DNA from: Mycolicibacterium aubagnense
GTDB lineage: Bacteria; Actinomycetota; Actinomycetes; Mycobacteriales; Mycobacteriaceae
Length of the DNA stretch: 64,000 bases
Direction of reading: 5' to 3'
Assembly (NCBI RefSeq): GCF_010730955.1
Contig: NZ_AP022577.1
Span: 1,736,001 to 1,800,000 of the forward strand
Position numbers and translations under genes: made by a program. The notes below the pieces were generated by a model. It saw only the letters and a list, made by a program, of their open reading frames with translations. It was not told the origin of the DNA and did no database searches. Shown piece after piece: positions 1 through 64,000 of this stretch. The first letter of the stretch is position 1. Every line of letters begins with the position of its first letter.

Positions 1-665
1 ATGAAGTAGTTCTCGTCGAATCCGCCGATCTGCCGGAACGCCTTGGTGCGCAACAACAAACACGAACCGGACAACCAGCCGACCGCGCGTTCGCTGGGCT
101 CCAGCCGGTCTTGGCGGTAAGCCGCCGTCCACGGGTTGGACTTCCAGAACGGACCCACCACCGCGTGCATGCCGCCACGGATCAGGCTCGGCTGATGCCG
201 GGCCGACGGATAGACCGAACCGTCGGGGTCGCGGATCAGCGGACCCACCGAACCCGCGGCCGGCCAGCGCGCCGCACCGGCGAACAACTCGTCGATACTG
301 TGCGGCCCCCATTGCACGTCCGGGTTGACCACCACGAAGAACTCCTGGTCGACGACGCTGTCCGGCGTGTCGAGGTAGGCCGCCACCGCGCGGTTGACCG
401 CGGTGCCGTAGCCGAGGTTTCCGCCCGTGCGGAACAACTCGACGTCGGCATAGCGCTCCAGGGCCGCCTCGGGCGCGCCGTCGGTCGATCCGTTGTCAGC
501 CATCACCACCAGCAGCCGGCGCTCGGTGGCGTGCGCCAACGTCTTCAGGAAACGGTCCAGATGCGGGCCAGGTGAATAGGTCACCGTCACCACGAGCAGC
601 GGGCGGTCCGGCACAGGTGATCTGTCGGACTGCGTCCTCGGCGGTCCGGAAGGCTGCTCGATCAC
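1..665 (-). CDS. wbbL: Rhamnosyltransferase WbbL, N-terminal part (cut by window edge)
   Basis: Family 2 (GT-A) glycosyltransferase. The M. tuberculosis counterpart adds rhamnose from dTDP-rhamnose to GlcNAc-PP-decaprenol, making the linker between arabinogalactan and peptidoglycan on the cytoplasmic face of the membrane. The visible 221 residues start at GTG 665 (MIEQPSGPPRTQS...). They contain the nucleotide-sugar-binding DNGSTD motif near residue 58, a VVNPDVQWG segment carrying the metal-binding Asp, and the acceptor-side WLSGSCLLLR motif. The 3' end lies beyond position 1. It diverges from the lcp gene at 768, as wbbL1 and Rv3267 do in M. tuberculosis, so two arabinogalactan-linker steps sit back to back. 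Confidence 0.88.
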   Translation of the reverse strand, partial: MIEQPSGPPRTQSDRSPVPDRPLLVVTVTYSPGPHLDRFLKTLAHATERRLLVVMADNGSTDGAPEAALERYADVELFRTGGNLGYGTAVNRAVAAYLDTPDSVVDQEFFVVVNPDVQWGPHSIDELFAGAARWPAAGSVGPLIRDPDGSVYPSARHQPSLIRGGMHAVVGPFWKSNPWTAAYRQDRLEPSERAVGWLSGSCLLLRTKAFRQIGGFDENYF

Positions 666-767
666 GGGCTAGAGGTTAGCGGGCCGACGGCCGTAGCCGC
701 ACCAGGGTGTGACCCGCCGAACCCCGGGCTACCGGGCTCAGCAACCGCTCGCCAGTAGCCTGTCCTG

Positions 768-2237
768 GTGCCAGGTCGACTGTTCCGCATCCTCGCCGTC
801 ATGACGACGGTGCTCGTGATGGTGGGCACCGGCATGGCCTGGAGCAGCCTGCGTTCGCTGGAATCGGGCATCAGCCGCATCAGCACCGCGGCCCTCGGCG
901 GCGGGGGCGACGACGGTGCCGTCGACATCCTCCTCGTGGGCATGGACAGCCGCACCGACGCGCACGGAAACCCCTTGTCAGAGGAGGAACTCGCGACGCT
1001 GCGGGCCGGCGACGACGTGTCCACCAACACCGACACCATCATCCTGGTACGCATCCCCAACAACGGGCGCTCGGCCACCGCCATCTCCATTCCGCGCGAC
1101 TCCTATGTGCAGGCGCCGGGGCTGGGCAAGACCAAGATCAACGGCGTCTTCGGTCAGGTGAAGCTCGAGAAGATGAAGGAACTCGTCGAGCAGCAAGGCG
1201 AGGATCCGGCCACCGCGGAACCCAAGGCCGTCGAGGCCGGACGCGAGGCGCTGATCAAAACCGTGGCAAAACTCACAGGCGTCACGGTCGATCACTACGC
1301 CGAAGTCGGGTTGCTCGGGTTCGCCTTGATCACCGACGCCCTCGGCGGGGTCAACGTATGTCTGAAAAACGCCGTCGACGAACCGTTGTCGGGAGCCAAC
1401 TTCCCGGCCGGCTGGCAAAAGCTGGGCGGCCCGCAGGCGCTCAGCTTCGTGCGGCAGCGCCATGATCTGCCCCGCGGCGACCTGGACCGGGTAACCCGCC
1501 AACAGGTTTTCATGGCGTCGCTGGCGCACGACATCATCTCCGGACAGACCCTGTCCAGCCCCAGCACCCTGAGTCGGCTGCGGCAGGCCGTGCAGCGGTC
1601 CGTGGTGCTGTCCGACGGTTGGGACATCATGGATTTCGTCCAGCAGATGCAGAAGCTGGCGGGCGGCAATGTGGCGTTCGCCACCATCCCGGTGCTGGCC
1701 GAGGACGGCTGGAGCGACGACGGCACCCAGAGCGTCGTGCGGGTCGACCCCGACCAGGTACAGCAGTGGGTGGCCGGCCTGCTCCAGGACCAGGCCGCGG
1801 GCAAGACCGAGAAGCTAGCGTACACCCCGGGCAACACCACCGTCGATGTGGCCAACGACAGTGACGTCAACGGGCTGGCCGCGGCGGTGTCGGAGGTCCT
1901 CACCGAAAAGGGCTTCGCCGCAGGCAAAGTCGGCAACAACGAGGCCGACCACGTGACCTCGAGCCAGATCCAGGCCGCGAAGTCGGACGACCTCGGGGCG
2001 CGCGCCATTGCCGAGCAACTGGGCAATCTGCCCGTGGTGGAGAACGCCTCGGTGCCCAGCGGCGCGGTGCGCGTGGTGCTCTCGCACGACTACACGGGCC
2101 CCGGTTCCGGCCTGGAGAGCGGGCACCACACCACCGCCCAATCCGCTTCCGACACCACCGATTCCGGCACGGCCACACCGGTACCGGCATCCCCCGTCAT
2201 CACCGCGGGTGCGTCCGATCCGAAGTGCGTCGACTGA
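768..2237 (+). CDS. lcp1: LytR-CpsA-Psr family protein (Lcp1/CpsA-type arabinogalactan ligase)
   Basis: 489-residue LCP protein with a GTG start. Order of parts: short cytoplasmic tail, one membrane segment at about residues 5-25, the LCP catalytic domain at about 50-265 and a LytR_C domain at about 350-445 (TTVDVANDSDVNGLA...). Conserved LCP elements visible are VGMDSRTD, AISIPRDSYV, KINGVF, the DALGGV stretch and the FVRQRHD...GDLDRVTRQQ motif with its phosphate-binding Arg residues. The mycobacterial family member at this locus attaches arabinogalactan from a lipid carrier to muramic acid outside the membrane. Divergent from wbbL. It is followed after one base by the TIGR03089 gene, so the two are probably cotranscribed. 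Confidence 0.9.
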   Translation: MPGRLFRILAVMTTVLVMVGTGMAWSSLRSLESGISRISTAALGGGGDDGAVDILLVGMDSRTDAHGNPLSEEELATLRAGDDVSTNTDTIILVRIPNNGRSATAISIPRDSYVQAPGLGKTKINGVFGQVKLEKMKELVEQQGEDPATAEPKAVEAGREALIKTVAKLTGVTVDHYAEVGLLGFALITDALGGVNVCLKNAVDEPLSGANFPAGWQKLGGPQALSFVRQRHDLPRGDLDRVTRQQVFMASLAHDIISGQTLSSPSTLSRLRQAVQRSVVLSDGWDIMDFVQQMQKLAGGNVAFATIPVLAEDGWSDDGTQSVVRVDPDQVQQWVAGLLQDQAAGKTEKLAYTPGNTTVDVANDSDVNGLAAAVSEVLTEKGFAAGKVGNNEADHVTSSQIQAAKSDDLGARAIAEQLGNLPVVENASVPSGAVRVVLSHDYTGPGSGLESGHHTTAQSASDTTDSGTATPVPASPVITAGASDPKCVD

Positions 2238-2238
2238 C

Positions 2239-2970
2239 GTGACCAACCTCTCCAGCGCGCTCCTCGACCCGCTGCTGCGCACCGACCCGGCCGGCCCGCG
2301 CATCACGTACTACGACGACGCCACCGGCGAACGCATCGAGGTGTCGGCGGTGACGCTGGGCAACTGGGCCGCCAAGACCGCCAACCTGCTGCGTGACGAA
2401 CTCGGCGCCGGCCCGGGCAGCCGGGTCGCGGTACTGCTGCCCGCGCACTGGCAGACCGCGGGCGTGTTGTTCGGCATCTGGTACATCGGCGCGGAAGTGG
2501 TTATCGGAGAACCGCTTCCGACGGAGTGCGACGTGGCGATGTGCACCATGGACCTCATCGCCGAAGCGGACGACGCAGTGGCCGATGCCACCGGCACCGC
2601 CGAAGTGGTGGTGCTGTCCCTCGACCCGTTCGGCAAGCCCGTCCCCGATCTGCCGATCGGCGTCACCGACTACGCGACATCCGTGCGTGTGCACGGCGAT
2701 CAGATCGTGCCCGAACGCACGCCCGGTCCGGCGCTGGCCGGCCGTTCTGTCGACGACGTCCTCGCCGAGGCCCGGAGCATTGCCGCGGCAAAGGGATTCA
2801 CCGCCCAGACCCGGCTGCTGTCGACAGCGCCGTGGGGTACCACCGACGAACTCGTGGCCAACCTGCTGGCGGTGTTCGCCGGCGGCGCGTCCCTGGTGCA
2901 GGTGGCCCACCCCGACGCGGGCGCCCTGGACCGGCGCCGCGCGACGGAGAAGGTCACTGCCGACCTGTAG
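2239..2970 (+). CDS. TIGR03089 family protein (AMP-binding-like, Rv3268 type)
   Basis: 243-residue protein starting at GTG 2239, one base after the lcp stop codon. An in-frame upstream extension to 2008 only overlaps lcp and is disregarded. The sequence resembles the N-terminal half of an AMP-forming acyl-CoA synthetase (VSAVTLGNWAAKTANLLRDELG, VAVLLPAHWQTAGVLFGIWYIGAEV). It lacks the C-terminal adenylation motifs, so it is probably not a ligase by itself. The short form is usual for this family in mycobacteria and function is unknown. It ends 9 bp from the convergent fadE25. Confidence 0.75.
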   Translation: MTNLSSALLDPLLRTDPAGPRITYYDDATGERIEVSAVTLGNWAAKTANLLRDELGAGPGSRVAVLLPAHWQTAGVLFGIWYIGAEVVIGEPLPTECDVAMCTMDLIAEADDAVADATGTAEVVVLSLDPFGKPVPDLPIGVTDYATSVRVHGDQIVPERTPGPALAGRSVDDVLAEARSIAAAKGFTAQTRLLSTAPWGTTDELVANLLAVFAGGASLVQVAHPDAGALDRRRATEKVTADL

Positions 2971-2979
2971 CGCCTGACG

Positions 2980-4140
2980 TCAGCGCAGCAGGGCGCGGGA
3001 CATCACGACCCGCTGAATCTGGTTGGTCCCCTCATAGATCTGGGTGATCTTCGCGTCGCGCATCATGCGCTCCACCGGGAAGTCGACGGTGTAGCCGGCG
3101 CCACCGAACAGCTGCACGGCGTTGGTGGTCACCTCCATCGCCACGTCCGAGGCGAAACACTTCGACGCCGCGGAGATGAAGCCCAGGTTGCCTTCACCAC
3201 GCTCGGCGCGGGCGGCGGCGCTGTAGACCATCAGGCGCGCCGCCTCGGTCTTCATCGCCATGTCGGCGATCATGAACTCGACGCCCTGGAACTGGCTGAT
3301 GGACTTGCCGAACTGCTTGCGGTCCTTGGTGTACGCGATGGCCGCGTCCAGCGCGCCCTGCGCCACCCCGACAGCCTGCGCGCCGATGGTCGGACGGGTG
3401 TGGTCGAGCGTCGCCAGTGCGGTCTTGAAGCCGGTACCGGGCTCACCGATGATGCGGTCGCCGGGGATGCGGCAGTTCTCGAAGTACAGCTCGACGGTCG
3501 GCGAGCCCTTGATGCCGAGCTTGCGTTCCTTCGGGCCGATGGTGAAGCCCTCGTCGTCGAGGTGCACCATGAACGCCGAGATGCCGTTGGCGCCCTTGTC
3601 GGGATCGGTCACCGCCATGACGGTGTACCAGGTCGACGCGCCACCGTTGGTGATCCACGCCTTGGCGCCGTTGAGAATCCAGTCGTCGCCGTCGGCCTTG
3701 GCGCGGGTGCGCATGGCCGCCGCGTCACTGCCGGCCTCGCGCTCGGACAGCGCGTACGACGCCAGCTTGCCGTCGACCAGGTCCGGCAGCACCTTGTGCT
3801 TCAGGTCGTCGGACCCGTTCAGGATCAGGCCCATGGTGCCGAGCTTGTTGACCGCGGGGATCAGCGACGCCGAGACGTCGACCCGGGCCACTTCCTCGAT
3901 GACGATGCACGCGGCGACCGAGTCCGCACCCTGTCCGCCGAACGCTTCGGGCACGTGGACGGCATTGAAGCCCGACGCCGTCAGCGCGTCACTGGCCTCC
4001 TGGGGGAACCGGGCCTTCTCATCGACCTCGGCGGCGTAGGGAGCGATTTCCTTCTCGGCGAGGGCACGGATCGCGGCCCGAAGCTCCTGGTGCTCTTCCG
4101 GCAGCTGAAACAGATCGAATGACGGGTTACCGATAGACAT
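2980..4140 (-). CDS. fadE25: Acyl-CoA dehydrogenase FadE25
   Basis: 386 residues, full length for a flavin acyl-CoA dehydrogenase. It oxidises acyl-CoA to trans-2-enoyl-CoA in the cytoplasm. N-terminal helical domain about 1-125, middle beta domain with YALSEREAGSDAAAM and WITNGG (about 130-235), C-terminal helical domain with RKQFGKSISQFQ and IYEGTNQIQR. Glu370 in that last motif is at the usual catalytic-base position of short-chain enzymes. Last gene of a purK-purE-methyltransferase-fadE25 series on the minus strand. M. tuberculosis has the same neighbours without the methyltransferase. Confidence 0.93.
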   Translation of the reverse strand: MSIGNPSFDLFQLPEEHQELRAAIRALAEKEIAPYAAEVDEKARFPQEASDALTASGFNAVHVPEAFGGQGADSVAACIVIEEVARVDVSASLIPAVNKLGTMGLILNGSDDLKHKVLPDLVDGKLASYALSEREAGSDAAAMRTRAKADGDDWILNGAKAWITNGGASTWYTVMAVTDPDKGANGISAFMVHLDDEGFTIGPKERKLGIKGSPTVELYFENCRIPGDRIIGEPGTGFKTALATLDHTRPTIGAQAVGVAQGALDAAIAYTKDRKQFGKSISQFQGVEFMIADMAMKTEAARLMVYSAAARAERGEGNLGFISAASKCFASDVAMEVTTNAVQLFGGAGYTVDFPVERMMRDAKITQIYEGTNQIQRVVMSRALLR

Positions 4141-4197
4141 TGACGGCTCCTTGCCTGCCCATTTGGCGAGATGCGATGTTGCTACTCGCCGGTAACT

Positions 4198-5022
4198 TTA
4201 CCGCCCCTGACCCGACACCTTCTGCAGACCACGGATCAGCTCGCGGTAAGTGCGGTGATAGACGGTGCGCAACGTCTCGCTCCGGCGCAGGACGTCGACG
4301 GCCGTCACCGGACCGAGCAGCAGCACCGGATGCCCGGCGAAAACCGAGGTCGTGTGCTGGATCCGGGCCGAACGGTGCGCTGCCGACTCCAGTTCGGCCT
4401 GGTAGTAGTCGCAGTACTCCGGCTGGGTGAAGAACACCTTGTTGAATCCGATGGCGAACGGGGCCAGGCCGGCTCCGTCGTCGAGGTACTTGAGCGTGCC
4501 CACCGCGACGCCGGGCCAGAACTCGTTGAAGACGTCGTCGGCGATGACGATGCCGCCGTCGGCCAGCGTGGCCTCGGCGAGCTGCATGTCGCTGTAGACG
4601 ATCTCCTCGGTGTGCCCACCGTCGACGCTGAAGAACCGGATGGGCGCACCCGCCTCCTCCAGCAGCACCTCGGGGGTCAGCTTGGTGGAGTCGCCCTGGT
4701 GGATCACCACGCCGTCCATCGACGACCACACGTCGACGTTGCTGGTGAACTTCGCCAGGTCACCGGCACCGGAGCCGTCGATGTTGAGGTCCTGGTCGCC
4801 GAAAATGTCGATGGCAACGGACTTTTCGTCATCCCGCTGCAACAGGCTCAGCCCGATGAACAGCTTGCCGTGGTGTACGCCGATCTCGGCGACGGCGCCG
4901 CCGACGGACCTGGCCCGCTGGGCCTCATCCAGTGCACCGGCGACCAGGAGCACCTCCGGCTCCATGAATCCCGTGACGAACTTGTGGCCGACGCTGCGGT
5001 ACCGCGCGAAAGTAGATTTCAT
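4198..5022 (-). CDS. Class I SAM-dependent methyltransferase (Methyltransf_24-like)
   Basis: 274 residues. A Rossmann-type methyltransferase core begins with AEIGVHHGKLFIGLSLL (SAM motif I, about residues 45-61), followed by VAIDIFGDQ and by FFSVDGGHTEEIVYSD and GGIVIADDVF, a pattern of methyltransferases encoded with sugar or cell-envelope genes. No signal peptide or membrane segment. It lies 11 bp after purE and 57 bp before fadE25, so it is likely in the same transcript. The substrate cannot be read from the sequence; a glycan or lipid O-methyl group is a guess. The corresponding M. tuberculosis interval has no such gene as I recall it. Confidence 0.72.
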   Translation of the reverse strand: MKSTFARYRSVGHKFVTGFMEPEVLLVAGALDEAQRARSVGGAVAEIGVHHGKLFIGLSLLQRDDEKSVAIDIFGDQDLNIDGSGAGDLAKFTSNVDVWSSMDGVVIHQGDSTKLTPEVLLEEAGAPIRFFSVDGGHTEEIVYSDMQLAEATLADGGIVIADDVFNEFWPGVAVGTLKYLDDGAGLAPFAIGFNKVFFTQPEYCDYYQAELESAAHRSARIQHTTSVFAGHPVLLLGPVTAVDVLRRSETLRTVYHRTYRELIRGLQKVSGQGR

Positions 5023-5033
5023 CGATCGTGAGC

Positions 5034-5558
5034 TTACTTGCCCAGCAACCGATTCCGTAGGGCCTCGTCCTTGGCGAGCACCATTTGCTCCAGGTCCCCC
5101 TGAAAGCGCTGCATCCGCGCACGCAAACCGGCATCGGCCGACCCCAGGATGCGTACCGCCAGCAGGCCCGCGTTGCGGGCGCCACCGATCGACACCGTGG
5201 CCACCGGCACCCCGGCGGGCATCTGCACGATCGACAGCAACGAGTCCATGCCGTCGAGGCGGGCCAGCGGCACCGGTACGCCGATCACCGGCAGCGGGGT
5301 GGCCGACGCCACCATCCCGGGCAAGTGCGCCGCGCCGCCGGCGCCCGCGATGATCACCTCGACGCCCCGGTCCGCGGCGGTCTTGGCGTAGTCGAGCATG
5401 CGCTGCGGGGTGCGGTGCGCCGACACCACGCCGACCTCGAACGGCACCTCGAACTCGGCGAGCGCGGTGGCCGCATCCTCCATCACCGACCAGTCGCTGT
5501 CGCTGCCCATGATCAGGCCGACCCGCGGGCCGCCCTTTTTGCCCGCGTGCTCACTCAT
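5034..5558 (-). CDS. purE: N5-carboxyaminoimidazole ribonucleotide mutase PurE
   Basis: 174 residues. Moves the carboxylate of N5-CAIR to give CAIR in de novo purine synthesis. Class I PurE features seen: [13 protein letters not shown] (phosphate binding) and the [11 protein letters not shown] motif with its catalytic His, followed by the [10 protein letters not shown] loop. Start chosen at ATG 5558 ([10 protein letters not shown]) because homologous sequence starts just after it; the longer reading frame to 5663 only covers the end of purK. It overlaps the purK stop by 8 bp, indicating coupled translation. Confidence 0.95.
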
Positions 5559-6780
5559 GTGCACTCCATCCGTCCGTCCACTCGCCATGCGACAACCAAT
5601 GCGCGGCCCGGGTGGCCCGCTCGCGTACCTCCGCCACGTACGCCTCGTCGTCGAGCGAGCCACCCGCCGCGCCGACGATGTTGACGTGGCCGATCTTGCG
5701 ACCGGGCCGCTCCCCCTTGCCGTACAGGTGCACCCGGGCCTCGGGCAGCCGGCCGAACAGGTGATGCAACCGCTCGTCCATGCTCATCTGCGGCTGGGTC
5801 GGCGCGCCCAGCACGTTCGCCATCACCGTCACCGGCGCCAGCGGCGTGGTCGAGCCCAGCGGGTAGTCCAGTACGGCGCGCAGGTGCTGCTCGAACTGGC
5901 TGGTCGTCGCGCCGTCCATGGTCCAGTGCCCGGAGTTGTGCGGCCGCATGGCCAGCTCGTTCACCACGAGTGCACTGTCAAAGGTCTCGAAGAGCTCGAC
6001 CGCAAGCACTCCGACGACACCCAGTTCATCGGCGATCCGCAGGGCGAGCTGTTCGGCCGCGGTGGCGACCTCCGGATCCAGTTGCGATGCCGGCGCGATC
6101 ACCTCGACGCAGATGCCGTCCTCCTGCACGGTGTGCACCACCGGCCACGCCGCGCCCTGCCCGAACGGCGAACGCGCCACCAGCGCGGCCAGCTCGCGGC
6201 GCATGGCGACCTTCTCCTCGACCAGCACGGCGACACCGTCGGCCAGATAGCCCTCGGCGGCCGCGCGGGCCTGCGCAACGTCGTCGGCCAACGTGACGCC
6301 CTTGCCGTCGTAGCCGCCCCGGCTCGCCTTCACGACGAGGCCGACGCCGGCCCCAGAGCCGATTTCGGCGGCGAGCTCGTCGATGGCATCGAGATCGGCG
6401 ACGGTGGCCACCTCCCGGTAGCGCGGCAGCGGCGCGCCGAGTTCGGCCAGCCGCCGGCGCATCACCAATTTGTCCTGCGCGTGCACCAGCGCCGATGGCG
6501 GCGGGGCCACATTGACCCCGTCCGCGACGAGGGTCTGCAGCAGTTCAGTGGGCACGTGCTCGTGGTCGAACGTCAGCACCGTCGCACCGGCCGCCACCTG
6601 ACGCAGCGCATCGAGGTCGGTGTGCGAGCCCAGCACCACCGCCGGGCTCACCTGGGCGGCGGGCTCGTCGGCAGCGACAGCCAGCACCCGCAGGGTCTGG
6701 CCGAGCGCGATGGCCGCCTGGTGGGTCATGCGGGCCAACTGGCCGCCACCGATCATTGCCACGACGGGGGGTTGCGTCAC
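5551..6780 (-). CDS. purK: N5-carboxyaminoimidazole ribonucleotide synthase PurK
   Basis: 409 residues if the GTG at 6780 is used ([18 protein letters not shown]). ATP-grasp enzyme making N5-CAIR from AIR, bicarbonate and ATP. Preatp-grasp domain with [10 protein letters not shown] at the N-terminus, ATP-grasp domain with [13 protein letters not shown] at about 130-160, and the [25 protein letters not shown] signature near residue 260. An upstream in-frame start at 6855 would add 25 unconserved residues. Divergent from gtrA. Heads the purK-purE-methyltransferase-fadE25 series. Confidence 0.94.
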
Positions 6781-6896
6781 GGCGCCTAGTTTGTCACGCA
6801 CCAGAGGTGCCCCCGAATCTGCCCATGCGGGCTTGCTACCGCCCACTACCTGCACGGGTACGCGAAACGCCCGGACTATCCGTAAACTTGCCGCTT

Positions 6897-7511
6897 ATGT
6901 CGTTCACCGAGGCCACCATCGCGCGGCTACCGCGAGTGATCCGGCCGTTTGCCGAACGGCATCACGAGCTCATCAAGTTCGCCATTGTCGGCGCCACCAC
7001 GTTCGTGATCGACTCGGCGATCTTCTACACACTCAAGCTCACCGTGCTCGAGCCCAAGCCGGTGACGGCCAAGATCATCGCCGGCATCGTCGCGGTGATC
7101 GCGTCGTACGTGCTGAACCGCGAATGGAGTTTCCAGAACCGCGGCGGCCGCGAGCGCCATCACGAGGCCCTGCTGTTCTTCGCGGTCAGTGGTGTGGGCG
7201 TGCTGCTGAGCATGGCGCCGCTGTGGGTGTCCAGCTACATGCTGCAACTGCGCGTGCCCAACGTGTCCCTGACCGTCGAGAACATCGCGGACTTCGTGTC
7301 GGCGTACGTCATCGGCAACCTGCTGCAGATGGCGTTCCGGTTCTGGGCGTTCCGCCGCTGGGTGTTCCCCGACGAGATGGCGCAGCACGCACCCGACATG
7401 ACGCTCGAGGCGACCATGACAATCGGCGGTTTCGCCGAGGCCTACGACGAGCTCTCGGACGACCCTCAGCTGGACGACTCCTCCGAACCCAGGGTGTCGA
7501 AGACTTCGTGA
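6897..7511 (+). CDS. GtrA family membrane protein
   Basis: 204 residues from ATG 6897. GtrA/DPMS-like domain with four predicted membrane segments (about residues 25-48, 58-75, 95-118, 132-152). Characteristic KFAIVGATTFVIDSAIFY and YVLNREWSFQ stretches are present. Family members are thought to flip or accompany polyprenyl-phosphate-linked sugars. Its C-terminal acidic tail (EAYDELSDDPQLDDSSEP) is not part of the domain. The 3' end overlaps the convergent PH-domain gene by 46 bp. The same arrangement occurs at Rv3277/Rv3278c. Confidence 0.87.
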   Translation: MSFTEATIARLPRVIRPFAERHHELIKFAIVGATTFVIDSAIFYTLKLTVLEPKPVTAKIIAGIVAVIASYVLNREWSFQNRGGRERHHEALLFFAVSGVGVLLSMAPLWVSSYMLQLRVPNVSLTVENIADFVSAYVIGNLLQMAFRFWAFRRWVFPDEMAQHAPDMTLEATMTIGGFAEAYDELSDDPQLDDSSEPRVSKTS

Positions 7512-7984
7512 TACAGCAGCGAGTGGACCTGTTCCACGCGCGGAATGTCATGGAATTCCAGGGGATCCTGGGATGCCGATTCGATGATCAGGGTGCCGGT
7601 GCGCAGTATCCGGTCGAGTATTTGGTGCCGGAACTCCACGCTGTTGATGCGGGCCAACGGAATATCGATGCCCGACCGCGTCAGCACCCCGCGCCGGAAC
7701 ATCACCCGGCGGTCGGTGATCACGAAATGCGTTGACCGCCAGTTCAAGAACGGCCAGACGGTGAGCCACCCGACCACCACCAGCCAGATCACTCCGATCA
7801 CCGCGAAGATGATGTTCTTGGCGTTCGAGTCCCAATTGGTGTGATTGACCACGGCCGCGACGAAGGAAGCCAGCGCCGTCCCGGCCAGCAGCACCAGCAC
7901 CGGTCCGATCAGTCGCTTCCAGTGCGGGTGCCGATGCAGCACAACATGTTCGTCGGCGGCCAGCACGTTGTCCGGGTAACCCAT
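7466..7984 (-). CDS. Membrane protein with bacterial PH domain (Rv3278c type)
   Basis: 172 residues. Two membrane segments (about 24-46 and 58-82) precede a bacterial pleckstrin-homology-like domain (RSTHFVITDRRVMFRRGVLTRSGIDIPLARINSV...). Function unknown; a conserved membrane protein found beside birA in mycobacteria. Its 3' end overlaps convergent gtrA by 46 bp. It lies 20 bp downstream of birA on the same strand and is probably the last gene of that transcript. Confidence 0.85.
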   Translation of the reverse strand: MGYPDNVLAADEHVVLHRHPHWKRLIGPVLVLLAGTALASFVAAVVNHTNWDSNAKNIIFAVIGVIWLVVVGWLTVWPFLNWRSTHFVITDRRVMFRRGVLTRSGIDIPLARINSVEFRHQILDRILRTGTLIIESASQDPLEFHDIPRVEQVHSLLYHEVFDTLGSEESSS

Positions 7985-8004
7985 ACCCAGACTCTAGGCG
8001 GTGC

Positions 8005-8811
8005 TCAGCTCGTGGCGGGACGCAAATGCACGACGTCACCGGCAGAGACCGCGACGACGCCGTCGGCCGAATCGATCACCAGTGCACCGCCCGCGTCGAT
8101 GTCGGTCGCTTGCCCGACCACCTCGCGCCCACCGGGCAACTCGGCCCGCACCGACCGACCCAGGGTGGAGCTGTGCTTGCGGTAGACGGCCAGCAACTCG
8201 ACGTTTCCACCTGCTCGCCACTCGGCGATCCTGGCGTGCAGACGGTTCAACAGCACCGCTGCCAGCCGCTGCCGATCTGGTTGTGCCACACCGACACTCA
8301 GCAGGGAGACGGCCGCCGGATCGGGCAGTTCGCCGGCCGCCATTGACACATTGAGGCCGATACCGACGACGATGACGGGCGACCCGCCGGAGCCCGGTGC
8401 CGCGACCTCCGCGAGAATCCCGGCCAGTTTGCCGGTGCCCACCTGAACATCGTTGGGCCATTTGAGCACGGCCTGCACACCGGTCACCTCGGCGACCGCC
8501 TCGACGACGGCCAGCCCGGCCGCCAGCGACAACAAGCCCCAGGTTCCGCTCGGCACATCGGTGGTGTCCACCCCGACCGACACCAGAATCTGCGACCGCG
8601 GCACCGCTGACCAGCTGCGGCCCTGACGGCCCCGGCCCTCGGTCTGGTCCTCGGCGAACAGCGCCACGCCCGCGACATTCTCACCGGACTGCGCCCGCGC
8701 CGCCAGATCGGCGTTGGTGGAACCGGTTTCGGCCACCACCTCGACCCGCCAGCCCGCGCCGGCTTCTGCCTGGATCGCCGCGGCGTCCAGCGGCAGCAGG
8801 TCAGCAGTCAT
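8005..8811 (-). CDS. birA: Biotin--[acetyl-CoA-carboxylase] ligase BirA
   Basis: 268 residues. Attaches biotin to the carrier domain of AccA-type subunits through biotinyl-AMP. Visible elements: AETGSTNADL (about 28-36), the biotinyl-AMP loop EGRGRQGRSW (59-67) and LKWPNDV with Lys117. There is no N-terminal helix-turn-helix, so it is a monofunctional ligase and not a repressor. The start at ATG 8811 overlaps the end of the upstream lipase by 11 bp. Its substrate AccA3 and partner AccD5 are encoded in the same window; in M. tuberculosis birA and accD5 are adjacent, whereas here about 22 kb of polysaccharide genes separate them. Confidence 0.93.
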   Translation of the reverse strand: MTADLLPLDAAAIQAEAGAGWRVEVVAETGSTNADLAARAQSGENVAGVALFAEDQTEGRGRQGRSWSAVPRSQILVSVGVDTTDVPSGTWGLLSLAAGLAVVEAVAEVTGVQAVLKWPNDVQVGTGKLAGILAEVAAPGSGGSPVIVVGIGLNVSMAAGELPDPAAVSLLSVGVAQPDRQRLAAVLLNRLHARIAEWRAGGNVELLAVYRKHSSTLGRSVRAELPGGREVVGQATDIDAGGALVIDSADGVVAVSAGDVVHLRPATS

Positions 8812-10030
8812 TGGTTACCTTCTTCCCGGCGAACCGATCCGCCATCCAGTCGAGCATCTTCTGCGCCGCGGGCGGGTTGTGTCCACCCACCGGGTCGAAC
8901 TCTGTCGTCACGGTGCCACCGAGCGAGCAGGCCCGCCCGATCGCGGCCTTGGTCCACGCGGCATCGATGAACGGGTCCTGGCCCCCGTACCAAACGTACA
9001 GCGGCGCAGTCAGCCGCCGTTGCGGAAGCGCCCACGCCTGCAACAGATTCTGCAGCCGGTCGGCAGCGTCGGGCGAGACCGGAAGAAAGTCGCGCGGCCC
9101 GAGTTGCCCGGCGGCGACGGCACGTCTGTAGGCCCCGTCGGCACTGCAGTCCGTCAGCACATTCCAGTAGCGCGCGGCACCACCGTGCCGGTAGTCGTCG
9201 CGGTTCAGGTCCGGATGCAACCGGGCCAGCGATTCGATCAGCGCCTGCAGCACCGGCCGCTGCTCACTGGTCAACGTGCCCGTCTGCGCTTTGGTGACCA
9301 GGCCACTGACATCGGCGGCGGGAGCCACGGCGACGGCACCCACCAACGTGAGCTCGGGGGCGTAGGGCTCGGCTTGTTCGTCGGCCGCCCATGCCGCGGC
9401 GCCACCCTGGGAGTCACCGAACGCCGCCCACGTCGTCGACATATCGCTGAACACATGCCGCGCCGCGCGCACCGCGTCGATCAGGTTGAGGCCGGCGGTG
9501 CGGGCATCGGAGTACGGGTGAATGCCCTTGACGCCCAACCCCTGGTAATCGGGCAACGCGACGGCGTACCCGAGATTGATCACGACCTTCGCGATGGGCA
9601 GCAGGTTCATCAGCGTCGGCGACAGCGACGGTCCGCAGTTGTTGTCGATGCCGAGGGTGCCGTGACCGAGGCCCACCACCCGCCAGCCGCCCTTGGGCGC
9701 CTGCCCCAGCGGGGTCAGCACCGTGCCGGAGACGACGGTCTGCGCGCCGGTGTCACCCGAGGTGGAGTGGTACACCACGCGGGCGGCGCGAATCCCCTGG
9801 CCGTCGAAGGTGCTCGTCACCCCCGGCATGGTGGTCGCCGACAACAGGGTGCCCGGACCCGAGCCGGTGAGATCGGCAGAACCGATGGGCTCGGGCGCAC
9901 CCGACAACGGGATGAACATGTCCAGGACCTTCGAGGTCCCGATGAGCGCCAGCGGTCGCAGGTATGTCGCGGCGGTGACGCCACCGACGACCAGGACGGC
10001 CACCACTATCCACGGCAGGGCTTTACGCAT
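8801..10030 (-). CDS. Secretory lipase family protein, paralog 1 (membrane-anchored)
   Basis: 409 residues from ATG 10030 (a TTG one codon earlier is less likely). N-terminal membrane anchor at about residues 5-28 without a lipobox Cys, then an alpha/beta hydrolase of the secretory lipase (LIP, PF03583-like) family. Catalytic triad visible: Ser207 in GDSQG, Asp352 in GGQDPF, His384 in GGHNPP. The YQGLG motif near 165 and the STSG motif near 92 are shared with three other lipases in this window; paralog 2 (13141-14379) is closest. The enzyme should act outside the membrane on an acyl ester; the substrate is unknown. It lies 37 bp downstream of the sugar transferase and overlaps birA by 11 bp. 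Confidence 0.85.
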   Translation of the reverse strand: MRKALPWIVVAVLVVGGVTAATYLRPLALIGTSKVLDMFIPLSGAPEPIGSADLTGSGPGTLLSATTMPGVTSTFDGQGIRAARVVYHSTSGDTGAQTVVSGTVLTPLGQAPKGGWRVVGLGHGTLGIDNNCGPSLSPTLMNLLPIAKVVINLGYAVALPDYQGLGVKGIHPYSDARTAGLNLIDAVRAARHVFSDMSTTWAAFGDSQGGAAAWAADEQAEPYAPELTLVGAVAVAPAADVSGLVTKAQTGTLTSEQRPVLQALIESLARLHPDLNRDDYRHGGAARYWNVLTDCSADGAYRRAVAAGQLGPRDFLPVSPDAADRLQNLLQAWALPQRRLTAPLYVWYGGQDPFIDAAWTKAAIGRACSLGGTVTTEFDPVGGHNPPAAQKMLDWMADRFAGKKVTNDC

Positions 10031-10067
10031 CAAAAGGGATTATTCACTGATGGTCGCCCGCGCGGGC

Positions 10068-11597
10068 TCAGTAGGCGCCGGAACCGCCGATGATGGTGCG
10101 GAAGGTCTTGGCCGCAATCAGCAGATCGTTGGTGATGGACCAGTTCTCGACGTACGACAGGTCGAGCCGCACCGAGTCCTCCCACGACAGGTCGGCCCGG
10201 CCGCTCACCTGCCAGAGCCCGGTGATCCCGGGCAGCACCAGCAGCCGGCGGCGAACCTGCTCGTTGTAGGTGTCGAATTCGCGGCGCAGCGGCGGCCGTG
10301 GGCCGACCACGCTCATGTCCCGGCGCAGCACGTTGAAGAACTGCGGCAGTTCGTCGATGCTGTAGCGCCGCAGGTACTTTCCGACCAGCGTGACGCGTGG
10401 GTCCTCGTGGATTTTGAACAGCACGCCGCTGCCGCTCTCGTTGAGGTCCAGGCTGATCAACTCGTCGACCATCCGGTCGGCGCCCTGCACCATGGTGCGG
10501 AACTTCGTCATCTGGAAAGGCTTGCCGTCCAAGCCGATCCGCTCGGAACGGTAGAACACCGGGCCCCGGCTGGTGAGCTTGATGGCGATGGCCGACAGCA
10601 CCATCAGCGGCGCCGTCACCGTGAGCGCGAACAGCGCGACGAAGACGTCGAAGGCACGCTTCTGCAGCTTCTTGGTCCCGCTGTACTGCGGACGCTCGAC
10701 GTGGATCAGCGGCAGGCCGGCGACCGGACGCATAGTGAGCCGCGGACCGGCGACGTCGATGACGCTCGGGGACACCACCATGTCGATACCCAGCTTGTCG
10801 AGCTCCCAGGACAACTCCCGCACACCTTCGGGGCCGAGGTGATCGGTGGTGGTCAGGGCGACGGCGTCGACGCTGGCGCTGGCGTTGGCGATGGCATCGG
10901 AGACCTGGGACTCGTTGCCGAGGATCGGCAACTCGCCGACCCCGGCAACGTCGAAGGTCCCGCCCGCCGGGCGCCCGGTGAGGCAGACGCCGACGACGGA
11001 GTAGCCGTACCACCACTCACGGTGCAGCGACTGCACCAGATTGCTCACGGCGCGCGGGTCACCGACGGCCAGCACCGAGGAGACACATTTGTTGCGGCGG
11101 CGCAGCCGCGCCAGGACGCGGCGGCAGATGGTCCGGGCGACCACCAGACCGACCAGGCCGAGCGGCAGCGCGACGGCCAGGTAGCCCCGGGCGTAGTCGG
11201 GGCGGAAGATCATCAGCGCGACGGCGATGATGCCGACGGTGGCGAGCGTCGCCGAGAACACCCGGCGGTACTCCTCCACACCGGCGCCCACGATGCGCGA
11301 CGAACGGGTGCGGTATGCGGCCAGCATCGCCAGCCAGATGACGGCGACGAACAGCGACAGCACCGAGTAGTACGAGAAGACGTGCAGGTACGTCGAAGTG
11401 AATTCCAGGGACGCATCCGGTGTACCGAGCTTGACGAACTGGGCACTTGCCAGGGCCAACACGACCACAAGCAGATCGAACGCGATCAGACACCAGCGGT
11501 AGCGCGTCTGCCAGGCCCGGTCAGCTAAAGGCGCGACTGCGCGTACGGGAGGCGCGGGAGATGCCTCGGGAAGGAAGAGTTCTTCTGCCACCGACAC
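10068..11597 (-). CDS. Exopolysaccharide polyprenyl glycosylphosphotransferase (WbaP/WcaJ type)
   Basis: About 509 residues with GTG 11597 as start (VSVAEELFLPEAS; a GGAGAGG precedes it by 11 nt; GTG 11591 and the longer frame to 11690 are alternatives). Transfers sugar-1-phosphate to undecaprenyl or decaprenyl phosphate, the first step of a repeat unit. Four N-terminal membrane segments, a central Rossmann-like region, a fifth hydrophobic segment before KRAFDVFVAL, and the catalytic domain with KFRTM, DELPQFFNVL, VGPRPP and GITGLWQVSGR. The 113-bp AT-richer gap upstream of it may hold its own promoter. It is the initiating enzyme of the cluster at 8.8-30.4 kb. Confidence 0.92.
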   Translation of the reverse strand: MSVAEELFLPEASPAPPVRAVAPLADRAWQTRYRWCLIAFDLLVVVLALASAQFVKLGTPDASLEFTSTYLHVFSYYSVLSLFVAVIWLAMLAAYRTRSSRIVGAGVEEYRRVFSATLATVGIIAVALMIFRPDYARGYLAVALPLGLVGLVVARTICRRVLARLRRRNKCVSSVLAVGDPRAVSNLVQSLHREWWYGYSVVGVCLTGRPAGGTFDVAGVGELPILGNESQVSDAIANASASVDAVALTTTDHLGPEGVRELSWELDKLGIDMVVSPSVIDVAGPRLTMRPVAGLPLIHVERPQYSGTKKLQKRAFDVFVALFALTVTAPLMVLSAIAIKLTSRGPVFYRSERIGLDGKPFQMTKFRTMVQGADRMVDELISLDLNESGSGVLFKIHEDPRVTLVGKYLRRYSIDELPQFFNVLRRDMSVVGPRPPLRREFDTYNEQVRRRLLVLPGITGLWQVSGRADLSWEDSVRLDLSYVENWSITNDLLIAAKTFRTIIGGSGAY

Positions 11598-11710
11598 TGC
11601 CGCCTGCCCCTCTCCATTTGCTGGATTTCCTGGATAGTCCCCGCTCAGCGGAGTGCGACTACTATCGCATCGTTTGCTCGAAAATACCACCTATCGGAAA
11701 AATAGGCAGC

Positions 11711-12286
11711 TCAAGCACAGTGTCCCTGGAGGGCGGCCTTTGCAAACCCGGCAAACTGGTAGAAGAACGTCAGTTCCCACCCGATCGGTGAGAAGTCGTA
11801 GTCCCGGGGCAGGGCCACGGCAACCACCGAACCAGGGCTGGTCGAATAGCACTGGCGGAAGACCAACCGCGCGCGCGGGAGGTGGTACCGCCAGCTGACC
11901 ACGATGATGCGGTGCCATCCGCGGCCTTCGGAGAGCTGGCGCATCATCATGGCCTCGCCGCGGGTCGTCAGGACCTCCGGCTTCGGGCAGATCACCTCGA
12001 CACCCGGCGCCGGCGCGCAGGCGCTCTTCATTTGCGGGTCGCCGGGCACATACGGATCGGACAGCACGACCGTGCGGGCCCAGCCCTGCCGGGCCAGGCT
12101 CAGCCCGTACTGTTCGCGGCCGTCATGTTCGCCGGCCAGGACGATGATCGCGTCGGCCCGCTGCAGTGGATCAGATTTGGCGTTGGCGAACAACGCCACG
12201 CCGGCCAGCCCGACATCGACGAGCAGCACGATCGTGACCACAGCGATGACACGACGAATGACTCGGCCGAGTTCAACGCGCGGCAT
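11711..12286 (-). CDS. YdcF/DUF218 family membrane protein
   Basis: 191 residues from ATG 12286. One membrane segment at about 10-32, then a DUF218 domain (ADAIIVLAGEHDGREQYGLSL, TRGEAMMMRQL, WRYHLPRARLVFR). Members of this family occur in envelope and polysaccharide loci, sometimes named SanA or YdcF, without an established reaction. The start overlaps the end of the esterase gene by 14 bp. It ends the compact minus-strand run that starts at the Wzz-kinase gene. Confidence 0.78.
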   Translation of the reverse strand: MPRVELGRVIRRVIAVVTIVLLVDVGLAGVALFANAKSDPLQRADAIIVLAGEHDGREQYGLSLARQGWARTVVLSDPYVPGDPQMKSACAPAPGVEVICPKPEVLTTRGEAMMMRQLSEGRGWHRIIVVSWRYHLPRARLVFRQCYSTSPGSVVAVALPRDYDFSPIGWELTFFYQFAGFAKAALQGHCA

Positions 12287-13169
12287 ATTCCGCCAGTTGT
12301 CCGCCACACATCTCGCGGTACTGCTGCCACATACGGCGGCCCAGCTCGCGCTGCCCGGCGGCGCTGTAGTGCCGATCATCCGGGCTGTTGAACGAATCGC
12401 GCGGTCCCGGCACGAAGGTGCTCAGTGGCCAACGGTTCGGGGTGTCGGCGTGCACGGCGTCGATGGCCGCGTACGGCTTGCCGCTCAGCTCCATCTCCTC
12501 GGGCACCATCTGCCCCAGGACGAACGGCAGGCCGGCGCCGTACCGCGCGCGCATGTCCCCGATCAGCGAATCGAGCTTGGCCTGGTATTGCGCGCCGGAG
12601 ATCAGCGGCACGTCGGTCTCCCCCTGGTGCCAGAGCACGGTGGCGATCTCGCTACCCGGAAAACAGGCCAGTGCCGCATCGATGGCCGCCACGGCCCGGC
12701 GGTACAGGTTCACCCGGGTCTTACGGTCGGCCGGATCCCAGGTGTGCCCGTTTTTCGGGGTGAAGGAGGTGTCGCCCCGGGCACCGGGAATCAGCAGCAC
12801 CGCGCGGCCGGTCGCCTCAGCGAGTTGCTTGGCGAACGTGGGCCCGAAACCGACGTATTTACACGGTATTTCGTGTAGCAGTGGCTGCGTCGCCAATACC
12901 GCGGTGCCTTTCGACGGCCCGCACATCGCCCACTGGTGCACCAGCGGATGTGGCCGGTCCAACCCGTCGGGCTCGACGGGCAGCCCCATGCCGAACGCGT
13001 TGGACTGCCCGAGGATGGGCAGGATCAGGTATGGCCGCTCCGGGACCTCGACGGGTGTGCCGCGGGGCGCGATGAGGCGCTTCACGATGCATTTCGCCTC
13101 GATCAGCAACTGCTGATGAATCGGGCTGTCACCGTCGGGATTACGTGGTCCCCTGCGCAGGACAGTCAT
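12273..13169 (-). CDS. SGNH-type carbohydrate esterase (sialate O-acetylesterase-like)
   Basis: 298 residues from ATG 13169; the upstream open frame only mirrors the neighbouring lipase. SGNH/SASA family signs: ILPILGQSNAFGMG (Ser block I, about residues 47-61), VLWHQGETD (block III-like, about 180) and DRHYSAAGQ with the Asp-His pair near the C-terminus. The family removes acetyl esters from sugars. No signal peptide is evident, so it may act on cytoplasmic precursors. It overlaps lipase paralog 2 by 29 bp and ydcF by 14 bp. With the O-acyltransferase at 14380-15609 it suggests that repeat-unit acylation is edited. Confidence 0.8.
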   Translation of the reverse strand: MTVLRRGPRNPDGDSPIHQQLLIEAKCIVKRLIAPRGTPVEVPERPYLILPILGQSNAFGMGLPVEPDGLDRPHPLVHQWAMCGPSKGTAVLATQPLLHEIPCKYVGFGPTFAKQLAEATGRAVLLIPGARGDTSFTPKNGHTWDPADRKTRVNLYRRAVAAIDAALACFPGSEIATVLWHQGETDVPLISGAQYQAKLDSLIGDMRARYGAGLPFVLGQMVPEEMELSGKPYAAIDAVHADTPNRWPLSTFVPGPRDSFNSPDDRHYSAAGQRELGRRMWQQYREMCGGQLAEYAAR

Positions 13170-14379
13170 TGACCGCCTCGCCTCCCCTGAATCGTTCTGC
13201 CAGCCACCGCAATTGACCCGGACCGTCGATATCGGCGTGCCCACCGTCCGGCTGAAAATTCCAGACCACAGTACCGCCCAGCGAACACGCGCGCGCGATG
13301 GCAGCCTTGGTCCACTCCGGGTCAAGGAAGGTGTCCTTGCCGCCGTATACCACCGACATGGGGGCCGACAACGGCTGCTGCGGCAGCGCCCAGTCCCGCA
13401 GGTAGCGACGCAACCGGTCGGCTGCCGCCGCGTCCACCGGCGCGAGGTCGCCGGGCCCGATCGCATCGATGGCGGTGGCGCGGTAGGCGACGTCGGGCCC
13501 AGAACACGCCGACAGCACCTTCCAGTACCTGGCCGCCGCGCCCCGGCGGTAGTCGTCGCGGTTCAGGTCCGGATGCAGCCTGGCCAGCGACTCGATGATG
13601 GCCTGGAACGCCGCTTCCTGGTCCTTGGTCATGGTCCCGGACACAGCCTTGTCGACGATGCCCGCCACATCCGCCGACGGCACACTGGCCGCCGCGCCGA
13701 TCAGGTCGAGTTCGGGAGCATACGTCCTGGCCTGTTCGTCGGCGGCCCACGCCGCACCGCCGCCCTGCGAGCCGCCGAACACGGCCCAGCGGTTCGAGAT
13801 GTCGCGGAAGGTGTGGCGCAGGGCCCGCACCGAGTCGATGACGTTGCGACCCGCGGTGCGGCTGTCGGTGTAGGGGTGGACGCCGGGCGCACCCAGCCCC
13901 TGGTAGTCGGCGAGCGCAACCGCGAAGCCGAGGTGAACGAAGCCCTGAACCAGCGTCACGTTGCCGAGCAGATTCGCCGAGAGCGACGGCGCGCAGGACT
14001 GGTCGATGCCGGTGGTGCCGTGGGCCAGCGCCATCACCGGCCAGCCACCGTCGGGCGCCTGGCCCATGGGAGTGAACACCGATCCCGACACGACCGTCGG
14101 TGCATCGGTGTCACCGGAGGTGGATCGGTAGACCACCCGGGCGGCCTGCAGATCCTTGCCCTCTACCGAGTTGGTCAGGGCGGGCATGGTCATCGCGCTG
14201 ATCAGGCTGCCCGGGCCGGAGGCCGTGAGGTCGGCGGTCCGGACCGGCACCGGGTCACCGATCCCACCGTGCCGCAGTTTGTCCAGCGCCCAGCTGCCGA
14301 CCTGCCACATCACCGGCAGCGACGCCGCGATCAGAAGCAGAGCGGCAACCGCGGCACCCCACTGGATCGCACGGCGCAT
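13141..14379 (-). CDS. Secretory lipase family protein, paralog 2 (membrane-anchored)
   Basis: 412 residues. Membrane anchor at about 8-30, no lipobox. Full triad: Ser204 in GGSQG, Asp349 in GGKDTF, His381 in GGHADID. Most similar to paralog 1; both share the TADLT/SADLT-xSGPG and MGQAPxGGW/LGQAPxGGW stretches. Its ATG begins immediately after the stop of the acyltransferase (TGA-ATG with no gap), and its end overlaps the SGNH esterase by 29 bp. Predicted acyl esterase on the outer face of the membrane; the acyl-bearing substrate is not known. Confidence 0.85.
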   Translation of the reverse strand: MRRAIQWGAAVAALLLIAASLPVMWQVGSWALDKLRHGGIGDPVPVRTADLTASGPGSLISAMTMPALTNSVEGKDLQAARVVYRSTSGDTDAPTVVSGSVFTPMGQAPDGGWPVMALAHGTTGIDQSCAPSLSANLLGNVTLVQGFVHLGFAVALADYQGLGAPGVHPYTDSRTAGRNVIDSVRALRHTFRDISNRWAVFGGSQGGGAAWAADEQARTYAPELDLIGAAASVPSADVAGIVDKAVSGTMTKDQEAAFQAIIESLARLHPDLNRDDYRRGAAARYWKVLSACSGPDVAYRATAIDAIGPGDLAPVDAAAADRLRRYLRDWALPQQPLSAPMSVVYGGKDTFLDPEWTKAAIARACSLGGTVVWNFQPDGGHADIDGPGQLRWLAERFRGGEAVNDCPAQGTT

Positions 14380-15609
14380 TCAGGACCACCTGGTGCGGTA
14401 CCGCTTGGCGAACTTCATGACGGGGTCTTCCACTGTGTAGTACGTGACGGCCGACACCACCAGTGTCACCGCCAGGACGAGCGCCACGTTGCGCAGCATG
14501 CCGGGGAACGTGTCGCCGGCCATCAGGCCCCAGCGGCCCAGCAGCAGCATCAGCGGGAAATGCCAGAGATACGCCGACAGCGAGACCTTGCCGACGAACC
14601 GGAACGGCGCGGTGTCCAGCAGCTCGGCCAGCCCGGACCGCTCCGCGCGGAACAGCGGCGCGACGATCACCAGGATTGCCAGCGCGCACAACAGCGCCAG
14701 GGCCGACGTCGCGTACGGGTTGGCCAGGGCGATCAGGCCCAGCATCACCACGCCGACCGGGAACATCGCCAAGAAGCTGTAGAGCCGGACGCGGCGGCTG
14801 AGCTTCTCGCGAATCACCTTGTGCTCCATGGCCACCACCAGCACCGCGGCGGCCATGCCGAACGCGAAGGTGTCCGAGTTGGTCAGGAACGTCTTGGTGT
14901 AGACCGCGACCCAGTTGGCGCCCCAGTTGATCTCCGTCGGATCAGTCAGGTGCAGCGCCGAGATCATCCACGGCACGAAGGCCCGGCCGATGAATCCGAG
15001 CGCGATCAGCAGCGCCGGCCCCAGCGACACGATCAGCCACGGCCGCATCGTGGCGCGCCGGCCGAGGGCGAACAGCAGCATGCCCAGCAGCGGGATCGAC
15101 AGGTAGAAGGCATATTCCAGCGTCAGTGACCACGACGGGTTCAGCCCCGTCTGGAAGTACTTCGGGATGTACGACTGGGTCAGGGTGAGGTTGGCGATCA
15201 GCTGCCACGGGTCGGTGATCATGCCGGTGCCGTCTTCGGTGCGGGTCGGCTGCAGCGACGCGTTCTGCACGTAGACGATCTGCAGCAGGTAGTTGCAGAG
15301 CAGGAAGATCACCAGGTAGCCGGGCAGAATCCGGGCGATCCGGTGGACGGCGAAGTTCGCGGTGCTCGGCAGTTCGCGCTGCTCGATCAGGTTGCGCACG
15401 TACGGCAGGAACAGCAGGAACCCGCTGAGTGCGTAGAAGAAGATCAGCGACAGCCCGACCAGGTTGGTCTTCCAGTGGTAGGCGGTCAGGGGTGAGTAGT
15501 GACCGGTGACGTGCATGACGGCGACGCCCAGGCACGACAGTCCGCGGGCGCCGTCCAGCCCGATGATGCGGGCCCGGGTCCGGACCTGTGGCGAGGTCGG
15601 CGCGTTCAC
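14380..15609 (-). CDS. OafA/ExoZ-type membrane O-acyltransferase
   Basis: 409 residues from GTG 15609 (VNAPTSPQVRTRARIIGLDGARGLSCLGV). Acyltransferase-3 family with about ten membrane segments; typical LDGARGLSCLGVAVMHV at the start with a conserved His in the first segment, and FFYALSGFLLF soon after. Such proteins move acyl groups, often acetyl, onto sugars across or at the membrane. There is no C-terminal SGNH domain; a separate SGNH-type esterase is two genes downstream. The GTGA start overlaps the stop of lipase paralog 3, and its stop abuts the start of lipase paralog 2. A much longer in-frame extension to 16488 is antisense-like shadow and is rejected. Confidence 0.88.
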   Translation of the reverse strand: MNAPTSPQVRTRARIIGLDGARGLSCLGVAVMHVTGHYSPLTAYHWKTNLVGLSLIFFYALSGFLLFLPYVRNLIEQRELPSTANFAVHRIARILPGYLVIFLLCNYLLQIVYVQNASLQPTRTEDGTGMITDPWQLIANLTLTQSYIPKYFQTGLNPSWSLTLEYAFYLSIPLLGMLLFALGRRATMRPWLIVSLGPALLIALGFIGRAFVPWMISALHLTDPTEINWGANWVAVYTKTFLTNSDTFAFGMAAAVLVVAMEHKVIREKLSRRVRLYSFLAMFPVGVVMLGLIALANPYATSALALLCALAILVIVAPLFRAERSGLAELLDTAPFRFVGKVSLSAYLWHFPLMLLLGRWGLMAGDTFPGMLRNVALVLAVTLVVSAVTYYTVEDPVMKFAKRYRTRWS

Positions 15610-16868
15610 TGTCCTGCTCCCTGCGTGGATACCGTGGATATGAAAGATGGGCAACTGTTCGGCGCGGGGACACCGTCGAAGCGGTCCTTGATCCAGTCGT
15701 AGGACGAGGCCACATCGATGTCGGCGTGCCCCTTGGTGGGCTGGAACATGATGTCGATGACGTCGCCCAGGCGGCACGCGGCGGCGAGCGCCTTGTTCGT
15801 CCAGTCCGGCGGCAGCAGCGTGTCCTGACCGCCGTACATCACCAGCATCGGCGCGGACGTCGGCTCCTTGGGCAGGCTCCGCTTGGCCAGCAGTCCCTGC
15901 AGGGTCGCCTCCGCCTGCGGGCTCGCGGGCCGCAGATCGTCGGGCGTGATCTTCTCGATGGCCGCGGCCCGGGCGGCGGCGTCTTCGGTGTGGCAGGAGG
16001 CGAGGACGTCCCAGTGCTCGGCGACCGCACCGCGGCGATAGTCCTGCAGGTTCAGCGACGGGTTCTCGGCCGCGAGGGCGGCGAGGATCAGCTGCAGGAT
16101 GGCGTCCTGCTCTTTCGACAGGCTGCCGGCCGCGGCTCCGGAGGCCAGCCCGGTGAGATCGGTGGCCGGTGACAGGCTGACGGCGCCGACGAGGTTCAGT
16201 CCGGTGCCGTAGTGGGCGGCGAGTTCGTTTGCGGCCCAGGCGGCTTGACCGCCCTGGGACACCCCGACGGCCAGCCAGCGGTCCGAGGACTCCGGCACCA
16301 GCTTGTGCGCCGCGCGCGCCGCGTCGATGACGTTGTAGCCCACCGTCGTGGCGTCGGCGTACGGATGGCCCGCGGTGCCCGGGCCGAGCCCCTGATAGTC
16401 CGGCAGGCTCACCAGGTAGCCGGCTTTGACCAACGCGGTGATCGGCAGGGACAGCCCGGCCAGCGTCGAAGAACCGGACGGCCCGCACTCCCGCTGCATG
16501 CCGGACGTCGCGTGGCCGAAAACGACTATCGGCCAGCCGCCCGGCGGCGGCGTACCGTTCGGCACGAACACCGAACCCGGCACCTCGGTGTGCTCACCGG
16601 TGATCCCTGAGGTCGACGTGTACTCGATGCGGGCCGCGAGCGACACCGCCGATTTCAGCCGCAGATCCAGCGTGGGGAACGTGGACGCCGAGACGAGCGC
16701 GCCGGGCACCTGGCCGGCACCCGTGGTGTCGGGTTTGAGGTCGATACCCGGGACCGTAACGGGCCCAGCTTTTTTCGGTGCCGAATCGCTCTGGCAGGCC
16801 GGCGCGGTCAGGCACACCGCGACCAGCAGGCCGGCCGAGACCGCGCGCCGCAGCCGCCGCAAGTTCAT
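15606..16868 (-). CDS. Secretory lipase family lipoprotein, paralog 3
   Basis: 420 residues from ATG 16868. The signal peptide ends in CLTAPAC with Cys25 as a likely, slightly atypical lipobox, so the protein should be lipid-anchored outside. Triad: Ser204 in GVSQG, Asp349 in GGQDTL, His381 in KGHADID. Shares STSG, DYQGLG and the SQGG(Q)AAWAANE stretch with the other copies. ATGA overlap with the upstream Wzz-like gene (16865-16868) and GTGA overlap with the acyltransferase downstream (15606-15609), so it is translationally coupled to polysaccharide genes on both sides. Confidence 0.84.
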   Translation of the reverse strand: MNLRRLRRAVSAGLLVAVCLTAPACQSDSAPKKAGPVTVPGIDLKPDTTGAGQVPGALVSASTFPTLDLRLKSAVSLAARIEYTSTSGITGEHTEVPGSVFVPNGTPPPGGWPIVVFGHATSGMQRECGPSGSSTLAGLSLPITALVKAGYLVSLPDYQGLGPGTAGHPYADATTVGYNVIDAARAAHKLVPESSDRWLAVGVSQGGQAAWAANELAAHYGTGLNLVGAVSLSPATDLTGLASGAAAGSLSKEQDAILQLILAALAAENPSLNLQDYRRGAVAEHWDVLASCHTEDAAARAAAIEKITPDDLRPASPQAEATLQGLLAKRSLPKEPTSAPMLVMYGGQDTLLPPDWTNKALAAACRLGDVIDIMFQPTKGHADIDVASSYDWIKDRFDGVPAPNSCPSFISTVSTQGAGQ

Positions 16869-17533
16869 CCCGACGTCCCGGCGCTCGCGTCGGTGACCAC
16901 CCGCTCGAGGTGCCGACGACTCTGCACCCGGTCGAGGATGAGTGCCCGCGCGATCACCGCGAGTACGCACAGCGCGAAACCGAGAGCCGCTCCGGTCATG
17001 ACATAGGACCACACCCCGCCCACGCGTTCAGCCGGGCTGGCGTCGTCGATGACGACGAGCGTCGCGCTGGTACCGGCGACCAGGGCCAGCCGGTTGCCCA
17101 CCGTGACCAGGTCGCTCACGACCTCGTGCGCGATCTGCGTGGTCTGGTCGGCGTCACCGCCGGTGACCGTGACATTCAACATCGCTGTGGCACTGGGCAG
17201 TATGACGATCCGGGCGGCGAGTTCCTTGTCGGACTCGATGAGGCCCAGCTTCTGGATGATCGGTGCGGTGATCTGCGTGCTGGTGGCCAGCTGCCGGTAG
17301 GTCTCCATCAGGCCGAGCATGTTGGCGTCGCCGTAATAGGCGTCCAGCGGCGACGCACTGCCCTCGGTCCTGACGAACGCCGACGCGGTCGACTGGTACT
17401 CGGGTTTGGCGTTTTCCCAGTTCACCCAGCCCACCGCCGCGCTCACGATGGTGGTGACCAGCACCAGCAGCCAGCTGTTCTTCACGAACAGGAAGTAGTC
17501 GCGCACCCGCGGCACACCGGTCGGGGTGATCAC
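16865..17533 (-). CDS. Wzz-like chain-length determinant (no kinase domain)
   Basis: 222 residues. Two membrane segments (about 20-40 and 172-196) flank an extracytoplasmic region with YQSTASAFVRTE, as in Wzz/polysaccharide co-polymerases. There is a short cytoplasmic tail and no nucleotide-binding domain. Family members set polymer length with Wzy. Overlaps by 4 bp with lipase 4 upstream and with lipase 3 downstream. It is a second Wzz-type protein next to the Wzz-kinase fusion at 18813-20330, with the degenerate lipase gene between the two. Confidence 0.82.
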   Translation of the reverse strand: MITPTGVPRVRDYFLFVKNSWLLVLVTTIVSAAVGWVNWENAKPEYQSTASAFVRTEGSASPLDAYYGDANMLGLMETYRQLATSTQITAPIIQKLGLIESDKELAARIVILPSATAMLNVTVTGGDADQTTQIAHEVVSDLVTVGNRLALVAGTSATLVVIDDASPAERVGGVWSYVMTGAALGFALCVLAVIARALILDRVQSRRHLERVVTDASAGTSG

Positions 17534-18813
17534 GTCGCGCCCACACAGACGTCGGATAGGCGCTCCCCGTCGAACCGCGCCTGCAGCCAGGCCAGCGCGT
17601 TCTGCATCGTCTGGTCGTTGATCTGGCCGGTGTCCCCCACACCGCGCATCATCACGATCTGTTGGCCGCGGGCGCAGGCGGCCCCGGCGGCCGTCAGTAT
17701 GCCGGCCGGCGGGTTCACCGTGTCGGCCGTGCCGAACGCCACCAGCACCGGTGGATCATTCGGCCCCGCAGCCGGACTGGGCAATGCGACCGCGCCGAGG
17801 CGACGCTTCAGGTCCGCTACGGCGGCGGCGTCCTTGGCCTGAAAATCGTTGGGCGTCAACTGGTTCAGCGCCAGTTGAGCGGCCGCGACGTCCCGCGGGG
17901 CGCAGTCGACCAACAGGTCCCACTGGTCCTTGAGTTTCGCCGAACGGTGCGCGTCGAGGTCGAAGTCCGGCTGCATGGTCTGCAGGCTCTGCAGCATCCG
18001 AATCTGCAGCCGGTACTGATCGGCGGTCGCCAGCGCGGCCGTGCGGTCCGGGTCGGCGAGCGGCGCCAGATCGGCGATCGGGTTGACCGCCACCGCGCCG
18101 ACCATGTTCATGCCCGCGCCGTAGGCCCCGTTGCGTTCCGCCGCGGCCCACGCGGCCAGGCCCCCTTCACCGGCTCCAAGCGCACCCCAGTTGGTGCTGG
18201 TGGACGGTACGGCGCGATGGATCGCGCGCGCGGCATCGATGATGCTGTTTCCCAGGCTGGCCGTATCCAGGATGGAGTGCTGCCGGGCGGCTGAACCCGG
18301 GTCGATACCGAGCCCCTGGTAGTCGGACAGGGCGATGGCGAAGCCGCGCCGCAGATACACCGACATCCCTGTGGAATAGCCCCAGAACTGCGGGGCGAGG
18401 GTCGGCGCGCACTTGGGCAGCAGCCCGGTGGTGTCGTGCCCGAAGGAGATGATCGGCCAGCCGCCCTTGGGCGCCGGGCCCGGGGGCACCGCGATCAGCG
18501 CGCTGACCTGTATCGGACGGCCATCCACGCCGCTGGTCGAGCGGTAGACGATGCGCGCCGCGGTGGCACCTGCCTCGTCGAAGCTGCGGTCACCCTTGAC
18601 GGGCTTCAACTCGACCAGGGAACCCGGGCCGTCATCGGTGAGATCGGGCGCGGGGAGCGCCTCGGCCCCCGGGAACATCGGGGTGAGGTCCCGGGTGGGA
18701 CGGACGTCGTCACCCGGACGCGGCGGCACCGGACCTGACTGGCCGCACGCAGCCACGGTGACCAGCACCGCAGCCAGTGCCAGTACCGTGCGCCGCAACT
18801 CAACCTGACGCAT
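17530..18813 (-). CDS. Degenerate secretory lipase paralog 4 (lipoprotein pseudoenzyme)
   Basis: 427 residues from ATG 18813. Lipoprotein signal with VTVAAC (Cys23). It aligns along its length with paralogs 1-3 (STSG about 92, DYQGLG about 165, WAAAE about 222). However, the nucleophile motif GxSxG reads GAGEG, putting Gly215 in place of Ser, and the catalytic His position in KGHADID reads GVGDTGQI, with Asp394. Only the Asp (Asp364 in GTADT) is left. The codons (GGT and GAC) are clear on the minus strand and the frame is intact. Probably a fold-only binding or regulatory protein. It starts at a TGATG junction with the Wzz-kinase gene and overlaps the short Wzz gene by 4 bp. Confidence 0.83.
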   Translation of the reverse strand: MRQVELRRTVLALAAVLVTVAACGQSGPVPPRPGDDVRPTRDLTPMFPGAEALPAPDLTDDGPGSLVELKPVKGDRSFDEAGATAARIVYRSTSGVDGRPIQVSALIAVPPGPAPKGGWPIISFGHDTTGLLPKCAPTLAPQFWGYSTGMSVYLRRGFAIALSDYQGLGIDPGSAARQHSILDTASLGNSIIDAARAIHRAVPSTSTNWGALGAGEGGLAAWAAAERNGAYGAGMNMVGAVAVNPIADLAPLADPDRTAALATADQYRLQIRMLQSLQTMQPDFDLDAHRSAKLKDQWDLLVDCAPRDVAAAQLALNQLTPNDFQAKDAAAVADLKRRLGAVALPSPAAGPNDPPVLVAFGTADTVNPPAGILTAAGAACARGQQIVMMRGVGDTGQINDQTMQNALAWLQARFDGERLSDVCVGAT

Positions 18814-20330
18814 CACGGCTTCTGATGCGCCGCCGTCTTGGCCTCGGACGGGGATTCGGCCTGGGGTTCGGCCGTGGGTTCGGCCTTGGCTGCCGACTTC
18901 TTGCCGCCGCCGGACTTCGGGCCGTCGGACCCGCCGAGGTGGATCTTGAACTCGCCCGGTTCGTCGGTGGCGACCGAGCCGATCAGCACCGCGTTGGCAG
19001 ACTTCAGCGTCTGCACGGCGCGAGTGAGCGCGCTGCCGGTGGTGTGGCGAATGCGACCGACCAACAACGCACCGTCCGAAAGCGCGGCCGCGACGGCACC
19101 GTCGTTGTACTTGCCCAGGGGCGGCGTATCCACGACGACATAGTCGAACTGGCCGGACAGTTCGGCGAACAGGCTCGCGGTGTGGTCGCCCGCCCACAGC
19201 TCACCCGGACGCGTGGTGGCAGGACCTGCGGGCAACACCGCGATCCGATGCTGACCGACGGAAACCTCGGAAATCAAACCTTCGGCGAGGGTGTTCTCAC
19301 CGACCAGCACGGTGCTCAGGCCGCGATCGGCCGCCCCCTGGCGGGCCGCCGGCGTCAGGTCCAATCGCTGCGCCACCGCCGGGTTGCGCAGGTCACCGTC
19401 CACGAGCACGACGCGCTTGCCGGTCTCGGCGAGCACGGCGGCCAGATCGACGGCCACCGTCGTGCGGCCGTCGGACGGCGACGGGCTGGCCACCGCGATC
19501 ACCCGAGCGGGTTCGTCACGGTTTGCCGGCACGGTGAACCGCAAATTATTGCGGAGCTCGCGCAGAGCCTCCGCGTAGGCGCCGTCGGCGGCCAGATCGA
19601 CCACGGGCGCCTTGCTCCGGGCCGGGTCCGCGGGCAGCGCGCCCATGAGCAGCGAACCACTGAGGTCGGCCACCCGCTCACGCCCGCGGATCCGGCGGTC
19701 GATGATGCCGAGGGCGATCGCCACGATGAGCCCGAGGACCGTGCCACCGGCGATACCCATGCCGATCCGGGTGATCATCGAATACCCAAGGGGCTTGGTC
19801 GGATAACCGGCCTCGTCCACCACGATGGCGCCGGCGGCGGGGCTCCCGCCGCGCCGGGAGGTCTCGAGTTCGCCAACCAACCCGGCCAGCTGATCGGCGA
19901 CCGCGCTGGCATAGGTCTGAGCCTGCCCCGGGTCCTTGTCGGTGACCGAGACCTGCAACAACACGGTCTTCGGCAGCGGAACGGCCGTGATCTTCGACCG
20001 CAATTCGCTGGCTGAGATGTTGGCCTTGAGCTGATCCACCGCACGCGCGGCAACCTGCTCGCTCATGGCAAGGGTGGCGTAGGAGTTCACGCGGTCCTGG
20101 GAGAACAGGTTGTTCTGGTAGGCCTCGGTGACCGACGTGCCGTTCTGGGTCGCCACGAACAGCGTCGCACTGGACTGGTACTCGCGATCGCCGAATTGCC
20201 ACCACGACCAGCCCGCGACGCCCCCGACGACCGCCAGGATCACGATCGCCCACCAGTACCGGCCGAATATCCGCAGGTACTCTTTGATCTCCAAGGTCGT
20301 GCCCCTTATTTCAGCAATGCGACGGCTCAC
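18813..20330 (-). CDS. Wzz-BY-kinase-like polysaccharide co-polymerase (Wzc/CapAB type)
   Basis: 505 residues with GTG 20330; TTG 20294 with an AAGGGG upstream is a possible alternative start. Wzz domain with membrane segments at about 26-45 and 188-210, and YQSSATLFVATQ. Then a P-loop domain: Walker A-like SPSPSDGRTT (280s) in which the expected Lys is Arg289, Walker A' VVLVDGDLRNP (Asp311, Asp313) and Walker B DYVVVDTPP (Asp401). The C-terminal 40 residues are rich in Lys, Ala, Glu and Pro and have no Tyr, unlike the Tyr cluster of Wzc and CapB. It should pair with the Wzy-like protein encoded divergently at 20426. Confidence 0.87.
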   Translation of the reverse strand: MSRRIAEIRGTTLEIKEYLRIFGRYWWAIVILAVVGGVAGWSWWQFGDREYQSSATLFVATQNGTSVTEAYQNNLFSQDRVNSYATLAMSEQVAARAVDQLKANISASELRSKITAVPLPKTVLLQVSVTDKDPGQAQTYASAVADQLAGLVGELETSRRGGSPAAGAIVVDEAGYPTKPLGYSMITRIGMGIAGGTVLGLIVAIALGIIDRRIRGRERVADLSGSLLMGALPADPARSKAPVVDLAADGAYAEALRELRNNLRFTVPANRDEPARVIAVASPSPSDGRTTVAVDLAAVLAETGKRVVLVDGDLRNPAVAQRLDLTPAARQGAADRGLSTVLVGENTLAEGLISEVSVGQHRIAVLPAGPATTRPGELWAGDHTASLFAELSGQFDYVVVDTPPLGKYNDGAVAAALSDGALLVGRIRHTTGSALTRAVQTLKSANAVLIGSVATDEPGEFKIHLGGSDGPKSGGGKKSAAKAEPTAEPQAESPSEAKTAAHQKP

Positions 20331-20425
20331 AGATTAGCGGCTGGGTACCGGGCCGACCATTCAGACTCGCCATGGCCCGGGCAACCTGCTTGAGCTTAGC
20401 TGGTTGAGCTGACAACATAGTCGGC

Positions 20426-21844
20426 ATGAACGCCCGTTTGGGTCAACTCGGCAATCTTAAATCATCGGCCGGGATTCTGGCTGTGATCGTGGGCTTGGTC
20501 TGGTTGGCGACGTCTTTCGGCCAGATCACTTTGTTGGGCATTGTCGCCATTGCCGCCCTGATTGCGGGCATCTATATCGGACTACGGCATCCGCTGTGGT
20601 TCTTGTACGGATTGGCGGTCGTCACCGGCGCGCTGCCTTTCGGGTATTTCCCGGGCGTTCACGTCCCCTTATATCTACCGTTCGCATTCGGTGCGGTGGT
20701 TGCGTTGTTCGTCCATCCGCGACTGGCCCGCCCGATTCACCCGTTGGAATGGTCGATTATCGCGCTGGTGGTCACCTCGATCGCGTCGGTCGCGGTAACC
20801 GGCGTGGGCATGGGCGACGTCATCCAGATCGTCCGGTGGTCCGCGGTCACCCTGGTCGCGATCGCACTGAGCAGCTTGTCGGGTGAACATCTGGAGAAGT
20901 TCGGCCGCATATTCGTCTACGCGACGCTGGCCAATGCGGTATTCGGCTTGTACATCGTGGCGTTCGACCCGAACCAGACGTCCTTCAAATACCTGCGGGT
21001 CTTCGGTTACGCGGCGGAGTACACCGCCACTCGCTTCGCATTTGCCGAAGGTGGCGCCGAACGGTCCATGCGACTGGGCGGCACCTCGGTGGACCCCAAC
21101 GCGGAAGGTATTGCGCTGGTGGTGTCGATCGCCGTCGGCCTGGTCGTGCTGGCGGGCTGGCAGCGCATCGTCGTGACCGGCATCTTCCTCGTCGCGCTGC
21201 TGCTCACCCTGAGCCGGGCCGGCATGTTCACCATCGTCGGCGGGGCGGTGCTGGTACTGGCCTTCCACACCATGCGGTCGAGGGACCGCGCACTCGCCAT
21301 CACCGCGATGGTCGCCGGCTTCGGCGCCGCGGCGGCGATACCCGAGGTGCGGACCAGATTCGCGCACTCGTTCAGCAGTGACGACGTCGGTTCCACTTCC
21401 CGAATTGATGCCATCCGGGAATTCCCCGACACCATGGCCGGATACTGGTTGTTCGGAAAGGGGTGGAACCGACTCGAATTCCGCGACGGAAACTACGCTT
21501 TCGTGCTGAACCACGTGTCGAACGCACCACTGCTCACGATTTACCGCGGAGGCATTTTCCCGGGTCTGGCGTTCTTTGCGATCATGCTGATCGGTTGCAT
21601 CATGAGCTACCGGGCGATTCGCTCCAATTCGTTTGCGTGGGCCGGGTATGGCGGTATCTACATCGGATTCTGCGTGGTTGCCCTCCAGCTCGACCACCCG
21701 GTGGTCGGCATCCCGCCGGCCACCCTCAAATTCTCCATTTTGCTGGCATTCCTCGTGCATATAGACCGAGAACGCCGCGATCAGGTGAGACTGCGACACG
21801 CCCAAGCAGATTCACAGCAAACGCCCTTGGCTGCTGCACACTGA
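20426..21844 (+). CDS. O-antigen ligase/polymerase-like membrane protein (Wzy type)
   Basis: 472 residues, about eleven to twelve membrane segments. A Wzy_C/RfaL-type segment contains LLLTLSRAGMFTIVGG at about residues 255-275, followed by a large periplasmic-side loop (FSSDDVGSTSRID...GKGWNRLEFRDGNYAFVLNHVSNAPL) and terminal membrane segments. Proteins of this kind polymerise or ligate undecaprenyl-linked glycans. The locus has a flippase and Wzz proteins, which favours polymerase. Transcribed divergently from the Wzz-kinase gene across a 95-bp gap. It is followed by the glycosidase gene after 48 bp. Confidence 0.88.
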   Translation: MNARLGQLGNLKSSAGILAVIVGLVWLATSFGQITLLGIVAIAALIAGIYIGLRHPLWFLYGLAVVTGALPFGYFPGVHVPLYLPFAFGAVVALFVHPRLARPIHPLEWSIIALVVTSIASVAVTGVGMGDVIQIVRWSAVTLVAIALSSLSGEHLEKFGRIFVYATLANAVFGLYIVAFDPNQTSFKYLRVFGYAAEYTATRFAFAEGGAERSMRLGGTSVDPNAEGIALVVSIAVGLVVLAGWQRIVVTGIFLVALLLTLSRAGMFTIVGGAVLVLAFHTMRSRDRALAITAMVAGFGAAAAIPEVRTRFAHSFSSDDVGSTSRIDAIREFPDTMAGYWLFGKGWNRLEFRDGNYAFVLNHVSNAPLLTIYRGGIFPGLAFFAIMLIGCIMSYRAIRSNSFAWAGYGGIYIGFCVVALQLDHPVVGIPPATLKFSILLAFLVHIDRERRDQVRLRHAQADSQQTPLAAAH

Positions 21845-21892
21845 GTGCGCGTTTGCGCACCGCAGCGCACTTGATCGGCGAAGGGCGGTGGC

Positions 21893-23437
21893 GTGATGCC
21901 CGGCAAGGGTCGGATGCGATCTACGCGCCGCTTCTCCAGCGTGGCGTCGGCGATCGCCGGCAGCATGGTATGTGCCCTCATCGCCCTCACCGGCATTCCG
22001 GGGGACGCCCCGAAACGGTTGGGCGTGGCCGAGCGGGCCAACGTCGTCACGCTGCCGACCACGATCGGCTTCGCCGACTCCGACATCTACGGCATGTCGC
22101 CGGACGACGTGAACCGGACCTTGGCGCTGATGGCCAACAATCGGGTGAACACCATCCGATTGATGATCCCGTGGGCCGGGGTCGAGCCGATCCTCGGCCA
22201 GCTCGACTGGAGCCTGGTCGACAAGACGGTGAATGCCGCTGCCGCCATGAACATGTCGATCATCGCGTTCATCAACGCCACCCCGCCCTGGGCCATGTCG
22301 CCGGGCGGCTTGCCGCTGAGCAGCCGGCCTTCCAACCCGGACGCCTATGGTGCGTTCACGGCGAAGGTGGCCACCCGTTACAAGGGGAAGATCTCCGCGT
22401 ACGAGATCTGGAATGAACCGAACGCGGTGTTCTTCTACAGCCCCGCACCGGATCCCGCCGGCTACACCGATCTACTGAAGGCGGCCTACCCGCGCATCAA
22501 GGGCGTCGACCCGGACGCGACCGTGATCGGCGGGGTCGTCGGCGCCGTGGTGGACTTCGGCTCGTGGTCGATCAATCCGGTGCGGTTCATCGCCGGGATG
22601 TACGCCGCAGGCGCCAAGGGGAACTTCGACGCGCTGTCGTTCCACCCGTACAACTACAACCTGAAGTTCTCCGACGGCATGCTGATCGCGAATTCGCCTG
22701 TGCTGCAAGTGGTTCAGATGCGGCAGGTGATGCTCGACAACGGCGACGAGGAGAAGCGGATCTGGGCCACCGAGTACGGCGAGCCCACCTCGGTGGTCAA
22801 CGAGGCCACCCAGGCCGCATACCTGCGGGACATCTACACCAAATGGCAGGAGATGCCGTACACCGGCCCGCTGATGGTGTACACCACGCGCGACCGGCAG
22901 ACCGGAAGCAACCAGGCGGACGCCACGGTCGGGCTCTACCGCAGCGACTGGACACCGAAGCCGGCAGCGGCCGACCTGGCGGCGACCATCGCCGCCGGAG
23001 TGCCGAAATCACCGGAATTCCAGCGCTTTTCCCAGATCACCGATCCCGCACACGGCTCGGTCCTGAGCCCGGTGTTCAAAGCCACCACGACGGTATGGGC
23101 GCAGGTGCGCACGATCAACACCATCTACGAGATGCCGGGCGGCTACGTGTCATCGCCGCGCCCGGCGGCCGACATTGCGATGCAGCGCAATTCCGTCCCT
23201 GCGAGCGTATTCGCCAATGGCTATCAGGACTTTTCCGGAGGCCAGCAGTTCCGGGTCTGGTGGTCGCCCGAGACCGGTGCCCACTGGGCCTCGAGCGCCT
23301 TCGCGCAGGCCTGGAAACCGCAACTGGGGCTGGCCACCAGTGACGAGCACTACGTCAACGGCAGCAACCGCGTCGATTTCCAGCACGGTTACATGATCTG
23401 GGCGCCGTGGGTCGGCGTGCAGGTCTACTACACCTGA
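21893..23437 (+). CDS. Secreted TIM-barrel glycoside hydrolase (GH39/GH5-like) with C-terminal LGFP-like repeats
   Basis: 514 residues, GTG 21893 or ATG 21896. N-terminal signal or anchor about 13-35. Clan A-type barrel: YEIWNEPN with acid/base Glu175 and IWATEYGEP with probable nucleophile Glu294. The last 140 residues contain two LGFP-like units (FSGGQQFRVWWSPETGAH; LGLATSDEHY...FQHGYMIWAPWVG), a module found on mycolate-bacterial envelope proteins and thought to hold them to the wall. Probably trims or edits the polymer made by this locus. Ends 10 bp inside the convergent glycosyltransferase gene. Confidence 0.83.
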   Translation: MMPGKGRMRSTRRFSSVASAIAGSMVCALIALTGIPGDAPKRLGVAERANVVTLPTTIGFADSDIYGMSPDDVNRTLALMANNRVNTIRLMIPWAGVEPILGQLDWSLVDKTVNAAAAMNMSIIAFINATPPWAMSPGGLPLSSRPSNPDAYGAFTAKVATRYKGKISAYEIWNEPNAVFFYSPAPDPAGYTDLLKAAYPRIKGVDPDATVIGGVVGAVVDFGSWSINPVRFIAGMYAAGAKGNFDALSFHPYNYNLKFSDGMLIANSPVLQVVQMRQVMLDNGDEEKRIWATEYGEPTSVVNEATQAAYLRDIYTKWQEMPYTGPLMVYTTRDRQTGSNQADATVGLYRSDWTPKPAAADLAATIAAGVPKSPEFQRFSQITDPAHGSVLSPVFKATTTVWAQVRTINTIYEMPGGYVSSPRPAADIAMQRNSVPASVFANGYQDFSGGQQFRVWWSPETGAHWASSAFAQAWKPQLGLATSDEHYVNGSNRVDFQHGYMIWAPWVGVQVYYT

Positions 23438-24576
23438 CGCTGCGTGGTGCCGCGCAGCAGGTCGGCCACCGCCCGGTGCGGCAACCGGTCCTGCCACCGC
23501 CCGCGGTTGATCTCGTACAGCCGATTCCCGAGGTCGACCGCGGCCGCCACATCGGTGAGCAGGCGGCGGCACTCGGCGATGAACGCGGCGTCGTCATCCA
23601 GTGGGTGCAATCCGAAGATCGGCCCGAGGGATCCGATGGCGGCGGTGGTCGCCACCGCGGGCAGCCCGATCCGGATGGTGTCGAGCAGTTTGACCCGGAC
23701 TCCCCCGCCGGTGCTGATGGGCGCGACCAGCGCTCGGCAAGTGCCGAGGAACGCTCCGAGGTCGTCGACGAAGCCCAGGTCCCGGACCCCGTCGGGGTAG
23801 ACCGGGTCGGCCGCACCGGGCTTCTTCGCCCCGATGACGCAGAGTTCGGCACCGGCGATCCCGGCCGAAATCCGCGGCCACAGTTCGAGGGCGCGCAGGA
23901 ACCCCTCCTGGTTGGGCGGCCAGTCGCGAGTGCCCATGAACACCAGCCGTGGCGGCGTGGCCGCGACGTCGACCTGCGTACCGGGGGGCATGGTGATGTC
24001 CATGAACCGGGCGCCCGAGACCCCATTGGCGCGGTAGTACTCGGCTTCCTCCGCGTCGTAGGTACTGACGCCGTCGGCCGCCCGCGCGACGCGCAGTTCG
24101 TCGCGGATCAGCCGTGGTTCCTCGATGCGCCCGAGTGCCCCCCGCGAGGCCCGCCAGACCAGCGACTCACTCACGTTGGTGTTGACGACGAGCCGCTTCG
24201 TCCCGAAATGCTTGCTGCGGAAGAAGGATTCGGCCATGTAGCTGTGTTCGGCGACGAACACGTCGGCGTCACTGCGGTCGATGGCACGCACCAGCTCATC
24301 GGTGTCGAACCGGACGTGCACCAGGCTGCGACGCCGCCGCGCGGAGTCGATGAGCAGACGGTGCGGTCGCACGGCCGGCTTGTGCACCCGCTCCAGCGGC
24401 AGACCGCCGGGGATCAGGTCGGCGGTGACGGTGCCGGGCTCGGGCGACAGTGCGATGGCCGACACCTCGAACGAGTCTGCGGCCAACTGCATGAGCATTC
24501 GGGCCAGCGCGACGTCGCCGGTGTGTTCCAGCACCGGGTCTTTCGACAGGATGAACGCGGTCTTCGAGGTGGTCAT
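23428..24576 (-). CDS. Glycosyltransferase (GT-B, family 4/1-like)
   Basis: 382 residues. N-terminal Rossmann half with HTGDVALARMLMQLAAD, C-terminal donor-binding half with RLVFMGTRDWPPNQEGFLRALELWP and APISTGGGVRVKLLDTIRIGLPAV, a typical GT4 E/G-rich donor loop. Cytoplasmic, no signal. Its start overlaps the flippase stop by 4 bp (24573-24576). It should add one sugar to the repeat unit; the sugar specificity is not readable. Overlaps the glycosidase 3' end by 10 bp. Confidence 0.85.
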   Translation of the reverse strand: MTTSKTAFILSKDPVLEHTGDVALARMLMQLAADSFEVSAIALSPEPGTVTADLIPGGLPLERVHKPAVRPHRLLIDSARRRRSLVHVRFDTDELVRAIDRSDADVFVAEHSYMAESFFRSKHFGTKRLVVNTNVSESLVWRASRGALGRIEEPRLIRDELRVARAADGVSTYDAEEAEYYRANGVSGARFMDITMPPGTQVDVAATPPRLVFMGTRDWPPNQEGFLRALELWPRISAGIAGAELCVIGAKKPGAADPVYPDGVRDLGFVDDLGAFLGTCRALVAPISTGGGVRVKLLDTIRIGLPAVATTAAIGSLGPIFGLHPLDDDAAFIAECRRLLTDVAAAVDLGNRLYEINRGRWQDRLPHRAVADLLRGTTQRQV

Positions 24577-25742
24577 GTTTCCTGGGTCTGGTTGGACGAC
24601 TCGGGGGCCGGCGGCTCTACTTCACGCGGCCGGTACACCGCCCACGTGAACCCGGCCAGCATGATCGCGTCGGCGACAGTGGCCGCGATGGCCGCCCCCA
24701 CTGAGCCGAGCGGCGTCAGCGTCGCGAATGCCGCGACCATGCCGAGTTTCACCGGCACGAGACCGACGGCGATGGTGAGCCGGAAGACGTCGCGGCGCTG
24801 CGTGTACAGGATCACCTGGAGCACGAAGATGCAGATGCGCAGCGCGGCGAAGCCGCCCATGATCATCATGGTCGTGGCCAGCTCGGTGGGCGCCCCGAAG
24901 GCGAACAGGCAGCCGCCGATGATCAGCAGCAACGAGCCGCCGAGCCCCGCCATCCGCAGGATGTTGCGCAGCGGTGGGCCGGCCGACGGGTCACCACCAC
25001 TTTCGCGCAGCGGCTCGTGGTACGTCATCCCGAACGACTGGCCGGCGGCCGCCACGGCCGCCGCGACGACCCACGCCAGTTGGTAGTAGCCCGCGGCCTT
25101 GGTGTCGACCAGCGTGCCGAGCAACAGCACGTCGCCGCCCAGATACAGGGTGGTACCGAGCATTTCTCCGCTCAGCGCGGCGATCAGCTTGGGCGGGCCG
25201 GGCAGCGCAGGCCGGTGTCCGACGGCCAACCGGGCGCCGACCACCATGATGACCACGTACGGCGTGCAGTACAGCAGCGACGCGTGGATGAGCGTCGGGT
25301 GCGCCGACGTGTACAGGTACACCGCGCCGACGCCGGCGCTGGAGAACTGACGCGCCGTGTCGAGCCGATACACCCTGTCGGGGTGGCCATCTCGCGCCGA
25401 CTGGCTCTTCACCACGTTCAGCGCGATCTCGCCGCCGGCCACGATCAGGCCGAAGCCGATGACGTAGTTGACGCCGAACGTGACGGCGCCCGCGGTGACC
25501 AGCCCGAGCGCGACGAGGTAGCGCATGGTGCGCTCACGCAGGAAGTGCTCCTCGGATTCCCGGATGGCCCGGACCGCGAAGGCGTTGTCGACGGTGTTGC
25601 CGACGATGCCGTTGAGCACTGTCGCCATGGCGTACAGCCCGTACTCGGAGACACCGAGGCGCTGGACGAGGATCAGCGTCCACAGCAAGCCGACCCCGCG
25701 ACCGCCGTAGATCCAGATGAGGGAGATGAGCGTCTTCGCCAC
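24573..25742 (-). CDS. Polysaccharide flippase (Wzx-like)
   Basis: 389 residues with GTG start, about ten membrane segments, MATE/oligosaccharidyl-lipid flippase layout. The first segment SLIWIYGGRGVGLLWTLILVQRLGVSEYGLYAMATV is typical of Wzx proteins. Slightly short for the family (usually 400-480 residues). A Pro/Glu-rich tail follows the last segment. Would translocate the lipid-linked repeat unit to the outer face for the Wzy-like protein. ATGA overlap with the downstream glycosyltransferase; 31 bp after the next glycosyltransferase stop. Confidence 0.86.
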   Translation of the reverse strand: MAKTLISLIWIYGGRGVGLLWTLILVQRLGVSEYGLYAMATVLNGIVGNTVDNAFAVRAIRESEEHFLRERTMRYLVALGLVTAGAVTFGVNYVIGFGLIVAGGEIALNVVKSQSARDGHPDRVYRLDTARQFSSAGVGAVYLYTSAHPTLIHASLLYCTPYVVIMVVGARLAVGHRPALPGPPKLIAALSGEMLGTTLYLGGDVLLLGTLVDTKAAGYYQLAWVVAAAVAAAGQSFGMTYHEPLRESGGDPSAGPPLRNILRMAGLGGSLLLIIGGCLFAFGAPTELATTMMIMGGFAALRICIFVLQVILYTQRRDVFRLTIAVGLVPVKLGMVAAFATLTPLGSVGAAIAATVADAIMLAGFTWAVYRPREVEPPAPESSNQTQET

Positions 25743-25773
25743 ATTGCGAGTGGGCGCCTCGGGCGCGGTCAGG

Positions 25774-26901
25774 TCACACGCTCACAGCTGATCGGGACAA
25801 CAAGTCGGTCCACACCCGGCCGAATGCCTCGGCCGTGCGCGGCCCGGAGCAAGCCTCGCGGTAGGCCTCGACGTGCCGGCCGAACTCGGCCAGCCGCTGG
25901 TCGTCGTCGACGAGGGAGACGATGGCCTTGGCCAATTCCGGCGCCACCACGTTGGGGTGGTAGTCGCCGGGCCGGACCACCAGCGCCCCGGTGCGCTCGT
26001 TCAATTCGGCCAATGCGCCGTAGTCGGTGCACACCACGGGCGTCCGGTACGCCATCGCGTGGGCCACCGAGCCGGACGCGGGGTAGGTCTCGGCGTAAAA
26101 GTGCCGCTTGCCGTACGGAATCACCACGGCCCGCACCGAATCGAAGAACGCATCCTCGGCCGCCCCGTCGACGGCGCCGACGATCTCCACCCCCGGACCA
26201 CCCGTCAGCGCTTCGGTCCCCCGGCCCGCCACCCGGATCACGATGTCGTCCGGCAACTCGCGGCGAATCCGGGCGATCTGTTCAAAACCCTTGCCCCGGT
26301 ACACATGCCCGAAGAAACCGACCGCCTTCGGCCGCTCGGTCAGCGGACGCAGTTGCGGCCGTTCGGAAACGATGTGCGGCACGTAGGCGACGTTGGTGTC
26401 GGGATAGGTGGCTTTGATGGAGTCCGCGCCGACCTGGCTCAGCGCGAACAGCGTCCGGTCGCCGTTGACCATGCCCTCGATCATCCGCGACACCGGACGC
26501 AACGGGTAGTGCAACCCGTGCATCACCAGTCGATGTCGTGCCACGAACCGCGTCCGCGCCGGCCACCAGATACCCTGCGGCGGATCATGAATCGTCGCCG
26601 CCACCGGCACCCCGCGCAACCCCGCGATGGACCAGAACGCCGACACCGCACCCGCCGCCAACTCCGCGTGCACCAGCACCCGGCCCGGCTTCCCACCGGC
26701 AACCAGCTCGGCCACCGCCCGACGATGCCCTCGCACCTGGGCAATCGTTTCGGCGCCCGGGCCGAGGGTGCGACGTTGCACGACCTCGCCGAACAGCGGC
26801 CGCACGGCGTTGACGAAGTTCTCGGCGTAGTCGCCCACCGCCGTCTGGCCTACGGCCGGCCCGATGTAGACCAACCGGTACTCGCGAAGATCGACCGGCA
26901 T
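25774..26901 (-). CDS. Glycosyltransferase (GT4-like), copy A of a near-identical pair
   Basis: 375 residues from ATG 26901 (MPVDLREYRLVYIGPA). GT-B fold: HDPPQGIWWPARTRFVARH and GLHYPLRPVSRM in the acceptor half, GFFGHVYRGKGFEQIARI and YGKRHFYAETYPASG...VVCTDYG in the donor half. The central two thirds are almost identical, in DNA and protein, to the gene at 27633-28778; both ends diverge. TGATG overlap with the acyltransferase gene upstream. A longer frame to 27315 is a shadow of that acyltransferase and is rejected. Confidence 0.85.
   Translation of the reverse strand: MPVDLREYRLVYIGPAVGQTAVGDYAENFVNAVRPLFGEVVQRRTLGPGAETIAQVRGHRRAVAELVAGGKPGRVLVHAELAAGAVSAFWSIAGLRGVPVAATIHDPPQGIWWPARTRFVARHRLVMHGLHYPLRPVSRMIEGMVNGDRTLFALSQVGADSIKATYPDTNVAYVPHIVSERPQLRPLTERPKAVGFFGHVYRGKGFEQIARIRRELPDDIVIRVAGRGTEALTGGPGVEIVGAVDGAAEDAFFDSVRAVVIPYGKRHFYAETYPASGSVAHAMAYRTPVVCTDYGALAELNERTGALVVRPGDYHPNVVAPELAKAIVSLVDDDQRLAEFGRHVEAYREACSGPRTAEAFGRVWTDLLSRSAVSV
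26078..26730 (-). repeat. Direct repeat, copy A (inside glycosyltransferase 25774-26901)
   Basis: Aligns without gaps to 27937-28589 at a constant offset of 1,859 bp. Two blocks (26434-26529 and 26641-26730) are identical over 96 and 90 bp; between 26341 and 26430 the copies differ clearly. The pattern suggests gene conversion after an older duplication. Confidence 0.85.
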
Positions 26902-27578
26902 CAGCAGAACAAGGGCCGATATTTTGCGCTGTAGCCCAATGCATCCGGATTTCGCTTGGCGAACACTTTGGCGGGATTGCCGCCGACGACGTCGAGCGGG
27001 GCCACGTCTTTGACCACCAGCGCCTGCGCGGCGACCACGGCGCCGCGGCCGATCAGGGCCGGCAGCACCATCGCCCGGCTGGCGATCCAGACGTAGTCCT
27101 CGACGACCGTCGGGATCGGGATCGGCAGGAAGTCGGGATGGTTGATGTCGTGGCCACCGCCGAGCAGGTGCACATCGCTGGCGATGGTGACGTTGTCGCC
27201 GATCCACAGGCCGGCCCGCGCGTCGAGCAGGCAGCGGAAGCCGATGGTCGTGCCGTTGCCGATGGTGAGGAACTCGATGTCCAGGATCGTGGTGCCGCGC
27301 ATGATGGTCGACCACTCACCGATGGTGGCGCCGAACAGCCGCAGGAAGCCCTGGCGGATGGTGTGCGACGGGATGTGCGTGATGAACATGTTGAACAGCA
27401 GCTCACCGATGCGGTTGCGCGCCTTCCGGCGAACACCCATCTTCTGCATCTTGTAATAGGTGACGCGGCCGTCCTCGCCGAGCTCCCATTCCGGCTCCGG
27501 TGGCAATTTCAATGTCGGTGCGGCCGCCTTCTTGCGTGCCACATCCTCCGGGTCTGCCGTTGCCGGCTCGCCAATCAT
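26901..27578 (-). CDS. Left-handed beta-helix acyltransferase (LbH/WcaF-like), copy 1
   Basis: 225 residues from ATG 27578 (MIGEPATADPED; GGGAG about 8 nt upstream). GTG 27617 would add 13 residues. C-terminal hexapeptide repeats (FGATIGEWSTIMRGTTILDIEFLTIGNGTTIG..., WIGDNVTIASDVHLLGGGHDINH with the catalytic-type His), typical of sugar O-acetyltransferases. A second, diverged copy lies at 45911-46642. It sits between two near-identical glycosyltransferase genes and probably acetylates a sugar of the same repeat unit. Confidence 0.83.
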   Translation of the reverse strand: MIGEPATADPEDVARKKAAAPTLKLPPEPEWELGEDGRVTYYKMQKMGVRRKARNRIGELLFNMFITHIPSHTIRQGFLRLFGATIGEWSTIMRGTTILDIEFLTIGNGTTIGFRCLLDARAGLWIGDNVTIASDVHLLGGGHDINHPDFLPIPIPTVVEDYVWIASRAMVLPALIGRGAVVAAQALVVKDVAPLDVVGGNPAKVFAKRNPDALGYSAKYRPLFC

Positions 27579-27632
27579 GTTGTTCGCTCCCGTCGTCCCG
27601 GATTCCGAGTTAACCACAGTGTTTCGGCCCCG

Positions 27633-28778
27633 TCAGTGCAGCCGGCCCTGGCGCGTCAGCATCTCCGACCACTTTGCCGCGTAGGCAGCGGCGACGTTCT
27701 CCGGGGAACGTTCGCGGCGCGTGCGGTCGGCGTTCGCCTCGAGTTCCTTGAGCCGGATGTCATCGCCCAGCAAAGCTTCGATGGCCGCGGAGAATCCGGC
27801 GGGCAAGGCCGTCGGGTCGTCCGAGTCCATGGGTACGACGACCGCGCCGGTCTCGGTGCCGAATTCGGCGAGCGAGCCGTAGTCCGTGCACACCACCGGT
27901 GTGCGGTAGGCCATGGCATGTGCCGCGACCGACGATGCGGGGTAGGTCTCGGCGTAGAAGTGCCGCTTGCCGTACGGAATCACCACGGCCCGCACCGAAT
28001 CGAAGAACGCGTCCTCGGCCGCCCCGTCGACGGCGCCGACGATCTCCACGCCCGGACCGCCCGGCAATGCCTCGGTCCCCCGGCCCGCCACCCGGATCAC
28101 GATGTCGTCGGGCAACTCCCGGCGAATCCGGGCGATCTGTTCAAAACCCTTGCCCCGGTACACATGCCCGAAGAAACCGACCGCCTTGGGCCGCTCGGTC
28201 ACGGGGCGGACCTTGGGCCGCTCACAGACCAGATAGGGGGCGTACGCCACATCGGTGTTGGGATAGATGTCGCGAATGGACTGCGCGCCGATCTGGCTCA
28301 GCGCGAACAGCGTCCGGTCGCCGTTGACCATGCCCTCGATCATCCGCGACACCGGACGCAACGGGTAGTGCAACCCGTGCATCACCAGCTTGTGCCGTGC
28401 CACGAACCGCGTGCGCCCCGGCCACCAGATGCCCTGCGGCGGATCATGAATCGTCGCGGTCACCGGCACCCCGCGCAACCCCGCGATGGACCAGAACGTC
28501 GACACCGCACCCGCCGCCAACTCCGCGTGCACCAGCACCCGGCCCGGCTTCCCACCGGCAACCAGCTCGGCCACCGCCCGACGATGCCCCAGGACTTCCC
28601 GCGCGCTGTCCGAACCCGGGCCCAACGTGCGGTGCTCGACCAACTCGCCGACGTGCGGGCGCAGCGCGCGGGTCAGGTTCTCGGCATAGTCGCCCACCGC
28701 GGTCTCGTGGTCCGCCGGGCCGACGTACACCAGCCGGTAGTCCTTCAGTGTGGCGACCGGGGTCGCTCCTGGCGCCAT
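27633..28778 (-). CDS. Glycosyltransferase (GT4-like), copy B of a near-identical pair
   Basis: 381 residues. Same motifs as copy A: HDPPQGIWWPGRTRFVARH, GFFGHVYRGKGFEQ, YGKRHFYAETYPAS. The N-terminus (MAPGATPVATLKDYRLVY) and the last 90 residues differ from copy A, while residues about 75-300 are nearly the same. The start overlaps the stop of the next glycosyltransferase by one base (28778). Likely adds a sugar similar to that added by copy A, or the same sugar at another position. Confidence 0.85.
   Translation of the reverse strand: MAPGATPVATLKDYRLVYVGPADHETAVGDYAENLTRALRPHVGELVEHRTLGPGSDSAREVLGHRRAVAELVAGGKPGRVLVHAELAAGAVSTFWSIAGLRGVPVTATIHDPPQGIWWPGRTRFVARHKLVMHGLHYPLRPVSRMIEGMVNGDRTLFALSQIGAQSIRDIYPNTDVAYAPYLVCERPKVRPVTERPKAVGFFGHVYRGKGFEQIARIRRELPDDIVIRVAGRGTEALPGGPGVEIVGAVDGAAEDAFFDSVRAVVIPYGKRHFYAETYPASSVAAHAMAYRTPVVCTDYGSLAEFGTETGAVVVPMDSDDPTALPAGFSAAIEALLGDDIRLKELEANADRTRRERSPENVAAAYAAKWSEMLTRQGRLH
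27937..28589 (-). repeat. Direct repeat, copy B (inside glycosyltransferase 27633-28778)
   Basis: Partner of 26078-26730. Recombination between the two copies would remove the acyltransferase gene and fuse the two transferases. Confidence 0.85.
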
Positions 28779-29926
28779 CAGTACCCGGCCAGCTTGTCGA
28801 CCGCTTCATGCAGTCGAGCGCTGAATGCGTCCTCGGTGAATTGGGAGACGTGGTGCTTGATCTTCTCCTGGTCCCACGTCGCCGACTCGAATCGGTCCAG
28901 CGCCTCGCGCACCGAATCCGGTTGCGGTTCATCGAAGTACAGGCCGGTGGTGCCCTCGTCGATGGTGTCGAGGAAGCCACCGAAGCGCAGGGCGACGCTC
29001 GGCCGGCCCCACACGCCCGCCTCGATCGGGGTCAGGCCGTAGTCCTCGAAACTCGACGACATCAGCGCCTTGCAGTTCTTGTAGAGCCAGGCCATCTGAC
29101 CGTCGGTGAGGTTGTGGAGCATGGTCACGTTGTCGGTCTTCATCGACCGCAGGCGCTCGGCCTCGGGCCCGTTGCCGACGACCACCAGTTGCCGGTCACT
29201 CCCCGCGAACGCCCGCACGATGACGTCGACGTTCTTGTACGGCAGCAGCCGGCACACGACCAGATAGAAGCTGCCGTCCGGATCGCTCAGGTCGACCTTG
29301 TCCTCGAGCTCGTCGACGGGCTCGACCGCGTACGACAGCGACATCGCGACGGGCGCGAACATCACCTCGGCGTCGATGTCATAGGCCTTCTTGACGTAGC
29401 CGCTGATCATCGTCGAGATCGCGAGATACTTGTCGGCCGCGAGGGCCTGCCGGCGGTCCCAGTCCAGCAAGCGTTTCTTGGTGAGCTTGAGGCCCAGGCG
29501 CTTGATCGGATTCGCGTGGTCCCCGAGGTAGGCCTCGGTCTGGTACAGCCAGCGCGCGGGGTTGTAGCAGTAGATGAGTTTCTTGCCGTTGGTGCGGAAA
29601 CCGTGTGACCACCCGCTGCAGCTGGCCAGCACGATGTCGGCGTCGATGTACATCGACTCGGCGACCCGCGGGTAGATCGGGAGCGCGGCTCGGTGGTACT
29701 TCCGAACCAGGCCGACCTTGTTCAGCGCGGAAACCCGGATGTCGAGGTCGGCGAACTCCGGATACGTCAGCTCCGGGTCGTAGAGCATGGTGTACAGCGG
29801 GGCGTCCGGGAACGCCTTGGTCATCGAAAGGACAACTTTTTCCGCGCCGCCGAACTGGGTCAGGTAGTCGTGGGCGATGGCCACCTTGGGCCCGTCCACT
29901 CCGTCGTACTTGCGCGTCGAATGCAC
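28778..29926 (-). CDS. Glycosyltransferase (GT4)
   Basis: 382 residues from GTG 29926 (AAGGGG precedes it by 9 nt). GT-B, family 4: VAIAHDYLTQFGGAEKVVLSM at the N-terminus, FYLVVCRLLPYKNVDVIVRAF and SSSFEDYGLTPIEAGVWGRPSVALRFGGFLDT in the donor half with the EX7E-like element. Resembles WbdA/RfaG-type mannosyltransferases found in capsule loci; the donor is unproven. First gene of the minus-strand group 29926 to 23428 (three more transferases, acyltransferase, flippase), so its upstream region probably carries the group's promoter. Confidence 0.87.
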   Translation of the reverse strand: MHSTRKYDGVDGPKVAIAHDYLTQFGGAEKVVLSMTKAFPDAPLYTMLYDPELTYPEFADLDIRVSALNKVGLVRKYHRAALPIYPRVAESMYIDADIVLASCSGWSHGFRTNGKKLIYCYNPARWLYQTEAYLGDHANPIKRLGLKLTKKRLLDWDRRQALAADKYLAISTMISGYVKKAYDIDAEVMFAPVAMSLSYAVEPVDELEDKVDLSDPDGSFYLVVCRLLPYKNVDVIVRAFAGSDRQLVVVGNGPEAERLRSMKTDNVTMLHNLTDGQMAWLYKNCKALMSSSFEDYGLTPIEAGVWGRPSVALRFGGFLDTIDEGTTGLYFDEPQPDSVREALDRFESATWDQEKIKHHVSQFTEDAFSARLHEAVDKLAGY

Positions 29927-30354
29927 TGTTGAATATCCCCTTGCGCCGATCTGATGATCGTCTGGCGGTCGTGAAGTCAGCTACCCGCAAACAACGGGCA
30001 CGCATATCGAACCGCAAACTTACGCAAATGACAAGCTAAATGCATCGCGCCTGCGCAGGACCCACTCCCGACAACGCGTATGTGGCGCCGCAGCTAAGCG
30101 CGGTCCGGCACGATCGGTCGGCCCTCGCCAGCGGGGTGCTCCACCGGTCGGACCTGGGCCTCGCGGCGTCAACCAGGCATTACCCGTGACGCGCGGAACG
30201 CCCGGACGCGGCCGCGCTCGCGGCGCACTCAGCAAATATCACGGCCTGAACGGTGTTCAGCACGAGTTACGGGCGGGACCTGCGCGCGAAGTGTATATTG
30301 GCGTACCAGCAAACTGCTGACGCAGGACGCGCAAGTCGCGGGGGCGGAAAATCT
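29927..30354. other. 428-bp divergent intergenic region
   Basis: Separates the glycosyltransferase group (minus) from the methyltransferase gene (plus). No open frame with coding character. AT-richer patches lie at 29988-30045 and 30285-30320. A TATATT hexamer at 30294-30299 could be a -10 element for the methyltransferase, without a clear -35. A TTGTCA (minus strand, 30031-30036) could belong to the glycosyltransferase promoter. No tRNA-like or terminator-like structure seen. Confidence 0.4.
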
Positions 30355-31098
30355 ATGAACGGTGCGCAGATGACGGGTACACACGTGGACGTCGACTACA
30401 CGGACCTGGACACCCTGTGGCAGGGCTACGACGAGTCCGTCCGCGCCCTGGCCGAGCGCGAAGGCGTCAAGGCCGTCGCCGAACTCGGTGGCGGCGCCAA
30501 CCCGATCATCGGCGGCGACGACTGGAACTTCGCCGACGACCGGGTGGTGATCGACATCTCGGCCACCGAGCTGGCCAAGGCCAACAGCCGCGTGCACACC
30601 CGCGTCGCCGATCTCTGCAAACCGATCGACGACGAACTGAACGCGTACGACCTGGTGTTCTCCAAGATGCTCTGCGAGCACCTGCCCGACGCCCGCACGT
30701 TCCACGAGAACTGCTTCAAGCTCCTTCGCCCAGGCGGACTTTCGGTGCATTTCTTCCCGACCCTGTTCGCGTTCCCGTTCGTGGTGAACCTGCTCATCCC
30801 CGAGCAGGCGGCGCGCACCGTGATCAGCAAGCTACAGCCCGGGCGGTTGCAGAACCCGCACCACGAGAAGTTCCCGGCCTACTACCGCTGGACCACCGGC
30901 CCCACCCGAAAGGCCATCAAGCGTTACGAAAGCGTGGGTTTCCAGGTCGAATCCTGGTCCGGCGCCTACGGCCACGGGTACTACCGCGTACTGCCACCGC
31001 TCGACGCACTCGAGCGCGCCAAGAGCCGTTTCCTTGTCAAGCACCCGGTCCCGGCACTCACCAGTTTCGCGGCAGTGGTCTTGCGCAAACCGGCGTGA
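30355..31098 (+). CDS. Class I SAM-dependent methyltransferase
   Basis: 247 residues from ATG 30355 (GGCGGA upstream; ATG 30370 possible). Methyltransf_11-like core: VAELGGGANPII (motif I), RVVIDISATELAKA, DLVFSKMLCEHLPDA and LLRPGGLSVHFFPTLF. No signal peptide. It is the last gene of the polysaccharide block before accD5, whose promoter begins 20 bp downstream. May methylate a sugar or a small precursor; substrate unknown. Confidence 0.8.
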   Translation: MNGAQMTGTHVDVDYTDLDTLWQGYDESVRALAEREGVKAVAELGGGANPIIGGDDWNFADDRVVIDISATELAKANSRVHTRVADLCKPIDDELNAYDLVFSKMLCEHLPDARTFHENCFKLLRPGGLSVHFFPTLFAFPFVVNLLIPEQAARTVISKLQPGRLQNPHHEKFPAYYRWTTGPTRKAIKRYESVGFQVESWSGAYGHGYYRVLPPLDALERAKSRFLVKHPVPALTSFAAVVLRKPA

Positions 31099-31120
31099 CC
31101 CGCCGAGTGAGCACCCCACC

Positions 31121-31150
31121 TTCACAACTTTCTTAGAGAACCGTTAACAT
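31121..31150 (+). promoter_or_regulatory. Probable accD5 promoter, leaderless
   Basis: TTCACA (31121-31126), an 18-nt spacer, and TAACAT (31145-31150). The expected start point, 7-8 nt after the -10, falls on the accD5 ATG at 31158, and no Shine-Dalgarno sequence precedes that ATG. A leaderless transcript is therefore likely, a common arrangement in mycobacteria. Inference from spacing only. Confidence 0.5.
31129..31143 (+). promoter_or_regulatory. Shared acc element, copy upstream of accD5
   Basis: TTTCTTAGAGAACCG, identical over 15 nt to 46794-46808 upstream of accA3. Its core TTCT-TAG-AGAA is an inverted repeat. It lies between the proposed -35 and -10 of accD5, the place expected for a repressor site. 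I cannot name the regulator. Confidence 0.55.
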
Positions 31151-31157
31151 CGTCGCC

Positions 31158-32786
31158 ATGACGAGCGTGACCGAGCCACCGGTGGACAAGGCGATCGACA
31201 TCCACACCACCGCGGGCAAGCTGGAAGACCTGCGTAGGCGTACCGAAGAGACCCTGCACCCCGTCGGCGAGGCCGCCGTGGAGAAGGTCCACCAGAAGGG
31301 CAAGCTCACCGCTCGCGAGCGCATCCTGGCCCTGCTGGACGAGGGGTCGTTCGTCGAGCTGGACGCGCTGGCCAAGCACCGCAGCACCAACTTCGGACTG
31401 GGTGACAAGCACCCGATCGGCGACGGTGTCGTGACGGGCTACGGCACCATCGACGGCCGCGAGGTCTGCATCTTCAGCCAGGACGCCACCGTCTTCGGCG
31501 GCAGCCTCGGCGAGGTCTACGGCGAGAAGATCGTCAAGGTCCAGGAGCTGGCCATCAAGACCGGCCGCCCACTGATCGGCATCAACGACGGCGCCGGCGC
31601 CCGCATCCAGGAGGGTGTGGTCTCGCTCGGTCTGTACAGCCGCATCTTCCGCAACAACATCCTGGCCTCGGGTGTCATCCCCCAGATTTCGCTGATCATG
31701 GGTGCCGCGGCCGGTGGCCACGTGTACTCCCCCGCACTCACCGACTTCATCATCATGGTCGATCAGACCAGCCAGATGTTCATCACCGGCCCGGACGTCA
31801 TCAAGACCGTCACCGGCGAAGAGGTCACCATGGAGGAGCTGGGCGGCGCCCACACCCATGAGGCCAAGTCCGGCACCGTGCACTACGTCGCCACCGGCGA
31901 GCAGGACGCCCTGGACTACGTCCGTGACCTGCTGAGCTACCTGCCCCCGAACAACTACGCCGAGCCGCCGCGCTTCCCCGCGCCGCCGCACCCGGGTGCC
32001 ATCGAGGACAACCTCACGGCCGAGGACCTCGAGCTCGACACCCTGATCCCGGATTCGCCGAACCAGCCGTACGACATGCACGAGGTCATCTCGCGCATCC
32101 TCGACGACGACGAGTTCCTCGAGATCCAGCAGGGCTACGCGCAGAACATCGTCATCGGCTTCGGGCGGGTGGACGGTCGCCCCGTAGGTATTGTGGCCAA
32201 CCAGCCGACCCAGTTCGCCGGGTGCCTGGACATCAACGCCTCGGAGAAGGCCGCGCGGTTCATCCGCACCTGCGACGCCTTCAACATCCCGATCATCATG
32301 CTGGTGGACGTCCCGGGTTTCCTGCCGGGCACCGAGCAGGAATACAACGGCATCATCCGCCGCGGCGCCAAGCTGCTGTACGCCTACGGTGAGGCCACGG
32401 TCGCCAAGATCACCGTCATCACGCGTAAGGCCTACGGCGGCGCGTACTGCGTCATGGGTTCCAAGGACATGGGTTGCGACGTCAACCTGGCGTGGCCGAC
32501 GGCCCAGATCGCCGTCATGGGCGCCTCCGGCGCGGTCGGCTTCGTCTACCGCTCCGAGCTCAAGGCCGCCGAGGCCAACGGCGACGATGTCGACGCCCTT
32601 CGCCTGCAGCTGCAGCAGGAGTACGAGGACACCCTGGTGAACCCGTACGTCGCCGCCGAGCGTGGCTACGTCGACGCCGTCATCCCGCCGTCGCACACCC
32701 GCGGCTACATCGCCAACTCGCTGCGTCTGCTGGAGCGCAAGATCGTCCAGACGCCGCCGAAGAAGCACGGGAACATCCCGCTGTGA
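31158..32786 (+). CDS. accD5: Propionyl-CoA carboxylase beta subunit AccD5
   Basis: 542 residues. Carboxyltransferase subunit that moves CO2 from biotin on AccA3 to propionyl-CoA (and acetyl-CoA), supplying methylmalonyl-CoA for methyl-branched lipids. Crotonase-like N half with [12 protein letters not shown] (acyl-CoA oxyanion hole) and C half with [13 protein letters not shown] and [17 protein letters not shown] (biotin-side oxyanion hole). Length and motifs fit the M. tuberculosis protein. GTGA overlap with accE5. Confidence 0.96.
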
Positions 32787-33064
32787 GCGGCGCGAACGGT
32801 TCGGCTGTGGTGAGCGCCGACAACGTGTCCGAAACCGATGCCGCCGCGGAAGCGCCCGTCGCGCCGCTGTTCCAGGTCGTCAAGGGCAACCCGTCCGACG
32901 AGGAGCTCGCTGCTCTGGTGACGGTGCTGGCCAGCGCCTCCGGCGGCGGTGCCGCCGAGGCCGGCGACCGCAACGACTGGGGTCACCCGGTCTCCAAGCT
33001 GCGGTACGCGTACACCAGCTGGCAGCTGGTAACCCTGGTGGAGCGCACCTTCATTCGTCGCTGA
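32783..33064 (+). CDS. accE5: Acyl-CoA carboxylase epsilon subunit AccE5
   Basis: 93 residues from GTG 32783, overlapping the accD5 stop by 4 bp. Variable acidic N-terminus, then the conserved epsilon core [20 protein letters not shown] and a C-terminal [20 protein letters not shown]. Stabilises the AccA3-AccD5 complex in mycobacteria. Cotranscribed with accD5 and maf. Confidence 0.9.
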
Positions 33065-33095
33065 TGAGCGCTTGCGCGAAGAAGATTCGGCACTG

Positions 33096-33749
33096 ATGAG
33101 GCTCGTTCTCGGCTCGGCCTCTTCGGGCCGGCTCAGCGTGCTGCGCAAGGCCGGGGTCGAACCGGTCGTGCTGGTATCCGACGTCGACGAGGACGCGATC
33201 ATCGCGTCTCTCGGCGACGCCGGCCCCGGTGACGTCGTGCGCGCCTTGTCGACGGCCAAGGCCCAGCGGGTCGCCGAATCACTCGATCCGAGCCTGTCGT
33301 CGGACTGCCTTGTGATCGGCTGTGATTCGATGCTCGAGTTCGACGGCCGGCTGACCGGTAAACCCGGCTCCCCCGATGTCGCCCGGCGACAATGGAATTC
33401 GATGGCCGGCCGCAGCGCCACCCTGCACACCGGCCACTGTGTGTTGCGTCTGAACGACGGCGGCGTCACCGCCGCGGTCACCGAACTCGGTTCCACCACA
33501 GTGCATTTCGGCGAGCCGAGCCCGGTAGACCTGGACGCCTACCTGGATACCGGCGAACCCCTGTGGGTGGCCGGCGCGTTCACCCTCGACGGCCTGGGCA
33601 GCTGGTTCATCGACGGCATCGATGGCGACCCGTCCAACGTGATCGGGCTGAGCCTGCCGCTGCTGCGCCGGATGCTGGCCCGGCTCGGGGTGTCCGTCGC
33701 TGAGTTGTGGGCCGCGAACCGGCCCGGACCGGACGCTCCCGCGCTCTGA
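33096..33749 (+). CDS. maf: Maf family nucleotide pyrophosphatase
   Basis: 217 residues from ATG 33096 ([20 protein letters not shown]; 33072 is an alternative). Maf/HAM1-like housecleaning NTP pyrophosphatase: [12 protein letters not shown] at the N-terminus, the [15 protein letters not shown] motif with its catalytic Asp, and [23 protein letters not shown] near the end. 31 bp after accE5. In M. tuberculosis the next gene is sseA; here the SigK block is inserted first. Confidence 0.92.
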
Positions 33750-33772
33750 TCGGATTTTTTCGCCGAATCCAC

Positions 33773-33799
33773 CTATCCGCGCCCCCGGCCACACCGAAC
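33773..33799 (+). promoter_or_regulatory. SigK-type promoter of the ufaA1-sigK-rskA operon
   Basis: CTATCC (33773-33778), 15-nt spacer, CCGAAC (33794-33799), one mismatch in each hexamer to the published SigK pattern CCATCC / CCGAAT as I remember it. It sits 30 nt before the start of the FAD oxidoreductase gene. The perfect copy with the same 15-nt spacing at 41307-41333 supports it. Confidence 0.68.
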
Positions 33800-33829
33800 C
33801 CCTGGTGACCAACCAGGAAGGACGGCACG

Positions 33830-35143
33830 GTGCGGCGAATCGCAGTGATCGGAAGCGGCATATCGGGGCTCACCGCAGCCTGGGTGCTCGCGCGGGACAC
33901 GGAAGTCACTCTGTTCGAGGCGCAACCGCGATGCGGTGGTCACGCCCACACGCACGAGCTGGCAGCCCGTCGCGGCAGCGCCGACGTCGTCGGCGTCGAC
34001 TCCGGCTTCATCGTGCACAACGACCGCACGTACCCCACCTTGCTCCGGCTGTTCGCCGAACTCGGTGTCCGCACCCAGGAATCCGACATGTCGATGTCGG
34101 TCTGCTGCGAAGAGTGCGGCTTGGAGTACGCCGGCGCGAAAGGGCTGGCCGGCCTCTTCGCCACGCCGGGCTCCGTGTTGTCCCCGCGCTATCTGCGGCT
34201 GCTCGCCGAGGTGACGCGCTTCCACCGGCTCGCTCGCGCCGAACTCGCGCGCGGCGTGGCGGATGGTCAAACCCTCGGTGAATTCCTCACTACGGCAAGG
34301 TTTTCCGGCTACTTCGTCGCCCACTTCATGGTGCCGTTGGTCGCCGCGGTCTGGTCATGTCCGCCGGACGTCGCACTCGACTATCCGGTCGGCTACCTAC
34401 TCGCGTTCCTCGACCACCACGGGATGTTGACGGTGTTCGGTTCACCGACCTGGCGGACGGTGACCGGGGGCTCGGCGCGATATGTCGAAGCGATCACCGC
34501 GCGGTTGCCGTCGGTACGCCTCGGGGTGCCCGTGCGGAGCGTCACCCGAACCCCGGACGGGGTGGCGGTCCGTGACGACGCGGACCGGGTCGAGCAGTTC
34601 GACGCGGCAGTCATCGCGACCCACCCGAATCAGGCCCTTTCGATCCTGGACCAGCCGACGGCCGACGAAATCGAGATACTCGGCGCACTGCGGTACTCGA
34701 TCAACCACACGGTGCTGCACAGCGATACGTCGCTGCTGCCGCGGCGTCAGGGCGCCCGTGCGTCGTGGAACTATCGGATGCCGTCCTGCGACGTCCAGGC
34801 GGACGAGGTCCTGGTCAGTTATGACCTCAACCGGCTACAGCGACTCGACGGGAGCACCGATCGGCAGTTCGTGGTGACGTTGGGCGGCGGCGGCCGGGTC
34901 GACCCGAGCCAGGTCATCGCCACCATGCTCTATGACCACCCGCAGTACTCCCCCGAGTTCCGCGCGGCGCAACAGCGCCTGCACACACTCGGCGATCACC
35001 GGCTGGCATTCGCCGGCGCGTATCACGGATGGGGTTTTCACGAGGACGGCGCCGTGTCCGGGGTGGCCGCGGCGGAACGACTCGGCGGCAGGTGGAGCGG
35101 CGCGGTGCCGCCACTGGTCCACCCGGCGGGAAATGTGGCATGA
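33830..35143 (+). CDS. FAD-dependent amine-oxidase-like oxidoreductase (Rv0449c type)
   Basis: 437 residues. FAD Rossmann motif RIAVIGSGISGLTAAWVL at the N-terminus and a second FAD-contact stretch near FAGAYHGWGFHEDGAVSGVAAAERLGG at the C-terminus. Family next to DUF1365 and cyclopropane fatty-acid synthase genes in many bacteria, where it is thought to take part in lipid desaturation or oxidation; the reaction is not settled. First gene of a coupled series; ATGA overlap with the DUF1365 gene. Confidence 0.87.
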   Translation: MRRIAVIGSGISGLTAAWVLARDTEVTLFEAQPRCGGHAHTHELAARRGSADVVGVDSGFIVHNDRTYPTLLRLFAELGVRTQESDMSMSVCCEECGLEYAGAKGLAGLFATPGSVLSPRYLRLLAEVTRFHRLARAELARGVADGQTLGEFLTTARFSGYFVAHFMVPLVAAVWSCPPDVALDYPVGYLLAFLDHHGMLTVFGSPTWRTVTGGSARYVEAITARLPSVRLGVPVRSVTRTPDGVAVRDDADRVEQFDAAVIATHPNQALSILDQPTADEIEILGALRYSINHTVLHSDTSLLPRRQGARASWNYRMPSCDVQADEVLVSYDLNRLQRLDGSTDRQFVVTLGGGGRVDPSQVIATMLYDHPQYSPEFRAAQQRLHTLGDHRLAFAGAYHGWGFHEDGAVSGVAAAERLGGRWSGAVPPLVHPAGNVA

Positions 35144-35862
35144 GCCCACCACAGATCGTGCGAACCAGCATCCACCACGCGCGTGCCGTTCCGGTGCGCC
35201 ACGCCTTCACCTATCGCAGCTACAGCTGGCTGGTCGACCTCGACGACGTGCCCGAGTTGCCCCGCCTGCTGCGGCCATTGGCCGGGTTTCACGCCGCCGA
35301 CCATGTCGGCGATCCGCACCGCACGCTGCGGGAGAACGTCGACTCCTATCTGCACGAACAGGGGATCGACCTCGGCGGCGGTCGCATCCGAATGTTGGCC
35401 AATGCCAGGGTCTTCGGCTTCGTGTTCAATCCGCTGACGCTCTACTGGTGCCACGACGCGGGCGGCGCACTGGTATGTGCCATCGCCGAGGTGCACAACA
35501 CCTACGGAGGACGGCACCGCTACCTGCTGCGCGCCGATCATCGCGGTGAGGTGATCGTGCCGAAGGCGTTCTACGTCTCGCCGTTCAACCCGGTCAGTGG
35601 CCGATACGTGCTGCGTGTTCCGGAGCCGGCCCAGGGCCGGCTCGGCGTGGCGATCACGCTGCTCGACCCGTCCGGCGAGGTCGTCCTGACCGCCACCTGG
35701 ACCGGCTCCATCCACCCCGCGCGCCCCGCAACCGTTCTGACCACCGCACTGGCAGCGCCGCTGGCGCCGCTGCTGGTCTCGGCCCGCATCCGCTGGCAAG
35801 GCGTGCGCCTGTGGGCTCGCGGACTGCCACTGCACCCCCGACCCCAGGAGGCCGCCGTATGA
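35140..35862 (+). CDS. DUF1365 family protein (Rv0448c type)
   Basis: 240 residues from ATG 35140. Characteristic HAFTYRSYSWLVDLDD near the N-terminus, RMLANARVFGFVFNPLTLYWC and EVHNTYGGRHRYLL in the middle, and KAFYVSPFNPVSGRYVL. The C-terminus carries a hydrophobic stretch (about 195-218). No known reaction; always genetically linked to cyclopropane-synthase-like methyltransferases. ATGA overlaps on both sides. Confidence 0.88.
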   Translation: MSPPQIVRTSIHHARAVPVRHAFTYRSYSWLVDLDDVPELPRLLRPLAGFHAADHVGDPHRTLRENVDSYLHEQGIDLGGGRIRMLANARVFGFVFNPLTLYWCHDAGGALVCAIAEVHNTYGGRHRYLLRADHRGEVIVPKAFYVSPFNPVSGRYVLRVPEPAQGRLGVAITLLDPSGEVVLTATWTGSIHPARPATVLTTALAAPLAPLLVSARIRWQGVRLWARGLPLHPRPQEAAV

Positions 35863-37148
35863 CGAATCAACTCCACGACGGTGCCGCGTACGATCCGTTC
35901 CTGCCGGCCCGGTGGACCGAGATCGCTCAGGTGCCAAACGGTCTGCGCACCAGGCTCGGCACGCCCGTCACCCGGGCGCTGTTCCGGGCCGCCGTACGGG
36001 ACCTGCCGGTGCGGGTGGAATACCCCGACGGCACCGTGCAGGGGGCCGCCGGTGCGGCCGACCCGGCCGCGCCGCGAATGTTGTTGCACCGCCCCGATGA
36101 TTTCTTCGGCCGGATCGCGAACAGTGGTCTGATCGGCTTCGGCGAGGCGTACATGGTGGGTGACTGGTCCGCGCCCGAGCTCACCGCCGTACTCACCGCG
36201 CTGGCGTCCCGGATCGACACCGTCGTGCCGGCCATGTTCCAGGGACTGCGCTCCGTTCTGCTGCCGCGGACACCACGCAACCACCGCGGGGCCCGCGCGG
36301 ATACCCGCGCGAACATCGCGCATCACTACGACCTGTCCAACGAGTTCTTCAGCATGTTCCTCGATCCCACGCTGACCTACTCGTGCGCGCTGTTCGACAC
36401 TCTCGACCCGCCACCGGCCTGGCGTGACCTCGCGGCCGCACAGCACCGCAAGATCGACCGGCTGCTGGACGCCACCGGCGTCGGCTTCGGCACGCGCCTG
36501 CTCGAAATCGGCACCGGCTGGGGCGAATTGGCGATCCGGGCCGCGCAGCGCGGCGCGCAGGTACATACCGTCACGCTGTCGCGCGAGCAGCAGCTGCTGG
36601 CCCGGGAGCGCATCGCCGCCGCAGGACTGTCGGACCGGATCACCGTCGAGCTGTGCGATTACCGAGACATCACCGGCAGGTACGACGCGATCATCTCCAT
36701 CGAGATGATCGAGGCCGTCGGGTATCGCTACCTACCTGCCTATCTGCGCACGCTCGACCGCCTTCTCGAGGTCGACGGACGGGTCGGCCTGCAGCTGATC
36801 ACCATGCCGCACAAGCGCATGCTGGCTTCCCGCGACACCTACACCTGGGTGCACAAATACATCTTCCCGGGCGGGTTCCTGCCCTCGGTCAAGCTCATCG
36901 AACGCTCGGTCGCGGCGCACACCAACCTGCACATCAGCGACCGCCATTCGTTCGGACCGCATTACGCCCACACCCTGAGGCTGTGGCTGCAGCGATTCAC
37001 GGCGAACAGCGCCGGCGCCGACGCACTGGGGTTCGACCGGATCTTCCGTCGGATGTGGCGCTTCTACCTCGCCTACTCCGAGGCGGGCTTCGCTTCGGGC
37101 TACCTGGACCTGCACCAGCTGGTCCTGCAGCCGAAGGCACGATCGTGA
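35859..37148 (+). CDS. ufaA1: Cyclopropane-fatty-acyl-phospholipid synthase family protein (UfaA1-like)
   Basis: 429 residues from ATG 35859. SAM-dependent carbon methyltransferase of the CMAS/CFA family: RANIAHHYDLSNEFFSMFLDPTLTYSCALF, the SAM motif LLEIGTGWGELAIRAA, and ISIEMIEAVGYRYLPAYL. In M. tuberculosis UfaA1 (Rv0447c), encoded next to sigK, makes tuberculostearic-type methyl-branched acids as reported. The family needs a lipid-bound olefin; the FAD protein may supply a later reduction. GTGA overlap with sigK. Confidence 0.89.
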   Translation: MTNQLHDGAAYDPFLPARWTEIAQVPNGLRTRLGTPVTRALFRAAVRDLPVRVEYPDGTVQGAAGAADPAAPRMLLHRPDDFFGRIANSGLIGFGEAYMVGDWSAPELTAVLTALASRIDTVVPAMFQGLRSVLLPRTPRNHRGARADTRANIAHHYDLSNEFFSMFLDPTLTYSCALFDTLDPPPAWRDLAAAQHRKIDRLLDATGVGFGTRLLEIGTGWGELAIRAAQRGAQVHTVTLSREQQLLARERIAAAGLSDRITVELCDYRDITGRYDAIISIEMIEAVGYRYLPAYLRTLDRLLEVDGRVGLQLITMPHKRMLASRDTYTWVHKYIFPGGFLPSVKLIERSVAAHTNLHISDRHSFGPHYAHTLRLWLQRFTANSAGADALGFDRIFRRMWRFYLAYSEAGFASGYLDLHQLVLQPKARS

Positions 37149-37783
37149 GCAGGCCGTCCGGATCCGACGGGTTGCGTCAGATGGACACGGTTCCCGCGCA
37201 GTCGTGCGACGATTCCCGGATGGAGGGGGAGCCGGACCGCGCAGCGCTCCTGACTGCGATCGCCGATGGCGACCGCACGGCTTTCGCCGAGTTCTACGAC
37301 CTGACGTCGGCCCGGGTGTTCGGCCTGGCCTACCGCGTCGTGCGTAACAAGACCCTGGCCGAGGACGTGGTGCAGGAGGTGTTCCTCCAGGTGTGGTCCT
37401 CGGCGGCCCGGCAATACGACCCCGCGCTGGCGAGTCCGATCGGCTGGCTGATGACCTTGACTCATCGCCGAAGCATCGATCGGGTCCGGTCCGAACAGTC
37501 GGCCGCCGACCGTAACCATGCCTACGGCGCCTCGAGCCTGGGCCGCGAACACGACACCGTCGCCGACGAAGTGGGGCAGCGACTCGACGAGCAGGAAGTC
37601 ACCGAATGCCTCGGCGGATTGACCGCCGTCCAGCGCGAAGCCATCGGCCTGGCGTACTACAGCGGCCACACCTACCGGGAGGTCGCCGAGCATCTCGACG
37701 TCGCGCTCCCCACCATCAAGGCCCGTATCCGGGACGGCCTGATCCGCCTGAAGAACTGCTTGGGGGTGGGCACCGATGCCTGA
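37145..37783 (+). CDS. sigK: ECF sigma factor SigK
   Basis: 212 residues from GTG 37145; ATG 37181 and ATG 37220 are shorter alternatives (M. tuberculosis SigK is 187 residues). Region 2: FAEFYDLTSARVFGLAYRVV, EDVVQEVFLQVW and GWLMTLTHRRSIDRVR. Region 4: VTECLGGLTAVQREAIGLAYY and TYREVAEHLDVALPTIKARIRDGL. The spaced pattern VTECL..LT..QR..I.LAYY and the ending NCLGV match SigK as recalled from M. tuberculosis. Followed, with 8-bp overlap, by its anti-sigma factor. Probably controls the promoters at 33773 and 41307, including its own operon. Confidence 0.92.
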   Translation: MSRPSGSDGLRQMDTVPAQSCDDSRMEGEPDRAALLTAIADGDRTAFAEFYDLTSARVFGLAYRVVRNKTLAEDVVQEVFLQVWSSAARQYDPALASPIGWLMTLTHRRSIDRVRSEQSAADRNHAYGASSLGREHDTVADEVGQRLDEQEVTECLGGLTAVQREAIGLAYYSGHTYREVAEHLDVALPTIKARIRDGLIRLKNCLGVGTDA

Positions 37784-38519
37784 CAGCTACACCGAAGACG
37801 AACAGCAATTGCTCGATCTGGCGTACGTGTATGCACTCGACGCGGTGTCCGAAGCCGAACGCTCGGACATCGCCGGCCGCCTGGGCGTCGTCGCGCCGCA
37901 CACCGCGCAGGCGTTCGCCCGGATCGTCGGCGACACCCAGGAGACCATGGCACTGCTCACCGCGGGTGACGCCGTGGCGCCGCCGGCCGAATTGCGCGCG
38001 CGCATCCTGAAGGCCATCGGCATCCAGTCGGAGCGCAGTTCAGATGAGTTGGCGCTCAGGCGCACCCGGCGACGCCGGTTGATCGTCCGGGTCGCGGCGG
38101 CCGCCGCGGTGATCTGCGCGATAGTCATCGGCACGACGGTGGTCGCCGAGCGCTTCACGAATCAGCCGGCGCAGCCGACGGTTTCGCAGGTGCTGGCCAA
38201 CCCCGACATCCGGACCTTCTCCGCGGCGGTCGCCGGGGGCACCATCACCCTCAGCGCGTCCCAACAGGCGAACGCCGTCGTGGTGGCCATGTCGAATGTG
38301 CCGGCGCCACCGGCAGGCCACGTCTACCAGATGTGGTTCATCCCGGCGTCCGGAGCACCGCGGTCCGCCGGCACCATGAGCGCGGACACCATGCCACCAC
38401 CCGGCGGCGAGGTGGTGCCGGCGCTGAACTCGGCCGCCAAGGTGGCCGTGACGGTCGAGCCGGGGTCCGGGTCCAGCCAGCCGACGAGCACCCCCGTCGT
38501 CGTCGTCTCCCTGGCCTGA
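37776..38519 (+). CDS. rskA: Anti-sigma-K factor RskA
   Basis: 247 residues. N-terminal cytoplasmic anti-sigma domain (LLDLAYVYALDAVSEAERSDI), one membrane segment at about 105-125, and an extracytoplasmic RskA domain with AGHVYQMWFIPASGAPRSAGTM and AVTVEPGSGSSQPT. Holds SigK at the membrane until cleaved by regulated proteolysis. No Cys pair in the extracellular domain points to redox sensing. Stop lies 2 bp before the SDR gene. Confidence 0.91.
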   Translation: MPDSYTEDEQQLLDLAYVYALDAVSEAERSDIAGRLGVVAPHTAQAFARIVGDTQETMALLTAGDAVAPPAELRARILKAIGIQSERSSDELALRRTRRRRLIVRVAAAAAVICAIVIGTTVVAERFTNQPAQPTVSQVLANPDIRTFSAAVAGGTITLSASQQANAVVVAMSNVPAPPAGHVYQMWFIPASGAPRSAGTMSADTMPPPGGEVVPALNSAAKVAVTVEPGSGSSQPTSTPVVVVSLA

Positions 38520-38521
38520 CG

Positions 38522-39499
38522 ATGAGGGTCGACGCCTTCTTCGACGAGCTCCTCGACCGCACCGTCGTACTCGGGTATTCCCGCCTGGGTTTGGCTGTGC
38601 GGCAACGGTTCTGGCAGGCACCGGAGCTGCCTGACGGCGCCCTCGCCGGCCGTACCGTCATGGTCACCGGGGCGAATTCGGGCATCGGCAAGGCCATTGC
38701 CACCGAACTTGCGGTGCTCGGCGCGACGGTGTTGATGACGGTGCGGGACCGGGCCCGCGGCGAGGCCGCCCGGCACCATGTGCTCACCGTCGCGCCGGCC
38801 GCCGACGTCGCGGTGGAGGTGTGCGACGTATCGCACCTGGCCGCGGTCCGGTCGTTCGCCGCGGACCTGCTGGCCCGGCGCCCACGGCTGGACGCCGTGA
38901 TCCACAACGCCGGGGTCATGCCCGAGCACCGTACGGAAAGCGCTGAAGGACACGAGCTTTCGCTGGCCACGCACGTCCTGGGACCGGCGTTGCTGACGGA
39001 GCTCCTGCTGCCCGCGCTGACCGCCGCATCGGACCCTCGGGTCGTGCTGATGTCGTCCGGCGGCATGTACACCCAGCCGCTTCCGGTCGATGACATCGAA
39101 TACCGGCGCGGGCCCTACCACGGTGCCACGGCCTACGCGCGCAGTAAGCGCATCCAGGTCGCGTTGACGCCGGTGCTGGCGCGGCGCTGGCCCGACCTGA
39201 TGGTGGCCGCCATGCACCCCGGCTGGGCCGACACCCCCGGCGTCGCTCAGTCGCTGCCCGCGTTCCGCCGCGTGACGCGCCCGATCCTGCGGACGTCCGA
39301 GCAGGCCGCCGACACCGCGGTCTGGCTGACGGCGACGAACCCACCACCGAGGTCAGGCGAGTTCTGGCACGACCGCCGCATCCGTCCCACGCACTATCTG
39401 CCCACCGCCCATGACGACGACGCCGACGTGCAGCAGGTGTGGCAGTACTGCGCAGCCGCCATCGGGTTGTACGGACCTGTCGCAGAATCAGATTCGTGA
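38522..39499 (+). CDS. SDR family oxidoreductase (DHRS12-like)
   Basis: 325 residues from ATG 38522. An N-terminal helix-rich extension of about 40 residues precedes the Rossmann fold VMVTGANSGIGKAIA. NAG motif (VIHNAG), Ser in MSSGG and the catalytic YARSK. Extended C-terminus with HYLPTAHDDD. Resembles SDR proteins acting on lipids. Two bp after rskA and so most likely part of the SigK operon; its 3' end overlaps the convergent SRPBCC gene by 12 bp. Confidence 0.84.
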   Translation: MRVDAFFDELLDRTVVLGYSRLGLAVRQRFWQAPELPDGALAGRTVMVTGANSGIGKAIATELAVLGATVLMTVRDRARGEAARHHVLTVAPAADVAVEVCDVSHLAAVRSFAADLLARRPRLDAVIHNAGVMPEHRTESAEGHELSLATHVLGPALLTELLLPALTAASDPRVVLMSSGGMYTQPLPVDDIEYRRGPYHGATAYARSKRIQVALTPVLARRWPDLMVAAMHPGWADTPGVAQSLPAFRRVTRPILRTSEQAADTAVWLTATNPPPRSGEFWHDRRIRPTHYLPTAHDDDADVQQVWQYCAAAIGLYGPVAESDS

Positions 39500-39919
39500 G
39501 AGTTCGCGGCGAAGTCCGCGCGCCCCGTCGTCGAGAAGGTGTGCCACCGCGAGCTGCAGCAGCGGCTCGATCCACCGCAGCCACCCCTGGAACGCAAATC
39601 GGATGCGGTAGGTGACCTGGGTGCCGTCTGCGTGTGGGGCCACGGTGATGGTGTCGCGCGCGACCAGATACTGATTGACCCCGCGCAGTTCGATCGACCG
39701 TCCGGGCGTCACGCTGGTCACTTCGTAGGTGATCTCCGACGTGCGGCCGGCGAATCGGGACGTGTTCAGGTAGCGGGTGCCCACGCCGCCGTCACCGTCG
39801 ATGCGTTCGGTGCGAACGGTGCCGGGGTCCCACTGCGTCGTGGTGGTGAAGTCCGCGAGGTAGGCGAACACGGCGTCCGCCGGCGCGTCGACCACCAGCT
39901 GCCGTTGGGCGTCGATCAT
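39488..39919 (-). CDS. SRPBCC family protein (polyketide cyclase/dehydrase-like)
   Basis: 143 residues from ATG 39919. START/SRPBCC hydrophobic-pocket fold: VVDAPADAVFAYLADFTTTTQWDPGTVRTERI at the N-terminus and a C-terminal long helix. No enzyme motif. ATGA overlap with the TIGR01777 gene upstream, so both are under the SigK-type promoter at 41307-41333. May carry a lipid or hydrophobic intermediate for the enzymes of this block. Confidence 0.82.
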   Translation of the reverse strand: MIDAQRQLVVDAPADAVFAYLADFTTTTQWDPGTVRTERIDGDGGVGTRYLNTSRFAGRTSEITYEVTSVTPGRSIELRGVNQYLVARDTITVAPHADGTQVTYRIRFAFQGWLRWIEPLLQLAVAHLLDDGARGLRRELSRI

Positions 39920-41274
39920 CGGATTGCCTTTCCCAGCTGGTGGCGCAGGCACTGTTCCAGGTCCGGTCGCCGGAATCGGTGCCCGGCCTCGATGAGCCGG
40001 CCGGGCACCACCCGTTGGCTGGCCATGGCCAGTTCGCGGGCGCCCTGCCGGCCGAGCAGCAATGCGGGGCCGGCCGCGGGCACCGGGACCACGGCCGGAC
40101 GGTGCAGCACTCGGGCCAGGGACCGCGTGTAGTCGGCATTGCGAACCGGTTGTGGCGCAACCGCATTGACGGGACCGGACAGCTCCGTGTCGACCAGGGC
40201 GCGGTGATAGACATCGATCAGATCGTCGATGTCGATCCAGGACAGCCACTGCCGCCCGCTGCCCAGGGGGCCACCGAGACCGGCGGCGAACAGCGGCCGC
40301 ATCAGCTGGAGCGTGCCGCCGCGCGGGGTCTGCACGATCCCGGTGCGGACGTTGACCACTCGCAGTCCGGCAGCGGCTGCCGGCGTCGTCGCCGCCTCCC
40401 AGCCGGCGACGACATCGGCCAGGAACCCGTCGCCCGGTTGCGCCGATTCGTCGAGGCGCTCGTCGGCCCGGTCATCTCCGTACCAGCCGATCGCCGAGGC
40501 GCTGACGAAGACCGACGGTCCGTCCGTCGCTCGTGCGGCACACTCGGCCAGCCGTCGGGTCGGCTCGATCCTGCTGTCGCGCACCGCCTTTTTGTGTGCG
40601 TCGGTGAACCGCCCTGCAATCGATGCGCCCGCCAGGTGCACCACGGCGTCGATCCCGTCGAGCAGGTCATCGGCGGGTGACTCGGGATCCCACCGGCGTT
40701 CGGTGTCGTCGCGTGGTTCGCGGCGCACCAGCCGGATCACCCGGTAGCCGCCGGTGGACAGGAAGGCGGCGAGGGCAGTGCCGATCAGTCCCGATGCCCC
40801 GCTCACCACCACCGACTCGGGTCGCTCGCCGTGTTCGCGCGCCCACCGATGGGTGGCCAGATCATCGCTCAGCTGGCGATGCCGGTAGCGGAACGTCGGC
40901 TGCAGAAGTTGCCCGGGCACCGGCGTATCGACACGATCGGTGACTCGGGTGCGCCCGTCGGCGACGGCGTCGAAGCAGTGTTCGTGCCGCCAATGCCCGA
41001 CCAAAGCTGTTGGCAGCGAACGCAACCCGCCCCGGCCCAGTTCGTCGACGAACCGGGCGGGTGGTGCGTAGTCGGCGGGATTGTGTTGAGCGCTCCAGCG
41101 CAACCCGCCGGGCAGTCCGAGTACGGCGCGCCCGTCAGCCAGCGATGTCGCTTCCGCGACCACACTCATCGGCTGCCACGGCGGCAGCAGCCGATGGATG
41201 GCCCCCGGCCGCGCATGCCAGGCGAATACGTCGTCGCGCGGCGCGTCGACCACACTGCTGTACTCGATTCCCAT
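39916..41274 (-). CDS. TIGR01777-type protein: SRPBCC domain fused to NAD-dependent epimerase domain
   Basis: 452 residues from ATG 41274 (GGAGG 5 nt upstream). N-terminal SRPBCC-like half (about 1-150, IEYSSVVDAPRDDVFAWHARPGAIHRLLPPW) and an extended-SDR half (about 155-452) with VVSGASGLIGTALAAFL and the DUF1731-like C-terminus. Function unknown; typical of actinobacteria. Its unusual point is location and promoter: it faces the sigK operon and starts 32 nt after a perfect SigK-type -10. Confidence 0.86.
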   Translation of the reverse strand: MGIEYSSVVDAPRDDVFAWHARPGAIHRLLPPWQPMSVVAEATSLADGRAVLGLPGGLRWSAQHNPADYAPPARFVDELGRGGLRSLPTALVGHWRHEHCFDAVADGRTRVTDRVDTPVPGQLLQPTFRYRHRQLSDDLATHRWAREHGERPESVVVSGASGLIGTALAAFLSTGGYRVIRLVRREPRDDTERRWDPESPADDLLDGIDAVVHLAGASIAGRFTDAHKKAVRDSRIEPTRRLAECAARATDGPSVFVSASAIGWYGDDRADERLDESAQPGDGFLADVVAGWEAATTPAAAAGLRVVNVRTGIVQTPRGGTLQLMRPLFAAGLGGPLGSGRQWLSWIDIDDLIDVYHRALVDTELSGPVNAVAPQPVRNADYTRSLARVLHRPAVVPVPAAGPALLLGRQGARELAMASQRVVPGRLIEAGHRFRRPDLEQCLRHQLGKAIR

Positions 41275-41306
41275 GAAACCTCCGAGTCGAATCGGCCTCA
41301 GGTGGC

Positions 41307-41333
41307 ATTCGGGGCCAACCGGCCGGCGGATGG
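41307..41333 (-). promoter_or_regulatory. SigK-type promoter, perfect match
   Basis: Read on the minus strand: CCATCC (41333-41328), 15-nt spacer, CCGAAT (41312-41307). It matches the SigK pattern as I remember it in every hexamer position, with the same 15-nt spacing as the promoter at 33773. The -10 ends 32 nt before the TIGR01777 start. It implies that SigK drives the TIGR01777/SRPBCC pair as well as its own operon. Confidence 0.75.
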
Positions 41334-41371
41334 GTCTGGGATACCCGCGAAAGGGATTCGAAAAACAGCGG

Positions 41372-42127
41372 TCAGTTGGCCGGCCGATAACTGAACGACA
41401 CCTTGCCGTCGGCGACATCGGTGACCGTCAGCGTGTAGGCACGGCTCTGACCGCCGACCACCGCCGTGCACCGCTGGGTCGCCCCGACCTTGCTGTCCAC
41501 GTCTCCGGCGCACTTGACGGCGCCCGGGCTCTGGCCCAGTTGCGCCGCGAGCGAGCTCTCCGCAACGGACTTCTCGAGCACGGGTGTCAGGCCGTAATTC
41601 ATTGCGAGCCCGGATACTTCGCTCACCAGAGCGGTGCGGCGGCTGGTGAACCCGTCGTCGGTGATGTCGCACAGTGCCACCGCGCCCTGCTTGCCCTCGA
41701 GTCCCGACAGGCACACCACGGAGTCGGGAGCGGACTTGCGCGCCCGGGTCACCATGTCCGCCACCGCCGCCTCCAACTGGGTCTTGGAGACGGCCGGCGT
41801 CATCGAATAGCTGACCTTGCCGCCGTCGACCCCCGACACGGTGATGGTCGGTTGAATCCCGTAGGCGGGTGACATGGTGACGTCGCAGCGCGTGCTCTGC
41901 CCGACCCGGGCGATGAGGCCGCGCTCGCAGATCACCGCCTGCGGCGGCTGGCTGGTGAAGGCATCGTGAATGGCCCGCTCCAGTGATGCCTTGTCCACCA
42001 TCGGCAGCTGCGCCGACTTGGCCTGGGCGGGCTCGGAATCCGGGCGGGTGAGGCTGTAGACCAGCGCCGCGAGCCCGGTCACCAGCAGTCCAGCGATGAC
42101 GACCAGTGCCAGGATGCGCGCCCTCAT
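41372..42127 (-). CDS. Membrane-anchored protein with three DUF4333-like repeats
   Basis: 251 residues. N-terminal signal-anchor (about 4-26), then three units of about 65 residues (about 48-113, 114-183, 184-251). Each has a Cys, a second Cys about 15 residues later, and a hydrophobic beta-strand end: VICERGLIARVGQSTRCDV, VVCLSGLEGKQGAVALCDI, VKCAGDVDSKVGATQRCTA. The paired Cys suggest one disulfide per domain. DUF4333 has no known role and mostly occurs as a single copy. 18 bp after the epimerase gene, likely one transcript with it and the dehydrogenase. Confidence 0.82.
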   Translation of the reverse strand: MRARILALVVIAGLLVTGLAALVYSLTRPDSEPAQAKSAQLPMVDKASLERAIHDAFTSQPPQAVICERGLIARVGQSTRCDVTMSPAYGIQPTITVSGVDGGKVSYSMTPAVSKTQLEAAVADMVTRARKSAPDSVVCLSGLEGKQGAVALCDITDDGFTSRRTALVSEVSGLAMNYGLTPVLEKSVAESSLAAQLGQSPGAVKCAGDVDSKVGATQRCTAVVGGQSRAYTLTVTDVADGKVSFSYRPAN

Positions 42128-42145
42128 AGCCGCTATTGTGCCTGG

Positions 42146-43126
42146 CTACATCAAGTCGTTTGCGGGCACGTCATTTTGGTGCTCGCGGTACCACGCGACG
42201 GTGCGCGCCAGCCCCTCGTCCAGCCCCACCTGCGGCGACCAGCCCAGTGCCCGCATCTTCGAGATGTCCGGGCACCGGCGCGGCGTGCCACCGGCCTGCA
42301 ACTCGCCGGGCTTGATCTCGAGCTCGACCCCGACGGCACGGCCGATCCGCATCGCCAGCTCCCGGACGCTCAGTTCCTCGTCACTGCCGATGTGGTAAAC
42401 CTCGCGGTGACCGCCGTTTTCGTACATGGTCAGGATGCCCTGGACGATGTCGTCGACGTAGCAGAACGAGCGCGTCTCGCTGCCGTCGCCCTGGATCGGG
42501 AACACCGGGTCACCGGCCTCCTGACAGCCCAGTGCCCGCAGGATGAACTGCGGCTCGACGTGCTTCCAGCCCATGTTGGGCCCGAAGACGTTGTGCGGCC
42601 GGAAGACCTGCACCTGCCGGTAGTGGTCCTGCCCGTAGTTGAAGGCGATCAGCTCGCTGACGATCTTGCCGCCACCGTACGAATACCGCGGGTTGAGGCT
42701 GTCGGGCAGCATCAACGGGATGGTCTCGGGCGTGGGGATGATCGCGGGCGTCTGGTAGACCTCGGCCGTCGAAGCGACGATGAGGTCCGGCACCCCCGCG
42801 GCGCGGCCGGCGTTGGTCACCGCGAGCGCGCCGCGCAGACCGACGTCGAGCACCAGCTCCGGTTGCTTGTAGAAGTTCTCGGTGCCGTTGATGGCAGCCA
42901 GGTGCATGACGACCTCGGCGCCCGCGAAGGCCTTCTCGAGGGCGTCCTGATCGCGGACGTCGCACGTGAAGAGTTCGACATCGGAGGCGACTTCGGCGAA
43001 CCGGCTGGCATCGCCGCGGACCATGGAGTCCACGACCGCGACCTGCCAGCCGTCCCGGACCAGTCGCTTGACCAGGTAGGCGCCGATGAATCCGCCACCG
43101 CCGGTGACGACAACCCGCTTAGACAC
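42146..43126 (-). CDS. NAD-dependent nucleotide-sugar epimerase/dehydratase
   Basis: 326 residues, extended SDR. VVVTGGGGFIGAYLVKRL (NAD-binding GxxGxxG), ASTAEVYQ and YSYGGGK (catalytic Tyr-Lys), and CYVDDIVQGI. Sugar-nucleotide epimerases such as GalE/WbpP share this layout; GDP-mannose 3,5-epimerase-like enzymes are another candidate (HNVFGPNMGWKHV). Overlaps the dehydrogenase gene by 8 bp. The pair should make a modified nucleotide sugar. Confidence 0.83.
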   Translation of the reverse strand: MSKRVVVTGGGGFIGAYLVKRLVRDGWQVAVVDSMVRGDASRFAEVASDVELFTCDVRDQDALEKAFAGAEVVMHLAAINGTENFYKQPELVLDVGLRGALAVTNAGRAAGVPDLIVASTAEVYQTPAIIPTPETIPLMLPDSLNPRYSYGGGKIVSELIAFNYGQDHYRQVQVFRPHNVFGPNMGWKHVEPQFILRALGCQEAGDPVFPIQGDGSETRSFCYVDDIVQGILTMYENGGHREVYHIGSDEELSVRELAMRIGRAVGVELEIKPGELQAGGTPRRCPDISKMRALGWSPQVGLDEGLARTVAWYREHQNDVPANDLM

Positions 43127-44507
43127 GTTCGACGACCTTTCCGCTGCGGCCCACGGCGAAGTAGTTGTCGCCCAGTTCGGTGGCCGGCAGGTGGCTGTAG
43201 TGGTTCCAGTAGTCGAAGACGAAACCGTCGGGGCTGATGAACTCGCTGATGGTGCGCGGCGAGATGGTGCCCAGCGACGGGTGGTTGTTGCCGAGGACCA
43301 CGACGTCCGCGCCGCTCACCGCGTCACCGAACCGGTTGTAGACCTTGTGTCCCGGGAACGCTTCGGCCAGCACGTCATTCGGCGTGACAGGGTCGTAGAC
43401 GCCGATCTCGGCATCCGGGTGCGCGGCCTTCAACTCATTGAAGACCTTGATGGACATCGACCCACGCAGGTCGCTGGTCTCTGGCTGACCCTTGAACGCC
43501 ATGCCCAGCAGGTTGATCCGCAGCGGGCCTTCGGCGCCCAGCTTGCGGCGGGCGATCTCGCTGCTGATGAAGCGCACCGTCTCGGCGGGCTGGCGCTCGT
43601 TGACCAGGCGGCCGGCGGCGGTGATGTCGAGGGTGACGCCGCGTTCACGCACGCTCTCCATCAGGATGTGCGGGTCCTTCTCGAGGCACGGCCCACCCAC
43701 CAGACCCGGCAGCGGGATATTGGTGCGGTTGTAGCCGAGTTTGCCCGCCGAGATCACCTCGTAGGCGCTGACGCCGAACGCGTCGCAAATCCGGGCGACT
43801 TCGTTGGCGAAGGCGAACTGAACGTCACGGAACGTGTTGCTCACCAATTTGATGATCTCGGCGGTCTCGATATCGGAGACCAGCACGATCGAACTGGTGA
43901 GCTTGCGGAAGACCGCGGCGGCGCGGTCGGCGACCGCCGGGTCGTCGGCGCCGACGATCTGCGGCAGCTCGCGCAGCTCCTGCAGCGCCTTGCCTTCCAG
44001 GGTGCGCTCGGGGCACATCGCGATGTCGAAGCTCTTGCCGCTGGCGGCCAGCATCGGCGCCACCACGTCGCGGGTGGTACCGACCTTCACCGTCGAACGC
44101 AGGATGACCAGCGCGCCGTCTTCCATGTTTCCGGCGATGTCGCGGGCCGCGGCCTCGATCATATCGACGCGGGCCACGCCGTCGGCCGACAACGGCGTGC
44201 CGACGGTGATGATGTAGGTGTCGCAGGAGAAGCTGTCGTCAAACGCGGTGACGGCCTTCAGTTTCCCGAATCGGGTGACGCCCTCGAGGGCGTCGGGCAG
44301 GCCGGTCTCGGTGAAATGCGGCAAACCCTGATTGGTCATATCGACCAATTCCTGACGGGTCTCGATTCCGATGACGGAGTTTCCGGCTTCGGCCAGCACG
44401 GTGGCCAGCGTCAGCCCCACATATCCCAGGCCGATGATTCCGACGTCGTATTTCTCTGGCAAATCCTCAATCCCTCCGGTCAGCCCTGTGGGAGACGCTG
44501 ATTTCAT
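43119..44507 (-). CDS. UDP-sugar 6-dehydrogenase (UDP-GlcNAc/ManNAc dehydrogenase-like)
   Basis: 462 residues from ATG 44507. NAD-binding [21 protein letters not shown], middle domain with [20 protein letters not shown] (Lys220) and the catalytic GGPCLEKDP with Cys274, C-terminal UDP-binding domain ending near the C-terminus. Performs two NAD oxidations to a uronic acid. Substrate class (UDP-Glc, UDP-GlcNAc or UDP-ManNAc) cannot be fixed; the length fits the WecC/WbpA group. Divergent from sseA over 78 bp. The product may be used by the polysaccharide cluster 12 kb away. Confidence 0.86.
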
Positions 44508-44585
44508 ACCGCAGCAGTTATCGCGCAAACAAGTTTCGACCTTACGGGTCGGCGGCGCATTTCGGGGCCTAGGTACGCTCACAGT

Positions 44586-45485
44586 GTGCCGCTGCCCGCA
44601 GACCCACATCCCGCTTTCGCCGCCTATGCGCATCCCGATCGTTTGGTGACCGCCGACTGGCTGTCAGGCAACATCGGACGCCCTGGTCTGGCCATCGTCG
44701 AATCCGACGAAGACGTCCTGCTGTACGACACCGGCCACATCCCGGGCGCGGTGAAAATCGACTGGCATCTCGACCTCAATGACCCGCATGTCCGCGATTA
44801 CATCGACGGCGCGCAGTTCGCCGCGCTGATGGATCGCAAGGGCATCAGCCGCGACGACACCGTGGTGATCTACGGCGACAAGAGCAACTGGTGGGCGGCC
44901 TACGCGCTGTGGGTTTTCACCCTATTCGGCCATCCGGACGTCCGGCTGCTCGACGGCGGCCGCGACCTGTGGATCACCAACGGCCGCGACACCACGCTCG
45001 ACGTGCCGAGCAAGCAGACCTCGGGGTACCCGGTGGTGGAGCGCAACGACGCACCGATCCGGGCCTTCAAGGACGACGTCCTCGCCATCCTCGGCAAAGA
45101 ACCGCTGATCGACGTCCGCTCGCCGCAGGAGTACACGGGCGAGCGCACCCACATGCCCGACTACCCGGAGGAGGGTGCGCTGCGCGGCGGCCACATCCCC
45201 ACCGCGCGGTCCATCCCGTGGGCAAAGGCCGTCGAGGACAGCGGCCGGTTCCGTGGCCGTGCCGAGCTCGACGAGCTCTACGGCTTCATCTCTCCCGACG
45301 ACAAGGCCATCGCCTACTGCCGCATCGGCGAGCGCTCCAGCCACACCTGGTTCGTGCTGACCCACCTGCTGGGCCTGCCGGCCGTCCGCAACTACGACGG
45401 CTCCTGGACCGAGTGGGGTAACGCGGTGCGGGTGCCCGTGGCTGTTGGTGAAGAACCGGGGTCGGCACCGCCGGCATCCGCATGA
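44586..45485 (+). CDS. sseA: Thiosulfate/3-mercaptopyruvate sulfurtransferase SseA
   Basis: 299 residues, GTG 44586. Two rhodanese domains: the N-terminal one inactive (no Cys in its loop), the C-terminal one with [13 protein letters not shown] and the active loop [14 protein letters not shown] (Cys245). CRIGERSS is the loop type seen in actinobacterial SseA. ATGA overlap with the SufE-like gene that accepts or stimulates persulfide transfer. Same pair as Rv3283/Rv3284. Confidence 0.92.
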
Positions 45486-45898
45486 CCCTCCCCGCGGCCC
45501 TGGCCGAGGTGGTGTCGGATTTCGCCGACGTCCAGGGGCAGGACAAGCTGGCGCTGCTGCTGGAGTTCGCCGGTGAGTTGCCGGCACTCCCGGCGTTCCT
45601 CGAAGAGGCCTCGATGGAGCCGGTGCCGGAGTGCCAGTCGCCGCTGTTCCTCCACGTCGACGCGCAGGACCTCGAGCACGTGCGGCTGTACTTCAGCGCG
45701 CCGGCCGAGGCACCGACCACCCGGGGCTTCGCGGCGATCCTCGCGGCCGGCCTGGACGGTCTGCCGGCGTCCGAAATCCTGGCGGTTCCCGACGATTTCT
45801 ACGCGGACCTGGGGCTGGCCAAGCTGATCAGCCCACTGCGCCTGCGGGGCATGTCGGCGATGCTGACGCGCATCAAACGCCATCTCCGCGACGCTTGA
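45482..45898 (+). CDS. SufE-like sulfur-acceptor protein
   Basis: 138 residues. SufE fold with Cys51 in [10 protein letters not shown], the usual acceptor position, and [31 protein letters not shown]. Activates sulfur transfer from cysteine desulfurase; here its partner SseA overlaps by 4 bp. Ends 12 bp before the convergent LbH acyltransferase. Confidence 0.88.
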
Positions 45899-45910
45899 TC
45901 GGGTTACGGC

Positions 45911-46642
45911 TCAGAAGAACGGCAGCTTGAACTTGCCGCTGTAGTGCAGGGCGTCCGGGTTGCGCTGGCCGATGATCTTGCCGGGCACGCCCCCGACGAT
46001 GCCGAACGGCGGCACTTCCTTGTTGACGACGGTGTGCGCGGCGACGACGGCGCCGCGGCCGAGCAGGGATGGCAGGACGATCGCGCGGGTCGCGATCCAC
46101 ACGTGGTCGTCGATCACGATGGGGTCCGGAGGATTCGGCGCCGGCACGAAGTTCGGGTGGTTGATGTCGTGCCCGCCGGCGATGATGTGTGTGTCGCTGG
46201 CGATCACGACGTCGTTGCCGATCGCGATGCCCGCCCGCGCGTCCAGAACACACCGGAAGCCGATCGAGACGCGGTCACCGATCACCAGGTAGGGAATGGA
46301 CCAGACGCTGGTGCCACGGTTGATCGCGGTGCCCTTGCCGATCGAGGCGCCGAACAGCCGCAGGTAGCCCAGCCGGATGAAGTGGAACGGGATGTGGGTG
46401 ACGACCGAGCTGTAGAACAGCGCCGCGTAGGTGTCCCGGATCCGGTGCCACAGGGTCTCCCCCGGCAGCTCGTGCTTGAGGATGTTGCCGTCCTCGTCGG
46501 TCACCCACTGCATCTTCGGTGGGATGCGCACGTTCGGGTTGACCGCCCGCTTGCGTGCGATCAATTCCGGGTCAGATGCCTGCGGCTCGACGAACAACGG
46601 TGTCCCCTTACTCGCGGATCCCTGGCGGGACCGGTGCCGCAT
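45911..46642 (-). CDS. Left-handed beta-helix acyltransferase, copy 2
   Basis: 243 residues. Same architecture as 26901-27578: about 100-residue N-terminal part (FIRLGYLRLFGASIGKGTAINRGTSVW), hexapeptide repeats, and IAIGNDVVIASDTHIIAGGHDINHPNF with the catalytic-type His, ending DALHYSGKFKLPFF. Identity with copy 1 is clear but moderate, so this is an old duplication. It is isolated between sufE-like and accA3. Could O-acetylate a glycan such as the one built by the 8.8-30.4 kb block. The first codons (MRHRSRQGSASKG) are poorly conserved, so the start is uncertain. Confidence 0.82.
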   Translation of the reverse strand: MRHRSRQGSASKGTPLFVEPQASDPELIARKRAVNPNVRIPPKMQWVTDEDGNILKHELPGETLWHRIRDTYAALFYSSVVTHIPFHFIRLGYLRLFGASIGKGTAINRGTSVWSIPYLVIGDRVSIGFRCVLDARAGIAIGNDVVIASDTHIIAGGHDINHPNFVPAPNPPDPIVIDDHVWIATRAIVLPSLLGRGAVVAAHTVVNKEVPPFGIVGGVPGKIIGQRNPDALHYSGKFKLPFF

Positions 46643-48620
<1,978 letters not shown>

Positions 48621-48641
48621 TTTCTGGTCTGCTGTTTTTTG

Positions 48642-48680
48642 ACTCAGGGCTGCGATCCACCACGGATCGCAGCCCTGAGT
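48642..48680 (+). terminator. Hairpin downstream of accA3
   Basis: Inverted repeat with 17 perfectly paired bases (48642-48658 with 48664-48680) and a 5-nt loop. No U tract follows, as is common for mycobacterial terminators. It sits 21 bp after the accA3 stop and just before the next gene's ribosome-binding site. Confidence 0.75.
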
Positions 48681-48700
48681 TGTATGTGAGGAGGAGCGCT

Positions 48701-49018
48701 ATGGAACCCATCGAGATCAACGCCGGCGCCTGGTATCTGCGTGCCCTGCGTGCCGACGACCGGATGGACGACCGGCCTTCGCTCGCCGACCTGGGTGAGC
48801 GCTCCCCCGACCATGTGGAAACCCGTGCCGCGCAATGGGGATCCGACACGCTGTATTCGTGGGCGGTCTGTGAGCCGACGACCGGTGAACTGCTCGCCGA
48901 GATCACTCTGGACCCCGTGACGCGCGAGGTTTCGGTACGGACCCGGGCCGGATTCGACGAAGCCGCCGCGACCGGAGTCGAGTCCGTGCGCCGCTTCGCC
49001 GCCGCGATGCTCGATTAG
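48701..49018 (+). CDS. Hypothetical protein, 105 residues
   Basis: Start ATG 48701 with GAGGAGGAGC upstream. Acidic, soluble, no signal. WYLRALRADDRMDDRP and SWAVCEPTTGELLAEITL faintly recall the N-terminal half of GNAT acetyltransferases (RimJ/RimL-like), but no CoA-binding motif follows, so I do not assign one. Its 3' end overlaps the convergent membrane protein gene by 4 bp. Confidence 0.6.
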   Translation: MEPIEINAGAWYLRALRADDRMDDRPSLADLGERSPDHVETRAAQWGSDTLYSWAVCEPTTGELLAEITLDPVTREVSVRTRAGFDEAAATGVESVRRFAAAMLD

Positions 49019-49380
49019 AGAAGCAGTACCGGCAGGCTCATGGTCAGCACGATGGACATCAGCAGCAGCAGGAACCAGCCGGCGCCCTGCCAGGCCCACC
49101 ACACCTGGTCGTTTCGCCAGGCGCGGTAGGTCCGCACAAAGGCCCACACGCCGCTGCCGAACAGGAACAGCGGGCCGGCCAGGGCCAGCACGGTGCGGTA
49201 CGGCATGCTGCACGCCGCGGTGTCGAAACCGTGGCACTGCCGAACCCACACAGCGGCCAACACCATGAATCCGACGCCGAGGCTTCCCATCACCAGACCG
49301 AATCGCGCGGCCTGATGCACGCCGGGATCGTCGTCACGGAATCGATCAGTTGTGGGGCTGAGCATCGTCATCACCGCCAA
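49015..49380 (-). CDS. Small integral membrane protein
   Basis: 121 residues; ATG 49368 or 49362 are shorter starts. Three membrane segments (about 27-47, 64-84, 98-120) with a Cys-containing loop (WVRQCHGFDTAACSMPYR) that could form a disulfide. Family not recognised. It has the position of the small membrane protein gene in the sigF region of M. tuberculosis (Rv3289c), but I could not confirm homology. Confidence 0.6.
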   Translation of the reverse strand: MAVMTMLSPTTDRFRDDDPGVHQAARFGLVMGSLGVGFMVLAAVWVRQCHGFDTAACSMPYRTVLALAGPLFLFGSGVWAFVRTYRAWRNDQVWWAWQGAGWFLLLLMSIVLTMSLPVLLL

Positions 49381-49404
49381 ACCCCAGTATGCGCCTGGTC
49401 GGTG

Positions 49405-49731
49405 CTAGGGCGCCACTTCCCCCTCGGCGATCCGCTTGATCGCGGCCAGTCGCCGATCCCATTGCCTGCCAATGGTTTCCAGCCGGCTTCCCAGTGCGCT
49501 GAGTTCGGCCCCCAGCGCTCGGTAGCGAATCTCCCGGCCCACCTTGACGGACTCGACCAACCCGGCCTCGGCCAGCGCCGACAGGTGCTTGGCGATGGCC
49601 TGCCGACTCACCGGCAGCCGGCCGGCCAACGCGCTCGCCGAGAGATCGTCGGCGCCCAGCTCGGTGAGGATGCGCCACCGGGTCTCGTCGGCGAGCACCG
49701 CCAGCACCGCCGGCACGTGGGTGCCGGTCAC
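49405..49731 (-). CDS. ArsR family transcriptional regulator
   Basis: 108 residues. Winged helix: ADETRWRILTELGADDLSASALAGRLPVSRQAIAKHLSALAEAGLVES with wing VGREIRYRA. No metal-binding Cys set. Second gene of an operon with the SRPBCC protein (4-bp overlap). Such pairs are common in actinobacteria. Probably binds the twin palindromes at 50184 and 50217. Confidence 0.86.
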   Translation of the reverse strand: MTGTHVPAVLAVLADETRWRILTELGADDLSASALAGRLPVSRQAIAKHLSALAEAGLVESVKVGREIRYRALGAELSALGSRLETIGRQWDRRLAAIKRIAEGEVAP

Positions 49732-50159
49732 ACCGCCGCCCGCAGGTACGCCACCAGGTCTTCGAGTTCGGCCGTCCAGCCGCCACTGTTCTCGGCGTGT
49801 GCGGTCTGTGGATCGGCGAGCTGCTCAAACCCGCTCTCGCGCAGATCAAGTCGCGTGCCGCCGTCGATCTCGGTGAGGTCGAAGCGGACGACGGTGGAGT
49901 TCTCGGGGCTCGGGTCGGCGTCGGCTTCGCGGTGCGCCCACCGATAGACCAGCGTGTGCGGCGCCTCGGCGCGCTCGACCACCACTCGGAACTTGCCGTG
50001 GGCGTGCCAGCCGAAGAACCCGGTACCTCCCGGGATCGCTTCGAGTTCCGCTGCGTCACCGAACCATTGGGCGATGAGCTCGGGCTTCGTCAGGGCGTCC
50101 CAGACCCGCTGGATGGGAGCGTTGATGTCGATGGTGCGGGTGATGTCCAGCGTGTCCAT
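49728..50159 (-). CDS. SRPBCC/AHSA1 family protein
   Basis: 143 residues from ATG 50159 (MDTLDITRTIDINAPIQRVWDALTKPELIAQWFGDAA). AHSA1-like START domain, the usual partner of ArsR regulators of this kind. No enzyme motif. Its 3' end overlaps the arsR start (ATGA). Confidence 0.87.
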   Translation of the reverse strand: MDTLDITRTIDINAPIQRVWDALTKPELIAQWFGDAAELEAIPGGTGFFGWHAHGKFRVVVERAEAPHTLVYRWAHREADADPSPENSTVVRFDLTEIDGGTRLDLRESGFEQLADPQTAHAENSGGWTAELEDLVAYLRAAV

Positions 50160-50183
50160 GATTTCCTCTCGGGCGACGGTATG

Positions 50184-50201
50184 TGCAACTTCAGAGTTGC
50201 A
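50184..50201. promoter_or_regulatory. Operator palindrome 1 for the SRPBCC-arsR pair
   Basis: TGCAACT-TCAG-AGTTGCA, 7-bp perfect arms, 24 nt before the SRPBCC start. An 18-nt relative lies at 50217. The centres are 33 nt apart, about three helical turns. Likely ArsR site; inferred from symmetry and position. Confidence 0.6.
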
Positions 50202-50216
50202 TACTGTCGATCGACT

Positions 50217-50234
50217 TGCAACCCTCAGATTGCA
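50217..50234. promoter_or_regulatory. Operator palindrome 2 for the SRPBCC-arsR pair
   Basis: TGCAACCCTCAGATTGCA, same outline as palindrome 1 with 5-bp perfect arms. It overlaps the stop codon of the upstream membrane protein gene, which would place the pair's promoter between or beside the two sites. Confidence 0.55.
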
Positions 50235-50656
50235 CTTTGTACCGCCCGCCCCTGTCGCACCAGCACCAGCCCAAGCACGGCGAAGATCACGTTGGCGGCG
50301 ATCTCCAGTATCGCGGTCACCCACGAAAACGCCGTCACCCGCGCCCACGGCGGCGCATTGATGAAGCTGTCGCTGAAGAATCCCCACTTCGGAAGCAGAT
50401 GCGCCGCAGTGAAACCCACCGCGCCCGCGAAGCCGATGCCGACGGCCGCGAGCGGCGCCCACCTGTTCCGCTTGAACACCAGCACGATGGTCGCAGCCGC
50501 GAAGATCAGCTGCAGCGTGCCGCCGATCATCACTGCCGGCGGGATGACGTTCATCCCCCGCCGCATGTGGTCAGCGCCGTGCAGCAGCAGCGCCACCGCC
50601 AAAAAGCCTGCGGCCCAATCGAAGTTTCGTTGCCAATTCCTGGTTTCACCAGTCAT
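50225..50656 (-). CDS. Integral membrane protein, 143 residues
   Basis: ATG 50656 start (MTGETRNWQRNFDWAAG). Four membrane segments (about 12-30, 38-58, 68-88, 110-132). Family not identified; resembles small DoxX-like or hypothetical actinobacterial membrane proteins only in general shape. A 7-bp-arm palindrome lies 12 nt upstream. It precedes the SRPBCC-arsR pair on the same strand. Confidence 0.65.
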   Translation of the reverse strand: MTGETRNWQRNFDWAAGFLAVALLLHGADHMRRGMNVIPPAVMIGGTLQLIFAAATIVLVFKRNRWAPLAAVGIGFAGAVGFTAAHLLPKWGFFSDSFINAPPWARVTAFSWVTAILEIAANVIFAVLGLVLVRQGRAVQSAI

Positions 50657-50667
50657 CCGGATCACCT

Positions 50668-50686
50668 CTACTACGGAAGGTAGTAG
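50668..50686. promoter_or_regulatory. Palindrome between divergent genes
   Basis: CTACTAC-GGAAG-GTAGTAG, perfect 7-bp arms. It lies 12 nt before the membrane protein gene (minus) and 44 nt before the Mrr-like gene (plus), so it could control either. Binding protein unknown. Confidence 0.5.
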
Positions 50687-50729
50687 CTCGATTTCATCCT
50701 GTAAAGACCTGTCGGGGGCTGGCCCTACG

Positions 50730-51275
50730 ATGCGTGGCGTGCAGATGAAACTCTTGGGCGCGGCAGGGCTGCTCGCCGGCGGCGCCGCGTACCTGCACGG
50801 CTGGAGTTGGCAGCCGGCACTGGCCGTGACCGTCAGCGTCCCGCTGTTTCTCGCCGCCGTCCCGCACGTGGTCACCGGAATGCGTACTCCCGGCCGCCGC
50901 GAGAACCCCGTACACGACATGTCCGGCACGGAATTCGAGGACTACGTCGCCCGGATCGCCCGGTCCTGCGGCGTCCCGGTCATCATGACCGAGCTGTCCG
51001 GGGACTGGGGCGTCGACCTGATCGTCGGCACCCGGCCCAATCGCCTTGCCATTCAATGCAAAAGAGTGTCCCGGCCCGTCGGCCCGGGCGCCGTTCAGGA
51101 GGTGGTCGCCGGCGCGCCCATGCAGGACTGCACACACACCATGGTGGTTACCAACAACGACTTCACCGCGGCCGCACGGAAACTGGCCGAGCTGCACGAC
51201 TGCACGCTGGTCAGCGGCACCGAGCTGACCCGACTGCGCGGGCTGATCCGGCAGCACGTACTAGAGCGTCGTTAG
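50730..51275 (+). CDS. Membrane-anchored Mrr-like restriction-endonuclease-fold protein
   Basis: 181 residues from ATG 50730 (ATG 50745 alternative). Two hydrophobic segments in the first 50 residues, then an Mrr_cat/PD-(D/E)xK domain: MSGTEFEDYVARIARSCG, GDWGVDLIV (Asp) and RLAIQCKR (Gln-x-Lys), then HTMVVTNNDFTAAARKLAELHDC. Such proteins cleave or bind DNA, but the membrane segments are unusual for a host-defence nuclease. No methyltransferase gene nearby. Ends 15 bp inside the convergent lat gene. Confidence 0.78.
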   Translation: MRGVQMKLLGAAGLLAGGAAYLHGWSWQPALAVTVSVPLFLAAVPHVVTGMRTPGRRENPVHDMSGTEFEDYVARIARSCGVPVIMTELSGDWGVDLIVGTRPNRLAIQCKRVSRPVGPGAVQEVVAGAPMQDCTHTMVVTNNDFTAAARKLAELHDCTLVSGTELTRLRGLIRQHVLERR

Positions 51276-52592
51276 CACGTCCCGCACCGCCTGCACGGCT
51301 TCGTCGATCTCGGTCCGCGACACCGTCAGCGCCGGCCGGAACCGCACCGAATCCACACCGCTGGCCAGCAGGATGACCCGGCGCTGCCAGAGCCGCCGGA
51401 GCAGCTCGTCACGCTGCGCCGCCGACGGCATGCTGAACGCACACATCAGACCGCGCCCGCGCGGTTCGAGTACCAGCGACGGAAATTCGCTTGCCAGGCA
51501 ACGCAACTGGCCCACGAGATACCAGCCCATCCGCACGGCATTGTCGATCAGCCCATCGGCTTCGATGACCTCGAGGACGCGGCGGGCCCGCACCATGTCG
51601 GTGAGGTTGCCGCCCCACGTGGAGTTGATCCGCGAGCTGACGTGGAAGACGTTGTCCGCGATGTCGTCGACGCGGCCACCCGCCATCACGCCGCACACCT
51701 GGGCTTTCTTTCCGAAGGCCACCACGTCGGGCACGACACCCAATTGCTGGTAGGCCCACGGGGTCCCGGTCATGCCGACGCCGGTCTGCACCTCGTCGAA
51801 GATCAGGAGCGCGTCGTACTCGAGACACAAATCCCGCATGGCGGCGAAGAACTCGGGCCGCATGTGCCGGTCGCCGCCTTCACCCTGGATCGGCTCGGCG
51901 ATGAAACAGGCGATGTCGTGCGGATACGCCTCGAAGGCCGCCTGCGCTTGGCGTAGCGATTCACGTTCCAGCGCAACGATATCCACTCCGGGGGCCAGCA
52001 CCGGAGCGTCGATTCGTGGCCAGTCGAATTTCGGGAATCGGGCCACCTTGCCCGGGTCGGTGTTGGTCAACGACATCGTGTAGCCGCTTCGGCCATGGAA
52101 GGCACCGCGCAGATGCAGCACCCGGGTGCCCAGCGCCGGGTCGATGCCACGGGACTCGTTCAGCCGGCTCTTCCAGTCGAATGCCACCTTCAGCGCGTTC
52201 TCCACGGCCAGCGCGCCACCGTCGACGAAGAACAGGTGCGGCAGCGCCGGATCTCCCAGCACGCGCGCGAACGTCTGCACGAAGCGCGCCATCGGCACGG
52301 TGTAGACGTCGGAGTTGCTCGGCTTGTTCACCGCCGCCTGCGCGAGTTCGGCGCGGAATGCCGGCTCGGTCAACGCCGGGTGGTTCATCCCCAGCGCCGA
52401 CGACGCGAAGAACGTGAACATGTCGAGGTACCGGCTGCCGTCGCGCGCGTCGACCAGATACGAGCCACCGGACCGGTCGAGATCGAGAACCAGGTCCAAT
52501 CCGTCGGTCAGGATGCTGCGCCCCAGTACGTCACGAACGTCGCGGGCACTGCCCGCCGAAAGGCCGTCGCCAGAAGTCAGAACAGCGGTCAT
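51261..52592 (-). CDS. lat: L-lysine epsilon-aminotransferase Lat
   Basis: 443 residues. PLP class III aminotransferase; transfers the epsilon-amino group of lysine to 2-oxoglutarate, giving 1-piperideine-6-carboxylate. IFDEVQTGVGMTGTPWA and the PLP Lys in VVAFGKKAQVCG (Lys295 or 296). The ATG has no Shine-Dalgarno sequence, and a TAGGAT -10-like hexamer (minus strand, 52604-52599) lies 6 nt upstream, so the message may be leaderless. 49 bp after lrpA. Up-regulated in persistence in M. tuberculosis as reported. Confidence 0.94.
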   Translation of the reverse strand: MTAVLTSGDGLSAGSARDVRDVLGRSILTDGLDLVLDLDRSGGSYLVDARDGSRYLDMFTFFASSALGMNHPALTEPAFRAELAQAAVNKPSNSDVYTVPMARFVQTFARVLGDPALPHLFFVDGGALAVENALKVAFDWKSRLNESRGIDPALGTRVLHLRGAFHGRSGYTMSLTNTDPGKVARFPKFDWPRIDAPVLAPGVDIVALERESLRQAQAAFEAYPHDIACFIAEPIQGEGGDRHMRPEFFAAMRDLCLEYDALLIFDEVQTGVGMTGTPWAYQQLGVVPDVVAFGKKAQVCGVMAGGRVDDIADNVFHVSSRINSTWGGNLTDMVRARRVLEVIEADGLIDNAVRMGWYLVGQLRCLASEFPSLVLEPRGRGLMCAFSMPSAAQRDELLRRLWQRRVILLASGVDSVRFRPALTVSRTEIDEAVQAVRDVLTTL

Positions 52593-52641
52593 GCCGCCAT
52601 CCTAACGCAATATTTACAGTCTGCACGCCATGCAACAGGAA

Positions 52642-53097
52642 CTATTCCGGTAGCGAGACTTGATCATCGTAAAAAGTCTGTAAGATGATGGTGCTTCGCG
52701 TGCGTACGTTGGCAACGGTCCGGATCCGCTGCAGCAGACCTTCCAGCGCCCGCGCCGAGGCCACGCGCACCAGCAGGACGTAGCTCTCGTCGCCGGCCAC
52801 CGAGTGGCAGGACTCGATTTCGGGGAAGTGCTGCAGCCGCGCCGGGGCATCATCAGGTTGGGAAGGATCGAGCGGGGTGATCGCGACGAACGCGGACAGC
52901 ATGTGGCCGACAGCCTCGGGGCTGATCCGCGCGGTGTATCCGGTGATGACGCCGCGGGATTCCAATCGGCGCACCCGCGATTGCACTGCCGACACCGACA
53001 ACCCTGCCGCCGTCGCCAGGTGCGCCAGCGTCGCCCGGCCGTCGGCTATCAGCTCCCGCACCAGGATTCGATCGACGTCGTCAAGCGCTTCGGCCAT
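52642..53097 (-). CDS. lrpA: Lrp/AsnC family transcriptional regulator LrpA
   Basis: 151 residues. N-terminal HTH: DDVDRILVRELIADGRATLAHLATAAGLSVSAVQSRVRRLESRGVI; C-terminal RAM domain for ligand binding (about 70-150, HSVAGDESYVLLVRV). The M. tuberculosis ortholog binds amino acids, lysine among the reported ones, and controls lat. Divergent from the DUF1338 gene over 63 bp, so it can act on both sides. Confidence 0.92.
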   Translation of the reverse strand: MAEALDDVDRILVRELIADGRATLAHLATAAGLSVSAVQSRVRRLESRGVITGYTARISPEAVGHMLSAFVAITPLDPSQPDDAPARLQHFPEIESCHSVAGDESYVLLVRVASARALEGLLQRIRTVANVRTRSTIILQTFYDDQVSLPE

Positions 53098-53160
53098 GGC
53101 CGGAGACTACCCCCAGGCCCTATCGGCGGGCAGGAGCGTAGCGACTCGGGGATCAGCACG

Positions 53161-54360
53161 GTGACGGTCCAGACGTGGGAGCTGCGCGCCGCGTTCGCCG
53201 CCGCCCTGTCCCGCATGTACGGCGCCGAAGTACCGGCCTACACCACGCTCGTGGACGTCAGCACGGCCGTGAACCGCGACCGCGGCACCGACGGCCGGCT
53301 CGGTTCGATCGACCGGGTCACCGCTGAACGGCACGGCGCCATCAGGGTCGGCAGCCCCGCCGAACTCGCCGAGGTCGCAAGCCTTTTCGCGGCCTTCGGC
53401 ATGTACCCGGTCGGGTTCTATGACCTGCGCGAAGCCACGTCCCCGGTGCCCGTGGTCTCCACCGCATTCCGCCCGATCGAGGCAGACGAGCTGGACCGCA
53501 ACCCGTTTCGCGTTTTCACGTCGATGCTGGCCACCGAGGACGCCCGCTTCTTCTCCCCCGACCTGCGCACCCGGGTACAACGCTTCGTCGGGCAGCGCCA
53601 ACTGTTCGACCCCGCATTGATCGCCCAGGCCCGCCGCATCGCCGCCGACGGCTGCCCGGCAGCCGATGCCGACCAGTTCGTGCGGCGCGCCGTCGCGGCG
53701 TTCGCGTTGTCGCACACACCGATCGACAAGGCCTGGTACGACGAACTCGGTGCTGTCTCCGCCGTCGCCGCGGACATCGCCGGCGTCGGCACCACCCACA
53801 TCAATCACCTGACCCCGCGCGTGCTCGACATCGACGAGCTGTACCGGCGGATGACAGCCCTCGGTATCACCATGATCGACGCCATCCAAGGTCCACCCCG
53901 TACCGACGGACCGCCGGTCCTGTTACGGCAGACCTCGTTCCGGGCCCTGGCCGAACCACGCACGTTCCGCAACCCGGACGGCGGCGTGTCCAACGGGAGC
54001 CTGCGGGTGCGCTTCGGCGAGGTCGAGGCGCGCGGAGTGGCGTTGACCCCGACGGGCCGGGAGCGCTACGACGCCGCGATGGCCGACCAGCAGCACTGGG
54101 ATCGGTATTTCCCGGCCACCGACGCCGAGATGGCAGCCCAAGGCCTGGCCTACTACCGCGGTGGCGACCCCACGAAACCCGTTGTCTACGAGGATTTCCT
54201 ACCGGCTTCCGCGGCCGGCATCTTCCGGTCGAACCTGGACCGGGATGCGCAACCAGAAGCCACCGACGACACTGGCGACTACAGCCTCGACTGGATGGCC
54301 GGTGTCATCGGCCATCACATCCATGACCCCTACGACCTCTACGAGAAAGCGGCATCATGA
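53161..54360 (+). CDS. hglS: DUF1338 protein, 2-oxoadipate dioxygenase/decarboxylase (HglS-like)
   Basis: 399 residues from GTG 53161. DUF1338 fold of the vicinal oxygen chelate type. Known Pseudomonas HglS metal ligands are two His and one Glu with a substrate Arg four residues after the first His. Here His58 and Arg62 (AERHGAIRV), His213 or His216 (THINHLTPR) and Glu287 or Glu289 (FGEVEARG) fit. Converts 2-oxoadipate to D-2-hydroxyglutarate. Sits between lat/lrpA and pcd, which supports lysine breakdown. ATGA overlap with pcd. Confidence 0.87.
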   Translation: MTVQTWELRAAFAAALSRMYGAEVPAYTTLVDVSTAVNRDRGTDGRLGSIDRVTAERHGAIRVGSPAELAEVASLFAAFGMYPVGFYDLREATSPVPVVSTAFRPIEADELDRNPFRVFTSMLATEDARFFSPDLRTRVQRFVGQRQLFDPALIAQARRIAADGCPAADADQFVRRAVAAFALSHTPIDKAWYDELGAVSAVAADIAGVGTTHINHLTPRVLDIDELYRRMTALGITMIDAIQGPPRTDGPPVLLRQTSFRALAEPRTFRNPDGGVSNGSLRVRFGEVEARGVALTPTGRERYDAAMADQQHWDRYFPATDAEMAAQGLAYYRGGDPTKPVVYEDFLPASAAGIFRSNLDRDAQPEATDDTGDYSLDWMAGVIGHHIHDPYDLYEKAAS

Positions 54361-55907
54361 CGTCCCTTCAGCCCCAAGTGCAGACTCTCCTACCCACCGC
54401 CGATCAACTCCGGGACCGGGTGCGCACCGCGCTGCAGGCGGTCGGTGCCGAGGTCGCATTGGGTGCGCCCGGCGCTCATGGCTTACCCGCCAGCACACCC
54501 ATCACCGGCGAGGTTCTCTTCACGGTTCGCGAGACCACCGCCGATGAGACAGGTGCCGCGATCGCCGAGGCAGCACAGGCGTTTTCCGGCTGGCGCACCA
54601 CTCCGGCCCCCGTGCGCGGTGCGCTCGTGGCCCGGCTGGGCGAGCTGCTCATCGAGCACAAGGCCGATCTCGGCACCCTGGTGACCATCGAGGCGGGCAA
54701 GATCACCTCCGAGGCACTCGGCGAGGTGCAGGAGATGATCGACATCTGCCAGTTCGCCGTCGGCCTCTCGCGGCAGCTGTATGGGCGCACCATCGCCTCC
54801 GAACGGCCCGGGCACCGGCTCATGGAGACCTGGCACCCCCTCGGGGTCGTCGGTGTCATCACCGCGTTCAACTTCCCCGTCGCCGTCTGGGCCTGGAACG
54901 CCGCCATCGCGTTGGTGTGCGGCGACACCGTGGTGTGGAAGCCCTCGGAGCTCACCCCGCTGACCGCCGTCGCCTGCCAGGCGCTGCTGGAACGCGCAGC
55001 GGCTGACGTCGGGGTTTCCGGTTCCGTTTCGCGCCTGGTCTTGGGTGGCCGTGAGATCGGCGAGCAGCTGGTGGACGATCCGCGTGTCGCGCTGGTGAGT
55101 GCGACGGGGTCGGTCCGGATGGGCCAGCAGATCGGCCCGCGCGTGGCCCAGCGGTTCGGCAAGGTGCTGCTGGAGCTCGGCGGCAACAACGCCACCATCG
55201 TCACCCCGTCGGCCGACCTCGATCTCGCGGTGCGCGGCATCGTGTTCGCCGCCGCAGGCACCGCCGGGCAGCGCTGCACGACGCTGCGCCGCGTCATCGC
55301 GCACCGCAGCGTGGTCGACACGCTGGTGTCGCGCATCGTCACCGCCTACCAGAGCCTGCCGGTGGGCGATCCGTCCGCCGAGGGAACCCTGATCGGGCCG
55401 CTGATCCACGAGCGGTCCTACCGCGACATGGTCGGTGCGCTGGAACAGGCGCAAGCAGAGGGCGGTGAGGTCACCGGCGGCGAGCGGGTGCAGCTGCACG
55501 CCAGCTCGTACTACGTCACCCCCGCGGTGGTGCGGATGCCCGGGCAGACGGCCATCGTCCACCAGGAGACGTTCGCGCCGATCCTGTATGTCCTGACGTA
55601 CGACACCCTCGATGAGGCCATTGCACTCAACAATGCCGTGCCGCAAGGACTTTCGTCAGCTATCTTCACCACCGACATCCGGGAGGCCGAACGCTTCATG
55701 GCCGCTGACGGGTCGGACTGCGGTATCGCCAACGTCAACATCGGTACCTCCGGCGCGGAGATCGGCGGGGCGTTCGGCGGCGAGAAGCAGACGGGCGGCG
55801 GGCGCGAATCGGGCTCCGATTCCTGGAAGGCTTACATGCGGCGCGCCACCAACACCGTCAACTACTCGTCCGATCTGCCGCTGGCTCAAGGAGTCCGGTT
55901 CGGTTGA
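54357..55907 (+). CDS. pcd: Piperideine-6-carboxylate dehydrogenase (aldehyde dehydrogenase family) Pcd
   Basis: 516 residues, ALDH family 7-like. AFNFPVAVWAWN cofactor loop, WKPSELTPL, catalytic Glu273 in LELGGNN and Cys307 in GTAGQRCTT. Oxidises 1-piperideine-6-carboxylate (aminoadipate semialdehyde) from Lat to 2-aminoadipate with NAD. The M. tuberculosis ortholog is Rv3293, same position. Coupled to the DUF1338 gene. Confidence 0.92.
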   Translation: MTSLQPQVQTLLPTADQLRDRVRTALQAVGAEVALGAPGAHGLPASTPITGEVLFTVRETTADETGAAIAEAAQAFSGWRTTPAPVRGALVARLGELLIEHKADLGTLVTIEAGKITSEALGEVQEMIDICQFAVGLSRQLYGRTIASERPGHRLMETWHPLGVVGVITAFNFPVAVWAWNAAIALVCGDTVVWKPSELTPLTAVACQALLERAAADVGVSGSVSRLVLGGREIGEQLVDDPRVALVSATGSVRMGQQIGPRVAQRFGKVLLELGGNNATIVTPSADLDLAVRGIVFAAAGTAGQRCTTLRRVIAHRSVVDTLVSRIVTAYQSLPVGDPSAEGTLIGPLIHERSYRDMVGALEQAQAEGGEVTGGERVQLHASSYYVTPAVVRMPGQTAIVHQETFAPILYVLTYDTLDEAIALNNAVPQGLSSAIFTTDIREAERFMAADGSDCGIANVNIGTSGAEIGGAFGGEKQTGGGRESGSDSWKAYMRRATNTVNYSSDLPLAQGVRFG

Positions 55908-55933
55908 GCCGCTGATGCGGTAGACATGAGCCC

Positions 55934-56725
55934 GTGAAGATCGAAGGTGCGGTGGCGGTGGTCACCGGAGCGGGCTCGGGCATCGGAAAATCCATCGCGA
56001 CGGCGCTGGCCGCCGCCGGTGCATCGGTCGTTGCCTGCGACATCAACGCCGCAGCGGCCGCCGACACCGCCGCGGGTTTCGGCGGTGTCGGCGTCGGTGC
56101 CGATGCCGCGTCGGTCGACGGCATCGCGACGCTACTCGACGCCGCCCGAGCGGCGTACGGGCCGGTGGACATCTACGTCGCCAACGCCGGAATCACCGGG
56201 CAGCCCGGCCTCGGCGACGACGAAGCCGCATGGGATCGCATCATCGACATCAACCTGCGCGCACACATCCGTGCCGCCAAAGCTGTTGTGCCGGAATGGC
56301 TCGAGCGCGGTGCCGGGCATTTCGTCGCCGTCGCCTCGGCAGCCGGCCTGCTCACCCAACTCGGTGCCGCCGGGTACAGCGTCACCAAGCACGCCGCCGT
56401 CGGCTTCGCGGAGTGGCTCACCATCACCTACGGCGACAAGGGCATCGGCGTCAGTTGCGTCTGCCCGATGGGTGTGGACACGCCCCTGCTGCGCGGCATG
56501 ACCGACTCCGACGACGCCGCGATCCGAGTGGCCGGCAACGCCGTGACCCACGCCGGAAACGTCGTCAGCCCCGATGACGTCGCCGCGCTCGTGACCCAGG
56601 CCATCGAGGACGGCACCTTCCTGGTGCTACCCCACCCCGAGGTGCTGACCATGTACCGGCAGAAGGGCGCCGACTATGACCGCTGGATCGCCGGCATGCA
56701 GCGGTATCAACGCACGTTGGGATAG
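55934..56725 (+). CDS. SDR family oxidoreductase
   Basis: 263 residues from GTG 55934. Classical SDR: VVTGAGSGIGKSIA (cofactor), ANAGITG, Ser in VASAAG, catalytic YSVTK. Preference for NAD or NADP not clear (Asp after the second strand, ACDINAAA, favours NAD). 26 bp after pcd, same strand; may share its transcript, but a link to lysine breakdown is only positional. Ends 12 bp before the convergent arylsulfotransferase fragment. Confidence 0.86.
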   Translation: MKIEGAVAVVTGAGSGIGKSIATALAAAGASVVACDINAAAAADTAAGFGGVGVGADAASVDGIATLLDAARAAYGPVDIYVANAGITGQPGLGDDEAAWDRIIDINLRAHIRAAKAVVPEWLERGAGHFVAVASAAGLLTQLGAAGYSVTKHAAVGFAEWLTITYGDKGIGVSCVCPMGVDTPLLRGMTDSDDAAIRVAGNAVTHAGNVVSPDDVAALVTQAIEDGTFLVLPHPEVLTMYRQKGADYDRWIAGMQRYQRTLG

Positions 56726-56737
56726 GCGGCTCTGGTT

Positions 56738-57897
56738 CTAGATTTTGGTGGGGTCGCTGTCGCCGATGGTGGTGCCGTTCTTGTCGAGAGCCTGGATCTG
56801 GAAATAGGTGCCGGTGGTGGGTGTTGTGGCCGGCATGGGGACGGGTGTGTCGAGTCCGTTCCAGGGGGCAGTCAGCAGGGGTTTGAGCGCATCGGGTGTG
56901 GGCCCGGTGAGGATTCTCCAGTGGGTGACCTCGGTGGCGCCGTTCCAGACCGCGTGCAAGGTGGGCTGGCCATTGCCGGTGGTGATGGCCAGTTCGGGTT
57001 TCTGCGTGGGATGTCCGGTCCAGGGCTGCAAGAACGCGCGGTAGGTTCCGATCCCACCACTTCCCACGTTGCCCTCTAGTTTTTGTGGAGCATTTGCGGG
57101 TTGGCCGGCGCTCCACAAGACTCTGCCGTCGGCCGCGAATTCGGTAATCCGGTTCGCATCGCCCCAGCCGGTGAACGTGTTGCCACCGGGAAGGCTTTGC
57201 ACGCTGCCTTGGGTGAACGTTCCCAGATTGTCCGGCTGGGTCCACTCGCGGACCAGGGTCGCCGTACGGGTCTGGTGGTCGAGCCGGATCCATTTGATAC
57301 TGGACGGGCCGTGCCGGGTCCCGCCGAGGTCCACGTTGTTGTTGAACAACATGATCGTGTTTGCGTCCACGAATTGTGGATCGTGCTGGCCCGCGAAGTC
57401 CGCCCCAGGGCCGAGGGTGAAGGTCGAGTCTTTCCCACCGAGTTTCCATTTGATGGCGCCGGTGTGTGCGTCGACGGCAACCAGCTCGTTGGCCGCGCGC
57501 ACCGATACCAACAGATCTCCGTCGGGGTCCAGGGCCACCGAATTGATGTGCAAGGGAGACACCGCAGCTTGCCCCGGAATGTTGGACAGATCACGGTAAC
57601 TCAGTGCGCTATCGGTCACCGGGAGATGCTGTGCCGAATCCCACTCGAGCAGAGTGTTACCGGAGGCGATATCGACGACATTGACGATGCTGTTGTTGAT
57701 CTTCCCGTTCTTGGGTCCGCCGATGCCCGTGAGATCAGCATCAATGGTCTTCACTGACGTGATCAACGCCCGCCCGTCCGGGGTGATGCGGAACTCGTGA
57801 AAGTCCGACGGTGCGCCGTGCGGAGTGATCTTCTTGATGATCTTGTAGTTCGTATCCGCGATGTAATCGGCACCGGAGAGTTTGGTGCCCTGGAACC
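56738..57897 (-). pseudogene. Arylsulfotransferase lipoprotein gene, 3' part, cut by IS256-type insertion
   Basis: C-terminal about 384 codons of an arylsulfotransferase (ASST, PF05935/PF14269-like beta-propeller). Repeating blade motifs: AVDAHTGAIKWKLGGKDS, FAGQHDPQFVD, GGTRHGPSSIKWIRLDH and GWGDANRITEFAADGRVLW. Codons beyond 57766 continue in frame to the target duplication (57890-57897). There is no start codon or promoter of its own, so it is probably not expressed as a full protein. Confidence 0.86.
57890..57897. repeat. Target-site duplication, left copy
   Basis: CTGGAACC, repeated at 59367-59374 on the other side of the IS element. Eight bp fits the IS256 family. Confidence 0.85.
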
Positions 57898-59366
57898 GAG
57901 CCTGTCAAGTTTTCTGTGTAAATCGCCTGTCTGATTGTTCGTCTGAGTAGTTGTTGTGGTGCTTACAGATAGCGTTCGATGCGCTCTGGGTAAACCAGGG
58001 CGAGTTGTTCGAGTGCCTTCTTCCAGTTGGTGACCACCTGTCCTTCCACGAGGCGTCCGGGAGCTGTCCGGCCCTGCTTCTTGCCGCGCTCTTTGGCCCG
58101 CTGCGCGGCGCGTTTGTCTTCGATGTTGCAGATCGCCAGCCACAGCAATTTCACCACTGAGGCATCGTTGGGGAACTGGCCGCGGTTCTTGATGATCTTG
58201 CGCAGTTGATAGTTCAGCGACTCGATCGAGTTGGTCGTGTAGATCACCCGGCGCAGCTCGGGCGGGAACGCCAGAAACGGGATGAACTGTTCCCACGCGC
58301 GTTCGAAAACCATAGTCACCGTGGGGTTTTTCTTCCCCAGCTCCGATGCGGTGAACGCGTCCAACTCCACCTGTGCAGCCTCGGCATTGGGTGCGGTGTA
58401 GATCGGCTTGAGGGCGGCGGCCACCGCCTTACGATCGGCGTAGGACACGAACCGCAGTGCGTTGCGGATCAGATGCACCACACAGGTCTGCACCGCGGCC
58501 TGCGACCAGGTCGCCGCGATGGCCTCGGGGAACCCCGTCAGCCCGTCGCAGCACACGATCAGCACGTCCTTGACACCCCGGTTGGCCAGGTCCGCGCATA
58601 CCGACGCCCAGAACGAGGCGCCCTCGTTGGGCTGGACCCAAATCCCCAGAACATGCTTGACCCCGGCCATATCCACGCCGACCGCGATATGGGCGGCCTT
58701 GTTGCGGGTGTGCCCGCCGTCTTTGACCTTCACGATCAGTGCGTCAAGGTAGATCACCGGATACAACGGCTCCAGCGGCCGACGCTGCCACGACAGGACC
58801 TCGTCGGAGATCTCGTCGACGATCTTGGAGATCGTCTCATGCGACACCTCGGTCCCAATCGTGGACTGAAGGTGAAATTGTATGTCCCGCAATGTCATTC
58901 CACCGGCATACAGGGAGATGATCATGTCATCGAGCCCGCCGATCCGGCGCTGGCCTTTAGGTACCAGGGTCGGGGTGAACGAGCCGTCACGGTCTCGCGG
59001 CACCTCCAGAGGCACCGGGCCGGCCTCGGTGAGCACCGTCTTGGGCGAGCCGTTGCGGGCGTTGGGCAGCACCCGGCCGGCCGGGTCGCCCTTCTCGTAG
59101 CCCAGATGGTCGGTCAGCTCGGCGGCCAGCCCGCGTTCGAGGGCCAGCTTGATCAGCCCGGGCAGCAGCCCGCCTTCACCGGTCAGCGCGACCTCACCAG
59201 TATCGACCTGCGCCAGCAGCTCATCGACCGCGCCCGATGCCCGAAGCGCCTCGGCCATCTCCACCGTGGACGCCGCCTCAACCAGCGCCGAATCCATGTT
59301 CTTGCCTGTCGTCACGTCCTGCGATCCTTCCGTTAACAGGACTTACACAGACCATTTGACACGCCC
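57898..59366 (-). mobile_element. IS256-family insertion sequence, complete
   Basis: 1,469 bp. Terminal inverted repeats 57898-57923 and 59341-59366 match at 20 of 26 positions (shared TGTCAA and TCTGTGTAA blocks). It holds one transposase gene and is flanked by an 8-bp duplication, CTGGAACC. Inserted in the arylsulfotransferase gene, with the transposase on the same strand as that gene. Confidence 0.9.
57963..59315 (-). CDS. IS256-family transposase
   Basis: 450 residues, Mutator-type DDE transposase. Catalytic residues by motif: Asp191 (YLDALIVKV), Asp257 (CCDGLTGFPEAI) and Glu365 (TTNSIESLN). Also the family HLIRNALRFV. Frame intact with no stop, so the element may be active. The start MTTGKNMDSA near the right inverted repeat is reasonable. 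Confidence 0.95.
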   Translation of the reverse strand: MTTGKNMDSALVEAASTVEMAEALRASGAVDELLAQVDTGEVALTGEGGLLPGLIKLALERGLAAELTDHLGYEKGDPAGRVLPNARNGSPKTVLTEAGPVPLEVPRDRDGSFTPTLVPKGQRRIGGLDDMIISLYAGGMTLRDIQFHLQSTIGTEVSHETISKIVDEISDEVLSWQRRPLEPLYPVIYLDALIVKVKDGGHTRNKAAHIAVGVDMAGVKHVLGIWVQPNEGASFWASVCADLANRGVKDVLIVCCDGLTGFPEAIAATWSQAAVQTCVVHLIRNALRFVSYADRKAVAAALKPIYTAPNAEAAQVELDAFTASELGKKNPTVTMVFERAWEQFIPFLAFPPELRRVIYTTNSIESLNYQLRKIIKNRGQFPNDASVVKLLWLAICNIEDKRAAQRAKERGKKQGRTAPGRLVEGQVVTNWKKALEQLALVYPERIERYL

Positions 59367-59374
59367 CTGGAACC
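59367..59374. repeat. Target-site duplication, right copy
   Basis: CTGGAACC, identical to 57890-57897. Removing the element and one copy restores a continuous frame through TWFQG-TKLSG. Confidence 0.85.
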
Positions 59375-59789
59375 AGGTCAGCACAGGCTTGCCCTGATAC
59401 GTCTGGACCTGAAAATTCCCCGCGTCCTGGTCATTGGGGATCTGCAGGAACCAGACCGGCCGACCCTTCTTGTCCAGAATCTCCGGGCCGGAAGCGATTT
59501 CGGGGCTCCCGCTGCCAAAAAGATTGGCCGCGCCCGCCCCGCCACCATTGATGAACACAAAACCCGGATCCGAACCGGGCACATCGGCGGTGACAGTGAG
59601 TGGCGGTGCAGCCAGCTGTGTCTGCGGGATCGACCCAGCATCCTGTGCGAGTGGACCCGCCGCCTCAGAAGACACCTGGCTTGAGGACGAACAGCCTGTC
59701 GCCAGCAATACCAGCGCTACCGCCCCCACGCGAAAACCCTTAACTGCCCCAAAGTAACTCGGCAGCTCGTGACCGCGTAACCGCATCAT
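59367..59789 (-). pseudogene. Arylsulfotransferase lipoprotein gene, 5' part
   Basis: About 141 codons from ATG 59789 (or 59786). Lipoprotein signal: VALVLLATGC with Cys in the lipobox, then a Ser/Ala-rich linker and the first propeller residues (PGFVFINGGGAGAANLFG). After the insertion it runs five codons into the element (RVKWSV) and stops. Joined to 56738-57889, it would give about 524 residues. The promoter side is intact, so a truncated lipoprotein may still be made. Confidence 0.85.
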
Positions 59790-59853
59790 CTGCCCAACAC
59801 TAGACCAGTCCTGTGAGGTCACTGTGAATCGTCCCCGGATGGCCCTCCCTCGG

Positions 59854-60654
59854 CTAGCGGCGGCGGGCGATGATCTGCGTGCTGTCGAACAGAGCGAAGG
59901 TGACGCCAGGATCGTCGAGCACGCGCCGCAGATAATCGCGGTAAGCCTCGATCCGCTCAGCGGGAGCACCGATTTCGGAGAGGTACGCCGGTGCACATTG
60001 TTCGAACCCCAGCGCATGGACGAGTTTGGCGTCCCGGGCCGAGGAGATCGGTTGGTATCGGTCACGACGGTGGATTGCGAAACCGGCTGCCTCGAGCTCG
60101 GTTTCGATGGAGTCGGCCACATCGAAGCACAGACCGCGCGCCCGGCCCAACGCGTACCACCAGGACAGCCAGAGGTCGCTGTCGGCCTCGGCCGGGCTGA
60201 ACCGCGCCGAGCCGACGTCGGCGATCTCCAGCAGTAGCGCGCCGCCGTCGGCGAGCATGTCGGCCATCGCAGCGAGGGCACGACGCAGGTCGCGAACGTG
60301 CATCAACAGGAACCGGCTGTATACCCAGTCGACGCGCTGCCCGCGCAACGGGTCGTCTTCGAGCGCACCGGCGACGAAGGTGACGTTGCGGCGCCGACTC
60401 AGCGTCGACCGCGCGATCTCGATCTGCTCGGCAGAGGCATCGACTGCGTACACCATGCCCGATTCGCCGACCCTGCGCGCCATCCGATCGGTGACCCCGC
60501 CGTGCCCGCATCCCAGGTCGACGATCGAATCCCCTTCTGCCACACCGGCAGACTCCAGAAAAGCGCCCGAGTTCGGATCGTAGAACCGACCGAGCAGCAT
60601 GAGACGTTCACTGTCGTCGACACCGACGTGCATAGCATATGTTTCAGCGGCCAT
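59854..60654 (-). CDS. Class I SAM-dependent methyltransferase
   Basis: 266 residues (ATG 60654, ATG 60636 possible; GAAAGGTG lies upstream). UbiE/Methyltransf_25-like: IVDLGCGHGGVTDRMARRVG (motif I), VYAVDASAEQIEIARSTL, and FLLMHVRDLRRALAAMADML. No signal peptide. Substrate unknown. Divergent from lhr; a 15-nt palindrome lies in the gap. Confidence 0.84.
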   Translation of the reverse strand: MAAETYAMHVGVDDSERLMLLGRFYDPNSGAFLESAGVAEGDSIVDLGCGHGGVTDRMARRVGESGMVYAVDASAEQIEIARSTLSRRRNVTFVAGALEDDPLRGQRVDWVYSRFLLMHVRDLRRALAAMADMLADGGALLLEIADVGSARFSPAEADSDLWLSWWYALGRARGLCFDVADSIETELEAAGFAIHRRDRYQPISSARDAKLVHALGFEQCAPAYLSEIGAPAERIEAYRDYLRRVLDDPGVTFALFDSTQIIARRR

Positions 60655-60878
60655 CCTCGGTCACCTTTCTTCGTTGTTGCGATGTGTGGTCTGCGCAAGG
60701 ACGTCGCGCAGCACTTCCCCGACGGAAACACCCCACGTTCGGTCCGCGCCGCGCGCATCGGTCGTCACCACAGTTCAGGACCATACTTGAACACTGTTCA
60801 ATTGCAATACCCGCGCAGCACCAGCCCGCACGTCACCGTCCGCCGAAACTTGTCGGACCCACCGGGCAATATGGAGCC
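60655..60878. other. 224-bp divergent intergenic region
   Basis: Contains a 15-nt palindrome (60787-60801) and the ribosome-binding region of the methyltransferase. AT-richer at 60780-60812. No coding sequence or terminator seen. Confidence 0.4.
60787..60801. promoter_or_regulatory. TetR-type palindrome
   Basis: TTGAACA-C-TGTTCAA, perfect 7-bp arms. The form is typical for TetR-family operators. M. tuberculosis has a TetR-type gene (Rv3295) next to lhr, but none is visible here, so the binding protein would be encoded elsewhere. Located 78 nt before lhr and 133 nt before the methyltransferase. Confidence 0.45.
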
Positions 60879-63800
60879 GTGGCCCCGACCGACCCGATGG
60901 CCCGGTTCAGTGACCTGACCCGGGAGTGGTTCGCGGCTGCCTTCAGCACCCCCACCCCGGCGCAGGCTGAGGCCTGGCAGGCCATTGCCGACGGTCACAA
61001 CACGCTGGTCATCGCCCCCACGGGGTCCGGCAAGACGCTGGCGGCATTCCTGTGGGCCATCGACCAGCTGGCGCAGGAGCCCGCCGGCAAGGGCACCCGC
61101 GTGCTCTACGTATCACCGCTGAAGGCCCTCGCGGTCGACGTCGAACGCAACTTGTCCACGCCGCTCACCGGCATCACGCGGGTGGCCGAACGCCTGGGCG
61201 AGACGGCGCCGAAGATCACCGTCGGAGTGCGGTCCGGCGACACCTCACCGGCACAGCGCCGCCAATTGATCGCCACCCCGCCGGACATCTTGATCACCAC
61301 ACCCGAGTCGCTGTTCCTCATGCTGACCTCGGCCGCCCGGGAGACACTCGCCACGGTGCGGACCGTCATCGTCGACGAGGTGCACGCGGTCGCGGCCACC
61401 AAACGCGGTGCACACCTGGCACTTTCGCTGGAACGCCTGGACCAGTTGACCGCGGCGCCGGCCCAGCGGATCGGCCTGTCCGCGACCGTCAAGCCACCCG
61501 AGGAGGTGGCGCGCTTCCTGTCCGGAGCGGCCCCCACCACCATCGTCAAACCACCCGCGGCCAAGACCTTCGATCTGACCGTCGAGGTCCCGGTGCCCGA
61601 CATGGCCAATCTCGACGGCGGCACCATCTGGCCCGACGTCGAGGAACGCATCGTCGACCTGATCGAGTCGCACAATTCGTCGCTGGTGTTCGCCAATTCC
61701 CGGCGGCTGGCCGAACGGCTCACGGCCCGGCTCAACGAGATTCACGCGGCTCGCTCGGGTATCGAACTGGCCAACGAACGCAACCCGCAGATCGGTGGCG
61801 GCGCCCCCGCCACCATCATGGCCAGTGGCCAGACTTTCGGTGCACCGAGCCTGCTCGCCAAAGCCCACCACGGCTCGGTCAGCAAAGAGGCCCGCGCCCA
61901 GGTCGAAGACGACCTCAAGAGCGGACGGCTCAAAGCCGTGGTCGCCACGTCCAGCCTGGAACTCGGCATCGACATGGGCGCCGTCGATCTGGTCATCCAG
62001 GTCGAGGCGCCGCCGTCGGTCGCCAGCGGCCTGCAGCGCATCGGCCGCGCCGGGCACCAGGTCGGCGAGATCTCCGAGGGTGTGCTGCTGCCCAAACATC
62101 GCACCGACCTCATCGACTGCGCCGTCACTGTGCAGCGCATGCGCGCCGGCGAGATCGAAACCCTGCAGGTGCCGGCCAACCCACTCGACGTGCTGGCCCA
62201 GCACACCGTCGCGGCAGCCGCTCTCGAACCGCTCGATGCCGACCGTTGGTTCGACGCCGTCCGCCGCAGCGCGCCATTCGCCGCGCTGCCGCGCAGCGCG
62301 TTCGAAGCGACGCTGGACCTGCTGGCCGGCAAGTACCCGTCCACCGAATTCGCCGAGTTGCGGCCGCGGCTGGTCTACGACCGCGACCGCGGAACCCTGA
62401 CCGCCCGGCCCGGCGCGCAACGGCTGGCCGTCACCTCCGGCGGTGCCATCCCGGACCGCGGCATGTTCACCGTCTACCTGGCCACCGGTGACGAAAAGCC
62501 CTCTCGGGTGGGCGAACTCGATGAGGAGATGGTCTACGAATCGCGACCTGGCGACGTCATCTCGCTCGGTGCCACCAGCTGGCGGATCACCGAGATCACC
62601 CATGACCGGGTGTTGGTCCTGCCCGCGCCGGGCCAGCCCGCTCGGTTGCCGTTCTGGCGGGGCGACGCCGTCGGCCGTCCCGCCGAACTGGGTGCGGCCA
62701 TCGGCGCCTTCACCGGAAAGCTCGCCGGACTGCCTCGCACCGAGTTCGACGAGTACTGCAGCACAATCGGTTTCAACGACTATGCCACCGACAACCTGTG
62801 GCAGCTGCTGGACGAGCAGCGGCAGGCCACCGGCACGGTGCCCACCGACACCACCTTCGTGGTGGAACGGTTCCGCGACGAGCTGGGCGACTGGCGGATT
62901 GTCCTGCACTCCCCCTACGGACTGCGGGTACACGGGCCGCTGGCGCTGGCTGTGGGCCGACGGATCATGGAGCGGTACGGCATCGACGAGAAGCCCACCG
63001 CGTCGGACGACGGTATCGTGCTGCGGCTGCCCGATACCGGGGAAAACCCGCCCGGCGCAGACATTTTCGTTTTTGACGCCGACGAAATCGAGACCATCGT
63101 GACGGCCGAGGTCGGCGGGTCGGCACTGTTCGCGTCGCGCTTCCGCGAATGCGCGGCACGGGCGCTGCTGCTGCCGCGGCGCCACCCCGGTAAGCGGTCG
63201 CCGTTGTGGCACCAACGGCAGCGCGCCGCGCAATTGCTCGACATCGCCCGCAAGTATCCGGATTTCCCGATCGTGCTCGAGACCGTGCGGGAGTGCCTGC
63301 AGGACGTCTACGACGTCCCGATGCTCATCGAGTTGATGCGGCGCGTCGCGCAACGGCGGATCCGGGTTCTCGACGTGCAGACCGCCACGCCGTCGCCGTT
63401 CGCCGCATCGCTACTGTTCGGTTACGTCGGCGCGTTCATGTACGAGGGCGACAGCCCGCTCGCGGAACGGCGCGCCGCCGCACTGTCGTTGGACGCCACC
63501 CTGCTCGCCGAGCTGCTGGGCCGGGTCGAACTCCGCGAACTGCTCGATCCCGACGTGGTGGCGTCGACCAGTCGGCAGCTGCAGCACCTGACCGAGGACC
63601 GGGCCGCCCGCGACGCCGAGGGCATCGCCGACCTCCTGCGGCTGCTCGGACCGCTGAGCACCCAGGAACTTCAGCAGCGGTGCACCGCAAGCGATGTCGA
63701 GGCGTGGTGCGAGACGCTACAGGCTGCCAAACGCGCGGTCCGGGTCACCTTCGCGGGGCAGGGTTGGTGGGCCGCGGTCGAAGACATGGGGCTGCTGCGC

Positions 63801-64000
63801 GACGGCCTCGGGGTCGCGGTGCCGGTCGGGGTACCGGCGAGTTTCACCGCGGTGGTGGCCGATCCGCTGGGCGAACTGCTCGGCCGTTACGCGAGGACCA
63901 ACGGGCCGTTCACGACCACCCAGGCGGCCGCCCGGTTCGGCCTGGGACATCGCGTGACCGCCGACGCCCTGAGTCGAATGGTGTTGGACGGCAAGCTCAT
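60879..64000 (+). CDS. lhr: ATP-dependent helicase Lhr, N-terminal part (cut by window edge)
   Basis: Large DNA repair helicase (superfamily 2, Lhr). GTG 60879 (VAPTDPMARFSDLTREW) or ATG 60897. At least 1,040 residues are visible, still open at 64000; mycobacterial Lhr is about 1,500. Motifs: Walker A APTGSGKT, DEVH box (VIVDEVHAV), GLSAT, SSLELGID and QRIGRAGHQ. The winged-helix and Lhr-core regions follow (LLFGYVGAFMYEGDSPLAERR). Unwinds 3'-tailed DNA and RNA:DNA hybrids in the characterised M. smegmatis enzyme. Confidence 0.95.
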   Translation, partial: MAPTDPMARFSDLTREWFAAAFSTPTPAQAEAWQAIADGHNTLVIAPTGSGKTLAAFLWAIDQLAQEPAGKGTRVLYVSPLKALAVDVERNLSTPLTGITRVAERLGETAPKITVGVRSGDTSPAQRRQLIATPPDILITTPESLFLMLTSAARETLATVRTVIVDEVHAVAATKRGAHLALSLERLDQLTAAPAQRIGLSATVKPPEEVARFLSGAAPTTIVKPPAAKTFDLTVEVPVPDMANLDGGTIWPDVEERIVDLIESHNSSLVFANSRRLAERLTARLNEIHAARSGIELANERNPQIGGGAPATIMASGQTFGAPSLLAKAHHGSVSKEARAQVEDDLKSGRLKAVVATSSLELGIDMGAVDLVIQVEAPPSVASGLQRIGRAGHQVGEISEGVLLPKHRTDLIDCAVTVQRMRAGEIETLQVPANPLDVLAQHTVAAAALEPLDADRWFDAVRRSAPFAALPRSAFEATLDLLAGKYPSTEFAELRPRLVYDRDRGTLTARPGAQRLAVTSGGAIPDRGMFTVYLATGDEKPSRVGELDEEMVYESRPGDVISLGATSWRITEITHDRVLVLPAPGQPARLPFWRGDAVGRPAELGAAIGAFTGKLAGLPRTEFDEYCSTIGFNDYATDNLWQLLDEQRQATGTVPTDTTFVVERFRDELGDWRIVLHSPYGLRVHGPLALAVGRRIMERYGIDEKPTASDDGIVLRLPDTGENPPGADIFVFDADEIETIVTAEVGGSALFASRFRECAARALLLPRRHPGKRSPLWHQRQRAAQLLDIARKYPDFPIVLETVRECLQDVYDVPMLIELMRRVAQRRIRVLDVQTATPSPFAASLLFGYVGAFMYEGDSPLAERRAAALSLDATLLAELLGRVELRELLDPDVVASTSRQLQHLTEDRAARDAEGIADLLRLLGPLSTQELQQRCTASDVEAWCETLQAAKRAVRVTFAGQGWWAAVEDMGLLRDGLGVAVPVGVPASFTAVVADPLGELLGRYARTNGPFTTTQAAARFGLGHRVTADALSRMVLDGKL

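What the first reader, a model, noticed from the sequence alone, without database searches (positions are those of the whole stretch)
12273..18813. Secretory lipases alternate with polysaccharide genes in one translationally coupled run
Seen: Wzz-kinase / lipase 4 / Wzz / lipase 3 / acyltransferase / lipase 2 / SGNH esterase, with junctions of TGATG, ATGA, ATGA, GTGA and TGA-ATG. A fourth lipase copy follows the sugar transferase. Each lipase has a lipobox or N-terminal membrane anchor. Such an alternation, and LIP-family lipases as parts of a Wzx/Wzy locus, are not known to me. Inference: the polymer carries fatty-acyl esters, or the lipases act as acyl transferases during assembly, and dosage with each partner matters.
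Basis: partly seen in the sequence, partly recalled or inferred. Interest (0 to 1): 0.82.

Follow-up and report, generated by a model that had tools for sequence, protein, structure and literature searches.

The report
Lipases paired with sugar-polymer export genes
In some mycobacteria and their rhodococcal relatives, a set of genes that looks built to make a surface sugar polymer carries its own anciently separated lipase-like proteins, mostly kept beside particular membrane partners, and in this bacterium one of them has lost its catalytic residues but is still conserved.

Summary
On the minus strand the order is wzzK (Wzz plus BY-kinase-like domain), LIP4, wzz, LIP3, AT3 acyltransferase, LIP2, SASA esterase, DUF218, sugar transferase, LIP1, birA, in a Wzx/Wzy-type locus between birA and accD5 of a Mycobacterium near M. 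llatzerense.

It is not a local oddity. In 54 of 54 wzzK-ortholog loci (396 same-genus genomes searched) the next labelled gene is a LIP; 51 of 54 keep wzzK-LIP-wzz-LIP, 34 of 54 the order through AcT-LIP. At least 19 of 37 genomes of a second genus (Rhodococcoides) keep it. The LIPs form three main lineages, already separate before the two genera's loci diverged and mostly tied to their slot, so they are not dosage copies.

New points: LIP4 lost catalytic Ser and His once (26 of 54 loci) yet is under purifying selection. Inactive LIPs recur as N-halves of LIP-LIP fusions (6 of 6) and as solitary genes, often beside a PF00756 esterase. The "kinase" has Walker-A Lys to Arg in 54 of 54 and no Tyr tail.

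Best reading: a membrane-anchored ester-processing complex, partly non-catalytic, acting on an acylated polymer. The chemistry is inferred; hydrolysis versus transfer is open.

The parts
18813..20330 (-). wzzK: Wzz domain plus degenerate BY-kinase-like ATPase domain (Walker A Lys to Arg, no C-terminal Tyr cluster)
   Evidence: Pfam; ortholog set; motif and Tyr counts
17530..18813 (-). LIP4: lipoprotein of the LIP family, catalytic Ser and His lost (GAGEG; GQIND), predicted non-catalytic
   Evidence: model, fold; selection
16865..17533 (-). wzz: single Wzz-type chain-length protein (weak match)
15606..16868 (-). LIP3: LIP-family hydrolase, triad intact (GVSQG), N-terminal Cys in a poor lipobox in this species
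14380..15609 (-). AT3 (Acyl_transf_3) membrane acyltransferase
13141..14379 (-). LIP2: LIP-family hydrolase, triad intact (GGSQG), N-terminal membrane helix
   Evidence: model, fold
12273..13169 (-). SASA-family (PF03629) carbohydrate esterase, no signal peptide seen
11711..12286 (-). DUF218 (YdcF-like) protein
10068..11597 (-). priming sugar-phosphate transferase (Bac_transf; TIGR03025 over cut-off); start uncertain
8801..10030 (-). LIP1: LIP-family hydrolase, triad intact (GDSQG), N-terminal membrane helix
8005..8811 (-). birA (biotin-protein ligase; name recalled from gene order and sequence), left border
20426..21844 (+). Wzy/O-antigen-ligase-like polymerase, divergent from wzzK
   Evidence: Wzy_C over cut-off
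21893..23437 (+). glycoside-hydrolase-like protein with LGFP repeat
23428..24576 (-). glycosyltransferase
24573..25742 (-). Wzx-like flippase (Polysacc_synt match below cut-off)
25774..26901 (-). glycosyltransferase
27633..29926 (-). two glycosyltransferases (27633-28778, 28778-29926)
31158..32786 (+). carboxyltransferase, accD5-like (name recalled), right border

Best explanation
This is a conserved Wzx/Wzy-type exopolysaccharide module of the Mycobacteriaceae with a built-in set of CALA/LIP-type alpha/beta-hydrolases. Shown by sequence: three main LIP lineages, kept mostly beside their own membrane partner (behind the Wzz-kinase-like protein, behind Wzz, behind the AT3 acyltransferase; the last lineage also holds the copy behind the sugar transferase), the first two mostly with lipoboxes and the others without. 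Inferred: they sit on the outer face of the plasma membrane, form a heteromeric complex with the Wzz proteins and AT3 at the polymer exit, and process ester-linked acyl groups on the growing polymer. In the lineage of this genome the LIP beside wzzK has lost catalysis and is kept as a binding or scaffolding subunit for its active sisters. The BY-kinase-like domain is predicted not to work as a tyrosine autokinase, so chain-length control here probably does not run through the usual tyrosine phosphorylation cycle.
For: The next labelled gene behind wzzK is a LIP in 54 of 54 ortholog loci (396 genomes searched; DNA; labels; order); wzzK-LIP-wzz-LIP in 51 of 54 and through AcT-LIP in 34 of 54. 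Same module in 19 of 37 Rhodococcoides genomes. Slot clades: (24 of the 54 loci) the wzzK-slot clade (92) holds every first LIP; the wzz-type clade (99) holds 20 of 22 wzz-slot rows; the AcT/sugar-transferase clade (99) holds 19 of 19 and 12 of 12; a Rhodococcoides LIP falls into each. Overlaps: LIP/wzz start at -3 in 49 of 51, AcT/LIP within -12..+3 in 42 of 42. 0 of 10 wzzK-paralogue loci hold a LIP. Ser lost in 26 of 54 wzzK-slot LIPs, His in the same 26, against Ser lost in 1 of 161 other LIPs; one origin (SH-aLRT 100); the wzzK tree splits alike with 1 change; dN/dS 0.06-0.19 in 12 of 12 pairs of inactive genes, pairs sharing members. LIP-LIP fusions: N-half without Ser in 6 of 6, C-half with the triad in 6 of 6. 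9 of 9 solitary LIP3-derived copies lack Ser; 7 of 9 stretches hold a PF00756-type esterase with GWSxG. Walker A Arg in 54 of 54 and 0-1 Tyr in the last 60 residues; 3 of 3 paralogues Lys and 4-6 Tyr. Closest solved relatives: Xanthomonas oryzae LipA by sequence (E 2.5e-23 over profile positions 72-233); CALA-type lipases, LipA and a Legionella hydrolase by fold (top 12 rows). Ester-linked fatty acids in Rhodococcus polysaccharides (PMC12786566, passages).
Against: No interaction, substrate or polymer structure was tested. The 54 loci share descent and are not independent. A LIP-AcT pair was detected in only 43 of 54 loci, so the AT3 tie is looser. 2 of 22 wzz-slot rows (L043, L055) carry an AcT-type LIP, and the AcT and sugar-transferase slots are not cleanly separated. 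In 28 of 54 genus loci, and in 19 of 19 Rhodococcoides module loci, LIP4 keeps its triad, so a non-catalytic subunit is not obligatory. The fusions come from the AcT-slot lineage, not from LIP4; their neighbourhoods are unknown; one N-half (P0278) keeps its His. One solitary inactive copy (L168) keeps its His, and 2 of 9 have no PF00756 partner in the stretch. Other single LIPs outside the module keep Ser. Arg in Walker A does not by itself prove loss of nucleotide binding. Transfer of the whole block between genera was not excluded.
Confidence: 0.5

Rival explanations
1. The LIPs are acyltransferases rather than hydrolases: they move fatty-acyl groups (from envelope lipids, or passed on by AT3) onto the exported polymer and so tie it to the lipid-rich outer layer.
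For: Fatty acids are reported ester-linked to the sugar backbone in Rhodococcus polysaccharides (PMC12786566, passages). CALA-type enzymes are known to me, from memory, for acyl transfer in water; the one search for this listed one marginal paper, not read. The AcT-to-LIP start lies within -12..+3 in 42 of 42 pairs.
Against: The closest solved relatives are named esterases and lipases. AT3 plus SASA could already give acylation and deacylation. No sequence feature seen here separates the two activities.
Confidence: 0.3
2. The LIPs do not act on the polymer. They are general lipid-scavenging or envelope lipases whose genes stay in the operon because the locus is inherited as a block.
For: LIP proteins are common lipases, and the genome has four other PF03583 matches elsewhere. 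Relatives occur singly in several genera.
Against: The locus LIPs, with three solitary relatives, form a clade (99) apart from seven other LIPs, mostly keep their slots across two genera, overlap their partners' genes, and include a copy without catalytic residues that is still conserved.
Confidence: 0.1
3. Dosage: the copies are recent duplicates that supply one activity in amounts matched to each partner.
For: Several copies overlap or abut a neighbour's gene.
Against: 33-56% identity to LIP2, different clades already separate in the common ancestor of the two genera's loci, different anchors by slot, one inactive copy.
Confidence: 0.03

Closest known systems
Wzx/Wzy-dependent exopolysaccharide and capsule loci with a Wzz/BY-kinase co-polymerase
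   Same: Priming sugar transferase (TIGR03025 over cut-off), Wzy-like polymerase, weak Wzx-like flippase, Wzz-type proteins, glycosyltransferases
   Different: Three to six LIP-family proteins per locus where the contig is not cut; kinase-like domain with Walker A Lys to Arg and no Tyr tail in 54 of 54 genus loci
CALA / LIP superfamily (Candida antarctica lipase A, Ustilago lipases; PF03583)
   Same: Fold (Foldseek E about 3e-19 to 2e-15 for the top 12 rows, TM 0.56-0.73); Ser, Asp and His in LIP1-3
   Different: Anchored proteins inside a polysaccharide operon; LIP4 without Ser and His
LipA, rice cell-wall-degrading esterase of Xanthomonas oryzae (3h2g-3h2k)
   Same: Best sequence match among solved structures (E 2.5e-23); an esterase named for action on a polysaccharide wall
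   Different: A secreted enzyme against plant wall (recalled), not part of a biosynthetic locus
AT3 plus SGNH O-acylation systems (OafB, OatA; recalled)
   Same: AT3 membrane acyltransferase with associated esterase-type proteins
   Different: The partners here are LIP-type, and two of them sit behind Wzz-type genes, not behind AT3

Membership tests
LIP / CALA-type lipases (PF03583) | Pfam LIP score over the curated cut-off | tested here: met
   Four of four proteins, 43.6-73.8 bits against a cut-off of 23
LIP / CALA-type lipases (PF03583) | Ser-Asp-His triad | tested here: inconclusive
   By alignment met by LIP1, LIP2 and LIP3; not met by LIP4, where Ser and His are missing
LIP / CALA-type lipases (PF03583) | CALA-like fold | tested here: met
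   Models of LIP2 and LIP4 (pLDDT 92.3 and 90.8) match CALA-type lipases and LipA in the top rows; LIP1 and LIP3 were not modelled
LIP / CALA-type lipases (PF03583) | Lipase or esterase activity | not testable with these tools
   No assay possible
BY-kinase (tyrosine autokinase) | Walker A GK[ST] | tested here: not met
   Arg in 54 of 54 genus loci and in 19 of 19 Rhodococcoides module loci, one fragment row of L182 set aside
BY-kinase (tyrosine autokinase) | C-terminal tyrosine cluster | tested here: not met
   0-1 Tyr in the last 60 residues in 54 of 54; three paralogues 4-6
BY-kinase (tyrosine autokinase) | NCBIfam eps_fam (TIGR01007) score over cut-off | tested here: not met
   101 bits against 108.05, a near miss
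Wzx/Wzy-type polysaccharide locus | Priming transferase, polymerase, flippase, chain-length protein | tested here: inconclusive
   Priming transferase and Wzy over cut-off; Wzx and both Wzz domains found only below Pfam cut-offs

The most novel reading that the evidence does not exclude
Inactive LIP proteins are obligate subunits of active alpha/beta-hydrolases: a pseudoenzyme-enzyme pairing that arose at least three times (LIP4 in the operon, the N-half of LIP-LIP fusions, solitary LIPs beside a PF00756 membrane esterase). In the polysaccharide module this pair, together with a kinase-dead Wzz co-polymerase, replaces tyrosine phosphorylation as the device that couples polymer length to acylation and release.
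Probability: 0.25. Interest if true: 0.88.

Novelty: new variant of a known kind. Interest (0 to 1): 0.72.

Why it matters
If true, it describes a polysaccharide assembly system of mycobacteria and rhodococci in which lipase-fold proteins are fixed parts of the export machinery. It would give a genetic handle on how actinobacteria put and manage fatty-acyl or acetyl esters on surface polymers. Such esters are known chemically in Rhodococcus; the review passages I read name no genes, and the terms 'gene cluster', 'biosynthesis genes' and 'Wzy' do not occur in its text. The repeated rise of catalytically dead LIPs next to live esterases gives a testable case of pseudoenzyme evolution, and the kinase-dead Wzz protein a natural test of whether tyrosine phosphorylation is needed for chain-length control.

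Tried and rejected
Dosage copies: rejected by the trees. LIP4 as a decaying pseudogene: rejected by dN/dS of 0.06-0.19 in 12 of 12 pairs (pairs share members) and by full-length frames in diverged loci. WzzK as an ordinary autokinase: rejected on motif grounds; one search's pattern missed the motif in several loci and was replaced by the alignment. Fusion of LIP to Wzz or AT3: among the 314 proteins listed (best 120 each of 137, 1193 and 719) the seven over 520 residues are all LIP-LIP, P0188 with a truncated N-half; none shows a Wzz or AT3 domain.

Known weaknesses. One search put the second LIP of L077, L079 and L080 into the wzzK slot because their small wzz was scored as wzzK; one search counts first LIPs only. 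The order counts rest on labelled genes; an unlabelled gene in between, or a diverged AcT, Wzz or DUF218, would be missed. L042, L057, L058 and L068 are cut short. The Rhodococcoides labels show doubled WZZ and GH labels from overlapping frames used as queries; I count only the order of the main genes, and in some loci a GH gene lies between AcT and LIP. G662 and G692 of Rhodococcoides have adjacent LIPs and were not inspected. Trees are the quick kind, without bootstrap; several rows have long branches. One search used 24 of the 54 loci. The nine solitary LIP3-derived loci were picked from listed hits, so their frequency is not estimated. L198 and L200 were fetched and not analysed. The lipobox counts use a loose pattern written by me.

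Literature: searches (36 papers, 15 listed; 0; 0; 3; 2; 1) were aimed at such a locus; no listed title or abstract start describes it, and I read none of those papers. Searches were aimed at acylated polymers, LipA, CALA and the mucoid species. Of PMC12786566 I saw passages only. The library holds open-licence papers only.
Full report
What is there. The window is G000:C1:1736001-1800000 of a 6.3 Mb genome. Its wzzK is 92% identical to that of Mycolicibacterium llatzerense, the nearest named record. On the minus strand from wzzK onward: wzzK 18813-20330, LIP4 17530-18813, wzz 16865-17533, LIP3 15606-16868, AT3 14380-15609, LIP2 13141-14379, SASA esterase 12273-13169, DUF218 11711-12286, priming sugar transferase 10068-11597 (start uncertain), LIP1 8801-10030, birA. 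On the other side lie a Wzy-like gene, an LGFP-bearing glycoside-hydrolase-like gene, glycosyltransferases, a weak Wzx-like gene and a carboxyltransferase gene like accD5 (the names birA and accD5 are recalled from the gene order). In 11 same-genus genomes for which one search lists no wzzK ortholog, birA and accD5 lie 0.1-5.9 kb apart in 10 and about 21 kb apart in one (G004, where glycan genes and purK lie between); in the window they are 22.3 kb apart. The site may be a hot spot for glycan genes.

More than chance. Four of the nine LIP-type genes found in the genome lie within 10 kb; random placement of nine never did this in 200,000 trials. The nine are the eight PF03583 matches plus one found.

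Conservation in the genus. The window's wzzK was sought in 396 same-genus genomes. 159 have a match at E <= 1e-30. 54, the window's included, form a class at E <= 1e-120 and at least 49% identity; the next best is E 1e-88 and 38%. I took DNA round all 54 (and the window) and labelled genes by HMM and phmmer. The next labelled gene behind wzzK is a LIP in 54 of 54; wzzK-LIP-wzz-LIP holds in 51 of 54; the order through AcT-LIP holds in 34 of 54. Four of the stretches are cut short. None of ten loci of wzzK paralogues holds a LIP at E <= 1e-10 (L090-L092; L108-L112, L114 and L123). Among the 37 same-genus genomes, clusters of three or more LIP genes occur in G000, G011, G034 and G035, the four for which one search lists the ortholog. 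Overlaps: LIP to wzz start at -3 in 49 of 51, AcT to LIP within -12..+3 in 42 of 42, wzz to LIP in 37 of 52, LIP to AcT in 26 of 43, wzzK to LIP in 29 of 54 with 17 more at +5. These loci share descent, so the counts are not independent events.

A second genus. A search of 298 genomes of the order with a LIP alignment (54 have a match at E <= 1e-40, most without a cluster) showed a genome of another genus with three clustered LIPs. All 37 genomes held of that genus have a match at E <= 1e-90; names on matching proteins point to Rhodococcoides. I inspected 21 loci from 21 of those genomes: 19 carry a Wzy-like gene and wzzK-LIP-wzz-LIP-AcT-LIP-SASA, some with a GH gene before the last LIP, and 2 carry another type, wzzK-LIP-LIP-LIP. 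All LIPs of the 19 module loci keep the triad.

The LIPs are old and mostly slot-specific. In a tree of 108 rows (98 LIPs from 24 of the 54 loci, 10 others) the locus LIPs and three solitary relatives are one clade (99) apart from seven other LIPs. Inside it, one clade (92) holds the first LIP of all 24 loci; one (99) holds 20 of 22 wzz-slot rows, the mis-slotted L077 row, three rows behind SASA, three behind another LIP and the three solitary ones; one (99) holds 19 of 19 AcT-slot and 12 of 12 sugar-transferase-slot rows, with 2 wzz-slot rows (L043, L055). The AcT and sugar-transferase slots are not cleanly separated from each other. The three LIPs of a Rhodococcoides locus fall one into each clade. 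So three lineages were separate in the common ancestor of the two genera's loci; transfer of the whole block between genera is not excluded. By a loose lipobox pattern 57 of 57 rows in the wzzK slot (54 plus three mis-slotted), 36 of 49 in the wzz slot, 0 of 42 behind AcT and 0 of 27 behind the sugar transferase look like lipoproteins.

One LIP is inactive. LIP4 has GAGEG where the others have GxSQG, and no His at the catalytic place. Of the 54 wzzK-slot LIPs, 26 lack Ser, and the same 26 lack His, while 28 have the triad. Of 161 other LIPs, 159 have the triad, 1 is truncated and 1 (an extra copy in L071) lacks Ser. The inactive ones are a single clade (100, 13 of them in the tree), and the wzzK tree of 62 rows splits the loci the same way with one change. 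In 12 pairs of inactive LIP4 genes, some sharing members, dN/dS is 0.06-0.19; other slots and active loci in the same run give 0.01-0.24. Models of LIP4 and LIP2 (pLDDT 90.8 and 92.3) match CALA-type lipases, the Xanthomonas LipA and a Legionella hydrolase in their top 12 rows. LipA is also the best solved relative by sequence, over profile positions 72-233.

The theme recurs. Six database proteins (P0126, P0278, P0279, P0280, P0281, P0293) are LIP-LIP fusions. In 6 of 6 the N-half has lost Ser (to A, G, T, D, G and A; P0278 keeps His there), and in 6 of 6 the C-half has Ser, Asp and His (a seventh, P0188, is truncated). They belong to the AcT-slot lineage. Nine solitary LIPs derived from the wzz-slot lineage, one of them in the window's own genome (L165), all lack Ser (L168 keeps His). 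In 7 of 9 the fetched stretch holds a PF00756-type esterase with a GWSxG motif, adjacent or overlapping in 6 (Pfam run on two). The other single LIPs checked outside this clade (L158-L164, L166, L171, L173, L175, L176) keep Ser. The pattern suggests, but does not show, that inactive LIPs work as partners of active esterases.

The kinase is degenerate. Aligned on the window, the Walker A Lys is Arg in 54 of 54 genus loci and in 19 of 19 Rhodococcoides module loci (a fragment row of L182 set aside; the two loci of the other type have Thr). 3 of 3 paralogues have Lys. The last 60 residues hold 0-1 Tyr in 54 of 54 genus loci against 4-6 in the three paralogues. It misses the NCBIfam autokinase cut-off narrowly (101 against 108 bits).

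How it probably works. Sequence shows the partners, the likely anchors and which copies keep a triad. That the proteins act at the outer face of the membrane on ester groups of the emerging polymer is inference from the anchors, the AT3 and SASA neighbours, the esterase relatives, and the report that fatty acids are ester-bound to some Rhodococcus polysaccharides (PMC12786566, passages; whether those strains carry the module was not tested). Hydrolysis and transfer are both open. LIP4 as a non-catalytic subunit is the simplest reading of a conserved inactive copy beside active sisters.

Novelty. Six library searches aimed at such a locus listed no paper whose title or abstract start describes LIP genes in a Wzx/Wzy locus of mycobacteria or rhodococci; I did not read the listed papers, one search listed 15 of 36, and subscription papers are not covered. 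I file it as a new variant of a known kind: a Wzx/Wzy-type polysaccharide locus with an unusual set of LIP proteins and a predicted kinase-dead co-polymerase.

Noticed in passing
G000:C1:725162-726340 (L165:9103-10542): A ninth LIP-type gene in the window's genome, without catalytic Ser, its frame overlapping that of a PF00756-type esterase; related pairs in other Mycobacterium genomes (L093, L094, L167, L169, L172).
   Followed up: partly
window 8811-31158: birA-accD5 may be a hot spot for glycan genes; another species (G004, L197) has epimerase, methyltransferase and glycosyltransferase genes, and purK, between the two.
   Followed up: partly
window 21893-23437: Glycoside-hydrolase-like protein with an LGFP repeat beside wzy; a cellulase-family protein with LGFP in the Rhodococcoides locus (L157:3288-4838).
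   Followed up: no
L199:5948-9742: A divergent LIP two frames downstream of a Wzz gene (PF02706 over cut-off) near a sugar transferase in G103, for which one search lists only a wzzK paralogue; a similar LIP beside weak Wzz-like frames without Pfam match in L164.
   Followed up: partly
L195, L196: A second Rhodococcoides locus type: wzzK-like gene with Walker A Thr followed by three LIPs in a row.
   Followed up: no
G000:C1:3784932-3786233: A wzzK paralogue (39% identity) elsewhere in the window's genome; its neighbourhood was not read.
   Followed up: no
L054, L055, L060-L067, L071: Loci with five or six LIPs, in eight loci one behind SASA, so copy number still varies.
   Followed up: no
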